From assembly GCA_902809985.1 (NCBI GenBank), contig CADDXC010000001.1:558001-622000 (forward strand): a stretch of DNA of 64,000 bases, written 5' to 3'. Below are positions 1 to 64,000 of the stretch, piece by piece. The notes under the pieces were generated by a model. That model was not told where the DNA came from, ran no database searches, and saw only the letters and a program-made list of their open reading frames with translations. This DNA comes from Clostridiaceae bacterium BL-3. Its GTDB lineage: Bacteria > Bacillota > Clostridia > Clostridiales > Clostridiaceae. Numbering within the stretch: position 1 is the stretch's first letter; each line of letters begins with the position of its first letter. The position numbers were made by a program, and so were the translations under genes.

Positions 1-108
1 GGAAAATGGGTACAGGCATTAGAAAGTACTTATGATGTGGTATATGCCTCGAATACTCAATTACAAGTATTTGTAAAGTTTGGCGGAGATATAAAAATAA
101 ATTATTAG
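1..108 (+). CDS. Phage structural protein, C-terminal end only (partial)
   Basis: An open frame enters from the left edge in frame 1 and stops at TAG 106-108, giving 35 residues that end in GGDIKINY. It lies 17 bases before the next tail-type gene, in the same direction, and a Shine-Dalgarno sequence for that gene follows its stop. By position it is the C-terminus of a tail, baseplate or neck-appendage protein. There is too little sequence to name a family. Confidence 0.5.
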   Translation, partial: GKWVQALESTYDVVYASNTQLQVFVKFGGDIKINY

Positions 109-125
109 ATAATGGAGGTTAAAAT

Positions 126-815
126 ATGACAAAATATACCGATAATTTGATACCTGCCATGACGAGCGATACTACACCACTGGGTACGGTATCTGCAAGT
201 AATTATTGGGGGAGTCGTTATCCCTGGCACGCTTTCAATCATGGTATGACCTATGATATAGAAACAGATACATGGACAGGTAATGGTGCTGGAGCGTGGA
301 TAAGTTATGCATTTTCTAATTTAGCCCGTATAAATAAAATAGAAATTTTTAATGCTATAGTTACAAATGGAAATGATAATTGGAGCCACGTAAGTGTATA
401 TGGAGATGATACAAATTTAATAGCAAGTTTCAGCCGTACTGATTTAAGTTTGACTAAAATTCAAACTTCTCAGTATATTTTATATACATTAGAGCTTGAT
501 AATTTAATAAAATATAAAAAATATACTCTTAAATTTGACAATACTACTTTTACATATATTTATGAAATAAAAATGTATTCAGCCTTACTAAATAAATATT
601 TAATAAGGCAAAATAATCAATACTATTCAATTAAAAATAGTATGCTAACAGAGTTAGGAATACCAGCAGATGATACGCAGAAAGAAGAGTGGTTTAATAC
701 TTATGGAGTTGATGGTTTGAAAGAAGCACTGCTTACTCCTGATGAGAATGGAAATAAATTAATAGATGCATTGGATGACAAATTCGAGGTCAGGATGATG
801 GTACCAAAGAGCTAG
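126..815 (+). CDS. Phage tail-fibre/receptor-binding-like protein with discoidin-like N-terminal half
   Basis: This 229-residue protein starts at an ATG behind GGAGG. Residues 1-150 look like a beta-sandwich of the F5/8 type C (discoidin/galactose-binding) kind found in phage tail appendages: an N-terminal stretch around SASNYWGSRYPWHAF, then WISYAF and KIEIFNA strands. Residues 155-229 form a short alpha-rich tail module that begins YLIRQNNQYYSIK and is common at the end of clostridial phage fibre proteins. It lies between a tail protein and the lysis genes. A role in host-surface binding is inferred from domain type and position. The stop codon overlaps a terminator hairpin. Confidence 0.6.
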   Translation: MTKYTDNLIPAMTSDTTPLGTVSASNYWGSRYPWHAFNHGMTYDIETDTWTGNGAGAWISYAFSNLARINKIEIFNAIVTNGNDNWSHVSVYGDDTNLIASFSRTDLSLTKIQTSQYILYTLELDNLIKYKKYTLKFDNTTFTYIYEIKMYSALLNKYLIRQNNQYYSIKNSMLTELGIPADDTQKEEWFNTYGVDGLKEALLTPDENGNKLIDALDDKFEVRMMVPKS

Positions 816-830
816 AGATAGCTTTTTTGT
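806..830 (+). terminator. Intrinsic terminator after the tail-fibre gene
   Basis: The stem AGCTA/TAGCT with a GAGA loop, extended by A-T pairs, is followed by a T tract. The upstream arm includes the tag stop codon at 813-815. Confidence 0.65.
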
Positions 831-882
831 TTTCGCTTTCCATATGTTAGAATTATATTATTACAATTATAGGAGGTAACAT

Positions 883-1119
883 ATGAGAGGCAAAAGTAAG
901 ATAAAATTAGGTAAAGAAACAAAGAAAGATATGGTTGATAAAATAAAAAAGTACTTCCTGAATGCCAGAGAGGAAGAATTAGGGGATTTAGCAGCAGGAC
1001 TAATCTTAGAATTTGTTATAGAAGAGTTAGCCCCGGAATTTTATAATCAAGGGATTTATGATTCATACGAATACATGAATGAGAGAGTTGAAGACTTATT
1101 GTCAATTCAGAGATATTAG
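883..1119 (+). CDS. DUF2164 family protein (phage-borne)
   Basis: This 78-residue protein starts at ATG 883 behind a strong AGGAGGT. It fits the DUF2164 family over its full length: IKLGKETKKDMVDKIKKYF, then EELGDLAAGLILEFVIEEL, then the hallmark FYNQGIYDS. The function of DUF2164 is not known. In prophages it often lies between tail and lysis genes, as here. Terminators lie on both sides, so it may be expressed as a nearly single-gene unit with some read-through. Confidence 0.7.
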   Translation: MRGKSKIKLGKETKKDMVDKIKKYFLNAREEELGDLAAGLILEFVIEELAPEFYNQGIYDSYEYMNERVEDLLSIQRY

Positions 1120-1150
1120 GAGTTTTGGAGAAATCCAAGGCTCTTTTCTT
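1120..1150 (+). terminator. Intrinsic terminator, GAAA tetraloop
   Basis: A 10-bp stem (1120-1129 with 1134-1143, two G-T wobbles) closes a GAAA loop and is followed by TTTTCTT. It begins directly after the DUF2164 stop codon. The stem and loop are nearly identical to those at 1401-1430. Confidence 0.85.
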
Positions 1151-1234
1151 ATAAACAAAATTTAATATTTTTTATAAATATTAGAGGGATTATCTTTTTT
1201 ATGTAGAATTATCCATAAAAAGGAGGGATGATTT

Positions 1235-1402
1235 TTGCCAAAGTGTAAATATTGTGGTGGGCCGCTAATGAAAATAAATAAAGCAAATGATGAAGATGCT
1301 TTATTTGTATGCGAAAATTCAAATTGCCCCGTAAATATTGCGAAGTCAGGGATAGGAAAAAATGAGAAACACAAAGAAAGGCGTAGCTTGATTATTAAAT
1401 GA
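1235..1402 (+). CDS. Small zinc-ribbon protein (55 aa, TTG start)
   Basis: A short frame starts at TTG 1235, preceded by AGGAGGG at 1221-1227, and stops at TGA 1400-1402. The product begins MPKCKYCGGPL and has two cysteine pairs, CKYC near residues 4-7 and CENSNC near residues 26-31. This pattern fits a treble-clef or zinc-ribbon knuckle. The C-terminal 20 residues are basic. The ATG at 1228 inside the Shine-Dalgarno region opens only a six-codon frame, so TTG is preferred. The stop codon runs into the next terminator stem. Function is unknown. Its place between phage structural and holin genes suggests a late accessory protein. Confidence 0.6.
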   Translation: MPKCKYCGGPLMKINKANDEDALFVCENSNCPVNIAKSGIGKNEKHKERRSLIIK

Positions 1403-1430
1403 GTTTTGGAGAAATCCAGAACTCTTTTTT
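1401..1430 (+). terminator. Intrinsic terminator, GAAA tetraloop (second copy)
   Basis: The stem 1401-1410 pairs with 1415-1424 around a GAAA loop and is followed by six T residues. The left arm is the same ten bases as at 1120-1129, so the two look duplicated. Confidence 0.88.
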
Positions 1431-1456
1431 AATACGAAATTTTAAGGAGGCTAGAG

Positions 1457-1681
1457 ATGGAAAATGAAATATTTAAAATGGCGGTACAGCAGGGATTATG
1501 GGCTGTACTGTTTATTTTTATACTTATCTATGTATTGAAGGAGCAGAAAGAGAGAGATGAAAAGGCAGGTGAAAGAGAAGCAAATTATCAGACTATTATA
1601 GCTAAACTTACAGATAGGTTGAAAGTTATGGACAATATAGGTGAGGATGTAAAAGAAATTAAAAACAAGATATTTAAATAG
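1457..1681 (+). CDS. BhlA/UviB family holin-like peptide
   Basis: This 74-residue protein starts at ATG 1457 behind AAGGAGG. A single membrane segment spans about residues 12-28 (LWAVLFIFILIYVL). A charged amphipathic helix full of K/E/R follows, ending KEIKNKIFK. Length and layout match the BhlA/UviB family of holin-like peptides found next to endolysins in clostridial and Bacillus prophages. It is 12 bases upstream of the endolysin. Its probable role is inner-membrane permeabilisation that lets the lysin reach the wall. Confidence 0.75.
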   Translation: MENEIFKMAVQQGLWAVLFIFILIYVLKEQKERDEKAGEREANYQTIIAKLTDRLKVMDNIGEDVKEIKNKIFK

Positions 1682-1693
1682 GAGGTAACCAAA

Positions 1694-2524
1694 TTGATTA
1701 AGGGTATTGATATAAGTAATTTAAACGGTTCTGTAGATATAAGCAAGATTAAAAATGCAGGTAATTCCTTTGTAATTGCAAAGGCCACTGAAGGAAGTAC
1801 TTTTGTAGACAAATATTACGAACAGAATATTAAAAACGCCAAAGCCCTGGGACTTGTTACCGGGGCTTATGCTTTTGGCAGGTTTACGACTAAAGAAAAA
1901 GCTATCCAGGAAGCCAGTTTTTTTAAATCCACTGTTGCAGGCACTGATCTTGACTTTGTAGTTCTAGATTTTGAACAGCAGTGCAGCGGGGACATGACGG
2001 ATGCCTGCCTGGCATTTCTGGATGCCATATCTTCTATAGCTCCGGCGGTGATTTATTGCAATCCAAGCTATATAAAAGAACATTTAAATTCCAGGATAAC
2101 GAAGTATCCTCTTTGGGTAGCCAACTATGGGGCAAGTGCTCCGTGTTTCACACTGTGGAGTAAATATGCTATATGGCAGTATACGAATAAAGGGCAGATA
2201 TCGGGTATGTTCGGATATGTAGATCTTAATTATATGGCGGATGATTTTTATAATCTTGTAAAAGGAGGTAAAAAGAAAGTGGATGCTATTGTGATATATA
2301 ACTACGGTGCTGATATGCATTCTGCGGAATTACTGGCTGATTTTTTAAATTGCCCTACAATTTCCAATGCCAGAAAGTTTGATTATTCTCAGGTGAAAAA
2401 CGTTTATGCTGTTGGAGGCAAAAAAGAGCAGTATACAAGCTATTTGACAGAACTTATCAGTGGTGAGGACAGATATGCTACTGCGCAGGCGGTGTTGGAC
2501 TTTATAAAAAATGGAGGGAAATAA
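1694..2524 (+). CDS. GH25 endolysin with CWB-type C-terminal domain
   Basis: This 276-residue protein starts at TTG 1694 behind GGAGGT at 1681-1686. Residues 1-185 are a glycoside hydrolase family 25 (Lyc) muramidase: the opening KGIDISN supplies the first catalytic-site Asp, and VVLDFEQQ carries the D-x-E acid pair. Residues about 196-276 form a small domain (AIVIYNYGAD ... NVYAVGG ... ISGEDRYATAQAV) related to the clostridial CWB2 fold and to the wall-binding domain of the CTP1L type of lysin. It cleaves peptidoglycan for host lysis. Codon 196 is GTG and sits behind a perfect internal ribosome site, so a second shorter product is likely. Confidence 0.9.
   Translation: MIKGIDISNLNGSVDISKIKNAGNSFVIAKATEGSTFVDKYYEQNIKNAKALGLVTGAYAFGRFTTKEKAIQEASFFKSTVAGTDLDFVVLDFEQQCSGDMTDACLAFLDAISSIAPAVIYCNPSYIKEHLNSRITKYPLWVANYGASAPCFTLWSKYAIWQYTNKGQISGMFGYVDLNYMADDFYNLVKGGKKKVDAIVIYNYGADMHSAELLADFLNCPTISNARKFDYSQVKNVYAVGGKKEQYTSYLTELISGEDRYATAQAVLDFIKNGGK
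2262..2281 (+). promoter_or_regulatory. Internal ribosome binding site and GTG start inside the endolysin
   Basis: AAGGAGGT at 2262-2269 is followed, after nine bases, by an in-frame GTG at 2279-2281 (codon 196). Initiation here would yield an 81-residue free wall-binding domain ending at the same stop, 2524. Endolysins of the CTP1L type are known to make such a secondary product. Use of this site is inferred from the sequence. Confidence 0.7.
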
Positions 2525-2525
2525 T

Positions 2526-2906
2526 ATGGGTAAGTTTTTTAAGTTAAAAAATGGTCAATGGCTTAAAATATTATTCAGTTATTGTTCTAATGAAAATGTA
2601 TGGTATATGACTATTGTAGTAAGTGATTCTAAAAGACAGTGTAATGATTGCATAAGAAAAACAGAAAATAGTCCTAAAGTGTTTTTTGGGCAATATACTG
2701 GAAGAAAGGCAGGATTAGAACCTTTTATTATTGCGCTAAGAGAACTGAAGACTTTAGAACAAACAGTAAGTAATTGTGAAATAAGAGTTTCAGGTGCTAG
2801 CAGTAGACTAAAAAATATATATAAGTGGCTAATATGGTATGGTTACAAAATTAAAAATATAAAAAATTTCGATAGGGATATGGAATTTTTTTATAAAGTT
2901 GTTTAA
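2526..2906 (+). CDS. Hypothetical phage protein (126 aa)
   Basis: The start is set at ATG 2526, six bases after GGAGGG; an in-frame ATG at 2511 lies before this ribosome site. The product has no membrane segment. It opens with a strand-rich part (KNGQWLKILFSY, WYMTIVVSD), contains CNDCIRK near residue 40, and ends with a basic and aromatic region. The layout resembles small phage proteins that follow clostridial endolysins, but I do not recognise a family. The start codon is one base beyond the endolysin stop, so it is probably co-expressed with lysis. Confidence 0.55.
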   Translation: MGKFFKLKNGQWLKILFSYCSNENVWYMTIVVSDSKRQCNDCIRKTENSPKVFFGQYTGRKAGLEPFIIALRELKTLEQTVSNCEIRVSGASSRLKNIYKWLIWYGYKIKNIKNFDRDMEFFYKVV

Positions 2907-2938
2907 CCAAATAAAGATTAATTGGGAGGAATGTAAAA

Positions 2939-3556
2939 ATGTCAGGTTTAAGTATATTATTTATTGTTACAGGGTTGGCTGTTGGGGCAGGGACCACAGT
3001 ACTGGCTCTTCTACCGACTTTAAAAAAGAAAGGTGTTGACACCGGAGAAGTGCTGAAAAAAGTTGAGACTGGCCTGCAAGAAGTTAAAAAGTATACAGAT
3101 GCGGCGAAAGCTATAGTACCGGGTAATAAATTTCTGAATATTTTGAGTATCATAGAACACTATGCGGAGATAGGTGTAGGACAAGCTCAGCAGCTCAATA
3201 TATCTTCACAGCTTCCAGCGGACCAGAGGAAAAAGAGTGCTGAAGATTATGTATATAGTGTACTTCAAGAGTTGGGTATAGAAGTGGATGACAATGTAAA
3301 AACCATAGTTTCCGGGGTAATTGAGAGTAAAGTATATGAGCTCAAAAGTCCAGAAGAGAAAAAGTCAGCTGGGCAGACGGCGACTCAAACTCAAATATCG
3401 CAGCTTCAAACTCAAAATTCACAGCTCCAAGGTGAAAGAACAAAATTACAACAAGAGAATGAAGAATTGAAAAAGAAGGTTGCTGATATGCAGAGTATTG
3501 TGGCTCCAGTGCAAAATACGACTAATACAGTAGCTCCAGCACAGCCAGCTCAATAA
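2939..3556 (+). CDS. LLH-type phage holin-like protein with coiled coil
   Basis: This 205-residue protein starts at ATG 2939 behind GGGAGG. A membrane segment spans residues 4-26 (LSILFIVTGLAVGAGTTVLA). A helical region follows, including TGLQEVKKYTDAAKAI and an EDYVYSVLQELGIEVDD motif typical of the LLH family of phage holins. Residues 150-185 are a Gln/Leu/Lys-rich coiled coil with the repeat QISQLQTQNSQLQ, and the C-terminus is Ala/Pro/Gln-rich. It is the last late gene before a strong terminator. It could be the main holin, with the 1457 peptide as accessory, or an anti-holin. Confidence 0.6.
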   Translation: MSGLSILFIVTGLAVGAGTTVLALLPTLKKKGVDTGEVLKKVETGLQEVKKYTDAAKAIVPGNKFLNILSIIEHYAEIGVGQAQQLNISSQLPADQRKKSAEDYVYSVLQELGIEVDDNVKTIVSGVIESKVYELKSPEEKKSAGQTATQTQISQLQTQNSQLQGERTKLQQENEELKKKVADMQSIVAPVQNTTNTVAPAQPAQ

Positions 3557-3560
3557 TTTT

Positions 3561-3597
3561 AGCCCGGTAGATTATTCCCACCGGGCTTTATTTTTTA
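3561..3597 (+). terminator. Strong terminator ending the phage late operon
   Basis: AGCCCGGT (3561-3568) pairs perfectly with ACCGGGCT (3580-3587) and is followed by TTATTTTTT. The T tract overlaps the 3' end of the convergent gene that ends at 3588. Confidence 0.9.
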
Positions 3598-4046
3598 TGC
3601 TTCTCTAAAAACGATTTGAAATATTTTTCTTCCGCTTCTTTACGGGCTTTTATGGCATCTTCAAGCTCTGTAAAATAGCCTAATATGTGTTGTTTCTTTT
3701 GAAACATTATATAGCTTATCCATTTTTCCCTTTTCTTGCTCCATCCTACCCCCTTTACTCCACTTTTGGTTACTTTAGATTTATTATTGCTTATTAATTT
3801 TTTAATAACGGCAATGTTAGTATTGCCTACAGAATTGGCTTCTTTTATATCTTCCAAGTGTTTTATAACCATACATCCACATGATCTTGTGGAACCAGAT
3901 GTAAGACTTTCTCTTCTTGTCACTATTATGTTGCCACAATCACACTTACATTTCCATAAAGAATTTTGGTACTTATCTACCCCCGCTTGCTCTAAAACAA
4001 CTAATTTCCCAAACCTTTGGCCCGTTAAATCTTTAATCTTCCCCAT
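3588..4046 (-). CDS. AP2-like DNA-binding protein (phage)
   Basis: This 152-residue protein reads leftward. It opens with KDLTGQRFGKLVVLEQ, the N-terminal signature of phage AP2/HNH-associated proteins. A four-cysteine zinc site follows (CKCDCG and SCGC, residues about 34-60). The C-terminal AP2-type region contains GVKGVGWSKKREKWISYI and LGYFTELEDAIKARKEAE. Homing-endonuclease relatives carry an HNH motif between such parts, but no His-Asn-His is visible here, so this looks like a DNA-binding protein without nuclease activity. It starts two bases after the upstream gene and is the last gene of a three-gene operon. Confidence 0.65.
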   Translation of the reverse strand: MGKIKDLTGQRFGKLVVLEQAGVDKYQNSLWKCKCDCGNIIVTRRESLTSGSTRSCGCMVIKHLEDIKEANSVGNTNIAVIKKLISNNKSKVTKSGVKGVGWSKKREKWISYIMFQKKQHILGYFTELEDAIKARKEAEEKYFKSFLEKHKK

Positions 4047-4048
4047 TT

Positions 4049-4420
4049 TTATACTTCCAAAGCGTGTTCTAATAGCTCTGGATAATTTTCAAATATATCA
4101 TCCCACTTGTCAAACCCTACCAATACGAACTCATTTGAGTCATTGTCACTTCTGTTGTACTCAATTCTATTTTCTTTAAATACAACTTCTATATCTGCAT
4201 CTAAAGGTATTTTTTTCTCTTTTGCCCATTCTTCATCACAAAGTGCTTTTTCTGCAGAGAGAGTAACGCTTTGAATTTCTTCCACAAAATAACTTTTAAT
4301 GTAATCACGCATAATAACCCGTATCACAGCACCTCCATCTTGTATTTTCTTTTTTGCAACTTCTCTAAATATTTTCTTCTCCGAGCTATTCACTCGGAGA
4401 TATATTCTATCATCTAGCAT
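4049..4420 (-). CDS. Ribbon-helix-helix-like small protein
   Basis: This 123-residue protein starts at ATG 4420 behind AAGGAGG on the minus strand; a longer frame back to 4459 lacks a ribosome site. Residues 3-40 (DRIYLRVNSSEKKIF, then AVIRVIMRDYI) have the strand-helix-helix pattern of RHH regulators and plasmid antitoxins. The rest is acidic and of unknown type (ADIEVVFKENRIEYN). The likely role is a DNA-binding regulator that may act on the palindrome at 4948-4973. That link is inferred. No classic toxin partner is recognisable. Confidence 0.5.
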   Translation of the reverse strand: MLDDRIYLRVNSSEKKIFREVAKKKIQDGGAVIRVIMRDYIKSYFVEEIQSVTLSAEKALCDEEWAKEKKIPLDADIEVVFKENRIEYNRSDNDSNEFVLVGFDKWDDIFENYPELLEHALEV

Positions 4421-4471
4421 TTTATTCCTCCTTATGGCAGTTTTCTGGATAACTGCCAACCAAAATATTTT

Positions 4472-4915
4472 CTATAACTGAATTGCTCCCTGTTCTATAC
4501 CGAAATACAATGCTGCTCCAACTTTCCCCTTTCCCTCAGCCTTTTTCTTGTCTAGGTCTATATAACCTTGGGAAGTCTTGCCGTCATCAACTGTGTAGTA
4601 CAATCTGTGTTTTCCGTATTTTGCCCAAGCTGAATAACTAATTTCAAATGTATGCTCTAAACTTTTTCCTAAATCACTAACAACCTTTTGAGGTACTTCA
4701 ATTTCAAACTCTCCGCATTTTTCTTTTGTAAAATCATCTAAGCCGTAATTCATTGACATTGTTTTAACTTCTTCCACTTTATTTTCCTCCTCCTTTTCGG
4801 AAAGGAGATATTTCATTTCAAGTCCAAACTGAAAACTATAATTAACTTCCGGAAATTCCTTTTTCATTTTCTTTGTTTCTTCATGTGCCTTTCTTACCAA
4901 CTTTTTACTAAACAT
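4472..4915 (-). CDS. Hypothetical phage protein, first gene of a leftward operon
   Basis: This 147-residue protein starts at ATG 4915 behind AAGGAAAGGGG. An upstream in-frame ATG at 4957 lies within the promoter and is rejected. The N-terminal 60 residues are charged and helical (KKLVRKAHEETKKMKKEF). The C-terminal half is strand-rich (EIEVPQKVV, HRLYYTVDDGKTSQGYI). I recognise no family. It is first in an operon with the RHH-like and AP2-like genes and is driven by a near-consensus promoter. Confidence 0.5.
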   Translation of the reverse strand: MFSKKLVRKAHEETKKMKKEFPEVNYSFQFGLEMKYLLSEKEEENKVEEVKTMSMNYGLDDFTKEKCGEFEIEVPQKVVSDLGKSLEHTFEISYSAWAKYGKHRLYYTVDDGKTSQGYIDLDKKKAEGKGKVGAALYFGIEQGAIQL

Positions 4916-4947
4916 TTTTTCATATCCCCTTTCCTTATCTTCAATTA

Positions 4948-4977
4948 CATTGTACACCCATGTACGTACAATGTCAA
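4948..4977 (-). promoter_or_regulatory. Near-consensus promoter with overlapping operator palindrome
   Basis: Read on the minus strand, TTGACA (4977-4972) and TACAAT (4954-4949) are separated by exactly 17 bases, a near-perfect vegetative promoter. CATTGTAC at 4948-4955 and its complement GTACAATG at 4966-4973 form an inverted repeat that covers the -10 and most of the spacer. A bound repressor would block RNA polymerase. The start codon at 4915 lies about 30 bases downstream of the expected transcript start. Confidence 0.75.
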
Positions 4978-5315
4978 GGGGATTTTATAAAGTTTTTTAA
5001 TAATATGCTATAATAAATTCATGAACTGCAACAAATGTTGTTTTTAAATAAGGTTAAGGTTCTTACTTGACCAGAGTTGAACCTCAACATGAGATATATT
5101 TAAACTAAAAGAGGAGACACATCTCTGCATCTCCATGATTTTTATTTTATATATTTTGTCGTCAAAAATTCGGCAAAAATAAAATTTTGATCTTCGCCTT
5201 TTGGGAGGATTTTTTTACATATTTAAATAAAATTTAGCAGGAATATGCATAATTATTATAGAAATGATCAATTATAAATGTTTTTACAATATAAATTAAT
5301 AAGGGGGATTTATTT
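4978..5315 (+). other. Intergenic region with possible small transcript
   Basis: No open frame of note lies here. A -10-like TATAAT at 5009-5014 is followed by a hairpin at about 5052-5092 (arms around AGGTTC/GAACCT, one mismatch). A weaker GGAGA/TCTCC hairpin lies near 5112-5136 and runs into a T-rich stretch. Together these could form a small RNA of about 130 bases, but the -35 is poor. Further right the DNA is AT-rich and supplies AAGGGGG as ribosome site for the gene at 5316. Confidence 0.3.
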
Positions 5316-6581
5316 ATGCGCAAGAAACTTTTAGGTGTTATAGTTACGTTGATATTAAGTGTATTGTTAATTATGCCAAGTCAAGTTGTTAATGCAGCAT
5401 CATTTAACCGAAGAATTTTCGGAAGTGATAGGTATCAAACTGGAGTAAAGATTGCGAGAGAGGGTTGGTCAAGTTCTCAATATGCAGTATTAGCAAGTGG
5501 ACAAGGGTTTGCGGATGCTTTAAGCGCAGCGCCATTGGCAAAAAAATATGATGCGCCAATACTTCTGAATGGTAAAAATACGCTAGATTCCAATGTAAAA
5601 AGTGAATTACAAAGTCTTTCCACACAAAATGTATTTATAATTGGTGGAACTGGATCTATATCTTCTAGTATTGAATCACAGTTACAATCCATGGGAATCA
5701 CGGTAACTAGAATTTATGGTAAAGACAGATTTGAAACTTCCTTGGAAGTTGCTAAAAATTTAGGAAGTTTTACTGGAATAGTTATTGTAAATGCATATGG
5801 ATTTGCGGATGCATTATCTATAGCACCAGTTGCGGCGAGCCAAGGAATGCCAATAATTTTGACACAGCCAAATACCTTATCTTCTGAAGCTAAAGAGTTT
5901 TTGGATAATAATAATTATAGTGAAAGTTATATATTGGGTGGAAATGGAGCCGTAGGAGATACTATAGCTTCGCAGCTAAAGAATGTTACTAGAATTGGTG
6001 GAGCAAATAGGTATGCCACAAATGCAGCTGTTCTAACTCAGTTTGCTAATGATTTCAGTTATGACAAAGTTTATGTAGTATCAGGGCAAAATTATCCGGA
6101 TGCTCTTTGCGGAAGTGCATTAGCAGCTAAATACAATTCACCTTTAATTTTAGTAGGAAGTTCAGTTGATGCTTCTGTTATAAATGCAGTTAAAGCAAAA
6201 CTTAGCTCATATGGAAATGTTATAGCGCTTGGTGGCACATCTGCTGTATCTGATGTAAATGCTGGAGATATAGCAAAAGGGAGTATAACACCGAAGCCTA
6301 CACCAAGTAAACCAGTTACCACTAAAGTAACTGCAAGCGTTAGTAATTCTAGGCCTAAAAAGAATGCTACGATATACTTGTATGCAACTGGACCTGTAGG
6401 AAGTAAGGTAACTGCTATATGCTATTATAAAACTACTAATTCAACTTATACTGGCACAGTAGGAAGTGATGGGAAGGCATCTATTCCTATTAAAATAGGT
6501 AGAGCTACCTCAAATTATAAAGTAATTATAAACGTAACTGTAGGTAGTGCTAAGGTGCAAACTTCATTTATACCATTATAG
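5316..6581 (+). CDS. Secreted cell wall binding repeat 2 (CWB2) protein on the prophage
   Basis: This 421-residue protein starts at ATG 5316 behind AAGGGGG. Residues 1-28 are a signal peptide ending around VVNAAS. Three CWB2 repeats cover about residues 30-325, each with an R-[IV]-x-G-x-[DN]-R-[FY] opening (IFGSDRYQT, IYGKDRFET, IGGANRYAT) and a FADALS/YPDALC and IIGG/LGG core. A short Thr/Pro linker (TPKPTPSKP) leads to a C-terminal Ig-like domain of about 90 residues. CWB2 triplets anchor proteins non-covalently to a secondary wall polymer. As prophage cargo it probably alters the lysogen surface. Its target is unknown. Confidence 0.88.
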   Translation: MRKKLLGVIVTLILSVLLIMPSQVVNAASFNRRIFGSDRYQTGVKIAREGWSSSQYAVLASGQGFADALSAAPLAKKYDAPILLNGKNTLDSNVKSELQSLSTQNVFIIGGTGSISSSIESQLQSMGITVTRIYGKDRFETSLEVAKNLGSFTGIVIVNAYGFADALSIAPVAASQGMPIILTQPNTLSSEAKEFLDNNNYSESYILGGNGAVGDTIASQLKNVTRIGGANRYATNAAVLTQFANDFSYDKVYVVSGQNYPDALCGSALAAKYNSPLILVGSSVDASVINAVKAKLSSYGNVIALGGTSAVSDVNAGDIAKGSITPKPTPSKPVTTKVTASVSNSRPKKNATIYLYATGPVGSKVTAICYYKTTNSTYTGTVGSDGKASIPIKIGRATSNYKVIINVTVGSAKVQTSFIPL

Positions 6582-6601
6582 ATTGAAAGGGAGTAGTTCT
6601 G

Positions 6602-7501
6602 GTGAGAAAAAGAAAATTTATAAATAAACTTCTAATAACATTCATTACAACAATTTTATTATTTACGATATCGGGATGCTCAGGTTCATCAAGTTCCAAC
6701 AGTACAGGTGCAACTAAACAAACGGCTCAAAGTTCTACTGAAAAAGCTAAAACTGTATCTAACACTAGCCAATCACCAATAAAACTTGAGAAAGCTAAAG
6801 TGACTCACCACACTGATGGAGATACAATAGGAGTGACTTTAGAGAATGGTCAGTATGCTAAAGTAAGGCTCATTGGTGTCAATACTCCTGAGAGCACAAC
6901 TAAGCATGAGCAGTATGGTGAAGAGGCAAGCAGCTATACAAAATCAAAGCTTTTAGGGAAAACCGTATATTTGGAAAAGGATGCAGGGAATACAGATACA
7001 TATGGAAGGTTATTAAGATATGTATGGCTTTCTCCACCAAAAGAAATAAATGAAAGTGAAATTAGAGCTAAAATGTTCAATGCCATACTTGCTTATAATG
7101 GCTATGCGGAACAGATGACAATCCAGCCTAATGTAAAATATGCTGATTATTTTAGAAAGTTCTGTGCTGAAGCGAGAGAAAATAGTAGAGGACTTTGGGC
7201 TATAAATCCTAATGGTACTACTAAAGGAGATGGTATAAGTGTCCCTTCAAGTTCTAGTTCTGCATCAAGTAGCAGCAGTTCATCTGGATCTTCAGCAAAT
7301 AGTAGTTCAGGTTCGTCTTCGTCTAGTCAAGGGAGTACAGCACCATCAGCATCTGGAAAGATAAAAGGTAATATAAACTCTAAAGGAGAGAAAATTTATC
7401 ATCTTCCAGGCGATCCATACTATGATAGAACCAATGCAGAAGAATATTTTAATACAGAAGCAGAGGCACAAGCCGCAGGTTACAGACCAATAAAAAGATA
7501 A
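6602..7501 (+). CDS. Lipoprotein with thermonuclease (SNase) domain and C-terminal sunset-type domain
   Basis: This 299-residue protein starts at GTG 6602 behind AAGGGAG, 20 bases after the CWB2 gene. A lipoprotein signal ends in ISGC near residue 26. Residues 62-200 form a staphylococcal-nuclease domain with the expected catalytic set: DGDTIGV, VRLIGVNTPE, YGEEA and YGRLLRYV. A long Ser-rich linker (about 210-245) follows. The C-terminal 45 residues (IYHLPGDPYYDRT ... EAEAQAAGYRP) match the small domain often attached to such nucleases. The protein should sit on the outer face of the membrane and cut nucleic acids there. Confidence 0.88.
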   Translation: MRKRKFINKLLITFITTILLFTISGCSGSSSSNSTGATKQTAQSSTEKAKTVSNTSQSPIKLEKAKVTHHTDGDTIGVTLENGQYAKVRLIGVNTPESTTKHEQYGEEASSYTKSKLLGKTVYLEKDAGNTDTYGRLLRYVWLSPPKEINESEIRAKMFNAILAYNGYAEQMTIQPNVKYADYFRKFCAEARENSRGLWAINPNGTTKGDGISVPSSSSSASSSSSSSGSSANSSSGSSSSSQGSTAPSASGKIKGNINSKGEKIYHLPGDPYYDRTNAEEYFNTEAEAQAAGYRPIKR

Positions 7502-7503
7502 AC

Positions 7504-7535
7504 AAAAGCTCTGGTGAATCCAGGGCTTTTAAAAA
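7504..7535 (+). terminator. Terminator after the nuclease lipoprotein gene
   Basis: AAAAGCTCTGG (7504-7514) pairs with CCAGGGCTTTT (7520-7530) with one wobble. It would stop rightward transcription before the attachment junction and the truncated pilus operon. Confidence 0.8.
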
Positions 7536-7542
7536 ACTTACA

Positions 7543-8010
7543 TTAATATATAACGTATTTTTTTATGTCGTAAATTTTTAATTTCAATAGTTTATTCCTG
7601 AGGCATATATAATTTTCTTTATTCATTCTCATACCACCTTTCCAGCGCGAATATTTACGCTGACTAAATCCCAGAATATTTTCTATATCTCCAATCTTAT
7701 ATTCCAGCTCGATAAAAAACTTCTTGTAATTTGGATTGTATATAAATAGTAGATAGTTATCCATAAGATACTTTGGATCAATTTTAAATACGTTTGCTAA
7801 CTTTCTTAGATTAGCAGCAGTTGGATAAAAAATATCATGCTCATATTCATATACCTGGGATTTAACTATTCCAGTTAATTTAGATAAATTTTCCTGGGAA
7901 ATTTTATTAAGCGATCTGTAATATCTTATTTTCTGCCCAACGCTAGATTTGAATTGGTAATCTTTCAACTCAACTATTGCTTTGAATGTCGCAATTTTGT
8001 TCCACTCCAA
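7543..8010 (-). CDS. XRE-type HTH regulator abutting the attachment junction
   Basis: The frame reads leftward. Residues with [19 protein letters not shown] and [13 protein letters not shown] form an XRE/Cro-type helix-turn-helix. A second HTH-like stretch ([18 protein letters not shown]) lies near the C-terminus. No ATG is available. The frame is open through the junction into antisense pilus DNA up to 8127. Possible starts are TTG at 8010, exactly at the junction, or TTG at 7968; GGAGTGG lies just downstream of 8010. The 5' end of the gene may have been changed by integration. It is the outermost prophage gene and may be a lysogeny or excision regulator. Confidence 0.6.
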
Positions 8011-8030
8011 ACGGGAAGCGGCAAGACTAC
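8003..8030. other. Probable prophage attachment junction (attR) within Walker A codons
   Basis: The host reading frame gives T-G-S-G-K-T-T-T from 8011. The conserved Gly-Pro that should precede it is replaced by unrelated codons (Leu-Gln). The crossover core therefore probably lies within or next to ACGGGAAGCGGCAAGAC (8011-8027). The matching copy would be at the far left end of the prophage, outside this window. Confidence 0.6.
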
Positions 8031-8712
8031 TACAGTTTATTCTATGGTGAGCAATATAAATGCTAGAGAAAAAAATATAGTGAGTATAGAAGATCCTGTA
8101 GAGTACACCCTGGACGATGTAAATCAAGTTAATGTAAATTCAAAAATAGGGCTTGACTTTGCCCGGGGACTCAGGAGCATTTTGCGTCAGGATCCGGATG
8201 TCATAATGCTTGGAGAGATAAGAGATGAAGAGACGGCACATATGGCTATAAGGGCAGCCGTGACAGGACATTTGGTTATAAGTACACTGCATACGAACAA
8301 CTCTGCTGAATCCGCGATAAGACTTAAAGATATGGGAATACCGGAATATTTTATACGGGATGCGCTTGTAGGCATAATATCCCAAAGGTTGGTCAGAAAA
8401 ATATGTCCTTACTGTAAAACAGAATACCAGGCTTCTCCAGAGGAAATTGTGAAATTGAATCTATCCTCTGAACAGGTTTTATACAAGGGAAAGGGCTGTG
8501 ACAGGTGTAACCATAAGGCATACAAAGGCAGGACAGTGATATATGATATTTCATATGTGAATGATTATATGAGAGGTTTTTCAAAAAACAGTGTATTGAA
8601 TGTTGAAAACAGCATAGAGGAATCAAGAGGGGCTACTATGAAGGAAAATTGTATGGAACTTGTTAAATCAGGTGTTACTACATATGAAGAGTTTCTCAGG
8701 ATGTGCCTGTAG
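8011..8712 (+). pseudogene. pilB: Type IV pilus assembly ATPase (PilB/GspE), 3' fragment
   Basis: The fragment begins inside Walker A (TGSGKTTT). It continues through the Asp box (VSIEDPVEY), Walker B ([14 protein letters not shown]), the His box ([11 protein letters not shown]) and the C-terminal tetracysteine zinc site (CPYC ... CDRC). The N-terminal half, normally about 300 residues, is missing and replaced by prophage DNA. An ATG at 7954 opens the same frame from phage sequence, but the first 19 residues are not pilus sequence, so no working ATPase can be made from it. PilB powers pilus extension. Excision of the prophage would be expected to restore the gene if the other half is intact at the left end. 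Confidence 0.85.
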
Positions 8713-9920
8713 TAAAGGCGGTGGATATTATAATAAAGTACTGGGCAATAAATATGGAAGGTAAAAAAATCAAAGGTAAATGCGAAAGATATAAATTTGC
8801 TCAATTAAAAGCTTCTTTGAGAGAAGAAGAATATTATATATATAACCAGAGCAGTGTAAAAAATTACAGAAATGTATTTTTAAAAAAATCCAGCATGATG
8901 GATATAAGTGTATTGTGCAGCCAGATGAGCATTATGCTGGGGGCAGGAATACCTGTGTCTAAGACGCTTGATGACTTAGAAAAGCAGTGTGGTAACAATT
9001 CCGTAAAACAGACTTTGAAAGCTGTAAAAGAAGAAGTGGTAAAAGGAAAAGAACTGCATGAAAGTATGGCTCAGTTTAAATATGTATTTCCTGTATTTAT
9101 GGTGGAAATGGTTAAAATAGGTGAAGAATCTGGAAGATTGGATGAAATATTCAAAAAATTATCTGAATATTATGAAAAATGTTACAGCATAATATCTTCA
9201 CTGAAAACTTCTCTCATATACCCTGCAATAACACTGGTAGTTTCAATATTTGTGCTGCTGTTTCTGATGGTTGATATAGTACCACAATTTATTGACATTA
9301 TAATTTCTAATGGGAGTGAAGTACCAGTTCTAACAAAAATAGTAATGTACAGTTGTCAGTTTCTCAGACTGCACTATATTCAAATTTTAGCATCAGTGAT
9401 TTTTATAGGGATAATATCCTATGGATTTAGAAAAAATTGCAGGGTGGCTGATATAGTAGAAAATATAAAAATTAGAATACCTTACTTCAATAAAATTTAC
9501 AGTGATCTTATGATTTTTAAAATATGTTCTTCGATGGCTATACTCGTAAAATCCGGGGTAAATATAATTACGGCTCTTAAAATCACAAGTGAATTGGCGG
9601 GTCATGGTATTATGTCAAATAAAATGGAGAAGGCAATAAAGTATGTGGAAGGAGGTGAAAGTATATGTGAAGCAATGAGTAAGGCAAAAATAAATGATAA
9701 ATTATTTTTATCTTTAATTAATACTGCTGAAAATACGGGAAATATAGATGTTATGTTTTTAAAGCTGGAGCAATTATTTGGGAATAAATTGGATAGGTGT
9801 TTGAAAAAGATGGTCAGGATTGTGGAGCCTATTATAATAATATTTTTGTCGCTGTTAGTAGGAATATTTGTTATATCAGCACTTATGCCTATCTTTACTA
9901 TAATGGAGTCTACATTGTAA
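8703..9920 (+). CDS. pilC: Type IV pilus inner-membrane platform protein PilC
   Basis: This 405-residue protein starts at GTG 8703, overlapping the ATPase gene end; GTG 8721 is an alternative. The N-terminus keeps the family opening ([15 protein letters not shown]). Two T2SSF domains follow, about residues 60-190 ([19 protein letters not shown], then [12 protein letters not shown]) and 265-395 ([18 protein letters not shown], then [12 protein letters not shown]). Membrane segments lie near residues 170-195, 215-240 and 375-400. PilC is the platform that the extension ATPase acts on. The gene is intact although its partner ATPase is split. Confidence 0.88.
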
Positions 9921-9954
9921 TTTATAAATAAGATTGAAAGAAGGTAGTTGAAAT

Positions 9955-10365
9955 ATGACAGGAAAATTCAGGTATAGAAGAAAGAAAGGATTTACCCTCA
10001 TAGAACTGATGTTAGTAGTTGCCATAATTTTAGTGCTTTTAGGGTTTCTGGTTCCTAAATTTTCTGCTTATCAAAATAAGGCTAAAATTACAAAGGCTGT
10101 TAATACGGCTAAGCAAATAGAAACGGCAGCTATGGCCAGTTATGGAGACAATGATGGAAAATTTGATGAGGTAGATGTAAAAAACTGTATATCCACCCTT
10201 ACCTCCGCTGGAGAGACCGGTGTTGAACTGGGCAGTGATGATCAGAACATTACTGTAAATTATGAAAGTGACAAGGATACCTATACTTTGGAAATTGACG
10301 CTGCAGATAATTCCTACATAGTGAGAAAAGAAGGCATTGAGATATTTCCTAATGATGAAAATTAA
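9955..10365 (+). CDS. Type IV prepilin, probable major pilin
   Basis: This 136-residue protein starts at ATG 9955 behind GAAAGAAGG. A short basic leader ends in KKG, followed by FTLIELMLVVAIILVLLGFL: the prepilin peptidase site G|F with Glu at +5 and the long hydrophobic helix. The globular part is small and acidic and contains a single Cys. It is the first and most typical pilin of the cluster, so it is the best candidate for the major subunit. It would be cleaved and methylated by a prepilin peptidase not encoded in this window. Confidence 0.85.
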   Translation: MTGKFRYRRKKGFTLIELMLVVAIILVLLGFLVPKFSAYQNKAKITKAVNTAKQIETAAMASYGDNDGKFDEVDVKNCISTLTSAGETGVELGSDDQNITVNYESDKDTYTLEIDAADNSYIVRKEGIEIFPNDEN

Positions 10366-10822
10366 AACTATGATTTCTGGAACCAAATCACGGGGTTTTA
10401 CGTTAATTGAACTGCTCCTTACTATGAGTTTATTTTCTGTAATTTTTAGCTTTAGTTTGATCACTTTGGGGTTCTACAGCAAAATTACTAACGAGATAGA
10501 TGTGGATTTAACTGACAATAATATTATAAATTTTATAAACAAATCCAAGGCTTATTGTAGAGATAATAAGAAAGAAGGAGGTTATATCTATTTTGATCAA
10601 GACAGTGAATGCATAACTTTTAACGTAGGTTTAAATGAAATATTCAATATGAGATTGCCGGAGGGATTTACTTTGAATGGGGTAAGAGATGATAACAGGA
10701 TAAAAATAGATAACCGGGGAATAACTCAAGATGCCTGTAGTATAAAGTTTAAGGATAGAAAAGAAAAAATTCACTGCCTGACTATGTGTGTGGGCACTGC
10801 TTATGTGGAGATAAAGTACTGA
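10352..10822 (+). CDS. Minor pilin / pseudopilin 1
   Basis: The site SRG|FTLIELLLTMSLFSVIFS is a class III signal sequence with Glu at +5. The start is uncertain: ATG 10352 is used, ATG 10355 is possible, and a TTG at 10337 with AAGAAGG close by is an alternative. The frame overlaps the preceding pilin gene by a few bases. The mature protein is about 140 residues and resembles GspH/PilE-like minor pilins in general plan only. Such proteins prime or cap the pilus. Confidence 0.7.
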   Translation: MMKIKTMISGTKSRGFTLIELLLTMSLFSVIFSFSLITLGFYSKITNEIDVDLTDNNIINFINKSKAYCRDNKKEGGYIYFDQDSECITFNVGLNEIFNMRLPEGFTLNGVRDDNRIKIDNRGITQDACSIKFKDRKEKIHCLTMCVGTAYVEIKY

Positions 10823-11292
10823 TGTGGAAGATAGGAAAAAATAATACAGCTAAAATAACAGTTAAGAGAGGATTTACCTTAATAGAAGTGCTGTGTAGTA
10901 TAGTGGTTTTTTCACTGCTGTTTATGGCAGCTCTCTGTATACAGGTAAGTGCTGTCAAAGTAAAGAATTATAATCAAGGTGTAAACAGGTGTACATTGAT
11001 TATGGAATATGTGAAAAATAATATTGAATATAATTTTAGTTATGAAGATGTTTTAAATTTATATGAAAAAGGCAGGGTATATTTAAACTGTGATGAGCTA
11101 AAGGTTGAAAATATGGAAAAAATAAAAGTTTATAATTCATTTTCTGATGTAAAGCCTGAAAAAGAGCCCTATATCATTTTAAATGTAACAGAAGGGGAGG
11201 TGTTAAAGATAAATTTACAATTTTGTAGAAAAATATATGGAAATATCAAGGTGGATAAATGTGAATTCTATAAGGGTAATTATAAAAGATAA
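10822..11292 (+). CDS. Minor pilin / pseudopilin 2 (PilV/GspI-like)
   Basis: The start ATG at 10822 overlaps the upstream stop codon as TGATG, with GTGGAG as ribosome site. A longer frame back to 10786 is rejected. The leader ends KRG and is followed by FTLIEVLCSIVVFSLLFMA. The motif FTLIEVL with a short Ala-rich continuation is typical of PilV/GspI-type minor pilins. The mature part carries several Cys residues and is rich in Lys/Glu. Co-translation with the neighbours is likely from the overlaps. Confidence 0.7.
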   Translation: MWKIGKNNTAKITVKRGFTLIEVLCSIVVFSLLFMAALCIQVSAVKVKNYNQGVNRCTLIMEYVKNNIEYNFSYEDVLNLYEKGRVYLNCDELKVENMEKIKVYNSFSDVKPEKEPYIILNVTEGEVLKINLQFCRKIYGNIKVDKCEFYKGNYKR

Positions 11293-11758
11293 AACGAAGT
11301 GTAGAAAAGGTTTTACAATTATAGAGATGATTATAGTTATAGCACTGGCAGCATCTATAACTACAGTACAGATAAGGGTCATATCAAAATACATGAGACT
11401 TCACAGGGAGGAAGTCAATTATAGCAGGGAGCTGTTTTATGTCAATGAAGCATTTATGATAATAGAACATCAAGTAGAGAGTGCTAAATATATTGATATA
11501 AAAGATAATATGATTGTATTGAGGAGATATGACGATAGAGGGTATGATTATATAAAAAAACATAATGATAATTATATTGTTATTTCCTATGGTTCCAACA
11601 ATTCTTCTACTTTAAACAATATATTGAAAGGAATAGAGGATTTTAGGGTGGAGAAGTATGGAAGAATTTTTTACATATCTATAGATATGGGGAAAGGTAG
11701 TTCTTATAAAAGATGTTTTGGAATAGAAAGAAAAAAGCTGAAAGAGGGTTTATATTGA
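11261..11758 (+). CDS. Minor pilin / pseudopilin 3 (PilW/GspJ-like)
   Basis: GTG 11261 is chosen because AAGGTGG lies six bases upstream; a longer frame from 11237 has no ribosome site. The leader CRKG is followed by FTIIEMIIVIALAASITTVQ. The body includes FMIIEHQVESAKYIDI, and ILKGIEDFRVEKYG near the C-terminus, as in PilW/GspJ-like proteins. It overlaps the end of the preceding pilin gene by 32 bases, and its 3' end overlaps the next gene. Confidence 0.68.
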   Translation: MNSIRVIIKDKTKCRKGFTIIEMIIVIALAASITTVQIRVISKYMRLHREEVNYSRELFYVNEAFMIIEHQVESAKYIDIKDNMIVLRRYDDRGYDYIKKHNDNYIVISYGSNNSSTLNNILKGIEDFRVEKYGRIFYISIDMGKGSSYKRCFGIERKKLKEGLY

Positions 11759-12162
11759 TATATGTGGTTCTTATAGGATGTATATGTATTTTTATTTCCC
11801 TTGGATGCTACAGTATGGAGATGAACATTAGATCGAATAATTTGAAGGATTATAAAAAATGCCTCGAGTTGGACATAATTGAAAAACCTAGAGAATATCT
11901 TTTAACTAGGTTAAATAGGTATATAGTTGAAAATGTATCTTGTAAAGAAAACAATTTAAAAGGGAGTAGGTGCTCTTTAGATAATATCAAGATATATTTT
12001 GAAGAATGCTATATATATTATGATGAGAATATAGATTGCTTTAAAGCAGAATACATATTTAATGGAAAATTTTATAAAGAAGAGATTTATGAATACGAGC
12101 TTAGAGAAGGGAGATTTGTATGCAGTTGTGTAGATTATTCCTTCAGCAGGGAGTGTAAGTAA
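11713..12162 (+). CDS. Minor pilin-like protein 4 (PilX/GspK-like position)
   Basis: This 149-residue protein starts at ATG 11713, overlapping its upstream neighbour by 46 bases. The leader ends in ERG, followed by FILIYVVLIGCICIFIS. The cleavage Gly is present but the usual Glu at +5 is replaced (F-I-L-I-Y). Pilins without Glu at +5 are typical of the tip protein GspK/PilX class. The mature part is Cys-rich (at least six). By position and the missing Glu it probably acts at the pilus tip. Confidence 0.6.
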   Translation: MFWNRKKKAERGFILIYVVLIGCICIFISLGCYSMEMNIRSNNLKDYKKCLELDIIEKPREYLLTRLNRYIVENVSCKENNLKGSRCSLDNIKIYFEECYIYYDENIDCFKAEYIFNGKFYKEEIYEYELREGRFVCSCVDYSFSRECK

Positions 12163-12163
12163 A

Positions 12164-12895
12164 ATGCATAGAAAGGTATTTCTAGAAGTAAATGATACAG
12201 ATATGGTGTATAGAGAAGTCCCAAATAAAAATTTTATATTCAATCTATTTAATAGTAGAGTAATTAATAAGAATATTGTTTCCATAAAGGGCATTAAAGT
12301 AAATTTAAAGAATAGAAATCTAGTTATTTTAGCTCATGGAGAAGAAGTATATGTGATGCTCATGAAATTACCCAGAGTAAGCAGAACAAATATCTTTAAA
12401 ATTATAAGGGAAGAACTTAAAAATAAATTTAAAAAAACCGATGATATAATGTTTTCCTATGATATAATCAGGCGCTGTAAATATAACCTGGAGGTAATGG
12501 TGTTCTGTATGAATTACCGTAACGGGAAAGTGATAGAAGAATGTCATAACGCCGGATTCCATATTGCCGGCATAGTGCCAATTCAATTTTATATTTGGGA
12601 AAATTATAAAGATAAAATAAAAAGTGAAAATTATATATTTGTATTAATGAGAAATGAGGTTTTATATTTTATAGCATGTCATAAATGTAAAATGATATTT
12701 AACAATGTGTTTAAAAATATAAAAAAGGATGACTTTTTTGATATTCTAGAACAATTTCAAATGAAGCTGAGTATTTTGATGACTGATTTTAAATTTACAT
12801 ATATATATTTTGTGGGTTTTCCCTATAAAGATACAATAGAAGAAGTATCTAAACAGTATATATGTAAAGATTTTGGAAAATTCATTGTAAAGTGA
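12164..12895 (+). CDS. PilM-like cytoplasmic protein (diverged)
   Basis: This 243-residue protein starts at ATG 12164 behind CAGGGAG, one base after the pilin-like gene. There is no membrane segment. The pattern VNLKNRNLVILAHGEEVYVMLMKLPRV followed by a small helical domain resembles the SHS2 part of PilM (actin-like). The product is short compared with about 340 residues for PilM, and no nucleotide-binding loops are clear. Placement directly before PilN- and PilO-like genes supports the call. It is context-based rather than motif-based. Confidence 0.5.
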   Translation: MHRKVFLEVNDTDMVYREVPNKNFIFNLFNSRVINKNIVSIKGIKVNLKNRNLVILAHGEEVYVMLMKLPRVSRTNIFKIIREELKNKFKKTDDIMFSYDIIRRCKYNLEVMVFCMNYRNGKVIEECHNAGFHIAGIVPIQFYIWENYKDKIKSENYIFVLMRNEVLYFIACHKCKMIFNNVFKNIKKDDFFDILEQFQMKLSILMTDFKFTYIYFVGFPYKDTIEEVSKQYICKDFGKFIVK

Positions 12896-12980
12896 TATTT
12901 AAGGTTTGTATGTTTTCTCATTTGACATTAATAATAGAAAAAAATAGGTATTTAAAATATTTAAGTGAGAGGTAGTTAAT

Positions 12981-13421
12981 GTGAAGGGATTATATTTTTT
13001 ACCTCAGTGGTATAAAGAAAGAGTAAAAGCGGAAAAAGGCAAAAAACTTAAATTTACGGTTGTATTGCTCTTGATAATAAATTTGCTGCTTGTAAATATG
13101 TTTATAGTAAATAAAAATAAACTGACCAATTTGGATGGTGAATTAAAGAATTCAGTATCCAGAAAAAGTTCTGTACATTATAAAAGCGGTACATTTGAAT
13201 GTTTTTTAAATTTTTACGAATACATATGGAAGGGAAAAACTTTTAAAGATATAAGTATTCAAAATAAAGATATAAATTTCAATGTAGAAGGTGAGGAAAA
13301 TTGTCTTTCACTGATCAAAAATATAGAGAACACAAATAAATTTATAATAAAAGATTTAAAATGTTTAGAGATTACGGACGGGGAAAAGAAAATCTGGCAG
13401 ATTAATTTAAGATTAAAATAA
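12981..13421 (+). CDS. PilN-like membrane protein
   Basis: This 146-residue protein starts at GTG 12981 behind GAGAGGT. The N-terminus LYFLPQWYKERVKAEKGKK matches the PilN opening (a short LPxWY/RER cytoplasmic peptide that docks on PilM). A membrane segment at about residues 25-44 and a small extracytoplasmic domain follow. PilN with PilO forms the alignment complex that links PilM to the pilus. The protein is at the short end for the family. Confidence 0.6.
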   Translation: MKGLYFLPQWYKERVKAEKGKKLKFTVVLLLIINLLLVNMFIVNKNKLTNLDGELKNSVSRKSSVHYKSGTFECFLNFYEYIWKGKTFKDISIQNKDINFNVEGEENCLSLIKNIENTNKFIIKDLKCLEITDGEKKIWQINLRLK

Positions 13422-13438
13422 TAGGTGGAATGATAATA

Positions 13439-13852
13439 ATGAAAATGGCAAATAATATATTTAGATTTACCATATTAGCTCTGATCTGCAGCTGTGTGTT
13501 TTTTTTATCAAAGAATTATGCTCTTATTAAAGATTTAAATGAAAAAAACGGAGTTCTTCAATTACAAGAGAATAATTTAAAGAAGAATTTGAAGAAGACG
13601 AGTGGAATAAGTTACAGTGATGTTTTACAGAAATTAAATGGTATAGAGGGGGTGCAAATATTAAATTTTTCAAGAAGTAGTGAGGGAAAAATAACTGTAA
13701 ATGTTGAAATAACAGGTGATAAAACTAAAGTTGTGGATGCTTTCAAAAAAATAAGTCAAAAAGAAAATTTTTATAGTATGGATAATATTACAATGGAACA
13801 GGACAGATATGAAAATTTAAAAGCAAGGACAGATATTAATTTTGTACCCTGA
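13439..13852 (+). CDS. PilO-like membrane protein
   Basis: Start ATG 13439 lies nine bases after AGGTGGA; ATG 13430 is the alternative. The product is about 137 residues, with a membrane segment at residues 7-25 and a coiled-coil stretch (NEKNGVLQLQENNLKKNLKK). A ferredoxin-like region follows (GVQILNFSRSSEGKITVNVEITGDKTKVVDAFKKIS), as in PilO and in GspM-type proteins. It is the last gene of the pilus cluster. Confidence 0.55.
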   Translation: MKMANNIFRFTILALICSCVFFLSKNYALIKDLNEKNGVLQLQENNLKKNLKKTSGISYSDVLQKLNGIEGVQILNFSRSSEGKITVNVEITGDKTKVVDAFKKISQKENFYSMDNITMEQDRYENLKARTDINFVP

Positions 13853-13870
13853 ATAGGCATTTAAGTTTGC

Positions 13871-13936
13871 AAATAATCACAAATTTTGATAAAATAACAT
13901 TGTTTGAGTGTAACAATGGAATAAATGTGATTATTT
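13871..13936. other. Nested palindrome between pilus cluster and M24 peptidase
   Basis: AAATAATCACA (13871-13881) pairs perfectly with TGTGATTATTT (13926-13936). Inside it, CATTGTT (13898-13904) pairs with AACAATG (13912-13918). There is no clear T tract, so it could be an operator or a weak terminator. Confidence 0.4.
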
Positions 13937-13972
13937 ATGAATTGATGCTGCCTTATTATAGGAGGAATTGCA

Positions 13973-15049
13973 ATGTTTAAAAAGAGGATTGCGAAATTAA
14001 GAGAAGCTATGGGTAAAAAAAAATTGGATTCAGTTTTGTTGATGGGAGATCCAAATAGAAATTATTTAAGTGGATTTACGGGCAATGAAAGTTTTTCACT
14101 CATAACACAGGAAGAGGCATTCTTTATAACGGATTCGAGGTTTACAGAACAGGCTTCAGAACAGGTAAAAGATTATAAAATTTTAGAATATAGTAAAGGT
14201 ATGTCCTTTGTAGATTTTTTATCAGACTTAATAGATAAAAATAATATTAAAAGGCTTGGGTTTGAGGAAAACATAGTTTCCTACAGCCAATATGTGGTTT
14301 TTAACAGTAAATTGAATTGTCAGCTTGTTCCTATGGAGGGAATTGTAGAAGAAATAAGAATAGTAAAAGATGATGATGAAATAAAGTTAATGGAAGGGGC
14401 TGCTGCTATTGCAGATAAGGCCTTTGCACATATGGTAAATTTTATAAAATCAGGCATGACAGAGAGAGAAATAGGACTTGAATTGGAATTTCATATGAAA
14501 AAGTTAGGAGCCAGTGCTCTTTCATTTCCATCTATAGTGGCCTCCGGAGTGAGATCCAGTCTTCCTCATGGTGAAGCTACTGAAAAAGTGATAAAAAGAG
14601 GAGAGTTTTTAACTCTGGATTTTGGCTGCATTTATAAGGAGTACTGTTCTGATATGACAAGAACAGTTGTGATAGGTGAACCTTCAAGGGAAATGCTTAA
14701 AATATATAATATAGTTTTAGAGGCTGAACAATTGGCCTTAAAAGAGTATAAGCCTGGCATTCCAGCAGTGGAGGTGGATGCCGTTGCAAGAAATTATATA
14801 AGTGGAAAAGGATACGGGAAGAATTTTGGCCACAGCCTGGGTCATGGAGTAGGCAGAGAAATTCACGAGGCACCTATAATTGGCTATAAAAATAATAGAA
14901 AATTGGAATCAGGTATGGTGGTCAGCGATGAACCTGGGATATACATACCGGGTTTTGGTGGAGTTAGAATAGAAGATTTGCTTGTAGTAACTGAAGATGG
15001 TGGTAGGGTTTTGTCAAAGTCGCCTAAAAATTTAATATGCATAGATTAA
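13973..15049 (+). CDS. Xaa-Pro aminopeptidase / M24 metallopeptidase
   Basis: This 358-residue protein starts at ATG 13973 behind AGGAGG. Residues 1-130 form the creatinase-like N-terminal domain ([19 protein letters not shown]). The pita-bread catalytic domain follows, with all five metal ligands: [17 protein letters not shown] gives two Asp, GHSLGHGVG the His, DEPGIYI one Glu and RIEDLL the last Glu. It removes N-terminal residues before proline from peptides in the cytoplasm. In Firmicutes this gene typically sits directly upstream of efp, as here. Confidence 0.9.
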
Positions 15050-15362
15050 GTCAGCAATATTACTATGGTTAAATAGTATTTAATGATATATAATGTTAAA
15101 TGGATAATAGATAGATTTATAAAGAGTTTATAAAAAATTGAATTAGGATTAAAACAGGTCGAATAAGAATGAGAAAGGGGTTAAGCCGTTATTTCAAATA
15201 CTAATTTTAGAGGTAATTGAAGTTGTAGGGTGGATTTTACATCCGAATTTACGTCCCTGGAGTGTGAGACCTGACGTAGGATAGCTGTAACAGCTAGATT
15301 TCGGGCACTATGAATGGGAAAATAAGCTTGAATTAGAGCTTATATAAGACGGTAGGCAGAAA
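15050..15362 (+). promoter_or_regulatory. Long structured leader upstream of efp
   Basis: This stretch of more than 300 bases has no gene. The half nearest efp holds four clear hairpins in series: GGAT/ATCC (15232-15244), TACGTC/GACGTA (15250-15278), TAGCTG/CAGCTA (15282-15296) and ATAAGCT/AGCTTAT (15322-15343). The last ends just before the efp ribosome site GGTAGGCAG. The local GC content is higher than in surrounding intergenic DNA. It looks like a structured 5' leader. It has the words AGGGTGG and CGTCCCT but not the other T-box parts. I do not recognise a named riboswitch. Confidence 0.5.
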
Positions 15363-15920
15363 ATGATATCAGCAGGAGATTTAAGAAAAGGAACTACTTT
15401 TGAACAAGATGGACAAGTGTATACAGTAGTGGATTTTCTCCATGTGAAACCGGGTAAAGGAGCAGCATTTGTAAGAACAAAATTAAGAAATGTTATCACG
15501 GGAGCAGTTACTGAAACTACTTTTAATCCTACTGCAAAATTGCAAGAGGCAGTTATAGAAAGGAAAGAAATGCAGTATTTATATTCGGATGGTCAATTGT
15601 ATTATTTTATGGATCAGGAAACTTTTGAACAAATTCCATTGGAATATGAAAAGGTAGAGGATGCAATAAAGTTTTTAAAAGAGAACATGTTTGCCATAAT
15701 AAAGTTTTATAAAGGGGAGGCATTTTCTGTAGAAGCTCCGAATTTTGTTGAGTTGCAAGTAACTCATACTGAACCGGGAGTTAAGGGAAATACTGCTACT
15801 AATGTTTTAAAACCAGCTACTGTGGAAACGGGGGCAGTTGTGTCCGTACCTATATTTGTAAATGAAGGTGAAACTATAAGAATTGATACAAGGACTGGAG
15901 AATATATGGAGAGAGTTTAG
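15363..15920 (+). CDS. efp: Translation elongation factor P
   Basis: This 185-residue protein has the usual length and the three beta-barrel domains of EF-P. The N-terminal KOW-like domain carries the tip loop KPGKGAAF with Lys32, the residue modified in many bacteria. The C-terminal OB domain ends with the family signature around [16 protein letters not shown] binds stalled ribosomes and promotes peptide bond formation at proline stretches. The start is ATG 15363 behind GGTAGGCAG, directly after the last hairpin of the leader, so ribosome access may depend on leader folding. Confidence 0.97.
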
Positions 15921-15959
15921 TAAATACTAATAAATAAATAATATTTAGGAAGTGATGTC

Positions 15960-16364
15960 ATGGAATCCATTAAATCTAAAGTATCTTATATTAGCGGGCT
16001 GATGGATGGGCTAAAAATTGATAAAAGTACAAATGAAGGGAAAATTTTTTTGAAGATTTTAGATGTACTTGAGAGTATGGCAGAAGAGATAGAAAATTTA
16101 TCTGAGGCTCAAAAATATACGGAAGACTATATGGATGCCATAGATGAGAACTTAGCATATTTACAAGATGATCTGTATGATGAAGACTATGAGGCATATA
16201 GGGATATGGTTGGAAATTTTGAAGAAGTTAAATGTCCAAATTGTGACGATACTGTGTATATAGATAAAGACATATTGAAACAAAAGGAAAATTTAACTTG
16301 TCCCAATTGTCATAACAATATACCTATTGGGGATAACAGTGTTAGTGATGATAGTAAAAATTAA
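15960..16364 (+). CDS. CD1247-type N-terminal domain protein with zinc ribbon
   Basis: This 134-residue protein starts at ATG 15960 behind AGGAAG. Residues 1-90 form an acidic helical domain (KVSYISGLMDGLKID, EIENLSEAQKYTEDYMDAIDENL) found in a conserved clostridial family next to efp. Residues 93-122 form a zinc ribbon with CPNC and CPNC pairs. The molecular role is not known. Conservation beside efp in clostridia suggests a housekeeping function. Confidence 0.75.
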   Translation: MESIKSKVSYISGLMDGLKIDKSTNEGKIFLKILDVLESMAEEIENLSEAQKYTEDYMDAIDENLAYLQDDLYDEDYEAYRDMVGNFEEVKCPNCDDTVYIDKDILKQKENLTCPNCHNNIPIGDNSVSDDSKN

Positions 16365-16381
16365 ATTACGTATAATAAAAG

Positions 16382-16418
16382 ATCCTGTTAAGGTTACATA
16401 CTTTAACAGGATTTTTTA
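16382..16418 (+). terminator. Intrinsic terminator before the spoIIIA operon
   Basis: ATCCTGTTAA (16382-16391) pairs with TTAACAGGAT (16403-16412) and is followed by a T tract. Confidence 0.88.
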
Positions 16419-16484
16419 TTTTATTTTTATTTATATGGAATAATTTTTTAAAAATGAAAATAGGAATTAATATAAAGAAAGGAG

Positions 16485-17411
16485 ATGAGAAAGATATATA
16501 CTAAGGAGATATTAAACATTTTACCGGAAAATTTAAAGACTGCTATTGGAGATTTAATAAAGTCCCCTTATTTACAGGAAATAAGGATAAGGGTCAATAG
16601 ATCCTTAATACTCCAATTAGGATTGAAAGAGGTTGTGTGTGGATATATACCCAGGATGGAAGATCTAAAAATAATAATTCAGAGAATGAGCAATTATTCT
16701 ATATATGCCTTTGAGGAAGAAATTAAGCAGGGTTATATAACTATCAAAGGCGGTCACAGAGTGGGTATATGTGGGAGATGTATTATTGAAAAAGGTGAAG
16801 TTAAGACCATAAAAGATATAGCATCTATAAACATCAGAATATGTAGGGAAATTGTCAACTGTTCTGATTCCATTATGAAGTTTTTGACAAGAGAAGATGA
16901 GATAATAAATACTATAATAATTTCACCTCCTAAGGGTGGAAAAACCACTCTTATAAGAGACATTGTGAGAAATATATCTGGAGGTATGCAGAATATAGGC
17001 CTTACGGGTAAAAAAATATGTGTAATAGATGAGAGAAGTGAAATAGGGGCTTGTTTTAATGGGATTCCGCAGATGAATCTGGGAATTAGAACTGATGTAC
17101 TTGATGGATGCCCCAAGAGTCAGGGCATAATTATGGCTATTAGAAGCATGTCACCGGACGTCATAGTTTGTGATGAAATTGGAACTTATAAGGATATGGA
17201 AAGTATTCTAACAGCATTGAATTCTGGAATAAGCTTGATTGTAACTATTCATGGTTATGGAATAGAAGATCTGTACGGAAGGCCGGTTTTTAAGGAAATA
17301 GTGGATAATAAAATATTTAAAAGGGCCATAGTATTGAGCAGCAGAAAAGGTTCCGGTACAGTTGAATATGTGTATGATTTTACAAATAGTTCTGTAATAT
17401 GGAGGGGATGA
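16485..17411 (+). CDS. spoIIIAA: Stage III sporulation protein AA, secretion-type ATPase
   Basis: This 308-residue protein is an AAA/secretion ATPase: Walker A PPKGGKTTLIRD near residue 150, Walker B DVIVCDEIG near residue 227, and the N-terminal EIRIRVNRSL. It is thought to power the channel assembled between mother cell and forespore. It heads an eight-gene operon in which AB follows one base after its stop. The start at ATG 16485 directly abuts GAAAGGAG, an unusually short spacing, which may lower translation. Confidence 0.95.
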   Translation: MRKIYTKEILNILPENLKTAIGDLIKSPYLQEIRIRVNRSLILQLGLKEVVCGYIPRMEDLKIIIQRMSNYSIYAFEEEIKQGYITIKGGHRVGICGRCIIEKGEVKTIKDIASINIRICREIVNCSDSIMKFLTREDEIINTIIISPPKGGKTTLIRDIVRNISGGMQNIGLTGKKICVIDERSEIGACFNGIPQMNLGIRTDVLDGCPKSQGIIMAIRSMSPDVIVCDEIGTYKDMESILTALNSGISLIVTIHGYGIEDLYGRPVFKEIVDNKIFKRAIVLSSRKGSGTVEYVYDFTNSSVIWRG

Positions 17412-17412
17412 A

Positions 17413-17931
17413 ATGCTGAAGATTTTGGGGTATATTATGATAATATTTGCTTCCACTGGAATAGGATTTACTTACGGAGGAATTTTCAAAAAAAGGGTGG
17501 AACAATTAAAAGAAATGCAGAGATGTATTCATCAGCTTCAAAATGAAATCATGTATACGCATACTCCGCTGCCGGATGCCATTTTAAATACAGCGTTAAA
17601 AAGTATTGATCCCATTAAAGATGTTTTTAAAGATATATCATCTATGCTTTACAGTAATTCCGTTGACAATGTATATGAGGCTTTTAAATGTGCATTTAGT
17701 GATAAAAGAGAAATTTTAAGTTTGAAAAATGAAGATATATCTGCAATATTGGATTTATCAAAAACACTTGGAGAATCAGATATAGAGGGACAAAAAAGAA
17801 TGTTCTCACTGACTTTGGACAACATAAAAAATCAAATTGAAGTTTCAAAAATTGCAATGAATAAAAATTTAAAGATGTATAGGTGTCTTGGGTTTTCACT
17901 GGGAGCTGTGATAGTGATAATTTCAGTCTGA
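17413..17931 (+). CDS. spoIIIAB: Stage III sporulation protein AB
   Basis: This 172-residue protein starts at ATG 17413, with GGAGGGG overlapping the end of spoIIIAA. It begins with a membrane segment (ILGYIMIIFASTGIGFTYG). A long helical domain with the family motif RVEQLKEMQRCIHQLQNEI follows, and a second membrane segment lies at the C-terminus (LGFSLGAVIVIISV). AB resembles the type II secretion platform protein GspF in fold and is part of the feeding-tube complex. Confidence 0.93.
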   Translation: MLKILGYIMIIFASTGIGFTYGGIFKKRVEQLKEMQRCIHQLQNEIMYTHTPLPDAILNTALKSIDPIKDVFKDISSMLYSNSVDNVYEAFKCAFSDKREILSLKNEDISAILDLSKTLGESDIEGQKRMFSLTLDNIKNQIEVSKIAMNKNLKMYRCLGFSLGAVIVIISV

Positions 17932-17991
17932 GTGGCAATATGTGTGTATTTAGATAAATTCCATAAGAAATGAAAAAGGGGAGAAAATCAA

Positions 17992-18189
17992 ATGATGGAC
18001 ATAAGTTTAATTTTTAAAATAGCTGGAGTGGGCATAATTGTCATACTTATAAATAAAGTGTTAGAGGCCAGCGGCAAAGGTGATTATGCAGTGTTGACAA
18101 ATCTTACTGGAATTTTAATTGTACTTATGATGGTGATAGATTTGGTGAGTAAATTGTTTAATGCCGTCAGGACTATGTTTCAGCTTTAG
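17992..18189 (+). CDS. spoIIIAC: Stage III sporulation protein AC
   Basis: This 65-residue protein has two membrane helices (IFKIAGVGIIVILINKVLEA and LTGILIVLMMVIDLVSKLF), the full length and plan of SpoIIIAC. Its start at ATG 17992 follows GGGGAG. It forms part of the mother-cell membrane ring of the SpoIIIA complex. Confidence 0.93.
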   Translation: MMDISLIFKIAGVGIIVILINKVLEASGKGDYAVLTNLTGILIVLMMVIDLVSKLFNAVRTMFQL

Positions 18190-18198
18190 GAGAAGATT

Positions 18199-18582
18199 AT
18201 GGAGATAATTAAAATAGTAGCTTTTGCCTTTATTGCCTTGTTTATAACTCTTCTGTTTAAGGGAAAAAGAGATGATATAGCAGTATACATAAGTATAGTT
18301 GCCGGAGTTATTATATTTTTATTTATGATAACAAAGATAACAGCCATACTTCAATTTATCCAGCAGTTGGCAGTTAAGGCAAATATAGATTTTGTTTATT
18401 TAACTACTGTATTTAAAATACTTGCCATTGCGTATCTAGCTTCTTTTTGCAGTGAAATATGTAGAGATGCTGGACAGGGAAATTTAGGAGCAAAGGTTGA
18501 ATTTGCAGGTAAGATTTTAATTTTAGTACTTGCAATTCCTATACTTATGGCTGTGTTACAGTCAATTTTAAAAATTATGTAG
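18199..18582 (+). CDS. spoIIIAD: Stage III sporulation protein AD
   Basis: This 127-residue protein has about four membrane helices and the family segment YLTTVFKILAIAYLASFCSE. It starts at ATG 18199, nine bases after spoIIIAC, behind AGGAG. It is a membrane subunit of the mother-cell/forespore channel. Confidence 0.93.
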   Translation: MEIIKIVAFAFIALFITLLFKGKRDDIAVYISIVAGVIIFLFMITKITAILQFIQQLAVKANIDFVYLTTVFKILAIAYLASFCSEICRDAGQGNLGAKVEFAGKILILVLAIPILMAVLQSILKIM

Positions 18583-18590
18583 GTGTTAAT

Positions 18591-19811
18591 ATGAAGAATG
18601 TTATAGTGAGTTTACTTGTAGGTTTATTTTTAAGTTTAATAATGGGCTTTAATGTACAAGCTTTTGACACCAATACAGTGAACACCAATATACAGGATAA
18701 TGCCCAACTGGAGAATACATCTCAAAATGGAACGGGAAATAAGGAAAGTGAAGCTCAAGAACAGCAAATTGAAAATTTTTATAACTATATATCCAATATG
18801 AAAACAAAAAATGAAGTTTTAAAAGATCTGGATGCAAAAGATTATGTGAAGAATTTTATAAAAAGTGGAGATGGGAAAATATCACTTAAAAAAATCATGA
18901 ATATACTGATATCCTATGGACTTAGGGAAATGTCAGCATGTATAAAACTTTTGGTGCTTTTGATAGTCATTGCACTCATATGTGCACTGCTCACAAATTT
19001 ACAGAGAGCCTTTAGCGGTGAGGGATTATCCAATATAGCTTACTTTGCCTGTTATTCACTTATTATAATAATAATGGCAAAGAGTTTTTATATAGGGGTG
19101 GATATCGCCAGATCCACCATAAAGGAAATGACAGATTTTATGGTAGCACTTATACCAATACTTATAACTCTAATAGCGGCCGTAGGTGGATTTGTGGAAG
19201 CTTCTATTATGGATCCAATTATAATAGGCGCTATTAACATAAGTGCAAATTTGTTTATGGATATTATAATACCGATAATATCTATGTCTTTTGTACTTCA
19301 GTTTGTGAACAATTTATCTTCGGAATATAAGATAGATAAGCTTACTAAACTTTTAAATCAATGTGCACTGTGGGCTCAGGGGATTATAATGACCGTATTT
19401 ATAGGTATTGTGACTGTAAGGGGCATAACTTCAAAGAGCATCGATGAGGTTACTGTAAAAACGGCTAAATTTGCAGTGGACAATTTTGTACCAGTAGTTG
19501 GTAAAAGCCTTTCAGATGCAGTGGCCACTGTAGCAGGATATTCCTTTTTGCTGAAAAATGCACTGAGCAGTCTAGGGCTTTTGATCATCATTATCATATT
19601 ACTTTTTCCTATAATTAAATTGATTATTATGATAGTTTTGTATAAGATCACTGCAGCTCTTATAGAACCCATAAGTGACGGAAGACTGGTAAATTGTATA
19701 AATTCTGCAGGAGATTCTCTTATTCTTGTAATGGCCTGTTTAATATGTGTGTCTGTGATGTTTTTTATAATGATAGCCATGCTGGCATCGGCGGGAAAGG
19801 TTATGATGTGA
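18591..19811 (+). CDS. spoIIIAE: Stage III sporulation protein AE
   Basis: This 406-residue protein has an N-terminal signal or membrane segment, then a hydrophilic Gln/Asn-rich stretch (residues 25-65). Seven or eight membrane helices follow, with the family motif IAYFACYSLIIIIMAKSF and the DPIIIGAINISANLF region. It is the largest membrane subunit of the complex and is required for sigma-G activity in the engulfed forespore. The length matches the family. Confidence 0.95.
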   Translation: MKNVIVSLLVGLFLSLIMGFNVQAFDTNTVNTNIQDNAQLENTSQNGTGNKESEAQEQQIENFYNYISNMKTKNEVLKDLDAKDYVKNFIKSGDGKISLKKIMNILISYGLREMSACIKLLVLLIVIALICALLTNLQRAFSGEGLSNIAYFACYSLIIIIMAKSFYIGVDIARSTIKEMTDFMVALIPILITLIAAVGGFVEASIMDPIIIGAINISANLFMDIIIPIISMSFVLQFVNNLSSEYKIDKLTKLLNQCALWAQGIIMTVFIGIVTVRGITSKSIDEVTVKTAKFAVDNFVPVVGKSLSDAVATVAGYSFLLKNALSSLGLLIIIIILLFPIIKLIIMIVLYKITAALIEPISDGRLVNCINSAGDSLILVMACLICVSVMFFIMIAMLASAGKVMM

Positions 19812-19827
19812 AGGAAGGTGGAGATGC

Positions 19828-20424
19828 GTGCTTCAATCTTTAAGAGAATGGCTGATAAGTGTATGTACTGCTGTATTTTTTATAATAGCAGTGGAGATGA
19901 TTCTCCCGGATAACAGTATGAAGAAATATTGTAAATTTGTACTGGGACTGATTCTTATTACAGTATTTATCAATCCCATAATAAAAGTATTCAATAGGGA
20001 TTTTAATATAAACAGCTATACTGAAAAAGCCGTGGAGGACTTTAATAAAGATTTTGGGACTAAAGAATCTTCCAGTGAATTTGACAAGTATAAGCAGGAA
20101 AATATATCAGAGACTATAGAAACCTTTGAGGCAAACTTGCAGAACAGCTGTGAGAAAAATCTTGAAGAAAAATATCCGGAGGGAAAATATGAAATTAAAG
20201 TGGGAGCAGGGTATGATGAGAAAAATAATATGGTATATATAAAAAATATAAATGTAAAAATTAAAAATGGCAATGTAGAAAAAATAAAAAAGGTTGAGAT
20301 AGGTGGTGAAACTGCATCTGTAGATAATTTGAATTCTGAAAATAGTCAAAAGGCTTCAGAGATAAAAACTTATTTAAGCCAGGAATTAAGTGTATCTAAG
20401 GATATTATACACGTAAATTCTTAG
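19828..20424 (+). CDS. spoIIIAF: Stage III sporulation protein AF
   Basis: This 198-residue protein starts at GTG 19828; AAGGAAGGTGGAG lies upstream. Two membrane helices in the first 60 residues carry the family motif SMKKYCKFVLGLILI. A cytoplasmic ring-building-like domain follows (YEIKVGAGYDEKNNMVYIKNINV). It is a component of the SpoIIIA channel. Confidence 0.92.
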   Translation: MLQSLREWLISVCTAVFFIIAVEMILPDNSMKKYCKFVLGLILITVFINPIIKVFNRDFNINSYTEKAVEDFNKDFGTKESSSEFDKYKQENISETIETFEANLQNSCEKNLEEKYPEGKYEIKVGAGYDEKNNMVYIKNINVKIKNGNVEKIKKVEIGGETASVDNLNSENSQKASEIKTYLSQELSVSKDIIHVNS

Positions 20425-20438
20425 TAGGAGGTAAATCT

Positions 20439-21092
20439 ATGAATTTAAAAAAATGGTTAAACAGAATTACCAAAGACAATAATCACAAAATCCATACTGA
20501 CAAGAAGAATATTATAAATTTAGCCATAGTGTTTCTTATGGGAGTGCTTATAATTGCTGCTGTCAGCCTTTTTAGCGATTACGGTAAGAACACCTCCAGC
20601 AGCACTTCTAGCAGCAATATAAACGGTGATAACGGACAAAGCAATGGGGGAAATCAAAACCAAAGTCAAAGTGAAGCCTCCCAAAATGGTTCTGATAATT
20701 ATGAAAAATCTATACAGGATAATCTGAAAAATACACTGGAGCAGATAGATGGTGTGGGGAAGGTAGAAGTTATGGTAAGTTTTGAAAGTGGAGAGGAAAA
20801 TGTGCCGGCAGTTAATATAAATGACTCAACCAATACTACAGAGGAAAAAGACAATTCAGGTGGAACGAGAAATACCACTCAAAAAAATAACGGCAGTACA
20901 GTAGTAACCACAAATGATGGCAGCAAGTCAGAACCTCTTATACTTAAAACTTATAATCCAAAAGTAATGGGGGTATGCGTTGTGGCTGAAGGAGCTGAAG
21001 ACAAGGTAACTGAACTTAGAATATCCAAAGCTGTTACTGATTTATTTGGAATATCCCAGGATAAGGTGAATGTATATCCTATGAAAAAATAG
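20439..21092 (+). CDS. spoIIIAG: Stage III sporulation protein AG
   Basis: This 217-residue protein starts at ATG 20439 behind AGGAGGT. A single membrane helix spans about residues 28-45. A low-complexity Ser/Asn/Gln region covers residues 50-90. The ring-building motif domain then follows (LEQIDGVGKVEVMVSFESG ... NPKVMGVCVVAEGA), interrupted by a Thr/Asn-rich insertion that forms the beta-triangle in this family. AG builds the large ring in the intermembrane space. Confidence 0.93.
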   Translation: MNLKKWLNRITKDNNHKIHTDKKNIINLAIVFLMGVLIIAAVSLFSDYGKNTSSSTSSSNINGDNGQSNGGNQNQSQSEASQNGSDNYEKSIQDNLKNTLEQIDGVGKVEVMVSFESGEENVPAVNINDSTNTTEEKDNSGGTRNTTQKNNGSTVVTTNDGSKSEPLILKTYNPKVMGVCVVAEGAEDKVTELRISKAVTDLFGISQDKVNVYPMKK

Positions 21093-21151
21093 TATATAAA
21101 TATATCTTTGTGCATATAATTTTTTTAGAAGGTAGATGGGGGGAATTGAAA

Positions 21152-21682
21152 ATGAATAAAAAACAAGCTGTTATTATTGTGACTCTTTTAGCACTGATTA
21201 TCTGTGTTGGAGTTGTTGCTACAAAATTAAATAGTCCTATAAATTATGTAAATGGAGTAGACAATGAAAGCGGCAAAAGTACCATATCTCTTAACAACAA
21301 CAATACTAAGAATACAACACAAACTCAGTCTAAGTCCCAGTTTTTTGAGGAAACAAGACTTACCAGAGATCAAAAAAATGCTGAAACTCTTCAGACTTTA
21401 AAAAGTCTCATAGATGATACTAATGCATCCAAGGAAAACCGTGCAGATGCAGAGAAAAAGTATACTGAATTGGCAATGAATACGAATTATGAGATGAAAA
21501 TAGAAAATATTCTAAAGAGCAAGGGATATGAAGATGTGATATGTTCTATAGAAGATAACAAAGTCAGAGTAATAGTTAAGGGAAAGAATAAATTGTCAGA
21601 TAAGGATACAAGAGTGATAAAAGATGTAGTCATGAGTGTGTCTAAGATTCAAGATGTGGAAATAGAAGTTAAACAGGGTTAA
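21152..21682 (+). CDS. spoIIIAH: Stage III sporulation protein AH
   Basis: Start ATG 21152 is chosen because GGGGGGA lies just upstream; the longer frame from 21110 is not supported. The 176-residue product has a membrane helix (AVIIVTLLALIICVGVVA), then the extracytoplasmic domain with ETRLTRDQKNAETLQTLK and a C-terminal ring-building domain (LKSKGYEDVICSIEDNKVRVIV). In Bacillus subtilis AH pairs with forespore SpoIIQ. It is the last gene of the operon. Confidence 0.93.
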   Translation: MNKKQAVIIVTLLALIICVGVVATKLNSPINYVNGVDNESGKSTISLNNNNTKNTTQTQSKSQFFEETRLTRDQKNAETLQTLKSLIDDTNASKENRADAEKKYTELAMNTNYEMKIENILKSKGYEDVICSIEDNKVRVIVKGKNKLSDKDTRVIKDVVMSVSKIQDVEIEVKQG

Positions 21683-21790
21683 AGGACGTAGAGTATTACA
21701 TAAAATAAGTAATTGTAAAAAAAATATTCCTTTGCTATAATATATATAACGTGGGTCTTTCGATGATGTGAAAATCTAGGAGGTGCAACA

Positions 21791-22183
21791 ATGGAAGAAA
21801 ATATGAATAATGAAATAGATATGGGTATTGTAAAAATATCTGATGAAGTTGTAGGTGTGATTGCGGGCCTTGCTACTACTGAGATAGATGGGATAGTTGG
21901 AATGAGTGCCAGCCTTGTGGGAGGAATTACTCAAATACTGTCGGGTAAAAAAAATTTATCTAAAGGTGTTAAAGTAAATGTAGGCGAAAACAGTGCAGCT
22001 ATAGATTTATATGTGGTAGTGGAATATGGAGTTAGAATTCCAGATGTAGCTTTGAAAGTTCAAGAAAATGTAAAAAGGGCAGTTGAATCTATGACGGGCC
22101 TTGATGTTTCGGCTATAAACATACATGTACAAAATGTTATGATTCCCAAAACAGAAGAAAGTAATGATGATGTAGAAGAGTGA
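21791..22183 (+). CDS. Asp23/Gls24 family envelope stress protein
   Basis: This 130-residue protein starts at ATG 21791 behind AGGAGGT. It has the Asp23 domain with ISDEVVGVIAGLATTEIDGIVGM and NVKRAVESMTGLDVSAINIHVQNV. This family (YqhY type) stands between spoIIIA and nusB in many Firmicutes and is linked to membrane lipid and envelope balance. A strong terminator follows. Confidence 0.92.
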   Translation: MEENMNNEIDMGIVKISDEVVGVIAGLATTEIDGIVGMSASLVGGITQILSGKKNLSKGVKVNVGENSAAIDLYVVVEYGVRIPDVALKVQENVKRAVESMTGLDVSAINIHVQNVMIPKTEESNDDVEE

Positions 22184-22189
22184 AATAGG

Positions 22190-22226
22190 TAGTGCACCCG
22201 CTGATTTAAGGGTGCACTATTTTTAT
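22190..22226 (+). terminator. Terminator after the Asp23 gene
   Basis: TAGTGCACCC (22190-22199) pairs perfectly with GGGTGCACTA (22210-22219) and is followed by TTTTTAT. Confidence 0.9.
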
Positions 22227-22321
22227 ACAAATAAACTTGAACTAGTATATTAGTTTAAGTATAATTGTATCTGAAATGACAATAATTATTTTTATAGGCT
22301 ACATTTAAGTAGGAGGAAAAA

Positions 22322-22783
22322 ATGAATAGAAAGAAATCCAGGGAATTGACTATGAAATTATTATTTCAAATGACTATAAATAAAGAAAAATCCAGTAATA
22401 TCATAATGAGTTTAAAGGAAAATGCCGTGGGAGAAGAGAAAAATTCAGCAGAGTATAATCAGGAAGAATTCTATGGAGAAAAAATCAGTGATTTAAAAGA
22501 TTTGGACACACAGTATATAATAAGAGTTCTAAAGGGTATAGAGGAGAACAAGAATACTATTGACAAAGAGATTGAAAAGTATTTGAGAAAATGGAAATTG
22601 GACAGATTATCTAAAGTTGATGTGGCAATTTTGAGAATTTGTACTTATGAATTTTTATATGAAAATAGCATACCAGAGAAGGTGTCCATAAACGAGGCTA
22701 TAGAACTGGCTAAAAAATATTCTTCAGATAAATCTGCATCTTTTATAAATGGCGTGCTTGGAAATATGATAAGGGAAAAATGA
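22322..22783 (+). CDS. nusB: Transcription antitermination factor NusB
   Basis: This 153-residue protein starts at ATG 22322 behind AGGAGG. It has the all-helical NusB fold with [15 protein letters not shown] at the start and the signature [44 protein letters not shown] at the end. NusB binds boxA RNA with NusE for rRNA antitermination. It begins a run of closely spaced genes to recN. Confidence 0.95.
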
Positions 22784-22831
22784 TAATTGGATAAAAATGT
22801 GTAAGAATAAGATATTGAGAGGATAAGTGCT

Positions 22832-24028
22832 ATGTACATTAAGACGTTGACGGTGTCTGATATTAATAGATACATAAAGAAGGCATTTGACAGTGATTTT
22901 ATACTTGCCAATTGTTCTATTAAAGGAGAAATTTCCAACTTTAAACTTCACAGCAGCGGACATATGTATTTTTCTTTAAAGGATGAATACAGTAGAATAA
23001 ATTGTGTTATGTTTAGAGATTCAGCCAGCAAATTGAATTTCCTGCCTGAAGATGGCATGAAAGTTGTAGCTAAAGGGAGAATATCTGTTTACGAAAAAGA
23101 AGGAGTATATCAGCTTTATTGCAGTGAAATGAAACCGGATGGCATAGGAGAATTGTACATGGCTTTTGAAAAGTTGAAAGCTGAGTTGGATAAAAAGGGC
23201 CTATTTGATGAAAGACATAAAAAGAAAATACCAGCTTGCGCTTCAAAAATAGGTGTTATTACTTCGCCTACTGGAGCGGCTATAAGGGATATAATAAATG
23301 TTACTAAAAGAAGAAATGATAAAGTGAAGATTTTAATTTATCCAGCATTGGTACAGGGAGTAAATGCCAGTGAAGATATAATAAGGGGTATTTATAAATT
23401 GAATTCTATAGAGGATGTGGAGCTTATAATTATAGCTAGAGGAGGAGGCTCTATAGAAGAACTTTGGTGTTTTAATGACGAGAAGCTGGCAGAAGCCATA
23501 TATAATTCGAAGAAGCCTATAATAACAGGAGTCGGACATGAGATTGACTATACTATAGCGGATTTTGTATCGGATAGGAGGGCACCAACTCCCTCTGCTG
23601 CTGCTGAAATTGCAGTATTTAACATGGATGAATTCTTGCAGAGGCTGTTAAATTATAAAAATGTGATCTCTAATTATATCGGGAACAGAGTAAACAGTGA
23701 AAGAGATAGATTATTTCTGTTGAAAAAAAGTTTGGAATCCTATAATCCCATGGTCTATATAATAAATCAATATGAAACTATAGATAAGTTTAAACAAATG
23801 TTGAATTTAAAGATGAATACAAAGGTTAATGAAGAAAAGGAGAAGCTCACTAAAATAAATTCTCTGCTTTCAGCCCATAATCCGTTAAATGTATTAAACA
23901 GAGGATATTCTATAATAGAAGACGAACATAATAATGTAATAAATACTATAGAGGAATTGAATAAAAAAAAGCGGGTTAAAGTCATAATGAAAGATGGAGA
24001 TGGTGAATTCAAATTTAACCGCATCTAA
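22832..24028 (+). CDS. xseA: Exodeoxyribonuclease VII large subunit
   Basis: This 398-residue protein carries an N-terminal OB fold ([25 protein letters not shown]), then the catalytic domain with [62 protein letters not shown] coiled-coil C-terminus ends with the usual GYSII. With XseB it degrades single-stranded DNA. The start is ATG 22832 behind GAGAGGA. Confidence 0.96.
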
Positions 24029-24043
24029 AAAAGGAGGGTAATT

Positions 24044-24283
24044 ATGCCTAGAAAAAAGGAAAGTTATGAAAGTATCATGCTGGAGTTAGAGAACATAGTA
24101 AATTCAATGGATACAGGCGGATTATCTTTGGAACAGAGCTTAAAAAACTATGAAGATGGAATAAAACTCTGTAATAAATTGTATAAAATGCTAAATGAAG
24201 CAGAAGGAAAGATAAAAATTCTTACTGAAGAGGGAGAAAAAGATTTTAAAGAAAAAGACAGCCTTCGGATAAATAGTAAATAG
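24044..24283 (+). CDS. xseB: Exodeoxyribonuclease VII small subunit
   Basis: This 79-residue protein starts at ATG 24044 behind AAAGGAGGG. It has the family pattern SYESIMLELENIVNSMDTGGLSLEQSLKNYEDGIKL. It binds the XseA coiled coil. The C-terminal tail is charged. Confidence 0.94.
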   Translation: MPRKKESYESIMLELENIVNSMDTGGLSLEQSLKNYEDGIKLCNKLYKMLNEAEGKIKILTEEGEKDFKEKDSLRINSK

Positions 24284-24308
24284 TAATAGGAATGAGGAGA
24301 GTTTATTA

Positions 24309-25193
24309 ATGAAAGTCAATAATGGTATAGTTGAAAAACTAAAAGGTGAAGTGGATGAATATTTAAAAGACTATATGAAGGGAAAAGGTTCTTATAATAA
24401 AAGAGTGTATGAAGCTATGGAATACAGCTTAAATGCGGGTGGGAAGAGAATAAGGCCTATATTATTCCTTTTAACTTATATGCTCTACAGGGATAATTAC
24501 AGTGAAGTGATAGATGTAGCAGCATCTATAGAGATGATACATACTTATTCTCTGATTCATGATGATCTTCCGGCTATGGACAATGATGATCTGAGGAGGG
24601 GTAAGCCCACCAATCACAAAATATTTGGCGAAGCCATTGCCATGCTGGCAGGAGATGGACTTCTAAATGAAGCCATGAATTTGATGTTCAGGCATTGTAT
24701 TGGAAGGGGACAAAATGCTTTAAAGGCCTGCAGTATTATTTCTGAAAGTGCAGGTGCTGAGGGAATGGTGGGCGGTCAGACAGTGGATATATTGAGTGAA
24801 AATACTGAGATACCAATAGATCAACTTTATTATATGCACAGCAAAAAGACCGGGGCTCTTATAAAGGGCTCTATAATTTCAGCAGCAGTACATGCGTCTG
24901 CCGACAAGCAGGATATAAGCAAGTTGGGGTATTATGGTGAAAAATTAGGATTGGCCTTCCAAATAAAGGATGATATATTGGATATAACAGGAGATACTGC
25001 TGTTTTAGGTAAAAAAACGAAGAGTGATTTGGATAATAATAAAACTACTTTTATAACCACTTATGGATTGAATAAATGCAGGGAAATGTGTAATTCAATT
25101 ACAGGTGAATGCATGGATGTACTGAAGGAAATTAAAAAGGATACATCTCAGTTAGAGAATTTAACTTTATTTTTATTAAATAGAGAAAAATAA
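24309..25193 (+). CDS. ispA: Polyprenyl (farnesyl/geranylgeranyl) diphosphate synthase
   Basis: This 294-residue trans-prenyltransferase has the first aspartate-rich motif DDLPAMDNDD and the second DDILD, plus GGKRIRP near the N-terminus. Two small residues precede the first motif, as in farnesyl diphosphate synthases of this size. It makes the C15 or C20 precursor for undecaprenyl and quinone lipids. Placement directly before dxs couples it to isoprenoid precursor supply. Confidence 0.93.
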   Translation: MKVNNGIVEKLKGEVDEYLKDYMKGKGSYNKRVYEAMEYSLNAGGKRIRPILFLLTYMLYRDNYSEVIDVAASIEMIHTYSLIHDDLPAMDNDDLRRGKPTNHKIFGEAIAMLAGDGLLNEAMNLMFRHCIGRGQNALKACSIISESAGAEGMVGGQTVDILSENTEIPIDQLYYMHSKKTGALIKGSIISAAVHASADKQDISKLGYYGEKLGLAFQIKDDILDITGDTAVLGKKTKSDLDNNKTTFITTYGLNKCREMCNSITGECMDVLKEIKKDTSQLENLTLFLLNREK

Positions 25194-25249
25194 TTTTCTG
25201 TGTAAAATATTTGTAAAGTGATTTTATTAATAAAAAAGGATAGATGAAA

Positions 25250-27124
25250 ATGCTTAGTTTGCTGGATAGATATAAAGATATAAATGATATAAAAAAAATG
25301 TCTCTTAACCAGAAAAAACAATTTGCTGTGGAAATCAGGAGATTTTTAATTGACAAGGTATCTAAGACAGGGGGGCACCTGGCTTCTAATTTGGGAGTTG
25401 TAGAACTTACATTGAGTTTGTTCAGTGCATTTGATCTAAATCACGATAAACTTATATGGGATGTAGGTCATCAAGCTTATGTGCATAAAATTCTAACAGG
25501 GAGAAAGGATAGTTTTGATACTTTAAGGCAGTTTGGGGGAATAAGTGGATTCCCTAAAAGAAATGAGAGTGTATATGATTTTTTTGAAACCGGGCACAGC
25601 AGCACTTCCATATCTGCAGCCCTTGGTATGGCAAGGGCAAGGGATCTAGAACACAAGAATTATAATGTGATTGCAGTCATAGGAGATGGAGCCTTAACAG
25701 GAGGAATGGCGCTGGAAGCTCTAAATGATGTGGGATACAGGAAGACAAAACTTATAATAGTATTAAATGACAATCAGATGTCCATAGGGAAAAATGTAGG
25801 GGGAGTATCTAAATATCTGAATAAAATCAGGATAGATCCTAAATATAACAAGTTTAAAAAAGAAGTGGAAAATAAGTTAAAAAAGATACCGAATATTGGG
25901 GAAGGAATGGCAAAGTATCTTGAAAAACTCAAAAATGGAATAAAACAAATGGTTGTTCCGGGAATGTTTTTTGAGGATATGGGGATAAAGTATCTAGGCC
26001 CCATAGATGGACATAATATAAAAGAACTTACGGAAGTTCTTAATTCAGCTAAAAAACTAAATAATCCAGTTCTCATACATATAATAACCAAAAAGGGGAA
26101 AGGGTATGAGTTCGCCGAAAAGAATCCAGGCAAATTTCATGGAATAGGTCCATTTAATTGCAGCAGTGGGGAATTGGTGAAAACTTCAATCAATACCTAT
26201 TCTAAAACCTTTGGAGCTGAAATGAGCAGTCTGGCAGAGAAGGATAAAAGAATAGTAGCCATAACTGCTGCCATGAGGGATGGTACAGGTCTTAAAAATT
26301 TTGCAGAAAGATTTCCAAAAAGATTTTTTGATGTGGGTATTGCAGAACAGCATGCAGTTACGCTGGCGGCAGGAATGGCCAGTTCAGGTTTAAAACCTGT
26401 TTTTGCAGTTTATTCTACTTTTTTGCAAAGGGCCTATGATCAGCTGCTTCATGATGTATGTATGCAGAATCTTCCCGTAGTTTTTGCAGTTGATAGATCC
26501 GGCATTGTAGGAGAAGATGGAGAAACCCATCAGGGCATATTTGATCTGTCATATCTGACTCAGATGCCAAATATGACTATCATGTCGCCTAAGTGTATAG
26601 ATGAATTGCCTTATATGTTAAAGTGGGCATTGAAACAAAATTTTCCTATAGCTATAAGATATCCAAGAGGAGGGGATGATATACTTCTTAAACCATTGAA
26701 AAACTTTAATATTGGAAAATGGGAATATGTATCAGGAAAAGGTAAAATAGCATTGATAGCTCAGGGCAAAATGGTACAGCATGCAGTTTTGGCATCGCAG
26801 AGGCTTAAAGAAAGGAATATAGATATTAAAATTATAAGTGCCTGTTTTGCCAAACCAATTGATAAAACCATGCTCAATCAATTAATAGAAGAAAGAGCAA
26901 CCATTATAACCATTGAGGATAATGTAGTAAGAGGTGGATTGGGCTCCTATATACTGGAATATGTAAATACCAAAGATAATAAAATTAAAGTGGTAAACTT
27001 AGGATTTCCAGATGAATTTGTGCAGCATGGCAAAGTTGACATTTTATATAAATTGTATGGATTGGATGCAAGGGGAATTGAAAGTGCTGTACTTAAAACA
27101 GAAGCATTGAGCCATGTATTTTAA
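25250..27124 (+). CDS. dxs: 1-deoxy-D-xylulose-5-phosphate synthase
   Basis: A protein of about 624 residues and the full family length. The start is ATG 25250, nine bases after AAAAGGA; ATG 25244 is possible but very close to that site. The thiamine diphosphate motif [18 protein letters not shown], the [15 protein letters not shown] region and the transketolase-like [13 protein letters not shown] are all visible. It condenses pyruvate with glyceraldehyde 3-phosphate, the first step of the non-mevalonate isoprenoid route. Confidence 0.96.
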
Positions 27125-27143
27125 AGGTGTGAGGGAGTTTATT

Positions 27144-27968
27144 ATGTCAGAATCAAAAGAGAGGTTGGATGTACTTCTGGTAAATAAAGGTGTATTTCCT
27201 TCCAGAGAAAAAGCCAGGGCAAGCATTATGGCTGGAGAAATATTTGTAAATGGGCAGAGAGTGGATAAGTGCGGACAAAAAATAAAAGAGAGTTCAAATA
27301 TTGAATTTAGAGGAGAAAAACTTCCCTTTGTAAGCCGTGGAGGATTAAAATTACAAAAATCTATAGAGAAATTTCACATAAATTTAAAGAATAAGGTTTG
27401 TGTAGATGTAGGTGCATCTACAGGTGGATTTACTGACTGTATGCTTCAGAATGGGGCTAAAAAAGTGTTTTCCATAGATGTGGGGTACGGGCAGTTTGCC
27501 TGGAAGCTCAGAATAGATAAAAGGGTAGTTTGTATGGAGAGAACCAATATAAGATATGTAACTCCGGATCAGATAGGAGAAGCTGCTGATTTTGCCAGTA
27601 TAGACGTTTCTTTCATATCGCTGAAAAAAGTTATACCGGCAGTTATGAATTTATTAAAAGACAATGGCAGTGTAGTGGCACTTATCAAGCCGCAGTTTGA
27701 AGCAGGAAGAGAAAAAGTGGGGAAAAAGGGTGTTGTTAGAGAAAAATCGACGCATATAGAAGTTATAAATGATATTGCAAAATTTTTAAAAGAAAAGGGT
27801 TTGAAAATAATTTTATTGGATTATTCTCCCATAAAAGGTCCCCAGGGGAATATAGAATATCTCATATATTTTACTAAGAAAAAGGATTTTAATGGATTAT
27901 TTAAAGACGAGGATATAATTAAAATAGTAGAAACATCACATGGTGAGCTCAATGGGGAGGAACTATGA
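27144..27968 (+). CDS. tlyA: TlyA family rRNA 2'-O-methyltransferase
   Basis: Start ATG 27144 follows GAGGGAG; a longer frame back to 27114 is not supported. Residues 5-65 are an S4 RNA-binding domain (RLDVLLVNKGVFPSREKARA). The Rossmann-type methyltransferase follows, with motif I VDVGASTGGFTDCMLQNGA and IKPQFEAGREKVGKKGVV. TlyA enzymes methylate 16S or 16S plus 23S rRNA with S-adenosylmethionine. The gene overlaps nadK by four bases. Confidence 0.93.
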   Translation: MSESKERLDVLLVNKGVFPSREKARASIMAGEIFVNGQRVDKCGQKIKESSNIEFRGEKLPFVSRGGLKLQKSIEKFHINLKNKVCVDVGASTGGFTDCMLQNGAKKVFSIDVGYGQFAWKLRIDKRVVCMERTNIRYVTPDQIGEAADFASIDVSFISLKKVIPAVMNLLKDNGSVVALIKPQFEAGREKVGKKGVVREKSTHIEVINDIAKFLKEKGLKIILLDYSPIKGPQGNIEYLIYFTKKKDFNGLFKDEDIIKIVETSHGELNGEEL

Positions 27969-28828
27969 AAAATATAGGTATTAATGTCAATACAACAAAA
28001 GACTTGAATAAACAAATGTTGAACTTTATAATAAAAAATATACATAATATAGATAATAATGTCAATATAAACGTATATGAGGACTGCGTAGGATTGGATG
28101 AAAATGAAAGCAATAGATTAGATGTGATTATAGTATTGGGTGGAGATGGCACTATACTGAATACATCTAAAAATGTACTTAAATCAAAGACACCTATACT
28201 GGGAATAAACATAGGGCATTTGGGATTTTTAGCTCAGGTGGAGATAAGTAACGTCAAAGAAGCCTTAAATAGACTGTTTATGGGAAAATATACAGTAGAG
28301 GAAAGAGATATGATACAGTGCAGTTATGATGATGGGAATGGCGTTAAAAGCTATGATGGTCTGAATGATGTAGTACTGTGTAGAAAAGTCGATTCAGGTA
28401 TACAGAGATATGATATCTATATAAATGGTGCTTTCTACAATACATTTAATGGGGATGGTATTATAGTATGTACGTCCACAGGTTCCACTGGCTATAATTT
28501 ATCTGCAGGAGGCCCCATAATACACCCATCTTTAGATGTACTGTGCCTGACGCCTATGTATTCACAATTTTTAACTGCAAGAACTATTATACTGGACAGC
28601 AGGTCACGTATAAGCATAACATCGAAAAAAAAATTTGAGAATGTATATTTATCCGTAGACGGCCAGCAGTGTATTGAAGTAAATGGGTTTGGACCTATAA
28701 AAATAGAAAGATCTCAAAACAAGAGAAAACTTATTAAATTTGACAATAATGATTATTTTAATACACTTAAGGAGAAAATTACATTTAAGGCAAAAGGATG
28801 TGAAGGTGAGATATATGAAGGTAACTAG
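27965..28828 (+). CDS. nadK: NAD kinase
   Basis: This 287-residue protein has the GGDGT loop (LGGDGTILNTSKN), NIGHLGFLAQVE and the TGSTGYNLSAGGPI catalytic and substrate region. It phosphorylates NAD to NADP. Its start codon overlaps the tlyA stop (ATGA), and its 3' end overlaps argR, so the three are translationally linked. Confidence 0.96.
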   Translation: MKNIGINVNTTKDLNKQMLNFIIKNIHNIDNNVNINVYEDCVGLDENESNRLDVIIVLGGDGTILNTSKNVLKSKTPILGINIGHLGFLAQVEISNVKEALNRLFMGKYTVEERDMIQCSYDDGNGVKSYDGLNDVVLCRKVDSGIQRYDIYINGAFYNTFNGDGIIVCTSTGSTGYNLSAGGPIIHPSLDVLCLTPMYSQFLTARTIILDSRSRISITSKKKFENVYLSVDGQQCIEVNGFGPIKIERSQNKRKLIKFDNNDYFNTLKEKITFKAKGCEGEIYEGN

Positions 28829-29267
28829 GCATGCTAAAATATTGGAAATCATTAATTCAAATGATATTGAAACCCAGGAGGAACTTGCAGAAAAACTTAA
28901 AAAAAGTGGAATGAATGTAACGCAGGCAACTGTTTCAAGAGATATAAAGGAATTAAAGCTTATAAAGGTACTGGCTGATAGTGGACGATATAAATATGCC
29001 ACTATATCGCATACGGAAAATGTTCTGTCAAATAAACTTATAAATATATTTTCTCAAACAGTTATAAGTGTTGAAAATGTAAATAATTTTGTAGTGATAA
29101 AGACCATTTCAGGTTCTGCTCCGGCGGCAGCAGAAGCTATTGATTCACTGAATTTTATTGGAATAGCGGGAACCTTAGCTGGGGACAATACTATATTTGT
29201 CATGGCAAGAGATAATGAAAAAGCTCTAAGTATAACTCAAAGGATGAAAAAGATGATTTCTGGATAG
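28815..29267 (+). CDS. argR: Arginine repressor ArgR
   Basis: Start ATG 28815 sits behind GAAGGTGAG; a frame open from 28740 is a read-through of nadK DNA. The 150-residue product has the winged-helix N-terminus (RHAKILEIINSNDIETQEEL, TQATVSRDIKELKLIK) and the C-terminal arginine-binding hexamer domain with GTLAGDNTIFV. It represses arginine biosynthesis when arginine is abundant. Confidence 0.96.
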   Translation: MKVTRHAKILEIINSNDIETQEELAEKLKKSGMNVTQATVSRDIKELKLIKVLADSGRYKYATISHTENVLSNKLINIFSQTVISVENVNNFVVIKTISGSAPAAAEAIDSLNFIGIAGTLAGDNTIFVMARDNEKALSITQRMKKMISG

Positions 29268-29278
29268 GAGGGTTGCTC

Positions 29279-30979
29279 ATGTTACTCCAGTTAAACATAA
29301 GAAATTTTGCACTTATAGAAAAATTAAGTATATCTTTTGAATCGGGATTTAACGTACTTTCTGGAGAAACGGGAGCTGGTAAATCCATACTCATTGATGC
29401 CATAAATTATGTATTGGGAGGAAAGTTCAATAGGGACTTAATAAGAACAGGAGAAAAAAAGACTTTTGTTGAGGCGGTTTTTACTGTAGAGAATCCTAAA
29501 ACTTTGGAAGTTTTAGAAGAAGAAGAAATTGACTCCAATGAAAATCTAGTCATAATAAGCAGAGAATCTTTTCAGTCTGGAAGAACTGTGGCAAAGGTCA
29601 ATGGAAGATCAATCTTGATGGCAAACTTAAAACATATAAGCAGTACTTTGCTGGATATACATGGACAACATGATAATCAAAATCTACTTTCAGAGGAAAA
29701 TCATATATATTATTTAGATTACTATGGGGAGAGTTCCATTGGCAGCATGTTAAGGCAGTATGAAAAGGATTATAAAGATTTAATTCATATAGAGAATAAA
29801 ATACAGGATCTTTCTGGTAAGAGTGAGGATAGGGAAAAACTTGTTGATTTTTTGAAATATCAGATAGACGAAATTGACTCTGCTAATTTAAAAGAGGGGG
29901 AAGAAGAAGAATTAAATGAAAGGTTTAAGATACTTTCAAATTCCGAAAAAATAAACAATACTATAAACAGTTGTTATGTAAGCCTTTATAGCAGCAATGG
30001 AGATAAAGGCTCCGTATATGACAGTTTAGGTATGGTTATAAAGCAGCTTGCTTCCATAGAAAACATTGTTTCCAAGGTAAAGGATATATCAGACTCTCTC
30101 AAGGATAGTTATTATAACATAGAAGGGTGTATAGAGGATATAAGAGATATAAAGGATAATTTTTACTATGATGCAGGAGAATTAGAAGCTATAAATAGTA
30201 GAATATACAAGATAAATGGTTTTAAAAAAAAATATGGAAGCAGTGTAAAAGATATACTAAATTATAGGAACAAAATAGAAAAGCAATATGAAGAGATGAA
30301 AGATGTTTCTAAAATAATAGAAAATTTGAATTTGGAAAGACTAAAATTAGAAGATAAGATGAAGTTGAAATGTAAACAGATTCATGAATGCAGATATAAA
30401 ATAGCCCTGGACTTAGAAAAAAATGTTAAAAACGAGTTGAAGTTTGTAGGGTTGGAAAAGAGCGTATTTAAAATAGAAGTCAAACTGGAGCAAAAATTCA
30501 ATTTAAAGGGCATGGATAAAGTGACTTTTTACATATCGACTAATCCAGGTGAACCCTTGAAGCCTCTTCAAAAAATTGTATCAGGTGGAGAACTGTCGAG
30601 GATGATGTTGGCATTAAAAACTGTATTTGTGGATAAAGATCACATTCCCTCTATTATATTTGATGAAATAGACACAGGAATAAGTGGAAGAATAGCGCAG
30701 TGTGTAGCTGAAAAAATGTACAATATATCAAAAAAACATCAGGTTTTTTGCGTGACTCATTTACCTCAGATTGCATCTATGTCCGATACTCATTATTGGG
30801 TTTCAAAAAGGGTTATTAAAAATAAAACCTATACCAAGGTTAAAAGAATGAATGAACAGGAAAAACAATATGAAATAGCCAGGATGATAGGAGGCTCTGA
30901 GGTTACGCCGCTTACTTTGGAACATGCTAAGGAAATTGTTAAAATGGCAGATTTAAAAAAATTGGAAAATAAAAATTGA
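29279..30979 (+). CDS. recN: DNA repair protein RecN
   Basis: The start is ATG 29279, seven bases after TAGGAGGG. The SMC-like ATPase of about 566 residues has Walker A GETGAGKSILIDAINYVLG near residue 35, a central coiled coil, the ABC signature VSGGELSRMMLALK and Walker B SIIFDEIDTGISG. It works in double-strand break repair. Position after argR is typical of Firmicutes. Confidence 0.96.
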   Translation: MLLQLNIRNFALIEKLSISFESGFNVLSGETGAGKSILIDAINYVLGGKFNRDLIRTGEKKTFVEAVFTVENPKTLEVLEEEEIDSNENLVIISRESFQSGRTVAKVNGRSILMANLKHISSTLLDIHGQHDNQNLLSEENHIYYLDYYGESSIGSMLRQYEKDYKDLIHIENKIQDLSGKSEDREKLVDFLKYQIDEIDSANLKEGEEEELNERFKILSNSEKINNTINSCYVSLYSSNGDKGSVYDSLGMVIKQLASIENIVSKVKDISDSLKDSYYNIEGCIEDIRDIKDNFYYDAGELEAINSRIYKINGFKKKYGSSVKDILNYRNKIEKQYEEMKDVSKIIENLNLERLKLEDKMKLKCKQIHECRYKIALDLEKNVKNELKFVGLEKSVFKIEVKLEQKFNLKGMDKVTFYISTNPGEPLKPLQKIVSGGELSRMMLALKTVFVDKDHIPSIIFDEIDTGISGRIAQCVAEKMYNISKKHQVFCVTHLPQIASMSDTHYWVSKRVIKNKTYTKVKRMNEQEKQYEIARMIGGSEVTPLTLEHAKEIVKMADLKKLENKN

Positions 30980-31156
30980 AAAAGTTGTCTTTAAACATTT
31001 AAAGTAAATGCTTAAAAGGTGACTTTTAACTTTCTGTATAAATTTATATTTAAAAACAATACATTAACTATAGATGTAACTATATAATAGCATAATAACA
31101 TATTTAAAAGGGCAACTTAATCCTAGAAAAAGCAATGTAAGACGGGAGGTAAAAGC

Positions 31157-32263
31157 ATGAGAAAAAAGGTCAAAATCACATTGCGTTGGATGTTAATTCC
31201 AATCCTGTTTATGATGTTATGTGCTTATTATAAAATTGAAAATATAGATAAAGGTATTGGTTTATCTCAGGCAATCAAAACAAAGTCAACATTTAAAGCA
31301 GCTAAAGCCAGTGATATTACTGTGTATCCCGGCGGCCAGCCTATTGGAATAAAGTTGAGTACCAAAGGAGTGCTAGTAGTGGCACTTTCAGATATACAAA
31401 CTCCTCAGGGAAAGGTAACAAGCCCAGCTGCACTGGCCGGCATACGAATAGGAGACAATATAATTAAGGTAAATGATACTTTTGTAAAAAATGCTGAGCA
31501 GACTCAGACTGAAATAAATAGAACAAAGGGAAAAAATATAAAAATAGTTGTGGAAAGAAATGGAAATAAAATTGAGAAGACAGTGAAGGCTGTAAATGAG
31601 CTAGAAGACAATAATTATAGAATAGGACTTTGGATAAGAGATTCTACTGCAGGAATTGGAACTTTAACTTTTTATGATGAAAAAAGTGGAATGTTTGCAG
31701 CATTAGGGCATCCCATAGTAGATGTAGATACGGGAACTAAGTTGAATATAAATTCGGGAGATATAGTTGACTCATCCATAGTATCTATTAAAAAGGGAGT
31801 TAAGGGAAATCCAGGTGAATTAAAAGGTATATTTGTAAATGAGGAACTTAAATTAGGTGATATAAATAAAAATACAGAATGTGGAATTTTTGGCAAGGGA
31901 AATGAAGAACTTAAGAATGTAAATTATGAGCCGCTTAAAATTGGTTTGAGAAGTGAAATAAAAGAAGGACCCGCTAAGATCCTCACTACTATATCAGGAA
32001 GAACACCTGAGTACTATGATATAGAAATACAGAAATTGCTGACTCAAGACCTGCCCGGACCTAAAAGTATGGTCATAAAGGTTACAGACAGCAGGCTGCT
32101 GAATAAAACTGGTGGAATAGTCCAGGGGATGAGTGGAAGCCCTATAATTCAAAATGGTAAATTGGTGGGAGCTGTGACCCACGTACTTATAAATAAGCCT
32201 GAAATAGGATATGGCATTTATATAGACTGGATGTTAAAAGATGCTGATATCCTGTTAAAGTAG
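31157..32263 (+). CDS. spoIVB: SpoIVB peptidase
   Basis: This 368-residue protein starts at ATG 31157 behind GGGAGG. It has an N-terminal membrane anchor, a PDZ domain (about residues 65-145, with SPAALAGIRIGDNIIKVND) and an S55 peptidase domain with His185 in ALGHPI and the nucleophile region GMSGSPI near residue 327. In Bacillus it is made in the forespore and cuts SpoIVFA to allow pro-sigma-K processing. A CATAATA at 31091-31097 fits a sigma-G -10, but the -35 is weak. Confidence 0.95.
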   Translation: MRKKVKITLRWMLIPILFMMLCAYYKIENIDKGIGLSQAIKTKSTFKAAKASDITVYPGGQPIGIKLSTKGVLVVALSDIQTPQGKVTSPAALAGIRIGDNIIKVNDTFVKNAEQTQTEINRTKGKNIKIVVERNGNKIEKTVKAVNELEDNNYRIGLWIRDSTAGIGTLTFYDEKSGMFAALGHPIVDVDTGTKLNINSGDIVDSSIVSIKKGVKGNPGELKGIFVNEELKLGDINKNTECGIFGKGNEELKNVNYEPLKIGLRSEIKEGPAKILTTISGRTPEYYDIEIQKLLTQDLPGPKSMVIKVTDSRLLNKTGGIVQGMSGSPIIQNGKLVGAVTHVLINKPEIGYGIYIDWMLKDADILLK

Positions 32264-32280
32264 AAGATATGCTAAAGTAA

Positions 32281-32331
32281 TTATGTAGTTATAAAGATAG
32301 CATTTTAAATGCTATCTTTATAACTACATAA
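32281..32331. repeat. 51-base perfect palindrome between spoIVB and spo0A
   Basis: Arms of 25 bases (32281-32305 and 32307-32331) are exact reverse complements around a single central base. As RNA this would be a very stable long hairpin. No T tract follows directly; the sequence continues AAGTATAATATATT. It may be the spoIVB transcription end or a regulatory hairpin in the spo0A leader. Confidence 0.75.
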
Positions 32332-32401
32332 AGTATAATATATTTATTTAAGAGAATCAAAAAAATGATTATATAAAAGATAAAAATTTTTACATAAAAA
32401 A

Positions 32402-32428
32402 GAAGGAATTAAAATTCCTTTGTCGAAT
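32402..32428 (+). promoter_or_regulatory. Sigma-H-type promoter with overlapping 0A box upstream of spo0A
   Basis: GAAGGAATT (32402-32410) matches the sigma-H -35 pattern RNAGGAWWW. After 11 bases, GTCGAAT (32422-32428) matches the -10 pattern RNNGAAT. The -10 overlaps TGTCGAA (32421-32427), a perfect 0A box. The -35 is also the left arm of an AAGGAATT/AATTCCTT palindrome (32403-32420). Confidence 0.7.
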
Positions 32429-32478
32429 TTATTATTTGTTAAGATATGGGAATTAATTAAGAAAAGGGGAGTAAAAAT

Positions 32479-33294
32479 ATGGAAGATTCAAAGATAAGTG
32501 TAATTATTGCAGATGATAATAAAGAATTTTGTAATATTCTAAATGATTATCTTTTAAACCAGAAGGACATAGTGGTTACAGGTATTGCCAAGGATGGATT
32601 AGAGGCACTTAAGCTGATTGAGGAGAAAAAGCCGGATTTAGTAGTGCTTGATATAATAATGCCTCATCTTGATGGACTGGGAGTTTTGGAAAGACTAAAT
32701 ACTATGAATATGGATCCAATGCCAAGGATAATAGTTTTGTCTGCAGTAGGACAGGATAAGATAACCCAGAGAGCCATAACTTTAGGGGCAGATTACTATG
32801 TCATAAAACCTTTTGATATGAATGTACTTACGAGAAGAATAAGGCAGATGTTCAACAATGTTATAATAGGAGGGAATGAAGTTAAAAGAAATACGTTATT
32901 TGTGGACAACGATGAAATAAAATCTTTCAAGGATGATCCTGCAGATTTGAAACAGGAGATAACCAATATAATTCATGAAATAGGTGTTCCAGCTCATATA
33001 AAAGGTTATATGTATTTAAGAGAGGCAATAACTGTGGTTGTAAATAATATGGAACTTTTATCAGCAGTTACGAAGGAATTATATCCTTCTATAGCTAAAA
33101 AATACAATACAACTGCCAGTAGAGTTGAGAGGGCTATCAGACATGCCATCGAAGTTGCTTGGTCAAGAGGTCAGGTGGAAACTATAAATAAAATCTTTGG
33201 CTATACTATACATAATGACAAGGGAAAGCCAACCAATTCCGAATTCATCGCCATGGTGGCTGACAAACTTCGATTAGAGAACAAAGTATCTTAG
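32479..33294 (+). CDS. spo0A: Sporulation master response regulator Spo0A
   Basis: This 271-residue protein starts at ATG 32479 behind AGGGGAG. The receiver domain has Asp12/Asp13, phospho-acceptor Asp58 in VVLDIIMP, and the conserved Lys in YYVIKPFD. The C-terminal Spo0A domain has the recognition helix [19 protein letters not shown]. It decides entry into sporulation and, in solvent-forming clostridia, solventogenesis. No phosphorelay genes are seen nearby, in keeping with direct kinase phosphorylation in clostridia. Confidence 0.98.
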
Positions 33295-33373
33295 AATAAA
33301 TATTATCAATGATTAGAAAGATTTTGAGTTATATGAAAATATTAACAAACATAAAGATAAAATCAATTAATTT

Positions 33374-33415
33374 GAAAACTTCCGTTCATTTTATATAAAA
33401 TGAATGGAAGTTTTT
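33374..33415 (+). terminator. Terminator after spo0A
   Basis: A hairpin of about 20 pairs (33374-33394 with 33395-33415, one G-T pair at 33384/33405) ends in a T tract. An ATG at 33404 inside its right arm is not a real start. Confidence 0.85.
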
Positions 33416-33436
33416 GCAAGGAGGTTATATGAACAA

Positions 33437-33607
33437 ATGAAGATAGAGTTGGAGTTAGAAGAAATAAGAAACATACAGAATTTAATTATAAGTAGAGTAA
33501 ACGAGCTTAGAGAAAAAATATCAAATGATATAGATAGAGAAGAAGAGATAAAAGAAATTATAAGGTATTACAAAAAGTTGGTAAAAAAAATAGAAAACCA
33601 AATATAA
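33437..33607 (+). CDS. Spo0E-like small protein (degenerate motif)
   Basis: A frame opens at 33404, but that ATG lies in the spo0A terminator, so ATG 33437, 13 bases after AGGAGG, is preferred. The product is 56 residues, two helices with a turn (IRNIQNLIISRVNELREKIS ... EEIKEIIRYYKKLVKKIENQ). Length and layout match the Spo0E aspartyl-phosphate phosphatase family. The hallmark S-Q-E-L-D is replaced by Y-Y-K-K-L-V. Position right after spo0A supports a link, but phosphatase activity is doubtful. Confidence 0.5.
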   Translation: MKIELELEEIRNIQNLIISRVNELREKISNDIDREEEIKEIIRYYKKLVKKIENQI

Positions 33608-33708
33608 TTGACAATTGTAATAGTAAAGTATAAAATTGAAAACGATAATTAATTTGAAATTTTATTTAAATAAATTATAAAACAGCATAATTTTGTATTG
33701 GAAGTGAT

Positions 33709-34236
33709 ATGAAGGTGGATTTTTCTGAAAAAACTATAAAAAAAGATATGATATACAGCGGTAAAATTATTGAGGTCAATCTACAAACTGTTGTATTGCC
33801 AAATGGGAGAAAAAGTAAGAGAGAAGTAGTGAATCATCCTGGCGGTGTGGCAATACTGGCCTATAAAGATAGTGATACCGTATTTATGGTAGAACAGTTT
33901 AGAAAGCCTATAGAGAGAAATATTCTTGAAATACCTGCAGGAAAAATTGAGAAGGATGAAGATATAAAGACATGCGGAATGAGAGAATTGGAGGAGGAAA
34001 TAGGTTATAAAGCAAGAAAATTTGAATATATTGGGAAGGTAGTCACGAGTCCTGGATTTTGTGATGAATATATATATATTTTCAAGGCTGAGGATCTATA
34101 CAAGGGAAGAGACGATATAGGTGATGAAGATGAATTTATAAATATCAAAGAGGTTAAAATAGGTGAGATTAAAGATATGATAAAAAATGGTGAAATAATA
34201 GATGCCAAGACTATATGTGCTTTTATGATGATATAA
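33709..34236 (+). CDS. Nudix hydrolase, ADP-ribose pyrophosphatase type
   Basis: This 175-residue protein has the Nudix box G-x5-E-x7-RELEEEIG (from GKIEKDEDIK to REVEEE-like RELEEEIGY, about residues 82-104) and the N-terminal beta-wing typical of NudF (VVLPNGRKSKREVVNHPGGVAIL). It probably hydrolyses ADP-ribose to AMP and ribose 5-phosphate. The start is ATG 33709 behind GGAAGTGAT. It lies between spo0A and spoIIM as in many clostridia. Confidence 0.92.
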   Translation: MKVDFSEKTIKKDMIYSGKIIEVNLQTVVLPNGRKSKREVVNHPGGVAILAYKDSDTVFMVEQFRKPIERNILEIPAGKIEKDEDIKTCGMRELEEEIGYKARKFEYIGKVVTSPGFCDEYIYIFKAEDLYKGRDDIGDEDEFINIKEVKIGEIKDMIKNGEIIDAKTICAFMMI

Positions 34237-34309
34237 TATAGTCATATAACTCTTTTGTGGATCATAGATTATTTAGAGAGAAGATGATTGACAAAAGGGG
34301 GATAAAATA

Positions 34310-34960
34310 GTGTTAGAAAATAAAGTTTCAGGTTTGATAAATAGACATATTAAAAATAATTTTTGGCTGTATGTTATAAGCCTGTTATGTATTTTTACAG
34401 GTATAGTGATGGGCATATACAGTGTCAGATATATGGGAGGATTTGAAAAAAGTGATCTCGTAAGCTATCTTAAGAATTTTGCAACTGCTGTGAATTCTGG
34501 AGATTTAAATTATAAATCTATATTACTTCAAACTTTAAAAAATAATATTCCTGTAATTTTGGCTATATGGTTTTTAGGACTTACAATGATAGGAATACCA
34601 ATAATACTTATTATAGATATAATAAAGGGATTTACTATAGGATTTACTATAAGTTTTATAATAAGCCAATTAGGAATAAAAGGAATGTGGATTTCACTAT
34701 TGGGGGTTTTGCCCCAGAATATAATATACATACCCTGCATAATACTTTCATCTGTACTTGCTATGGAATTTTCACTTATGATTTTTAAAGATAGAGCGAG
34801 ACTTCAATGGAAATCACATATTTTAGTCAGTATTACCTCTTATTCTATGTCTTTTCTAATGGTATCCATGGTAATGTGTGTGGGTTTTTTTATGGAAGCT
34901 TATTTAACTCCAAATATGGTTAAACTTGTTGTAGCCAGCTTTGAAGGGATATTATTATGA
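34310..34960 (+). CDS. spoIIM: Stage II sporulation protein M
   Basis: This 216-residue protein starts at GTG 34310 behind AGGGGG. It has about five membrane helices and the family core IPVILAIWFLGLTMIGIPIILI and FTISFIISQLGIKGMWISLLGVLPQNI. SpoIIM is part of the DMP complex that thins septal peptidoglycan for engulfment. Its stop overlaps the next start (ATGA). Confidence 0.94.
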   Translation: MLENKVSGLINRHIKNNFWLYVISLLCIFTGIVMGIYSVRYMGGFEKSDLVSYLKNFATAVNSGDLNYKSILLQTLKNNIPVILAIWFLGLTMIGIPIILIIDIIKGFTIGFTISFIISQLGIKGMWISLLGVLPQNIIYIPCIILSSVLAMEFSLMIFKDRARLQWKSHILVSITSYSMSFLMVSMVMCVGFFMEAYLTPNMVKLVVASFEGILL

Positions 34961-35187
34961 TATTTAATGAGCAGGAATCAAATTTTATTATAGGGGTATT
35001 AAAGTGCTTTTTTATATTGATATTTTTTGGAATATTTTTGCCTAAGTTTATAGATACTATTTTATATAATTTTATTATTGAACCCCATTCTTACGACAAC
35101 AGCATACTGGTAAATGGTATATTCAGCAAAAATGTGGATCTGATATACAATTATATTAATGTTTTCAACGAATTTCTGAAATTTTAA
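34957..35187 (+). CDS. Small membrane protein between spoIIM and xerD-like gene
   Basis: This 76-residue protein overlaps spoIIM by four bases. One strong membrane helix spans residues 10-30 (IIGVLKCFFILIFFGIFLPKF). A small soluble tail follows. I do not recognise a family. Its overlap with spoIIM suggests co-translation and perhaps a part in the same process. In Bacillus a small gene (yqzK) also follows spoIIM, but homology is not evident here. Confidence 0.6.
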   Translation: MIFNEQESNFIIGVLKCFFILIFFGIFLPKFIDTILYNFIIEPHSYDNSILVNGIFSKNVDLIYNYINVFNEFLKF

Positions 35188-35208
35188 AATTATAACTTCA
35201 AAGAGCGG

Positions 35209-36096
35209 GTGATAATTTTGAATGGCCTTTTATTGGCTTATACAAAAGAACTGGAAAAAAAGCATATGAGTAAAAATACTATGGATGCATATGTAAGAGA
35301 TATAGATAAATTTTTTAATTTTATAAAGGATAGAAAAGAGAGTGTAGAAAAAGTAGAGATTATATCTATAATGGCTTATGTACAGTATCTTCAGAAAGCA
35401 GGCAAAGCCGTATCTTCAATAGTTAGAAATATTGTATCCCTTAGAAATTTTTACAAATATCTCATGCTTAAGGGAATTGTAAATGAAAACCCGATTTTAT
35501 ACTATCAAATTCCCAAAATAGTGCATAATGTACCGGAGGTATTGACTATAGAAGAAGTAGACAAGCTCCTTTCATCGCCGGATTTAAGCACTGACAAGGG
35601 GATAAGGGATAAGGCTATGCTTGAGGTGATGTATGCTGCTGGAATGAAAGTAATGGAACTTCTAAATCTTACGTTATATGATATAAATCTAAAATTATCA
35701 TATGTAAAATGTAGTAATTCCAAGAATAATGAGAGAATAGTGCCTATAGGTTCTGTAGCTGTGAAATATTTAAAAAAATATTTAGATATAAGGCAGGAAT
35801 TAAATGTATATAATTTGGATATTTTATTTTTAAATCTAAAGGGAGTAAAAATGAGCCGGCAGGGATTTTGGAAAATAATAAAATACTATGCAAAAGAAGC
35901 TAAAATAGATAAAAATATAAATGCCTTTACATTAAGACATTCTTTTGCCGTGCATTTACTTCAAAATGGAGCGGATATTAAATCTGTACAAGAGCTCTTG
36001 GGCCATAAAGATCTTTCCGCAACCCAGATTTATTCGTCGGTTTTGAAAAGAAATAAAATTGCTGAAGTTTATAAAAAGTCTCACCCCAGGTCATAA
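35209..36096 (+). CDS. XerD-like tyrosine recombinase with altered active site
   Basis: This 295-residue protein starts at GTG 35209; TTG 35218 is also possible. It has an N-terminal SAM-like core-binding domain and a C-terminal tyrosine recombinase domain. Lys172, Arg243, His266 (LLGHKDLS) and Tyr275 (TQIYSS) are present. The first catalytic Arg, normally in a G-[IL]-R-V-S-E-L context, is Lys147 ([10 protein letters not shown]), and the His of the HxxR motif is Phe240 (FTLRHSF). In Firmicutes this position holds xerD, the chromosome dimer resolvase. The substitutions suggest weak or no catalysis, perhaps a structural partner role. Confidence 0.8.
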
Positions 36097-36113
36097 TGGG
36101 GGTAGGTAAAAAT

Positions 36114-36158
36114 ATAGGGGCTGCTGCACTAATCAATTAGTGTGACGGCCCTATTTGA
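36114..36158 (+). terminator. Terminator after the xerD-like gene
   Basis: An outer ATAGGG/CCCTAT stem with inner CACTAAT/ATTAGTG arms is followed by TTTGAA. The T run is short. Confidence 0.55.
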
Positions 36159-36180
36159 ATCACCAGGGTAAAAGCATAAA

Positions 36181-36282
36181 GTGAAAAACAAAAGTAAAAT
36201 AATATTATCTTTGTTTTTTGCAGTTGTATTTGGTATTTCAACTATTAGTTTCAAAAGCAGTGCAGCCGATTTAAATTTTAAC
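36181..36282 (+). pseudogene. Secreted protein, 5' fragment cut by the IS element
   Basis: GTG 36181 opens a 34-codon signal-peptide sequence (MKNKSKIILSLFFAVVFG ... SSAADLNFN) that runs straight into the left end of the IS200/IS605 element and meets a stop at 36324. A possible continuation (SQTNNEDSGYIVIDNN, 37664-37789) follows the right end of the element, but in a different register, so further small changes must have occurred. The original product was exported; its function is unknown. Confidence 0.5.
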
Positions 36283-36433
36283 AAAAAGGGCGTAATTCTC
36301 CTATCTTGTATAAGTGGGAGATGAATAGTCCTTGTTATTTTAGGTTCGATGCCTAAAATAATAACTACTTGACGAATTATTATATATGATGTATTTTAAA
36401 ATCAGTGGTAAATATATAAATGAGGTAAAATAA

Positions 36434-36832
36434 ATGGATTTAGATACAAATAATCATTCAGTATTTTTGCTAAATTATCATTTGGTATTGGTTGTTAAAT
36501 ATAGGAGAAAAGTAATAAATGATAAAATATCAAATAGGCTAAAGGGAATATTTGAGTATATATGCCCTAAATACAATATTACTTTATGCGAATGGAATCA
36601 TGATAAAGACCATGTACACCTTTTGTTTAGAGGATCACCAAATACAAATATATCAAAATTTATAAATGCTTATAAGAGTGCCAGCAGCAGACTTATAAAA
36701 AAGGAGTTCCCATCAATAAAAAAACAATTATGGAAAGAGTACTTCTGGAGTAAAAGTTATTGCCTTATAACAACTGGTGGTGTTCCAATTGATATAGTTA
36801 AGGAGTACATTGAAAATCAAGGAATGAAATGA
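36434..36832 (+). CDS. tnpA: IS200/IS605 transposase TnpA (Y1 HUH)
   Basis: This 132-residue protein starts at ATG 36434 behind GAGGT. It has the HUH pair in DKDHVHLLF (His60, His62) and the catalytic Tyr125 in DIVKEYIENQ. The full length is that of family members. It would cut and join single-stranded element ends and so can still be active, moving the element through a peel-and-paste route. Confidence 0.93.
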   Translation: MDLDTNNHSVFLLNYHLVLVVKYRRKVINDKISNRLKGIFEYICPKYNITLCEWNHDKDHVHLLFRGSPNTNISKFINAYKSASSRLIKKEFPSIKKQLWKEYFWSKSYCLITTGGVPIDIVKEYIENQGMK

Positions 36833-36841
36833 GGTGAAAAT

Positions 36842-37559
36842 GTGTTAAAAGCTTATAAATACAGGATTTACCCGAACAAAGAACAAAAATTGTATTTTGC
36901 TGGAACTTTTGGCTGTGTCAGATTTATATATAACAAAATGCTGGCTGATAGAATTAAATCATACAAGGAAAACAAAGATTTGGATATTAAAAAGATTAAG
37001 TATCCTACCCCGGCACAGTATAAAAAAGAATTTGAATGGCTTAAAGAAGTTGACAGTCTTGCTCTGGCAAATGCTCAAATGGATCTAAATAAAGCATATA
37101 AAAATTTCTTTAGAGATAAATCAATAGGTTTCCCTAAATTCAAAAGTAAGAAAAGTAACTATAACAGTTATACAACCAATAATCAAAATGGAACAGTTTA
37201 TATCAAAGATGAACATATTAAATTACCTAAATTAAAATCCATTCAGAGAAAACCAATCTATAGTTATTGAGGACTTGAAAGTTAAGAATATGCGGCAGAA
37301 TCACAGGCTGGCAAAGGCAATAAGCGAAGCAAGCTGGAGTGAATTCAGAAGAATGCTGGAATACAAGGCTGGATGGTATGGCAGAAAAATAATAGTGGCA
37401 CCCAGTAATTATGCAAGTAGTCAATTGTGTTCAGTTTGTGGATATAAGAATAGAGAAGTAAAAAATCTTGCACTCAGGGAATGGATCTGTCCTAAATGTG
37501 ACACACACCATGACAGGGATATAAACGCCAGTAAAAATCTGCTGAAATTAGCCATATAA
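36842..37559 (+). pseudogene. tnpB: TnpB RNA-guided nuclease, internally deleted
   Basis: GTG 36842 behind GAGGTG opens a normal TnpB N-terminus (AYKYRIYPNKEQKLYFAGTF, LANAQMDLNKAYKNFF) that ends at a stop near 37270. From about 37252 another frame gives the C-terminal part: [41 protein letters not shown]. The middle, about 130 residues with the first RuvC aspartate (GIDLGI-type motif), is missing and the frame is shifted. The zinc finger and the last RuvC Asp remain. It cannot form a working nuclease. Confidence 0.88.
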
Positions 37560-37667
37560 TTTTGGCAATACACTGAGGTTGGTTCGACCTTTAGAGCTTA
37601 GGTAAACTTGTTCCATTAGGAATATTGACTAAGAAGCCATCCACTTCTATAAGTGGTGGTAGTTCAC
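37560..37667 (+). ncRNA. Probable omega/reRNA scaffold at the IS right end
   Basis: In IS200/IS605 elements the region from the end of tnpB to the right end encodes the guide RNA scaffold, with the guide taken from flanking DNA. The sequence here is relatively rich in small hairpins, ending with CCACTT CTAT AAGTGG. Assignment rests on position and family knowledge. Confidence 0.4.
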
Positions 37668-37827
37668 AAACTAATAACGAAGATTCTGGTTATATCGTCA
37701 TTGACAATAATACAAGCTCTGCCTTTGTAAGTGAATTTGGTTATGAACAAATTCTTATAAATTTATTGAAATATACATTTTTAACTTGACTTCTGTAAAA
37801 AATGAGTCTTTAAAGGAGGAATTGTCC

Positions 37828-39498
37828 ATGTATAAAAAAAGAATAAATGCATTTGCAGGTATTACACTCATGTCATTAGTGCTAACTACAGCATTTACAA
37901 CTGGATTTGTTAAAGCAGCAGGTTCGGTAACGCAAATAGGTGGCTCAACAAGATATGAAACAGCAGCAAAAGTTGCTGCAGCAACTTTTGCAAACAGCGA
38001 TACCGTTGTATTGGTCTCAGGAGAAGGTTATGCAGATTCAGTAAGTGCATCTGTATTGGCCAAGAAACTGGATGCACCAATACTGCTTACAGGTTCGCAG
38101 ATGCTTGATTCTAATGCTGAAGGTGCACTGGAAAAACTAAAACCAAAGAATGTATATATTATTGGAGGTACAGGTTCCATATCCCGGTCTATTGAAGATG
38201 GATTAAAAGCATCAAATTATAAAGTAACCAGGCTTGGGGGAACTACAAGATATGAGACAAACCTGGCTATAGCAAACAAATTGGTGGATTTGGGAGTAAG
38301 CAAGGACAACATAATAGCAGTAGCAGGAACTAATTTTTCAGATGCATTGTCAGCAGCACCAGTAGCTGCTGCTGATGGGGATATATTATTGCTTACAAAT
38401 AACGATCTGAATTCAATACAGAAGACAATCGATTTTGCAAAGAATTCAAACGTTACAGTAGTAGGAACCACTACTGTAGTAAGTGATTCAATATATAATG
38501 CACTAAATGCAGATAGGAGAGTGAACGGTGGATCGGACAGATTTGCTACAAATTTAAATGTATTAAAGGCATTTGACAGTGATCTAAAGAATGACAAAAT
38601 TTATGTAGCAAATTCATCAGAAAATAGCTATTCAGATCCATTAATTGCTTCAGCTGCAGCTGGAAAGTATTCAGCACCGCTTATACTAATTGATACTGAA
38701 GGATCAAATGTAAATGCTATAGATTATATCAAAACTAAAGCTGCAGAAAATACTGAGATAGAAGCAATTGGCGGAACTGGTGTAATTCCGGCTTCTATAG
38801 TTAATGAAATAAATAGTGCCATAAGTGAAGGTAATACAATGATAACTTTTAAAGATAAAAATTTAGAACAGGCAGTAAGATTAGCTGCAAATAAGCCCAC
38901 TGGTATTTTATATAAAAGCGATGTAGATAAGGTGTTGGAAGTAAATTTTTATTATAGTAAAATAAAAGATATTAGCGGAATTGAAAATTTAACTAGTTTA
39001 CAAAAGCTTGGATTAGGTGGTAATCAGATAACCGATATAGGAGCTATCAAAAGTTTAACTAATCTAAGACGTGTTGAGTTTTCCAGTAATCAAATAAGTG
39101 ATATAAGCCCATTAAAAAATCTAATTAATTTACAGGAACTTGCATTAGGAGATAATCAAATAAGTAATATAAATTCACTGGGAAATATGACTAATTTACA
39201 AACTCTTATTTTATATAGAAATTCAATAAGTGATATAAGTCCATTAAAAAATTTGAATAATTTACAAATTCTCAATTTAAGCATGAATTCAATAAGCGAT
39301 ATAAGTCCATTAAAAAATCTAACTAATTTACAAACCCTTGATATAGGTAAAAATAATATAAAAGACATAAGCCCATTAAAAAATTTAACTAATTTAAAAG
39401 AACTTCGTATATCAGAAGGTCAATTAAGTGATAATGAAATAGATTCTTTGAAAAGTGCTTTACCAAACTTAAAGATTACAGTCGAGTATTTAAATTAA
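37828..39498 (+). CDS. Surface protein: three CWB2 repeats plus leucine-rich repeats
   Basis: Start ATG 37828 follows AAAGGAGGA; the frame opens earlier without a ribosome site. The 556-residue product has a signal peptide (cleavage near VKAAGS). Three CWB2 repeats follow at about residues 30-320 (IGGSTRYET, LGGTTRYET, VNGGSDRFATN). Then come seven or so 22-residue LRRs of the SDS22/internalin type (consensus NLTNLQ.L.L..N.ISDISPLK) to residue 535, with a short cap. The protein should be anchored non-covalently to the wall and display an LRR adhesive face. The target is unknown. Confidence 0.9.
   Translation: MYKKRINAFAGITLMSLVLTTAFTTGFVKAAGSVTQIGGSTRYETAAKVAAATFANSDTVVLVSGEGYADSVSASVLAKKLDAPILLTGSQMLDSNAEGALEKLKPKNVYIIGGTGSISRSIEDGLKASNYKVTRLGGTTRYETNLAIANKLVDLGVSKDNIIAVAGTNFSDALSAAPVAAADGDILLLTNNDLNSIQKTIDFAKNSNVTVVGTTTVVSDSIYNALNADRRVNGGSDRFATNLNVLKAFDSDLKNDKIYVANSSENSYSDPLIASAAAGKYSAPLILIDTEGSNVNAIDYIKTKAAENTEIEAIGGTGVIPASIVNEINSAISEGNTMITFKDKNLEQAVRLAANKPTGILYKSDVDKVLEVNFYYSKIKDISGIENLTSLQKLGLGGNQITDIGAIKSLTNLRRVEFSSNQISDISPLKNLINLQELALGDNQISNINSLGNMTNLQTLILYRNSISDISPLKNLNNLQILNLSMNSISDISPLKNLTNLQTLDIGKNNIKDISPLKNLTNLKELRISEGQLSDNEIDSLKSALPNLKITVEYLN
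38960..39440 (+). repeat. Tandem 66-base units coding the LRR
   Basis: The unit encoding ISDISPLKNL.NLQ.L recurs every 66 bases. Several copies share long identical stretches (for example AGCCCATTAAAAAAT and AGTCCATTAAAAAAT). Such repeats can change copy number by slippage or recombination. Confidence 0.75.
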
Positions 39499-39879
39499 CC
39501 CAGGTATAGGCGAAACCATAGATTAAAATATTTATTTAGCATAATGAATCTTTAAAAAGAATATAAAGGCTTGATTATAGGGAGCAGGCTATCAAGGTTG
39601 AGAAGATAGAGTTTTGAAATACTACTATCAAGTGCAACCAGCCTGCTTTTTTGCATTTCATAGTGAAGAAGCATTTTAAGATATAGCTGTTCTTGATATT
39701 CTGAATTATGTTTTTGTGACAATGTAATTAATCCCTCTTTCATATCTTTATAATTTATCCAATTTAGCTTTCCACTTTATTTTAATTTTATTTTATCCCA
39801 TGTATTTTTTTATTGTATTTGTGTGATAATATTAATAACTTCGGAAGGAAATACATTTTAAAGGGAGGAGAAATATTAA
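39499..39879. other. Intergenic region with a terminator and an uncertain small ORF
   Basis: The stretch is AT-rich. It holds the hairpin terminator listed at 39583-39653. A leftward 63-codon frame (39552-39743, MKEGLITLSQKHNSEYQEQL...) overlaps that hairpin and lacks a good ribosome site, so it is not called as a gene. The right part contains the ribosome site GGGAGGAG of the next gene. Confidence 0.5.
39583..39653 (+). terminator. Terminator after the CWB2-LRR gene
   Basis: AGCAGGCT (39583-39590) pairs with AGCCTGCT (39640-39647), with GGTTG/CAACC inside after a bulge, and TTTTTT follows. The loop is long (about 34 bases). Confidence 0.7.
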
Positions 39880-41091
39880 ATGAAGAAAAAGCAGAAAGCA
39901 TTGACTTTAATAAGCTTGATGTTAAATTTGATCTTTATATTAGGTATAGAAAGTATGCCTGTTAAAGCTGAACCCTTAAGTAAATCCGATAGATCGGAGA
40001 TCAAAGCTATAAAATCAGATTTGAATGTAGATGCTAAATCTGCATTGCTTATAGAGCCCTCAAGTGGAAAAATAATATTCGAAAAAAATTCTCATGAAAA
40101 ACTGGAACCAGCTTCTGTTACAAAAGTGATGACTATGCTTCTGAGTATGGAGGCTGTAGATTCCGGCAAGATATCTCTGTCAGATAAGGTTACCGTAAGT
40201 GAAAATGCAAAGAAAATGGGTGGAAGCTCTATGCTTCTGGACACAGGAGAAGTGAGAACTGTAGAGGATTTACTAAAGGGGATAGGTATAGCATCTGGGA
40301 ATGATGCAGCAGTTGCCATGGCGGAATATTTAGCCGGCAGTGAGGATGCATTTGTGAACCTTATGAATAAGAGGGCAGAACAACTTGGAATGAAGGATAC
40401 ATCTTTTAAAAATTGTACAGGATTAAGTGCAGAAGGCCATTATACCTCTGCCTATGACATAGGTATAATGTCAAGAGAACTGCTTAAACATCCTGCTATA
40501 TTGAAATATACGGGAACATATATGGAGACCATATCTGAAGGAAGAAAAAGCCCCATAGAACTGGTAAATCATAATAAACTGGTTAGATTTTTTAATGGAT
40601 GTGATGGATTGAAAACAGGTTTTACTAGTTCGGCGAAATATTGTATATCTGCTACTTCCCTTAGAGATGGAGTGAGGATGCTGGCAATAATCATGGGTTC
40701 ACCTACTTATAAGGTGAGGAATAAAGATGCTAGCATGCTTATGAATTATGGATTTTCAAAATATTCCTGTAAAAATGTCTTTAAAAAGGGAAGTAATGTA
40801 GAGAAGATCAACTTGAATAAAAGCGGGAGCAGATTTTTTATTGCCAAAGCCTCTTCAGATTTAAACGCAATAACGGAAAAGGGAAAAGATAGTAAAATCA
40901 CCTATAAGTGTATCATAGATAAAAATAAAAAGAGATATAAAAAAGATGAGAAGGTAGGATATTGTGATGTATATGTAAATGGGGAAATGGTGGGTAAAGT
41001 CGATTTACGCAGTGATAGAAATGTAAAAAGACCAGGAATATTTAGCAACTTAAAGGATAACATCAGAAATGTTTTGCCTCAGGGAATATGA
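39880..41091 (+). CDS. dacF: D-alanyl-D-alanine carboxypeptidase (DacF type)
   Basis: This 403-residue protein has a signal peptide (to about residue 30), the S11 peptidase domain with Ser79-x-x-Lys82 (ASVTKVM), Ser139-Gly-Asn141 (SGNDAA) and Lys245-Thr-Gly (KTGFTS), and a C-terminal beta domain. It trims the terminal D-Ala from peptidoglycan stem peptides outside the membrane. A DacF-type role (sporulation cortex) is possible given the many sporulation genes, but family motifs alone cannot separate DacA from DacF. Confidence 0.92.
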   Translation: MKKKQKALTLISLMLNLIFILGIESMPVKAEPLSKSDRSEIKAIKSDLNVDAKSALLIEPSSGKIIFEKNSHEKLEPASVTKVMTMLLSMEAVDSGKISLSDKVTVSENAKKMGGSSMLLDTGEVRTVEDLLKGIGIASGNDAAVAMAEYLAGSEDAFVNLMNKRAEQLGMKDTSFKNCTGLSAEGHYTSAYDIGIMSRELLKHPAILKYTGTYMETISEGRKSPIELVNHNKLVRFFNGCDGLKTGFTSSAKYCISATSLRDGVRMLAIIMGSPTYKVRNKDASMLMNYGFSKYSCKNVFKKGSNVEKINLNKSGSRFFIAKASSDLNAITEKGKDSKITYKCIIDKNKKRYKKDEKVGYCDVYVNGEMVGKVDLRSDRNVKRPGIFSNLKDNIRNVLPQGI

Positions 41092-41249
41092 TATATATGT
41101 TTTTAGTACAGAAAATATATAGTATAATAAGGTCAGAAAATTCAATTTATCCGGAAGAGAAAAGTACAAATTTGATATTTTACTGTATTGTTTTCTGAAA
41201 TTCATTGGATTTTCTGATTGCTATTTAAAAATTAGGGGAGAAAATTAGT

Positions 41250-42443
41250 ATGGAAATTTTAGAGGCATTAACTTGTGATGAGATAAAAATTGTAAATGAA
41301 ATCATGGATTTATGTAAACGCAGGGGAATAAAGTCATATATAGTAGGAGGGGCTGTTAGAGATGCTATTTTAGGTAATAAAGTAAAAGATATTGATATAT
41401 GCTTAGAGGAAGATCCAAAGGTTATTTTAGATGAACTGCAGAAATTAAAATGTTGTCAGTATCACAGTGAATTTCAAACAGCTTTTTTAGTTTTTGAAAA
41501 TGGTGTAAATATAGATCTTATAAGATGCAGAAAGGAATATTATTATATAGATGGGGCATTACCTAGAATTTCTCCATCCCGTATATATGAGGATTTGTAT
41601 AGAAGGGACTTTACTGTAAATGCCCTGGCCTACGATATTGAAAAAAAATGTATAATAGATGTCTGTGGGGGCATACAGGATTTAAAAAATAGAGTTTTGA
41701 GGAAAATACATCCTAATAGCTATAATGAAGATCCAACTAGAATATTTAGAGCTATAAAATATGCTGTGAGATATAAATTTAGTTTAAAAGACAAAGATGA
41801 AATAAAAAAATGCGTGGAAAAGGGTGTATTTAGTCTTATAAGTAATGATAGAATAGTAAAGGAAATATACCTTCTGTGCTGTGAGGAGAATTGGAAAGAA
41901 AACATTTATCTATGTAATGATTTAAAAATATTTGATGTAGATGAACGCCTCTTAAAAATTGAACTTGAGGAGGAAAACCAAGATAAAAGATATAGTTGTA
42001 CAAGCAGGGTGGATATGAGGATCCTTAAATTATTTTATTCCATGAGGGATAGAAAATATAGATCAATACTAGCTGAAAATTCAATTTTGAATAAAGAGTT
42101 GAGAAGTGCTATTGAATGTTCCAATGAAGATTCTCATGAGGCAGCTGATTTGATTATGGGTACAATGGATAATTATAGGTTATATACAATATTGAGGAAG
42201 ATGAATTATTATGAGCTTGTATTATTAAGCTGGAACTCAAAATTGAATTATAAGATATATAATTATATTTATAATTTAAGAGATTATAGGCCTTCTTTAA
42301 GTGGAAAATATATAGCTTCTAAAGGAGTAAAGGATGGAAAGTCTATAGGAAGGATCTTGAGGAGCATAATGAAAATTGAACTGAATTCTGGAATAGACTA
42401 TGGGCAAAAATATTTAACTGAAAATTTAGGAGAGAATATGTAG
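41250..42443 (+). CDS. cca: CCA-adding / poly(A) polymerase family nucleotidyltransferase
   Basis: This 397-residue protein starts at ATG 41250 behind GGGGAG. The class II nucleotidyltransferase head has IVGGAVRDAILGNKVKDIDI (metal-binding D-x-D). RRDFTVNALAYD and DPTRIFRAIKYAVRY follow. The C-terminal half is diverged. The usual product repairs tRNA 3' CCA ends; a specialised A-adding enzyme cannot be excluded. It ends exactly where scpA begins. Confidence 0.88.
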   Translation: MEILEALTCDEIKIVNEIMDLCKRRGIKSYIVGGAVRDAILGNKVKDIDICLEEDPKVILDELQKLKCCQYHSEFQTAFLVFENGVNIDLIRCRKEYYYIDGALPRISPSRIYEDLYRRDFTVNALAYDIEKKCIIDVCGGIQDLKNRVLRKIHPNSYNEDPTRIFRAIKYAVRYKFSLKDKDEIKKCVEKGVFSLISNDRIVKEIYLLCCEENWKENIYLCNDLKIFDVDERLLKIELEEENQDKRYSCTSRVDMRILKLFYSMRDRKYRSILAENSILNKELRSAIECSNEDSHEAADLIMGTMDNYRLYTILRKMNYYELVLLSWNSKLNYKIYNYIYNLRDYRPSLSGKYIASKGVKDGKSIGRILRSIMKIELNSGIDYGQKYLTENLGENM

Positions 42444-43196
42444 ATGTCTTTAAATATAAAAATAAGAAATTTTGAGGGACCCTTTGATGTACTGCTTCAT
42501 CTTATAAAAAAAAATAAAATGAGTATATATGATATAAAGATTTATGAAATCACAGAGCAGTACTTAAAATATATAAATACCATGAGGGAAATGGACTTAG
42601 ATGTAGCATCCGAGTTTATAGTAATTGCAGCTTCGCTTATAGAGATGAAATCAAAGATTTTACTTCCAGAGTCAGACTTGGAGAAAGAAAATGAAGATAA
42701 AGAGGAGGATCCTAGAAAAGAGTTAGTGGATAAATTGCTTCAATATAAAAAATTCAAGATGGCAGCTGAATTTTTAAAAGAAAGATGTGATAGAGTAGGA
42801 AAGATGTATGGTAAAAAGCCAGAGATAATTGAATCAAAAGAAGCGAGTATATCCCAAATTTTAAAGGGTGCTACCCTGTGGGATATATATGAGAGATATA
42901 CCAAGCTGATGAGAGAATATGAAAGCAAATTTAACAGTGAAGTTGTGCTCAATAAAAAGATATCTAGAGATAAGTTTAAATTGGAAGATAAAATAATTTA
43001 TATAAAAAATATTATATATAAGAGAAAAGAAGTTAAATTTTCAACTATTATAAAAAACTGTTCTTTTAAAATAGAAAAGATAATTACATTTCTTGCACTT
43101 TTGGAGCTTATAAAACTTAAAGTCATATTTGTAGTGCAAAGTGAAAATTTTAGTGAAATTTACATAGAAAGGATAAATGAGAATGAAAAGCAGTGA
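42444..43196 (+). CDS. scpA: Segregation and condensation protein A
   Basis: This 250-residue kleisin starts at ATG 42444, directly after the cca stop, with GGAGAG inside the cca end. The N-terminal motif [24 protein letters not shown] and the segment [25 protein letters not shown] are typical. It closes the SMC ring with ScpB for chromosome segregation. Confidence 0.96.
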
Positions 43197-43752
43197 TGAT
43201 AAAAGTAGCTGTGAGGCCACAGAGAAAGGAAAACTATCAGAGAATAAGTATTTTTCTATAATAGAGTCTTTATTGTTTGTTTCTGGTGAATCTCTTGGTA
43301 TTGAACAAATTGCATCCATAATAAAATGTAATGTAGAATTTACGAAAAATTTGATTGATGAGATGAGTAGTATATATAAAAAAGATTGTAGAGGTATAGA
43401 GATTCTAAGAGATAATAACAGATATAGGCTGGTTACAAAGGCTGAAAACAGCAGTTATGTTGAAAAACTGTTGAAGAATAATTCAAGACAAGCTTTATCT
43501 CAAGCGTCACTAGAGACTTTGGCCATTGTCGCTTACAAACAGCCTATAACGAGAATAGATATAGACGAGATAAGGGGGGTAAAAAGTGATAGAGCCATAT
43601 CCACTTTAATTGAAAGAAGACTTATAAAGGAAAATGGAAGGTTGAATGTGCCGGGAAGACCTATATTGTATGGTACTACGGAAGAATTTTTAAAATATTT
43701 TGGATTTGAAAATTTGGATAATATGCCTAATTTAGATTCTATAATTGTATGA
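43183..43752 (+). CDS. scpB: Segregation and condensation protein B
   Basis: Start ATG 43183 lies nine bases after AAAGGA; ATG 43177 is an alternative. The gene overlaps scpA. The 189-residue product has two winged helices, with [20 protein letters not shown] and the signature [27 protein letters not shown]. It dimerises and binds ScpA. Confidence 0.96.
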
Positions 43753-43760
43753 AGAACAAA

Positions 43761-43810
43761 AGTTAAGAGTTAAAAACTCAGCTGTTTTTTTTGATTTATA
43801 ACTCTTAACT
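43761..43810. terminator. Hairpin between scpB and ytfJ (convergent genes)
   Basis: AGTTAAGAGTTA (43761-43772) pairs perfectly with TAACTCTTAACT (43799-43810). The loop contains GTTTTTTTT. It lies between convergent genes. The arms resemble simple repeats scattered in clostridial intergenic DNA. Confidence 0.5.
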
Positions 43811-43825
43811 ATTAATTATTAATGG

Positions 43826-44293
43826 TTAACTGTCGTAGGAGGAACTGTCTTCACCGTGATTTTTTTCTTTATTTTCATCATCTGTCTTGTGATAAGAGGT
43901 ATCTTTGTTTTTTCTGTTCTTGGAACATACCATTCCCCGAAGCAGATCCATTATTTGAGGAATAGAATCTATTACTTTTTCACAGGTGTTATTTTGATTT
44001 AAGGACAGCAGCCTTACAGAGTCACCTTTTGTAACTAAAAAAGCTACTGGTTTTACCGTAACTCCAGCACCTGAGCCTCCACCAAAAGGGTAGTCGGGTC
44101 TAGGTACTTCATCGTGCTGCAGATCAAATTCACTTCCACCGGATGCAAACCCAAAGGACACTTTTGAAATGGGTATTATCAGAGAACCGTCTTTTGATTC
44201 CACTGCATCCCCTACTATGGTATTGACATCTATCATTTCCTTTAGATTTTCCATAGTACTCTTTAATAAATTTTCTATAGGATGATTATCCAT
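43826..44293 (-). CDS. ytfJ: GerW family sporulation protein YtfJ
   Basis: This 155-residue protein reads leftward, starting at ATG 44293 behind GGAGG. It has IENLLKSTMENLKEMIDVNTIVGDAV, IIPISKVSFGFASGGSEF and the Gly-rich PFGGGSGAGVTVKPVAFLV, the GerW/YtfJ signature. YtfJ is a forespore protein of unknown biochemical role. The charged C-terminal tail is lineage-specific. Confidence 0.93.
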   Translation of the reverse strand: MDNHPIENLLKSTMENLKEMIDVNTIVGDAVESKDGSLIIPISKVSFGFASGGSEFDLQHDEVPRPDYPFGGGSGAGVTVKPVAFLVTKGDSVRLLSLNQNNTCEKVIDSIPQIMDLLRGMVCSKNRKNKDTSYHKTDDENKEKNHGEDSSSYDS

Positions 44294-44325
44294 AAAAACT
44301 CCTCCTTATAAATCTTAAATTGTTA

Positions 44326-44889
44326 TTATGCAAAATTGCTGTCTATTGAATTATTTGATTTTTTAGACTGCCTTTTATATCTAGATAACTTTATATATAC
44401 ATAGATAATTTTAACTAAACTTATATAAATTATACTTGTTATTTCTAGTTCGAAACGTGAACTGTTGAAATCAGGCTTTATGTTATCATGATATTTTTTT
44501 ATATGAAAAAATCCGTTTAACCTGTTGAAGAGAAATATTTTTAATGAGCATATGGCCCCGTATACAAGCGCTGTATAGGCAGCATCGCCTAAACCATAGC
44601 AAAGTTTTACATCTACTTTAACTGAAAATCTAGCCTTTACGTTTTTAAGTTCCGATGATTTAATTACATTTATAAGGGAAACAAATCTATTTTTTTCTGC
44701 AGTATTTTTGGGAGAAGATCTACCTAGTACAATTTTATTTGTTATATTCAAATTATATATTTGAAAGAGAAGTTGTCTGTTAATGTATTTTATTTTTATC
44801 TTTAAGGGTATTGGAAGAAATAACACAATGGGGAATATTAGAATAAATAGAACAGGTAGTATACTCATATATTTCTCCTCCGGATTCAA
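44326..44889 (-). CDS. DUF2953 membrane protein
   Basis: This 187-residue protein, upstream of ytfJ in the same leftward operon, starts with a membrane segment (ILPVLFILIFPIVLFLPIPLKIKI). A beta-rich section and the family motif LCYGLGDAAYTALVYGAI follow. DUF2953 proteins are regularly paired with ytfJ in clostridia. No function is established; the pairing suggests a spore role. Confidence 0.8.
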   Translation of the reverse strand: MNPEEKYMSILPVLFILIFPIVLFLPIPLKIKIKYINRQLLFQIYNLNITNKIVLGRSSPKNTAEKNRFVSLINVIKSSELKNVKARFSVKVDVKLCYGLGDAAYTALVYGAICSLKIFLFNRLNGFFHIKKYHDNIKPDFNSSRFELEITSIIYISLVKIIYVYIKLSRYKRQSKKSNNSIDSNFA

Positions 44890-45030
44890 TATGATCTATT
44901 GCTTAATAGTATTTACCGCAATAGTAAATTATATACTAATCTGGAACAAGTTTTAATAGTAATATATTTATTTAGGGAAAAAATATTCACAATAATATAT
45001 TCATTATAGGAAGGAGCAATTTGTACTATT

Positions 45031-46134
45031 ATGAAGATAAAAAAAATTTTATTGTATTTTATAGTGATTTTTATTATTGCTAATATGTTTCCAAATAAAG
45101 TAATGTCAGAAGATAAGGAGAGATCTTCTGAAAAGATCAATGTAGATGCCAGGTGTGCTGTAGCCATAGACAGCAATTCAAAAATTGTTATATATGAAAA
45201 AAATGCCTGTGAGTTAGTCCCTATGGCAAGCACAACTAAAGTCATGACTACACTGGTGGCATTGAAGTATGGAAAATTGGATAAAAAAATAAAAATTTCT
45301 TCTAAGGCGGCTGGGATAAAAGGCTCTACAGTGGGATATAAGGCTGATGAAAAAATAACTTTGAGAGAACTTTTATATGGTCTTATGCTCCGTTCGGGAA
45401 ATGACGCAGCTGTGGCAATAGCAGAGGCAATAGGGGGAAGCATAGAGGGCTTTGCAAAACTTATGAACGAATATGCCGATGAAATAGGTATAATAAATAG
45501 TCATTTTGAAACTCCTCATGGCCTTGACAGGGAGGAACACTACTCCACCGCATATGATCTGGCTGTAGCTACATCTGTAGCCAAGAAAAATCCAACATTC
45601 AATGAAATTGTAAGTTCAAGAGATGTAGATGGAAAAGAAAAAGGATTTACTAGAAGTTATCACAATATAAATAAGATCCTTTGGGAGATACCGAATGCAA
45701 ATGGAGTTAAAACGGGGTATACGGGAAAAGCAGGAAAATGCTTGATAACTTCTGCACCTGTGCAGGGCAATGATGTGATAATAGTGGTTTTAAATTGCCC
45801 TAAAAGGTGGAAAGAAACCGGTAAGATATATGAATATATAGATAAAAATTATGACTTCCAAAAATTATATTCAAAGGGAGATAGAGCATTAGAATTAAAG
45901 GTAAATAGAAAGAATTTAAGGCTTGAATATGAAGATGATATTGTAGTTCCTGTGAAGAAAGGATGTAAATATACCAGTAAGATTGTAAAGCCTAAAAAAA
46001 TAAATTACACAGTCAATAAAGGTGATAAAATAGGTATGATCTGTATATACGAAGATGGTAAAAGAGTATACAAAAATTTCCTAAGAGCTTCTAATACCGT
46101 AAAAGTAAGAAGGCTTCTTAATTGGACCTTTTAG
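45031..46134 (+). CDS. dacB: D-alanyl-D-alanine carboxypeptidase (DacB type)
   Basis: This 367-residue protein starts at ATG 45031 behind GGAAGGAG. It has a signal peptide, Ser67-x-x-Lys70 (ASTTKVM), SGNDAA and KTGYTGKAG. It stands divergent to the ytfJ-DUF2953 pair. In Bacillus the DacB paralogue trims the spore cortex; placement next to ytfJ supports that reading here. The window thus carries two S11 carboxypeptidases. Confidence 0.9.
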   Translation: MKIKKILLYFIVIFIIANMFPNKVMSEDKERSSEKINVDARCAVAIDSNSKIVIYEKNACELVPMASTTKVMTTLVALKYGKLDKKIKISSKAAGIKGSTVGYKADEKITLRELLYGLMLRSGNDAAVAIAEAIGGSIEGFAKLMNEYADEIGIINSHFETPHGLDREEHYSTAYDLAVATSVAKKNPTFNEIVSSRDVDGKEKGFTRSYHNINKILWEIPNANGVKTGYTGKAGKCLITSAPVQGNDVIIVVLNCPKRWKETGKIYEYIDKNYDFQKLYSKGDRALELKVNRKNLRLEYEDDIVVPVKKGCKYTSKIVKPKKINYTVNKGDKIGMICIYEDGKRVYKNFLRASNTVKVRRLLNWTF

Positions 46135-46159
46135 AACAATTTACAATGTACAGTTCACA

Positions 46160-46202
46160 ATTGATGAGGATTTTCGGCTGAACCGAAAATCCTCATCAAT
46201 TT
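46160..46202. repeat. 19-bp perfect hairpin, possible bidirectional terminator
   Basis: Arms 46160-46178 and 46184-46202 pair perfectly around CTGAA. It lies between the converging dacB and the gene at 46220. A related, degraded copy lies at 47585-47641. Confidence 0.75.
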
Positions 46203-46219
46203 GATATTTAAAGGAATAA

Positions 46220-46699
46220 TTAATGACAGTAGAATAAATTTTCTTTTTTGGAATCTTCTATTAAGTCAAATCTTTTTACGGACTTGAAATTATTGTTCTG
46301 TATATTTTCAAGTGTATTTTTTAAGAATTCTCTGCTGAATTTAATTTGGGAGTTTGCATTCAGTCTCCTCTGCATTATATAATCTATATGTTCAGGAACG
46401 GTGCTGAATATATAAATGGGAAATAAGTGGCTTATGACCTTGTTTGTAAGGGCATATTGATAGATGGATGCATCTATAATGATACCGTTGTATATATTAA
46501 AACAGTGGGCAAAGCTTCTGCTGTAATTTTCATTTATATGTACACGCAATATGCCTTGTATTGCAGGGACATCCATATCCACATACTTGCATAGTTGATA
46601 GATTAGTGAGGATATTAAAGGTCCGCTGTTTAAAATTGTGTATTTACTTATACAATATTGGCATAGGTTTTTAAAAAAATTTTTTTCAGATTTCTTCAT
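46220..46699 (-). CDS. Hypothetical protein, transglutaminase-like plan without clear catalytic Cys
   Basis: This 159-residue protein reads leftward from ATG 46699. The central block SGPLISSLIYQLCKYV ... IQGILRVH ... HCFNIYNGIIIDASIYQYAL resembles the small transglutaminase-like/papain-fold proteins in which a His (HxxN) and an Asp (IIDxS) follow a Cys at a helix start. The position where Cys is expected reads SGP here. The catalytic set therefore seems incomplete. It has no membrane segment or signal and stands alone. Confidence 0.45.
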   Translation of the reverse strand: MKKSEKNFFKNLCQYCISKYTILNSGPLISSLIYQLCKYVDMDVPAIQGILRVHINENYSRSFAHCFNIYNGIIIDASIYQYALTNKVISHLFPIYIFSTVPEHIDYIMQRRLNANSQIKFSREFLKNTLENIQNNNFKSVKRFDLIEDSKKENLFYCH

Positions 46700-47020
46700 G
46701 TAATTTACCTTTCCCTTCTAAGTAAATATTATAATTTATTTTTTAAAGAAATACCATATTGTATGGGCACTAAGTTAAAGTTGAATAAATCAATGAGCAT
46801 TTTAGATTTTTCTATCTTTAATCAAAAAAGACTTTAATTTCCTGTATATTTAAAAATAGCATATATTTCAAATAATATATTTTGCTCAAAAATAGTACAG
46901 TTATAAAAAAATTAATAATACAGAGTAAAAATTATGATTTTTATGGTATAATGTTATAGATGGAATAAGAGGAGGCATAGATCGTAAAAACGATAACAAG
47001 TGAGCAAGGAGATGTCAGAT
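46700..47020 (+). promoter_or_regulatory. rseC upstream region with extended -10 promoter
   Basis: This AT-rich stretch has no gene. TATAAT at 46947-46952 is preceded by TGG, an extended -10, while the -35 is poor. The leader then has GAGGAGG at 46969-46975 without a following start and a small ATCGT/ACGAT hairpin (46980-46993) before the rseC ribosome site. It is the best visible promoter candidate for rseC and perhaps rnf. Confidence 0.5.
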
Positions 47021-47437
47021 ATGAAAAAGATGTCAGAAGGCGTTGTAATTGAAGTAGGACAAGATTTCGCCAAGATAAGAGCAAGTAAACACGGGGACTG
47101 CAAAAGCTGTGGATTGTGTGCAGGTGAGAATGCCACTATAGTAGATGCAAAAAATCCTGTTGATGCCAAAGTGGGACAGCATGTTATTTTTGAAGTAAAA
47201 GAGAAAAATATGTTGAAAGCCGCTTTTATTGTATATATTTTACCTCTTATTGCAATTTTTGTAGGTGCATTATTGGGAACATGGATTGCGAATAACATTG
47301 GGTATTCTGAAAGAGCACTTCAAATAGGAGGTGGAGCAATACTTTTTGTTGTTTCATTGTTGTATATAAAAATATTTGATAAGTCCACAAGTAAAAATGA
47401 TACTATGAAGCCTATTATTAAACGTGTTTTATTTTAA
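47021..47437 (+). CDS. rseC: RseC-like SoxR-reducing system protein
   Basis: Start ATG 47021 lies nine bases after AAGGAG; the frame opens at GTG 47000 within that region. The 138-residue product has the N-terminal cysteine motif CKSCGLC and two membrane helices (AAFIVYILPLIAIFVGALLG and LQIGGGAILFVVSLLYI). RseC/MucC proteins occur beside rnf operons. In acetogenic clostridia RseC has been linked to positive control of rnf. It lies 306 bases upstream of rnfC. Confidence 0.88.
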   Translation: MKKMSEGVVIEVGQDFAKIRASKHGDCKSCGLCAGENATIVDAKNPVDAKVGQHVIFEVKEKNMLKAAFIVYILPLIAIFVGALLGTWIANNIGYSERALQIGGGAILFVVSLLYIKIFDKSTSKNDTMKPIIKRVLF

Positions 47438-47475
47438 ATTACACCTAATTTTCTGATAGAAATACTAGAGCATAA

Positions 47476-47531
47476 AGCTGTATAGCAAATTGTGGAATAT
47501 CAAATCTGTAATTTGCTATATAAGCTATTTT
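47476..47531 (+). terminator. Terminator after rseC
   Basis: AGCT plus TATAGCAAATT (47476-47491) pairs with AATTTGCTATA plus AGCT (47510-47526) and is followed by ATTTTTAT. It separates rseC from rnfC. Confidence 0.75.
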
Positions 47532-47743
47532 TATATTTATCCACACGCTGACATATTTATTCTAAAGTTCAAAATGCAACAGATAAATATCAATTAATGA
47601 AGATTTTCAGATAAGTCCTGAAATCCGCCGAATTGATATTTGAACTCTGAACTTTGATATTTGGATGGAGGCGCCGGGATAAGGCAATTTTTAATTTATA
47701 AATAATATTTTCATGCTAAAAATATTGAAAGAGGTGTTAAAGA
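47532..47743 (+). other. rnfC leader region with degraded palindromic repeat
   Basis: AAATATCAATT (47585-47595) pairs with AATTGATATTT (47631-47641), and an inner GATTTTCAG/CTGAAATC stem lies between them. No clear promoter was found between this and the rnfC ribosome site GAAAGAGGTG. The region must hold either an rnf promoter or an antitermination point. Confidence 0.45.
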
Positions 47744-49117
47744 GTGTTAAAAAGTTTTCGAGGTGGAGTGCACCCTGATGATAGTAAAAGGTATACAGCT
47801 GACAAGCCTATAGAAAAAGCACCTGTACCAGATAAAGTCTATATACCTGTAAGACAGCATATTGGTGCTCCTACATCTCCTATAGTAAAAAAAGGAGATG
47901 AGGTAAAAAAAGGACAGCTTATTGCAAAGAGTGATGCTTTTGTCTCAGCCAATGTGCATTCATCTGTTTCTGGAAAAGTTGTAGATGTAGCTGAATATCC
48001 ACATCCTAATTTTGGAAAATGTTTATCCATAGTTATTCAAAATGATGGAAACGATGAATGGGCGGAAGGGATACCTGTTGAACGTAACTGGAATGACTTA
48101 ACTGGAAAGGAAATAATAGGTATAATAAGAGAAGCAGGTATTGTAGGAATGGGAGGAGCAACTTTCCCTGCCCATGTCAAGCTTTCACCGCCGCCAAATA
48201 AAAAGATAGATGTTTTTATTTTGAATGGAGCTGAATGTGAACCTTATTTAACTTCTGATTACAGATCCATGCTTGAATACACTGATAGAATAGTATCAGG
48301 CATTAAAATTATCATGAAAGTCTTAAATGTGGAAAGAGGATTTGTAGGTATAGAGGATAATAAAAAGAAAGCTATTGAAATTATGACAAAAGCTTTTGAA
48401 GGTACAAATGTACAAGTTGTTGGGCTTCCTACTAAATACCCTCAGGGTGCTGAAAAAATGCTTATAAATGTTTTGACAGGCAGAGAAGTGCCTTCAGGAG
48501 GACTGCCTATGGATGTTGGAGCAGTTGTTCAAAATGTAGGTACGTGCATTGCGGTTAGTGATGCTGTAGAGAGAGGTATTCCGCTTATTCAGAGAGTTAC
48601 AACTGTAAGTGGAGGAGCCGTAAAGGAGCCCAAGAATTTATTGGTGAGAGTGGGAACTACTTTTAAAGATGTTATTGATTTCTGCGGGGGCTTTAAAGAT
48701 ACTCCTGTTAAAATACTTTCTGGTGGACCTATGATGGGAATGGCCGAATCAAATCTTGATATACCGGTGATAAAGGGAGTTTCAGGAATACTTGCACTGG
48801 CTAAAAGTGATGTCAATACAGGAACGGAATCAGCCTGTATAAGATGCGGCCGATGTATAAAAGCTTGCCCTATGGGATTGAATCCCAGCATGCTGAGTAT
48901 ACTTGGACAAAATAATTTATATGAAGAAGCCAAGGAAGACTATAATCTTTTGGATTGCGTGGAATGCGGAAGCTGTGTATACACATGCCCTGCTAAACGA
49001 AATATTGTACAGTATATTAAATACATGAAATCTAAAAATGCAGCTGCAGCAGCTAGAGAAAAAGCTAAAGCGGCGGCTAAGGAAAAAGAAAAGGAAAAAG
49101 AGAAAGTTGAAAAATAA
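47744..49117 (+). CDS. rnfC: Rnf electron transport complex subunit C
   Basis: This 457-residue protein starts at GTG 47744 behind AGAGGTG. It has the RnfC N-terminal barrel (SFRGGVHPDDSKRYT), the NADH/FMN-binding Complex1-51K region (GIVGMGGATFPAHVK, LNGAECEPYLTSDYR), an SLBB domain and two 4Fe-4S sites (CIRCGRCIKACP, CVECGSCVYTCP). The C-terminus is an Ala/Lys/Glu helix. It is the NAD-reducing peripheral subunit. Confidence 0.97.
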   Translation: MLKSFRGGVHPDDSKRYTADKPIEKAPVPDKVYIPVRQHIGAPTSPIVKKGDEVKKGQLIAKSDAFVSANVHSSVSGKVVDVAEYPHPNFGKCLSIVIQNDGNDEWAEGIPVERNWNDLTGKEIIGIIREAGIVGMGGATFPAHVKLSPPPNKKIDVFILNGAECEPYLTSDYRSMLEYTDRIVSGIKIIMKVLNVERGFVGIEDNKKKAIEIMTKAFEGTNVQVVGLPTKYPQGAEKMLINVLTGREVPSGGLPMDVGAVVQNVGTCIAVSDAVERGIPLIQRVTTVSGGAVKEPKNLLVRVGTTFKDVIDFCGGFKDTPVKILSGGPMMGMAESNLDIPVIKGVSGILALAKSDVNTGTESACIRCGRCIKACPMGLNPSMLSILGQNNLYEEAKEDYNLLDCVECGSCVYTCPAKRNIVQYIKYMKSKNAAAAAREKAKAAAKEKEKEKEKVEK

Positions 49118-49135
49118 TAAGGGAGTGATTAAAAG

Positions 49136-50131
49136 ATGGCGGAAACGCAAATAAAAAAAGATGTTTTTACAGTTTCAGCATCGCCGCATATTCGCTGTGA
49201 TGAATCCATTTCTAAAATAATGTGGAGTGTTAATTTGGCTCTAGCGCCAGCTGGAATTTTTGGTATAATCCATTTTGGGCTGCCGGCTTTTGAAGTGATT
49301 CTGACAGGAATAATTTCTGCTGTACTTACAGAATATATTGTGCAGAAGATCAGGAAAAAACCTGTTACTATTTCGGACGGAAGTGCCTTTTTAACAGGAT
49401 TTTTGCTTGCTATGTGTTTGCCTCCAGATATTCCACCATATATGGTAGCTTTCGGATCTTTTGTGGCAATAGCAATAGCTAAACATTCTATGGGAGGTCT
49501 CGGATACAACATATTTAACCCTGCCCATATTGGAAGAGCAGTACTTATGGCTTCTTGGCCTGTAGCTATGACTAGTTGGTCAAAATTGACTGCCAGTGGT
49601 GTAGATGTAGTTACTAGTGCCACTCCTCTTGGAATTTTAAAATTAGAAGGATACTCAAAATTAGTTGAAACTTTTGGTGGTACAGGAGCACTTTATAAAG
49701 CGCTTTTCCTGGGAACACGTAATGGTAGTATAGGTGAAACTTCCACTGTGCTGCTGGTTTTGGGAGGGCTTTTTCTCATATATAAGAAATATATAAACTG
49801 GAAGATTCCCGTAGTGATGATAGGTACTGTGGGAATACTTACATGGGCTTTTGGTGGAAGTGCTGGATTTTTTACGGGAGATCCTGTTTTCCACATGATG
49901 GCAGGTGGACTTGTGATAGGAGCCTTTTTTATGGCAACAGATATGGTAACTGTGCCTATGACAAACAAAGGTCAGATCATCTTTGCACTGGGTGCAGGGG
50001 CTCTTACTTCTCTTATCAGGTTAAAAGGTGGATATCCTGAAGGAGTATGTTACTCCATATTGCTTATGAATGCAGTTACTCCTTTAATAGATAAATTTAC
50101 ACAGCCTGTTAAATTTGGTGCAAGGAGGTAG
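49136..50131 (+). CDS. rnfD: Rnf electron transport complex subunit D
   Basis: This 331-residue membrane protein has about nine helices. It shows the RnfD/NqrB signatures SPHIRCDESISKIMW, GGLGYNIFNPAHIGRAVL and the SATPL motif, where Thr carries covalent FMN. It starts at ATG 49136 behind AAGGGAG. It forms part of the ion path with RnfA and RnfE. Confidence 0.96.
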   Translation: MAETQIKKDVFTVSASPHIRCDESISKIMWSVNLALAPAGIFGIIHFGLPAFEVILTGIISAVLTEYIVQKIRKKPVTISDGSAFLTGFLLAMCLPPDIPPYMVAFGSFVAIAIAKHSMGGLGYNIFNPAHIGRAVLMASWPVAMTSWSKLTASGVDVVTSATPLGILKLEGYSKLVETFGGTGALYKALFLGTRNGSIGETSTVLLVLGGLFLIYKKYINWKIPVVMIGTVGILTWAFGGSAGFFTGDPVFHMMAGGLVIGAFFMATDMVTVPMTNKGQIIFALGAGALTSLIRLKGGYPEGVCYSILLMNAVTPLIDKFTQPVKFGARR

Positions 50132-50137
50132 ACTTTT

Positions 50138-50695
50138 ATGGCTAATGATAAAGATAAAAATAGTATTTTTGCGATTACTAAGAATTTGACCATTATATGT
50201 TTTATATCCGGAATTATATTGGCTGGTGTTTATTATATAACTGCACCAGTAGCAGCGCAAAAACAGGTTCAAATAAAAAATGATACCATGAAAGAATTGG
50301 TTGCGAATGCAGATAATTTTAAAAACGTAAATGGTAAAAAAGATTGGTATGCTGCTGTAAAGGGCAGTAAGACAATTGCTTATGTAGTACCTGCTGTAAG
50401 CAAGGGATATGGTGGAGATATAAATATGCTGGTGGCAGTTACACCAGATGGAAAAGTTGTAGATTTCAGCATTGTATCTCACAATGAAACACCGGGACTT
50501 GGAGCTAATGCTTCAGAGGATTCTTTCAGAGGACAGTTTAAGGATAAAAAAGCTGCTGATCTGACAGTTACAAAAGATAAGTCCAACAAGAAAAATATCC
50601 AGGCTATGACAGGAGCTACAATTACCTCAAGAGCTGTTACTAAAGGGGTCAAAGAGGCAGTTCAACAGGTTACTACATTTACAGGAGGTAAATAG
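50138..50695 (+). CDS. rnfG: Rnf electron transport complex subunit G
   Basis: This 185-residue protein has one N-terminal membrane helix and the extracytoplasmic FMN-binding domain, with SHNETPGLGAN and MTGATITSRAV. Thr161 of that motif is the expected covalent FMN site. It begins six bases after rnfD. Confidence 0.96.
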   Translation: MANDKDKNSIFAITKNLTIICFISGIILAGVYYITAPVAAQKQVQIKNDTMKELVANADNFKNVNGKKDWYAAVKGSKTIAYVVPAVSKGYGGDINMLVAVTPDGKVVDFSIVSHNETPGLGANASEDSFRGQFKDKKAADLTVTKDKSNKKNIQAMTGATITSRAVTKGVKEAVQQVTTFTGGK

Positions 50696-50697
50696 AT

Positions 50698-51336
50698 ATG
50701 AAATTATGGGATGTATTTAAAAAGGGATTGATAGCGGAAAATCCTATATTTGTGCTTGCACTTAGCTTGTGCCCTGCACTGGCAACTACAAGCACGGCTT
50801 TAAATGGACTTACAATGGGATTTTGTGTGATGTTTGTTATAACTTGTAATAATACTGTAGTTTCCCTAATTAAAAATGTTGTAAACCCTAAAGTTCGTGT
50901 ACCTGTGTACATCACTTGTATAGCAACTATAGTTACAGTAGTTGAACTCGTATTGCAGGCTTTAGCGCCATTACTGTATAAGCAGCTTGGCATTTATCTT
51001 GCACTGGTAGTTGTGTTTGCCATAATACTTGCCCGTGCAGAGGTATTTGCATCTAAAAATCCTGTAGTACCATCTTTCCTTGATGGACTTGGGATGGGAT
51101 GTGGATTTACACTGGCACTTCTTGTAATAGGAATAATACGTGAGCTGTTTGGTTCTGGAACTATATTTGGCCTACATGTAATGTGGGCATCCTATAATCC
51201 AATAATGATTATGATCCTTCCTCCAGGAGCATTTATACTCATAGGATATCTGGTTGCTGTAGTAAAAGTCTATAATCAGCATGTAGAGCAAGTTAAAATG
51301 GCGAAGCTTGAAAAGGCAAATGGAGGTGAAGCATAA
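50698..51336 (+). CDS. rnfE: Rnf electron transport complex subunit E
   Basis: This 212-residue protein has six membrane helices and a paired half with RnfA. The motif ENPIFVLALSLCPALATTSTA contains the conserved Cys that binds the membrane 2Fe-2S site with RnfA. Its stop codon overlaps the rnfA start. Confidence 0.96.
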   Translation: MKLWDVFKKGLIAENPIFVLALSLCPALATTSTALNGLTMGFCVMFVITCNNTVVSLIKNVVNPKVRVPVYITCIATIVTVVELVLQALAPLLYKQLGIYLALVVVFAIILARAEVFASKNPVVPSFLDGLGMGCGFTLALLVIGIIRELFGSGTIFGLHVMWASYNPIMIMILPPGAFILIGYLVAVVKVYNQHVEQVKMAKLEKANGGEA

Positions 51337-51917
51337 TGGGTACTTATCTTACCTTATTTATAAGTGCAGTAGTAATAAACAATTATGTTCTGACAAGATT
51401 TCTTGGTCTCTGTATATTCTTTGGAGTTTCTAAGAATCTGAATGCTTCAGTAGGTATGGGTATGGCAGTTACCTCGGTTATAACTCTGAGTTCAATGCTG
51501 GCCTGGGTAGTGTATCATTTTGTACTTATACCCTTTAATCTGACATTTTTAAGAACTGTTGTATTTGTACTTCTTATAGCAAGCTTTGTGCAGCTTTTGG
51601 AAACTATTATTAAAAAGCAGGCACCTGCACTATACAATATGTGGGGAATATATCTTCTTTTAATAGCTACAAACTGTATAGTACTTGCTGTACCTATTGT
51701 AAATGCTGATTCCAATTTTAATTTTCTGGAAAGTGTAGTTAATTCTATAGGATCTGGATTAGGATTTGCTATGGCTATAGTTTTAATGGCGAGCCTTAGA
51801 GAAAAATTGAGATTAGCAGATGTACCTAAACCACTGGAAGGACTGGGAGTAGCTTTTATATTGGCTGGAATGTTAGCTCTGTCATTCTTAGGTTTTTCAG
51901 GTATGATTTCTCTATAG
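51336..51917 (+). CDS. rnfA: Rnf electron transport complex subunit A
   Basis: This 193-residue protein has six membrane helices, with NNYVLTRFLGLCIFFGVSKN and TNCIVLAVPIVNAD carrying the conserved cysteines. It starts at ATG 51336 inside the rnfE stop context, behind AATGGAGGTG. It pairs with RnfE in inverted topology. Confidence 0.96.
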   Translation: MGTYLTLFISAVVINNYVLTRFLGLCIFFGVSKNLNASVGMGMAVTSVITLSSMLAWVVYHFVLIPFNLTFLRTVVFVLLIASFVQLLETIIKKQAPALYNMWGIYLLLIATNCIVLAVPIVNADSNFNFLESVVNSIGSGLGFAMAIVLMASLREKLRLADVPKPLEGLGVAFILAGMLALSFLGFSGMISL

Positions 51918-51934
51918 AAAGGAGATTATGATAT

Positions 51935-52798
51935 ATGATAAATACTGCAATTATGGTTGTTATTGTAATGACTGTTATAGGTTGTGTATTTGGTCTTATT
52001 CTGGCTTATGTGAACAAGAGATTTGCAATGGAAGTAAATCCACTTGTAGAGCTTGTAGAAGATGTACTTCCCAAGGGACAATGTGGCGGATGCGGATTTG
52101 CAGGATGCAGGGCTTATGCAGAAGCAGTTGTATTAGATGAAAGTGTTCCTCCAAATCTCTGTGTTCCAGGTAAGGCAGCAGTGGCAGAACAGGTGGCAAA
52201 GCTAACAGGTAAATCGGCTCCAGCTATTGAGCCTAGAGTTGCCCATATAAGATGCGGCGGTGACTGCACGAAGGCAGTTAGAAAATATGAATACAAGGGA
52301 ATAAAGGATTGTACTGCAGCAAATTTACTTCAAGGAGGCCCTAAAGCCTGTCAGTATGGATGTCTGGGTTTTGGAACCTGCGTAAAAAGCTGTCCTTTTG
52401 GTGCTATGTCCATGGGATCCAAGGGTTTGCCAATAATTGATGTGGATAAATGTACAGGCTGTGGAACCTGTGTCAAAGCATGTCCTAAGCAGGTAATTGG
52501 ATTCAGACTTATAGGATCAAAGGTTATGGTCAATTGCAATTCCAAGGATAAGGGTGGAGTTGTACGTAAAGGCTGTAGTGTAGGATGCCTTGGCTGCGGA
52601 CTGTGTGTAAGAAATTGCCCTTATGATAATCTTAAGGTGGAGAATAATTTGGCTTCGGTAATAGATCATCATGTTTGCGTAGATAAATGCAGTGAAGCTA
52701 CTTGTTTGGCTAAGTGTCCTACGGGAGCCATCAGAGCTATTGTAAGTGGAGCAGACTTGCAAGAACAGAGCAAGAAGGAAGCTGCAGCAAATGTATAA
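51935..52798 (+). CDS. rnfB: Rnf electron transport complex subunit B
   Basis: This 287-residue protein starts at ATG 51935 behind AAAGGAG. It has an N-terminal membrane helix, a 4Fe-4S domain CGGCGFAGCRAYAEAV, then several ferredoxin-type motifs (CVKSCPFGA, CTGCGTCVKACP, CLGCGLCVRNCP, CLAKCPTGA). It receives electrons from reduced ferredoxin. With C, D, G, E and A it conserves energy as an H+ or Na+ gradient. Confidence 0.96.
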   Translation: MINTAIMVVIVMTVIGCVFGLILAYVNKRFAMEVNPLVELVEDVLPKGQCGGCGFAGCRAYAEAVVLDESVPPNLCVPGKAAVAEQVAKLTGKSAPAIEPRVAHIRCGGDCTKAVRKYEYKGIKDCTAANLLQGGPKACQYGCLGFGTCVKSCPFGAMSMGSKGLPIIDVDKCTGCGTCVKACPKQVIGFRLIGSKVMVNCNSKDKGGVVRKGCSVGCLGCGLCVRNCPYDNLKVENNLASVIDHHVCVDKCSEATCLAKCPTGAIRAIVSGADLQEQSKKEAAANV

Positions 52799-52823
52799 TC
52801 GTTTATAGAAAAAACTAAATTGT

Positions 52824-52866
52824 AAAAGAGGTTGTTTTAAATTATTTTAATACAACCTCTTTTTAA
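52824..52866. terminator. Bidirectional terminator after rnfB
   Basis: AAAAGAGGTTGT (52824-52835) pairs perfectly with ACAACCTCTTTT (52852-52863). T tracts on both strands suit the converging transcripts. Confidence 0.9.
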
Positions 52867-52883
52867 ACAGTGAAGAAAGATTT

Positions 52884-53399
52884 TCAATATTTTAAACCTT
52901 TAAACATGGGAAGTTTATATAAATTTTCAGTTAGGAATTTGGTACACCATCCTATGAAGTATCCCGTAACTATAGCGGAAATTAAAAGTACAGGAAGATA
53001 GATATATATTCTGAAATCCTCAATTATAATAGAAGCTACCAATAATTGACCAATATTGTGAAATATTGCTCCACATATGCTTATAGTAGATAAGCTGAGA
53101 AATTTTTTAAAATACTTATATAGTATAATCATGACCACATTACTTAAAATTCCACCTGCTATACTAAACATGAAGGCCGACATCGTCCCCCCAAATATTG
53201 AACCTAGAAGTGTTCTCAAAAGCATCACTGTGAGAGCCTCTTTCCAGCCAAGAAGTATTAACGCAGTCAGAGAAATCATATTTGCAAGCCCCAGTTTTAT
53301 TCCTGGGAATAAAACTGGAATTTGAGATTCTATTACATATATAACTAAGGCTATGCCAACTAAAAAACTTAAAAAAACCATTTTTTTTATTTTACTCAT
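52884..53399 (-). CDS. Gx transporter family / heptaprenyl diphosphate synthase component I-like membrane protein
   Basis: This 171-residue protein has about five membrane helices, with the family motifs ESQIPVLFPGIKLGLANMISL and LLRTLLGSIFGGTMSAFMFSIAGG. Members are annotated as heptaprenyl diphosphate synthase component I but look like ECF-type substrate-binding membrane proteins. It forms a leftward pair with the NusG-II protein next to rnf, as seen in other clostridia. Confidence 0.85.
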   Translation of the reverse strand: MSKIKKMVFLSFLVGIALVIYVIESQIPVLFPGIKLGLANMISLTALILLGWKEALTVMLLRTLLGSIFGGTMSAFMFSIAGGILSNVVMIILYKYFKKFLSLSTISICGAIFHNIGQLLVASIIIEDFRIYIYLPVLLISAIVTGYFIGWCTKFLTENLYKLPMFKGLKY

Positions 53400-53426
53400 A
53401 TTTGCACCTTTGCTTCTAATATATAC

Positions 53427-53810
53427 TTAATTTGAAAGCCCATCGTATTTTGAGTTTTTACCCTCTATATTGATTATGAGTTTATGAGGTAGACATATAA
53501 TACTTTCTCCTGGCTTTGATATCCAACCGGTTTTTATGCAGATTTTGTCTGGGCAATCTGCATCTTCTATTCGTATTTTCCCATTTTCAACTTCTACTAA
53601 ATTAAAGTGAGAAGTCTTGTACTTTATTTTAAATTGTTTTCTACCTTTTACCTTATTTAAATCTATGGTATTTATAATTTTACCCTCTTGTTTTATAACT
53701 GCAATTTTATGAGAACCTTTGACGTATAATCTATATGAAAAAACTCCAATGAAGCTTGATATTATTAAAATCAATATACAGATTGCAGCTATTTTATCTC
53801 CTTTTTTCAT
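53427..53810 (-). CDS. NusG domain II-containing protein
   Basis: Start ATG 53810 is five codons into the frame, behind GAGGAGAG. The 127-residue product has one membrane helix (IAAICILILIISSFIGVFSY) and an extracytoplasmic NusG_II domain (VENGKIRIEDADCPDKICIKTGWISKPGESIICLPHK-type region, residues 75-110) with CPDKIC. It pairs with the Gx-family gene downstream. The conserved pair often neighbours rnf or apbE. Function is unproven. Confidence 0.85.
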   Translation of the reverse strand: MKKGDKIAAICILILIISSFIGVFSYRLYVKGSHKIAVIKQEGKIINTIDLNKVKGRKQFKIKYKTSHFNLVEVENGKIRIEDADCPDKICIKTGWISKPGESIICLPHKLIINIEGKNSKYDGLSN

Positions 53811-54006
53811 TGTGTCTCTCCTCATTTTTATATTATGAAAATTTAACAGACCGATCTCCCTATGATTTTACTATAATGAAAATGTATTTACAATGTTTTT
53901 ATAATAAATTTTAAGCAAGAAACAAGGTGGTTAATAGGGACTTTGTGGTATAATGTATCTTATAATGTGAGAATTTAAGAGCAAAATTCTATTAGGGGGT
54001 AGTATT

Positions 54007-54648
54007 GTGGACGAAAATTTAAAATGGGTAACTGATCAGAGGCTCAAAAGGACTATGGAAAATTTAGAAAAAAATAACATGGAAGCTTATTTTGTAAACA
54101 GCAAAAAGGAAGTTATAGATAAGCTAGGTGAAATCTTAAAAGATGGCGATACGGTTTCTGTGGGAGGATCAATGTCTCTGTTTGAGGCAGGTGTAATTGA
54201 TTTTTTGAGAAATGGAAATTATAAATTTTTAGATAGGTATGCTGAAAATTTAAAACCTGAAGATATTAAAGATGTTTTTAGAAAGAGTTTTTCTGCAGAT
54301 GACTATATAGTGAGTACAAATGCACTGACTGAAGATGGAGAGCTCTATAATGTGGATGGAAATGGGAATAGGGTAGCTGCCATGCTGTATGGTCCCGACA
54401 AGGTAATAGTTATTGTGGGAATAAATAAAATTGTGTTGAATTTAGATGAAGCCATAGACAGGGTTAAGTACTGCTCGGCTCCTGCAAATGTGAAGAGACT
54501 AAATGCAGGCAATCCCTGTGCTAAATTGGGATATTGTGTAGATTGCAGCAGCAGCGGAAGGATATGTAATGAATACACACTGATAAAAAGACAGAATCAT
54601 AAGGGAAGAATAAAAGTAATAATAGTAAATGAGGCTTTAGGATACTAA
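54007..54648 (+). CDS. LUD (LutC/YkgG-type) domain protein
   Basis: This 213-residue protein starts at GTG 54007 behind AGGGGG. It has the LUD pattern: KNNMEAYFVNSKKEVIDKL, GDTVSVGGSMSLFEAG, and the C-terminal NPCAKLGYCVDCSSSGRICN cysteine cluster seen in the clostridial subfamily. LutC relatives take part in lactate use. Stand-alone members have no fixed role. Monocistronic with its own terminator. Confidence 0.88.
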   Translation: MDENLKWVTDQRLKRTMENLEKNNMEAYFVNSKKEVIDKLGEILKDGDTVSVGGSMSLFEAGVIDFLRNGNYKFLDRYAENLKPEDIKDVFRKSFSADDYIVSTNALTEDGELYNVDGNGNRVAAMLYGPDKVIVIVGINKIVLNLDEAIDRVKYCSAPANVKRLNAGNPCAKLGYCVDCSSSGRICNEYTLIKRQNHKGRIKVIIVNEALGY

Positions 54649-54693
54649 ATGCATTGTTTGATGTTTGAACTCTGACATTTAAACTTTAGCGTG

Positions 54694-54722
54694 GGACCTG
54701 TATTTTTGGACAGGTCCTTCTA
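54694..54722 (+). terminator. Terminator after the LUD gene
   Basis: GGACCTGT (54694-54701) pairs with ACAGGTCC (54710-54717), followed by TTCTAAAG. The T tract is weak. Confidence 0.6.
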
Positions 54723-54763
54723 AAGCTGTGGCATTTGTAATGAAAAAGAACTTTACCATAAAT

Positions 54764-55432
54764 CTAAAATTCAATATAACTGTTCCCGTCAAGAGGAATC
54801 AATACTTGAATTTCGGGAGAACCGGATAGGTTTCCCACTGAGTATATACTGTAAAATCTGTTTGGAGTTAATCGTACGTTAGGTACATGAAGGACTCTGC
54901 TGTGGGAATCAGAAGTATTTACCTCCAGAGTATATACTCCAGGATTTATAGGTATATATTCTGTTATTTCTTTGTAGGAAACGTTCGGGAAAAGTATATT
55001 TCCATTGGAAAGTGCAAGATCCAGTTCTGTAGAATCAGAAGTTAAATTTATAAATCTTATAAGGGATCTGTTGGGAATTCTTGGACGACGTATATCTTCT
55101 ATAGGCAATAGGCTTATGTTTGGGTAGCGGTCTATAGCGGCTATGGTAAATATTTTTTCTGCTGGTATAGGTAGAGTTTCATCTATAATTGGATTTTGCA
55201 CGCTTCCTGCTGGAAATACTCTTATATTGTAAGTTCCGTAAGGTATATTTATATAGTTGGAAAAAGATTTATAGGTTAAATTTCTAAACAATAGGCGCTC
55301 GTTTAAATATACATCTACTGCAGGAGAATTAGGGCTGGCATTTAAGAACCTTATATAGGAAACAGGAGCGGTTTGAGGCATTCTATAGTGAGTTCTATGT
55401 GCAAAGTAAGGACAAACGAACATAATGTTCAC
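54764..55432 (-). CDS. DUF4397 domain protein, two repeats
   Basis: This 222-residue protein reads leftward and has no clear signal peptide. Two Ig-like DUF4397 units are visible: SYIRFLNASPNSPAVDVYLN, then SLIRFINLTSDSTELDLALS, each followed by Y-x-x-[IV]-x-x-G-x-Y. The family is often secreted or spore-surface associated. Its role here is unknown. Stand-alone gene. Confidence 0.85.
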   Translation of the reverse strand: MNIMFVCPYFAHRTHYRMPQTAPVSYIRFLNASPNSPAVDVYLNERLLFRNLTYKSFSNYINIPYGTYNIRVFPAGSVQNPIIDETLPIPAEKIFTIAAIDRYPNISLLPIEDIRRPRIPNRSLIRFINLTSDSTELDLALSNGNILFPNVSYKEITEYIPINPGVYTLEVNTSDSHSRVLHVPNVRLTPNRFYSIYSVGNLSGSPEIQVLIPLDGNSYIEF

Positions 55433-55519
55433 CTTTCATTATATTTATACATTTATAATATATGTTTATTTCTGCAGCTGTGATACAATAATGTAAAGTT
55501 TAAGGATGAGCTATTGGAA

Positions 55520-55999
55520 TTAGTAATTCTTAAAAATGTATTTGCCTAGATAATATAAATTTAAGGATATGGGAATTTTATTCATGTCTATATAATCCAT
55601 AGGGTAGTTTCCATCCCAGGGATAGATAGACAGGTATTTTTCATTATATACGTTTATAAGCAGTTTTTCTTTATTGAAGGTAAATATAATTTTGTAGGAA
55701 GTTTTGTTGGGAAGATCTTTTGGCCTATCTATGAAATTATTCTTTTTAAGGATTTTTAACATGCTTTTTATATCTGAAATGTTTCTTTCTCCTAGTTCCT
55801 CTTGGTCATGAAAATTACTTTCTTCTATAATACATTTTTTAGGTGAAGATGTGGTTAAATTTTGAGCAAGTAAATTTGTATAATAAAAATTATTTGGTTT
55901 TTTGCGAAAAGGAAATGTATTATTTAATTTATAATTACATGATGTAAGAGTAAAAATACTGATCAAAATAACACTTAAAAGTATAAAAAATTTTTTCAT
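55520..55999 (-). CDS. Putative lipoprotein
   Basis: Start ATG 55999 lies eight bases after AAAGGTG; the frame also holds a GTG at 56008. The 159-residue product has a lipoprotein signal ending LTSC near residue 20. The mature part is small and charged, with DIKSMLKILKKNNFIDRPKD and a strand-rich C-terminus. I recognise no family. Confidence 0.65.
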   Translation of the reverse strand: MKKFFILLSVILISIFTLTSCNYKLNNTFPFRKKPNNFYYTNLLAQNLTTSSPKKCIIEESNFHDQEELGERNISDIKSMLKILKKNNFIDRPKDLPNKTSYKIIFTFNKEKLLINVYNEKYLSIYPWDGNYPMDYIDMNKIPISLNLYYLGKYIFKNY

Positions 56000-56136
56000 T
56001 ATAATCACCTTTATATAGAGTATTATAAATAAAATTTATGTTCTCAATTTAAAGTTTATACCTTACAGCAGGATAATTATTTAGATATACATATAATTTG
56101 AAAAATCAAGTATAAAAAAATTGGAGTGTTATAAAT

Positions 56137-56961
56137 ATGAACTATAAAATTATTGCTATGGATATGGATGGTACGCTTTTAGATGATGAAAAATTCATAT
56201 CCCAATATAACGTGGATATGATACGTAGGGCAAGTGAATTGGGAATAAAAGTTGTCATGGCTACGGGAAGATTGCCTGGATCGCTAAAATTTTATTACCA
56301 TACATTATTTCAAAATCAACCTGTGATATGTTGTAATGGTTCTATGATATTAGATGAAAATGGGAATGTTATAAAATCCGAGCCTGTGGATAAGGTTGAA
56401 ATTCTTAAAACTATAGATATTTTGAGAGAAGAAAAAGATACGTATTATCATTTTTACGATGATCACAGACTTTATTGTGAGCAGTTTAAATACACTACGA
56501 AAAGATTTTATGAATTCAACAGAAAAATAGATAGAAAATTTAGAATGGAGATAAGCATTTTACCGGATTCGCGAAAATTTATAGAAAGTACTGAAGAGAA
56601 TATCCATAAATTAGTGGCCATAGATTCAGATTTAGGTTATTTAGAGAGATTGAGAAAAAAAATAGAGGGCAGTACTAAGGTAGGTATAACAAAATCCGGC
56701 ATAGACAATATTGAAATAATCAGCAGGGGAAACTCCAAGGGGAATGGATTGAAGGCTTTGGCAGATTATTATAGGATACCTATCAGTGAATGTATAGCTG
56801 TGGGAAATGACGAGAATGATAAGAGCATGATTAAAGCTGCAGGACTTGGAGTGGCAGTGAGCAATGCCCGTCAAATACTGAAAGAATCTGCAGATTATAT
56901 TACAAAAAATGATAATAACAATGGGGCCATAGGAGAGGTTATAAAAAAATTTATTTTATAA
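56137..56961 (+). CDS. Cof-type HAD phosphatase
   Basis: This 274-residue protein has HAD motif I DMDGTLLDD, motif II VMATGRLPGS, the C2B cap, Lys in the NSKGNGLKALADYY region and motif IV AVGNDENDKSMIKAAGLGVAVSNA. It hydrolyses sugar or cofactor phosphates; the substrate is not evident. Confidence 0.93.
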   Translation: MNYKIIAMDMDGTLLDDEKFISQYNVDMIRRASELGIKVVMATGRLPGSLKFYYHTLFQNQPVICCNGSMILDENGNVIKSEPVDKVEILKTIDILREEKDTYYHFYDDHRLYCEQFKYTTKRFYEFNRKIDRKFRMEISILPDSRKFIESTEENIHKLVAIDSDLGYLERLRKKIEGSTKVGITKSGIDNIEIISRGNSKGNGLKALADYYRIPISECIAVGNDENDKSMIKAAGLGVAVSNARQILKESADYITKNDNNNGAIGEVIKKFIL

Positions 56962-57408
56962 CCTATTATGTTTAAAGAAATTTCTGTTAAAGAGTGCAGA
57001 TGCTTTAAATACTGAAGATATAAAAAATATACCTACAGCTATTGAACCAGCAATAGCCAGTGTTTTGAAGGCGATAAGTAGAGATTGATTTATATTTCCC
57101 TGTACATATTGAAACATGGCATTATACATATTTCCACCGGGAACCAGAGGTATAATTGCACCTATGATAAAAGTTGTGGCGGGAGTTTTTAAGATTCGGG
57201 CCATTATTTCAGAGTAAATAGATGCGAATACCGAGGCTATAAAGAAACATAATATACTGGAGGAACCTATATAGTGGGAGGAAATTGAATATAAAAACCA
57301 GGTTATACCTCCTCCAATGGATGAAAATACAAGATTTTTTCCACGAACATTGCCGATTATGCCAAAGCATAAAGTGGCGATTAAAATATATATGGAATTT
57401 ATTATCAT
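56956..57408 (-). CDS. ThrE-type exporter, small subunit (DUF3815)
   Basis: Start ATG 57408 lies after GGAGGAC; the frame extends further up without support. The 150-residue product has four to five membrane helices, with IIGAIIPLVPGGNMYNAMFQYV, the C-terminal half of a ThrE threonine/serine exporter. It overlaps the end of the upstream subunit gene by four bases, so the two are translated together as a split exporter. Confidence 0.88.
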   Translation of the reverse strand: MIINSIYILIATLCFGIIGNVRGKNLVFSSIGGGITWFLYSISSHYIGSSSILCFFIASVFASIYSEIMARILKTPATTFIIGAIIPLVPGGNMYNAMFQYVQGNINQSLLIAFKTLAIAGSIAVGIFFISSVFKASALFNRNFFKHNRL

Positions 57409-57410
57409 AA

Positions 57411-58175
57411 TTAAAGTCCTCCTAGAACAAGCCACAGTTTCAATATGGATCCTGTACCCACTGCAATGGCAATGGCTACTAAAAAAGCTTCAATTCCCCT
57501 TGAAATTCCGGATATGAGATCACCGGCCATGGTGTCTCTTATGGCATTGGTTATTGAAAGGCCAGGTACTAAAAGCATGATGGAACTTATTATTATGGTA
57601 TCTACATGAGAGCCTATTTCAAGTTGAACACTGCTCAGAGCTATTAGAGCAGTGACGGCCCCACATATTATGTTTATGAAAAATTCATTTGCTTGAAGAA
57701 GGCCTAAAGATTTAGAGAGAATGCTTAAAATACATCCTATGATAAAGGATACTAAAAAGTCATGCAGGTTTCCGCCAAATACAAGAGAAAAAAAAGCAGC
57801 AGCTATACCTGAAAACAATATAATTATCTTTGTACTGTAGGGTTTTGAATACTGTATTTTAGATAATTTATTTTCCATCTCATCTAAGGTATAGGCCTCA
57901 TCTTTTATGTGTCTTGAAATATTATTTACCTGAGATATTTTCTCCAGATTCAAGGTTCTCTGTCTTACTCTTTTTATCAATGATATGGTTTGACCATACT
58001 TATCTGAAGCAGAAATTATGATTATATTCAATGTCACAAAGGCATCTATATCATCTATGTTATAATTTTTACTTATTCTAATTATTGTTTCCTCTACTCT
58101 GTAAATTTCCGCACCGCTTTCCAGCATTATTTTTCCTGCATAAGCAGCTAAATTTACTATTCTGTTAATATCCAT
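57411..58175 (-). CDS. ThrE-type exporter, large subunit (DUF1212)
   Basis: Start ATG 58175 follows GGGAGATC. The 254-residue product has the soluble N-terminal DUF1212 motif AAYAGKIMLESGAEIYRVEETI and then five membrane helices with MLLVPGLSITNAIRDTMAGDLISG. With the downstream gene it forms a two-component ThrE family exporter for threonine or serine. The adjacent divergent glyA handles serine and glycine, a meaningful neighbour. Confidence 0.9.
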   Translation of the reverse strand: MDINRIVNLAAYAGKIMLESGAEIYRVEETIIRISKNYNIDDIDAFVTLNIIIISASDKYGQTISLIKRVRQRTLNLEKISQVNNISRHIKDEAYTLDEMENKLSKIQYSKPYSTKIIILFSGIAAAFFSLVFGGNLHDFLVSFIIGCILSILSKSLGLLQANEFFINIICGAVTALIALSSVQLEIGSHVDTIIISSIMLLVPGLSITNAIRDTMAGDLISGISRGIEAFLVAIAIAVGTGSILKLWLVLGGL

Positions 58176-58295
58176 ATAAATTGATCTCCCTATGGTAAAA
58201 TATATCATTGTTTTATTATAGCATATGGGTTCTTGACATGAAATAGTGAAAAAAAAGTAAGTCGCTTGTGCAAATTCAAGTTATAAAGTAGTGTA

Positions 58296-58325
58296 TTGAT
58301 AGATGTTAAAGGTTTACAGTATAAT
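58296..58325 (+). promoter_or_regulatory. glyA promoter
   Basis: TTGATA (58296-58301) and TATAAT (58320-58325) are separated by 18 bases. The glyA start is about 40 bases downstream. Confidence 0.65.
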
Positions 58326-58366
58326 TATATACGAGATACAAATAATTTGTAAGGAGTTGATAAGAA

Positions 58367-59602
58367 GTGGATTTTAGTGAATTAAAAAATAGTGACAAGG
58401 CCGTTTTTGGCATAATTGAGGAAGAGGCTGAACGACAGGAAAATGGCATAGAGCTTATTGCTTCAGAGAATTTCACAAGTAAGTCTGTAATGGAGGCCAT
58501 GGGATCTTTTCTTACCAATAAATATGCAGAAGGATATCCGGGCAAAAGGTACTATGGAGGATGTTATGCAGTAGATAAAGTTGAAAATCTTGCAAGAGAC
58601 AGGATGAAAAAGCTTTTTGGGGGGGAACATGTAAATGTACAGCCTCATTCAGGTTCTCAGGCAAATATGGCAGTGTACATGTCTGTTTTAAAACCGGGAG
58701 ATACAGTTCTTGGTATGAGCTTAAGCCATGGAGGGCACTTAACTCATGGAAGCAAGGTGAGTTTTTCCGGAAAATTGTATAATTTTATCCCCTATGGATT
58801 AAATCCAGAAACAGAGAGAATTGACTATGATAAGATGAGAGATTTGGCTCTTGAACATAGACCTAAAATGATAGTTTCAGGTGCAAGTGCATATTCCAGA
58901 GAGATAGATTTTAAGAAAATAAGGAGTATATGTGATGAAGTTGGTGCGTATATGATGGTGGATATGGCACATATTGCAGGACTTGTTGCAGCAGGAAAAC
59001 ATATGTCCCCCGTTCCCTATGCTGATTTTGTAACGACTACTACACATAAAACACTGAGGGGACCTAGAGGAGGAGCTATAATATGCAAGGATAAATATGG
59101 AGCTGTTCTTGACAAGACAATTTTTCCTGGAATGCAGGGAGGACCTCTGATGCATGTTATTGCAGGAAAAGCTGTTTGTTTCGGAGAAGCTCTTACAGAT
59201 GAATATAAAGAGTATATAGCTCAGGTTGTAAAAAATGCCAAAGTTCTGGCAGAAGAGCTTGAAAGATATGGATTTAGAATTGTAAGCGGGGGAACGGATA
59301 ACCATCTTATACTTGTGGATCTTACTGATAAAAAAATTACAGGAAAAGATTTAGAAGAACTTCTTGATACTGTAAATATAACCGTCAATAAAAATGCAGT
59401 ACCTTTTGATAAGCTTGGTGCAAATATTACCAGTGGAATTAGGCTGGGTACTCCTGCGGTTACTACCAGAGGTTTTAAAGAAAATGAGATGAAAAAGATA
59501 GCTTATTTTATAAATTCAGCTGTAGAAAACAGAGATAAAGATCTGAGCGGTATCAAAGAAAAGGTAGTTGAGTTGTGCCATAGCTTTCCTTTATATAAAT
59601 AG
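58367..59602 (+). CDS. glyA: Serine hydroxymethyltransferase
   Basis: This 411-residue protein starts at GTG 58367 behind AAGGAG. It has [20 protein letters not shown], the folate and PLP regions [30 protein letters not shown] and the PLP lysine in [14 protein letters not shown]. It converts serine and tetrahydrofolate to glycine and methylene-THF, feeding one-carbon and purine synthesis (purL follows). Confidence 0.97.
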
Positions 59603-59720
59603 TGCTATTTGATAGTTTTGCTGTTCACATATTTGTGGACAGCATTTTATTTGTCTTAGTAATTATATTTCATATTTTTTCCGCATACAATTTATTAAAA
59701 CTATAACGGGGTTGAGTTAA

Positions 59721-59957
59721 ATGATAAAAAAAGGAAGATTAATCGAAGTGGAAAATATGGATTTTTGTCAGGATAAAAGGACAATTAAAGTATTTTTAAG
59801 AGGCGTGAGCCTGAAGGATTGTGAGTTTGGTGAACAGACTGAAATAATTACCAGTACGGGACATATAGTCAGAGGGGTAGTTTCTGAGAGAAAATACTTT
59901 TATGATAGTTCTAAGGTATTTGGGAAAAATGTAAAAGAAATACTGTGTATCAAGTGA
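59721..59957 (+). CDS. OrtA-like small protein
   Basis: This 78-residue protein starts at ATG 59721 after a GGGGTTGAG stretch. It resembles OrtA, the small subunit of 2-amino-4-ketopentanoate thiolase: MIKKGRLIEVE start, then VFLRGVSLKDCEFGEQTEIITSTGHIVRGVV with a G-x-L-[KE]-x-x-E-x-G-x-x-x-x-[IV]-x-T-x-[TS]-G pattern, and an FG near the end. It is about 20 residues shorter than OrtA. No OrtB gene lies beside it. Function is therefore open. Confidence 0.5.
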   Translation: MIKKGRLIEVENMDFCQDKRTIKVFLRGVSLKDCEFGEQTEIITSTGHIVRGVVSERKYFYDSSKVFGKNVKEILCIK

Positions 59958-60106
59958 TTATCGTGCACTTCTGGAGAGTCTAGGCATGGATTGTTATTCA
60001 TCTTACTATATTTTAGAAGAATTTATGAGGAAAACTGATATTGCTGACACCTGAATTTTTTTTAAGATAGGGGTGTCACCAATGTCGGTTTTATTCAATT
60101 ATATTG

Positions 60107-60135
60107 TTCACAAAGCTGTATATTTATGATATAAT
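60107..60135 (+). promoter_or_regulatory. purL promoter
   Basis: TTCACA (60107-60112) and TATAAT (60130-60135) are 17 bases apart. The purL start is about 70 bases downstream. Confidence 0.6.
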
Positions 60136-60179
60136 ATCTACGAATAATTTTAAAAAAAATAATATAAATGTTCGAAAAA
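60136..60179 (+). promoter_or_regulatory. Candidate PurR boxes
   Basis: Two inverted PurBox-like words with cores CGAA (60141-60144) and GTTCG (60170-60174) have centres about 30 bases apart, the spacing of Bacillus PurR operators. The second has one mismatch to the consensus core, the first two. They lie just after the -10. Confidence 0.45.
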
Positions 60180-60204
60180 AAATAAGAAACAAGGAGAGAG
60201 TACG

Positions 60205-63200
60205 ATGGGTGTCAAAAGGCTATTTGTAGAGAAAAAAAAGGGATTTGATATAGAAGCTCAAGGATTTCTTAGGGATGTCAGCGAAAGTCTTAATATTCAC
60301 GGATTGAAAAATATAAGAATAATAAACCGTTATGATATAGAGAACATCAGTGACGATGAATACGAAAAATCAAAATATATAATATTCTCCGAAAAAACTG
60401 TGGATAAAATATATGAGGAAGATCTGCCCAGAGATGAGAATACAAGAGTTTTTGCTGTGGAATATCTTCCAGGACAGTATGATCAAAGAGCCGACTCAGC
60501 ATCTCAGTGTATTCAAATATTAACTCAAAGTGAAAAAATTCATGTTACATCTGCAAAGGTATATGTGATATATGGACATATATCAGATGGTGAGTTTAAA
60601 AAAATAAAGAACTACTGCATAAACCCAGTTGATTCAAGAGAAGCTTCCCTTGAAAAGGTTGAAAACTTGGATAAAAAGTTACATATTCCAGATAGTGTGG
60701 AGATAATCCACGGGTTTATAGAAATGAGTCATGATGGCTTAGAAGAGTTTATAAAATTACGGGGACTTGCCATGAGTGTTGAAGATCTGATTTTTTGCCA
60801 GAAATACTTCAAAGAAGAGGAAAAAAGAAATCCTACAATAACAGAGATAAAGGTTATAGATACTTATTGGTCGGATCACTGTAGACATACTACTTTTAAT
60901 ACTGAACTGAAGAATGTAATGGTTGAGGAGGGAAAGTATTCAATCCCCATAAAGAGGACTTATGAATATTACTTAAAGCTGAGGAATGAAATATATAATA
61001 AAGATGAAAAACCTAGATGCCTTATGGATATAGCTACCATTGGAATGAAGATACTTAAAAAAAGCGGCAAACTAAAGAATCTGGATGAATCTGATGAGAT
61101 AAATGCCTGCAGCATAGTTGTGGATGCGGATGTAGATGGTAAAAATGAAAAATGGCTTGTAATGTTTAAAAATGAAACGCATAATCATCCTACTGAGATA
61201 GAGCCTTTCGGTGGAGCTGCAACTTGTCTTGGCGGTGCAATACGTGATCCTCTATCTGGAAGAGCTTATGTATATCAGGCTATGAGAGTTACTGGGAGTG
61301 GAGATCCGAGAACTAAAGTTGAAGATACACTAAAGGGAAAACTACCTCAGAAAAAAATAACTTTAGGAGCTGCCCAGGGGTATAGTTCCTATGGAAATCA
61401 GATAGGCCTTGCAACCGGGATGGTTTCTGAAATATATGATGAAGATTATGTAACCAAGAGGATGGAAATAGGGGCTGTCATAGGAGCTGTTCCATTGGAA
61501 AATGTGAAAAGGGAAAAACCTGAAATATCCGATGTGGTGATACTGCTGGGAGGAAGGACAGGAAGGGATGGATGTGGAGGAGCAACTGGTTCTTCTAAAA
61601 AGCATACCGAAACTTCCATATTGACTTCAGGTGCTGAGGTTCAAAAGGGAAATCCTGTTACTGAAAGGAAAATACAGAGGTTGTTTAGGAAAGGAAAAGT
61701 CAGCAGGATGATTAAAAGATGCAATGATTTTGGAGCCGGAGGCGTTTCGGTGGCCATAGGAGAGCTGGCTGAGGGACTTGAAATAAACCTTGACTTAGTG
61801 CCAAAAAAGTATGAGGGATTGGATGGAACTGAACTTGCCATATCAGAATCTCAGGAACGTATGGCGGTAGTTGTGGACAGGGAACATGAAGAAGACTTTA
61901 TAAAATATGCCAGAGAGGAAAATTTAGAGGCCACAAAAGTAGCGTATGTGACAGATAGCGGAAGATTGAAAATGTTATGGAGAGGAAATCCCATTGTAGA
62001 TTTAAGTAGAGAATTTTTGGATACAAACGGTGTAAGAGCAAAAACAGATGTTAATATTAAATCTCCGGATATTAATAGTTATTTTGAAAGCAGGAAAAAC
62101 GAGGCAAAAAGCGGGGACTGTATTTTAAGAGGCTGGTTTGAAACGCTGCAGAATTTAAATGTATGCAGTCAAAAGGGATTGATAGAGAGATTTGACAGCA
62201 CTGTGGGAGCCTCAAGTATATTTATGCCTTATGGAGGTAAATATCAGGATACTCCTATAGAAGCTATGGCTGCCAAGCTTCCTGTATTAAAGGGCAGCAC
62301 AAACACTGCTACTTTGATGAGTTTTGGGTATAATCCAGATATAGCAAAGTGGAGTCCATTTCACGGTGCAGTGTATGCAGTACTGGAATCGATAGCTAAA
62401 ATTGTATGTTCAGGTGGACAGATGGATAACATAAAATTGACTTTTCAAGAGTACTTTGAAAAATTGGGAAAGGATCCTTTTAAATGGGGGAAGCCTCTTG
62501 CAGCACTTCTTGGTGCCCTCTATGCACAGAGAGAGCTTGAAGTTGCAGCTATAGGTGGAAAGGACAGCATGTCTGGAAGTTTCAAAGATATGAATGTACC
62601 ACCTACGTTGGTCTCCTTTGCAGTTACTACGGGAGAAGCTGATAAACTCATATCCCCTGAGTTTAAGGGATATGGCAGTTATGTAGTATTTATACCTGCA
62701 CCTAGAGATGATTTTCAACTCCCTGATTTTGAGAAGATAAGAAAGAATTACAGTTTAATAGGTAAATTGATATCAGAAGGAAGAATATTATCAGCCAGTA
62801 CTGTAAAAAGAGGCGGCATCTGTGAAGCTGTAAGTAAGATGAGTTTTGGAAACAGAATAGGATTGAAGTTTGCGGATAACTGGGAAAACATAGATCTGTT
62901 TTCACCAGATTACGGCTCCATGATAGTGGAATTAGATAAAAATGAAATTTTAGAAGAGGAGTTAAAAGAGATTGACTATAAGGTTATTGGAATTACCCAA
63001 AGAGAACAGTGTATAGATATAGGTGAGATTAAAATATCCATTTCGGAAATGGAAGCTTCATGGGAAAAGAGTCTTGAAAATATTTTTCCAACCAAGGTTG
63101 CATTGGAAAATGAAGAAATAAAGTCAAATCTTTTTAGTAGAAAACATAAATTGTATCCAAAAATAAAAATAGCTTCTCCAAAAGTGACTATTCCTGTATT

Positions 63201-63975
63201 CCCGGGAACTAACTGTGAATATGATTCCACAAGAGCTTTTCAGAAAGCAGGGGCAGATGTAGACACTGTTATAATCAGAAATTTGACTGGTGCTCAAATA
63301 GAGGAATCTGTAAATGAAATTGTAAAAAGTATAAACTCTTCACAGATAATTATGATTCCAGGAGGATTCAGTGCTGGAGATGAACCAGATGGATCCGGAA
63401 AATTTATTGCTGCATTCTTTAGAAATTCAAAGATAAAGGAGGCTGTAATGGAGTTTTTAAATAAAAGGGATGGATTGATACTTGGAATATGCAACGGATT
63501 CCAGGCACTTATAAAATTAGGGCTGCTTCCATTTGGAGAGATAAGGGACATAGAGGAGAATTATCCTACTCTTACTTATAATAAAATAGGAAGACATGTG
63601 TCCAGAGTAGTAAACACCAAAGTGGTCTCAAATCTTTCTCCCTGGTTTAACAACGTGTCTGTAGGCGATATATATTCTATAGCAGTTTCTCATGGAGAGG
63701 GAAGATTTGTAGCAAGTTCTGCTGCCATTGAAGAAATGAAGAATAGAGGTCAAATTGCCAGCCAATATGTAGATTTTAATGGGAACCCATCCTATGATAT
63801 AAGATTTAACCCAAATGGTTCCTATTATGCAGTAGAAGGTATAACCAGTCCTGATGGAAGAATACTTGGCAAGATGGCCCATTCAGAAAGAATTGGAGAG
63901 AATATCATGAAAAATATTCCGGGAAATAAAGATCAGAAGCTGTTTGATGCAGGAATTAATTACTTTAAAATTTAG
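60205..63975 (+). CDS. purL: Phosphoribosylformylglycinamidine synthase, single-chain
   Basis: This 1256-residue protein starts at ATG 60205 behind AAGGAG. It is the long form that joins PurS-like, PurL and glutaminase parts. The synthase half has DTYWSDHCRHTTFNTEL and NETHNHPTEIEPFGGAATCLGG. Later come GGKDSMSGSF and the C-terminal class I glutaminase, with FPGTNCEYDS, the catalytic Cys in LGICNGFQALIKLG and the His in SHGEGRF. It makes FGAM in de novo purine synthesis. It ends 25 bases before the window edge. Confidence 0.96.
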   Translation: MGVKRLFVEKKKGFDIEAQGFLRDVSESLNIHGLKNIRIINRYDIENISDDEYEKSKYIIFSEKTVDKIYEEDLPRDENTRVFAVEYLPGQYDQRADSASQCIQILTQSEKIHVTSAKVYVIYGHISDGEFKKIKNYCINPVDSREASLEKVENLDKKLHIPDSVEIIHGFIEMSHDGLEEFIKLRGLAMSVEDLIFCQKYFKEEEKRNPTITEIKVIDTYWSDHCRHTTFNTELKNVMVEEGKYSIPIKRTYEYYLKLRNEIYNKDEKPRCLMDIATIGMKILKKSGKLKNLDESDEINACSIVVDADVDGKNEKWLVMFKNETHNHPTEIEPFGGAATCLGGAIRDPLSGRAYVYQAMRVTGSGDPRTKVEDTLKGKLPQKKITLGAAQGYSSYGNQIGLATGMVSEIYDEDYVTKRMEIGAVIGAVPLENVKREKPEISDVVILLGGRTGRDGCGGATGSSKKHTETSILTSGAEVQKGNPVTERKIQRLFRKGKVSRMIKRCNDFGAGGVSVAIGELAEGLEINLDLVPKKYEGLDGTELAISESQERMAVVVDREHEEDFIKYAREENLEATKVAYVTDSGRLKMLWRGNPIVDLSREFLDTNGVRAKTDVNIKSPDINSYFESRKNEAKSGDCILRGWFETLQNLNVCSQKGLIERFDSTVGASSIFMPYGGKYQDTPIEAMAAKLPVLKGSTNTATLMSFGYNPDIAKWSPFHGAVYAVLESIAKIVCSGGQMDNIKLTFQEYFEKLGKDPFKWGKPLAALLGALYAQRELEVAAIGGKDSMSGSFKDMNVPPTLVSFAVTTGEADKLISPEFKGYGSYVVFIPAPRDDFQLPDFEKIRKNYSLIGKLISEGRILSASTVKRGGICEAVSKMSFGNRIGLKFADNWENIDLFSPDYGSMIVELDKNEILEEELKEIDYKVIGITQREQCIDIGEIKISISEMEASWEKSLENIFPTKVALENEEIKSNLFSRKHKLYPKIKIASPKVTIPVFPGTNCEYDSTRAFQKAGADVDTVIIRNLTGAQIEESVNEIVKSINSSQIIMIPGGFSAGDEPDGSGKFIAAFFRNSKIKEAVMEFLNKRDGLILGICNGFQALIKLGLLPFGEIRDIEENYPTLTYNKIGRHVSRVVNTKVVSNLSPWFNNVSVGDIYSIAVSHGEGRFVASSAAIEEMKNRGQIASQYVDFNGNPSYDIRFNPNGSYYAVEGITSPDGRILGKMAHSERIGENIMKNIPGNKDQKLFDAGINYFKI

Positions 63976-64000
63976 AAATATACGCTATTTATTTAAAACC

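Follow-up and report, generated by a model that had tools for sequence, protein, structure and literature searches.

The genome of Clostridiaceae bacterium BL-3 harbors a prophage inserted in a type IV pilus gene, and our preferred reading of this locus, to which we assign a probability of roughly 70%, is that a likely intact phage splits the only MshEN-type pilB of the genome at its Walker A codons and, in doing so, parts its own integrase gene from an HTH gene. Here, a phage disables the motor gene of a type IV pilus exactly at the P-loop, and further clostridial sequences show the case to recur; the locus also points towards an attachment site that lies within a coding unit of integrase and regulator.

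The window, by which we mean the whole 64,000-nucleotide stretch analyzed here (C1:558001-622000, in a genome of seven contigs and 3.86 Mb), starts within the prophage, an element of 51,187 bp (about 51.2 kb; C1:514823-566009 plus core). The right end of the prophage occupies positions 1 to 8012 of the window, and its left end, with attL and the integrase gene, lies outside it, from L089:9823 onward. The initial annotation of this DNA had described a pilB frame truncated at Walker A (8011) with phage DNA directly upstream, and this description holds: in the frame ending at 8712 (pilB 3' half, 8010-8712, plus strand) the PF00437 (T2SSE) match is confined to positions 151-370 and begins at the Walker A codons near 8011, with phage DNA directly upstream. 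The corresponding 5' half, to be sought at the left prophage end according to the same annotation, was found there, 51.2 kb to the left on the same strand (C1:514029-514871, or L089:9029-9871), with an MshEN domain and T2SSE positions 4-154. Comparison of attL with attR (7986-8012, plus strand), in which a phage arm with the inverted repeat ATGTCGCAATTTTGTTCC (7986-8003) precedes the core at 8010-8012, reveals that the core common to both ends comprises three bases, AAC, within the Walker A codons. The left junction reads GGTCC-AAC-TGCTCGCGGAATAAAATTGCGACAT and the right one ATGTCGCAATTTTGTTCCACTCCA-AAC-GGGAAGCGGC; the long repeated core ACGGGAAGCGG that had been anticipated is absent from the left prophage end, where the junction was read directly. 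The motif TCCAA is also common to both prophage ends, but recombination at that motif would put pilB out of frame, whereas AAC restores an in-frame GPTGSGK. No tRNA that might have served as target was found in the window.

Rejoining the host flanks on AAC in silico, as precise excision would do, restores an uninterrupted, in-frame pilB that encodes GPTGSGK as in relatives. An assembly join was rejected, since the element lies within a single 3.14-Mb contig, and so was decay of pilB after insertion, because a substitution test on both halves revealed no excess. At the level of DNA sequence, both the insertion and its precision are demonstrated. The exactness of this restoration, the open frames with no excess of substitutions on both sides and the presence in databases of two proteins in attP form (P0122 and P0123) would also suit a regulated excision that restores pilB when pili are needed, as in other gene-interrupting prophages, but a recent insertion accounts equally well for the intact frames and we regard such a regulated return as quite unlikely.

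The 5' half of pilB was matched in all 13 genus genomes, and in the 12 others the frame is uninterrupted (469-511 aa), with both halves in one locus; a truncated pilB lacking a prophage, which the initial annotation had proposed to look for in relatives, occurs in none of these 12. That annotation had also proposed the P-loop codons as a highly conserved DNA target. The site is indeed hit repeatedly, as detailed below, but its codons carry synonymous differences in all 10 relatives shown in the comparison. Downstream of the prophage the rest of the pilus operon is intact, as had been claimed, with pilC and the pilin-like genes in open frames. The pilC gene (T2SSF; 8703-9920, plus strand), parted from its upstream gene half, is followed on the same strand by two pilin-like genes with N_methyl matches (9955-10365 and 10349-10822) and by further ORFs (10786-13852) that include, by eye, two pilin-like N termini and three genes that are pilM/N/O-like by position; three of the ORFs in this last stretch yielded no match in the Pfam scan. 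The lysogen would make no full PilB, and without it these pili could not extend. The loss of the extension ATPase from the lysogen is a fair prediction, because the split PilB is the only MshEN protein in the genome; the search behind this count detected MshEN in 5 of 14 control genomes and is blind to ATPases lacking it. The earlier claim of such a loss is qualified in turn by the eight PF00437 matches in the genome (the two pilB halves, a 351-aa protein that is PilT-like by eye, three others and two below the cut-off), since the three further T2SSE proteins have no assigned role.

The element responsible is likely a complete, intact temperate phage, as judged from its gene content. A PHROGs scan that covered 30 of the 78 listed prophage ORFs identified both terminase subunits, portal, head morphogenesis, major head, tail tube, tape measure and tail proteins, together with an endolysin and genes for an ImmR/ImmA-like repressor pair and for Gam-like and DnaD-like replication proteins. 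Two small ORFs among the tail genes (L091:6213-6829) resemble, by eye, a Phd/Doc toxin-antitoxin pair. The integrase, encoded next to attL in a gene that ends 42 bases before the core, belongs to the large serine recombinases; it has 537 aa, and Pfam marks Resolvase, Recombinase and zinc-ribbon domains in it. The attachment sites fit an enzyme of this class in their short core, their imperfect inverted-repeat attP arms and an attB unlike attP, and integration was presumably carried out by this integrase of the prophage itself. At the other end, a nuclease gene (6602-7501, plus strand; phrog_20876, E 7e-61), with a lipoprotein-like N terminus by eye, adjoins attR and runs convergently with the HTH gene; its product might act on extracellular DNA, which would fit a shield against transformation. 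The hairpin between these two convergent genes at 7504-7535, which had been put forward as a terminator facing pilB, can be seen by eye, but it is not among the results of a terminator scan of 7400-10000. A promoter scan returned 22 sites against 13.0 (sd 3.6) in shuffled sequences and was set aside.

The nearest precedents for the effect on pilB are a prophage in comGA (PMC7029219) and prophages in pneumococcal competence genes (PMC12637031). The first, SpST71A, is a prophage of about 44 kb that divides comGA of Staphylococcus pseudintermedius into parts of 509 and 479 bp (PMC7029219); as in our case, the gene split encodes a pilus or pseudopilus ATPase (PilB/ComGA), but there it belongs to the competence comG operon and here it is a type IV pilus pilB with MshEN. 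In the second, attachment sites break DNA-uptake genes such as comYC, and shielding has been argued from experiments (PMC12637031); the attachment site described here likewise breaks a putative uptake gene, although the genes are other ones and shielding enters only as an alternative explanation. By that alternative, the loss of pilB would protect the prophage, in that a cell lacking the pilus would not take up, by a putative uptake route, DNA able to replace the prophage through recombination. Besides the two precedents, the comEC and dprA homologs present in the genome and the nuclease encoded by the prophage speak for it; the ImmR/ImmA-like pair speaks against it, for in the pneumococcal study C1-type regulators dominate at the competence-breaking sites (PMC12637031). 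We consider this explanation possible but rather doubtful.

Recurrence at the pilB site is demonstrated by three further database proteins that show it occupied (P0125, P0126 and P0127), the evidence from P0121-P0127 being at the protein level only. P0125, from Clostridium sp. HV4-5-A1G (a strain whose nearest type strain by 16S is C. luticellarii, according to PMC6965590), is an attR form of the same HTH gene: its N-terminal 42 residues derive from antisense pilB and agree with the window at 41 positions, the exception being the start. The host in the window is, by this match, probably a Clostridium. Over its length P0125 is 71% like the HTH protein of the window, so that it probably derives from a different phage at the same site. 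P0126, from Clostridium sp. Mt-5, is a further attR form in a different pilB, its first 42 residues matching the antisense reading of pilB both in the window (52%) and in relatives; the contigs that hold P0126 and the integrase P0001, both from this strain, are of unequal size, which was counted against the case. P0127, encoded on a contig of 1.1 kb, corresponds to the 5' half of pilB (90-93% like its counterparts in G003, G005 and G006), breaks off after GPT and continues in an attL-like tail, ARRTKMR against ARGIKLR in the prophage of the window. Such repeated use of the pilB site, together with the repeated order integrase-attP-HTH, argues against the proposal that the site is merely a convenient attB, with pilB loss as a side effect and the displaced HTH gene as a passive bystander. 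That proposal draws on the different host genes that integrases of the clade adjoin elsewhere, by eye, and on the putative status of pilus function in this strain, and we deem it unlikely.

Traces of earlier events are also present in the genus. In G006, about 10 kb of inserted DNA separates a lipoprotein gene from an intact pilB and is bordered by an integrase remnant, 91% like P0003 over 128 residues, and by an ImmA-like remnant (L149:4270-4841 and 14056-14331); in G003, an ImmA-like remnant (L173:17410-17652) lies in an insert between the lipoprotein gene and an intact pilB. These remnants next to intact pilB genes suggest that the locus has been invaded before. Separately, the PilB-like protein P0128 (339 aa; contig of 44.7 kb) ends shortly past RQDPD, close to Walker B, and possibly reflects another type of pilB insertion. 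At a threshold of E 1e-150, the integrase search over 225 genomes of the order found matches in 31 genomes, the best besides that of the window itself being 55% identical; shorter integrase remnants of higher identity are present in G006 and G005.

The second consequence of the insertion concerns the phage itself. The phage HTH gene (HTH_19; 7543-8010, minus strand) is cut off in the lysogen from the start that free phage DNA would give it, and the ORF that contains it there (7543-8127, minus strand) takes its first 39 codons from antisense pilB. Across the joined phage ends, the HTH gene comes immediately behind the integrase gene; its first codons, ATG TCG CAA TTT, lie in the left arm and start 17 bases downstream of the integrase stop. 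At the sequence level, attP lies within the HTH reading frame, at its 5' end behind the integrase gene, so that one crossover cuts both pilB and the integrase-HTH unit of the phage. The attP-form proteins P0122 and P0123, encoded on contigs of 1.2 and 1.0 kb, begin MSQFYSASSWERNKIATF and MSQFCSASSLEWNRIATF, and their simplest origin would be phage DNA in free or circular form; SSLEWN in P0123 is likewise compatible with the AAC core. A structure model of P0122 is helical, with a mean pLDDT of 61 and values under 50 at residues 1-30, and was too weak for a fold search. A role of the HTH protein as directionality factor was set aside by reasoning alone.

HTH matches occur in 18 genomes (own included), those in other genomes being weak, and proteins of this kind are common in phages, which was counted against our best explanation. 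HTH gene and integrase share a contig in 10 of the 18 and stand side by side in two of these (G004 and G021); in the other eight (G000, G147, G148, G178, G189, G206, G207 and G208) they lie 38-94 kb apart on one strand, the HTH gene being the 5' and the integrase the 3' member of each pair. The remaining eight of the 18 have the integrase on another contig (three genomes) or none at the search threshold (five). Attachment-arm scores range from 15.5 to 19.5 in G000, G004, G021 and G189, reach 12 in G147 and fall to 7.5-10.5, near chance, in G013, G148, G158, G178, G179, G206 and G208; G207 could not be placed.

How the two genes might be read together is suggested by an adenine run at the end of the integrase gene. 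Of 54 integrase genes tabulated, 51 had at least 480 codons; 14 of these 51, a set that includes the gene of this phage, carry a run of A8 or longer in their last 21 bases, against 0.42 expected from the remaining sequence of the same genes. In these 14, the -1 frame stays open past the stop for a median of 38 codons versus 10.5 for the +1 frame (p 3e-5), and versus a -1 median of 11.5 in the 40 others (p 4e-5). Three examples are uninterrupted: the second contig of G004 (G004:C2, 58.6 kb), contig C23 of G021 and the virion (particle-protected) DNA of TPELB_ph1. In each, the HTH frame is -1 relative to the integrase and stays open from the A-run at the integrase end through attP, for 168, 179 and 125 codons past the stop, respectively. 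The phage of the window has A AAA AAC within its run, and its -1 frame reaches the attP ATG without a stop; in the lysogen, the -1 frame from the A-run ends in ...LKNSLSDMSQFYSASSWTRH. Like genes subject to -1 frameshifting or slippage, the integrase frame contains a slippery run past which the -1 frame remains open. A strong hairpin encloses the A-run in G021 (L196) and begins at its end in TPELB_ph1 (L197), and both are possible slippage stimulators; no hairpin was found close to the A-run at attL of the phage of the window. Counted against a slip are the 37 of 51 integrase genes without an A-run and two clostridial plasmid integrases that also lack it, the stretch of one of them ending 22 bases after the stop.

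These same frames bear on an account in which the HTH protein is separate, started at an ATG or other start within attP of the free phage, and integration simply removes its start. An ATG does open the HTH frame in the phage of the window and in P0122 and P0123, and a TTG within attP could start the gene in G004. In G004:C2, G021:C23 and TPELB_ph1, however, no stop interrupts the HTH frame between the A-run and the HTH gene, and relatives encode the integrase and HTH parts in one protein. By eye, moreover, no good ribosome site precedes the attP ATG, a point also counted against our preferred reading, and a separate HTH start has no clear one. On balance we doubt this account, while regarding it as quite possible.

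The single-protein relatives come from a homolog search in which 8000 candidates were scored and 120 of 6431 matches are listed. Nine of the 120 listed (641-704 aa) run on into an HTH region, marked by Pfam in eight and recognized by eye in P0031, 65 end in KKK or KKN and 46 end otherwise. The tail of P0031 aligns with P0122 from the first residue of the latter (34% over 160, E 8e-25), and eight of the nine long homologs have a linker like LSQFYTASSWERNK or LSQFYTASSWERNKTG, P0099 having another. By eye, at least 11 of the 46 other homologs end in a linker-like motif followed by a short unrelated tail, as expected of fusions cut by integration. The conservation of the linker could, on the other hand, reflect attP as DNA. 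The three closest homologs among the matches listed (71-76% identical) end in KKN.

With the integrase-HTH unit as our preferred reading, integration likely changes what the phage makes as well. In the free phage, integrase mRNA would run through attP into the HTH frame. A -1 slip at the A-run, whether by ribosomal frameshifting or by transcriptional slippage (the outcome would be the same), would lead into this frame and yield an integrase with a double-HTH tail. After integration, this tail would be replaced by a few codons read from antisense pilB. We infer the fusion protein and a function for its tail. Integration would alter the pili of the host and the control of the phage simultaneously, and both would return to their earlier state on excision. 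More generally, and more tentatively, it seems conceivable, though somewhat short of probable, that a branch of clostridial phages carries attP inside an integrase-HTH unit and that integration removes the double-HTH tail of the free phage, whether joined in frame or by a -1 slip, so that the integrase records the integration state, with the same crossover acting as a pilus off switch in the pilB branch. If the fusion is real, phage control or recombination would be coupled by simple means to whether the phage is integrated, and serine integrases, which are in wide use as tools, would gain a new natural design. The HTH tail would escape notice when such integrases are annotated from prophages, because integration removes it.

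Attachment sites within coding units are not without parallel. Phage Mx8 has attP inside its integrase gene, and integration alters the integrase end, but its integrase is of the tyrosine type and is not known to carry an HTH tail. Terrisporobacter phage TPELB_ph1 (PP197244.1) is alike in having an integrase 46% identical, an A9 near the stop, an inverted repeat and an HTH-like frame at -1; its record annotates the integrase and a separate hypothetical protein. For an attP inside a regulator gene, the nearest precedent is mycobacteriophage BPs, in which immunity depends on integration and attP lies inside the repressor gene beside the integrase gene (PMC4557955). Both phages place attP inside a regulator frame next to the integrase gene, and in both integration changes the product, but the BPs repressor loses its C-terminal end whereas the HTH gene studied here is deprived of its 5' end and separated from the integrase, and the phage is not classed as a member of the BPs kind. 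It also differs in that its integrase is a serine recombinase and that a repressor role of the HTH protein is only putative. In openly licensed literature, searched by titles and abstract openings, the matches listed included no prophage in a clostridial pilB and no integrase-HTH unit across attP.

In viral contigs, none of eight integrase loci has a PilB match at its ends; repeat scans with P0001 and P0003 led to one already-known locus of the eight, and the scan with P0125 to none. The attachment-arm pattern had no matches in viral contigs. In three genomes (L164, L166 and L172), integrases adjoin similar host genes that share a YCPC..ESG.C..C motif, another recurrent target of the clade.
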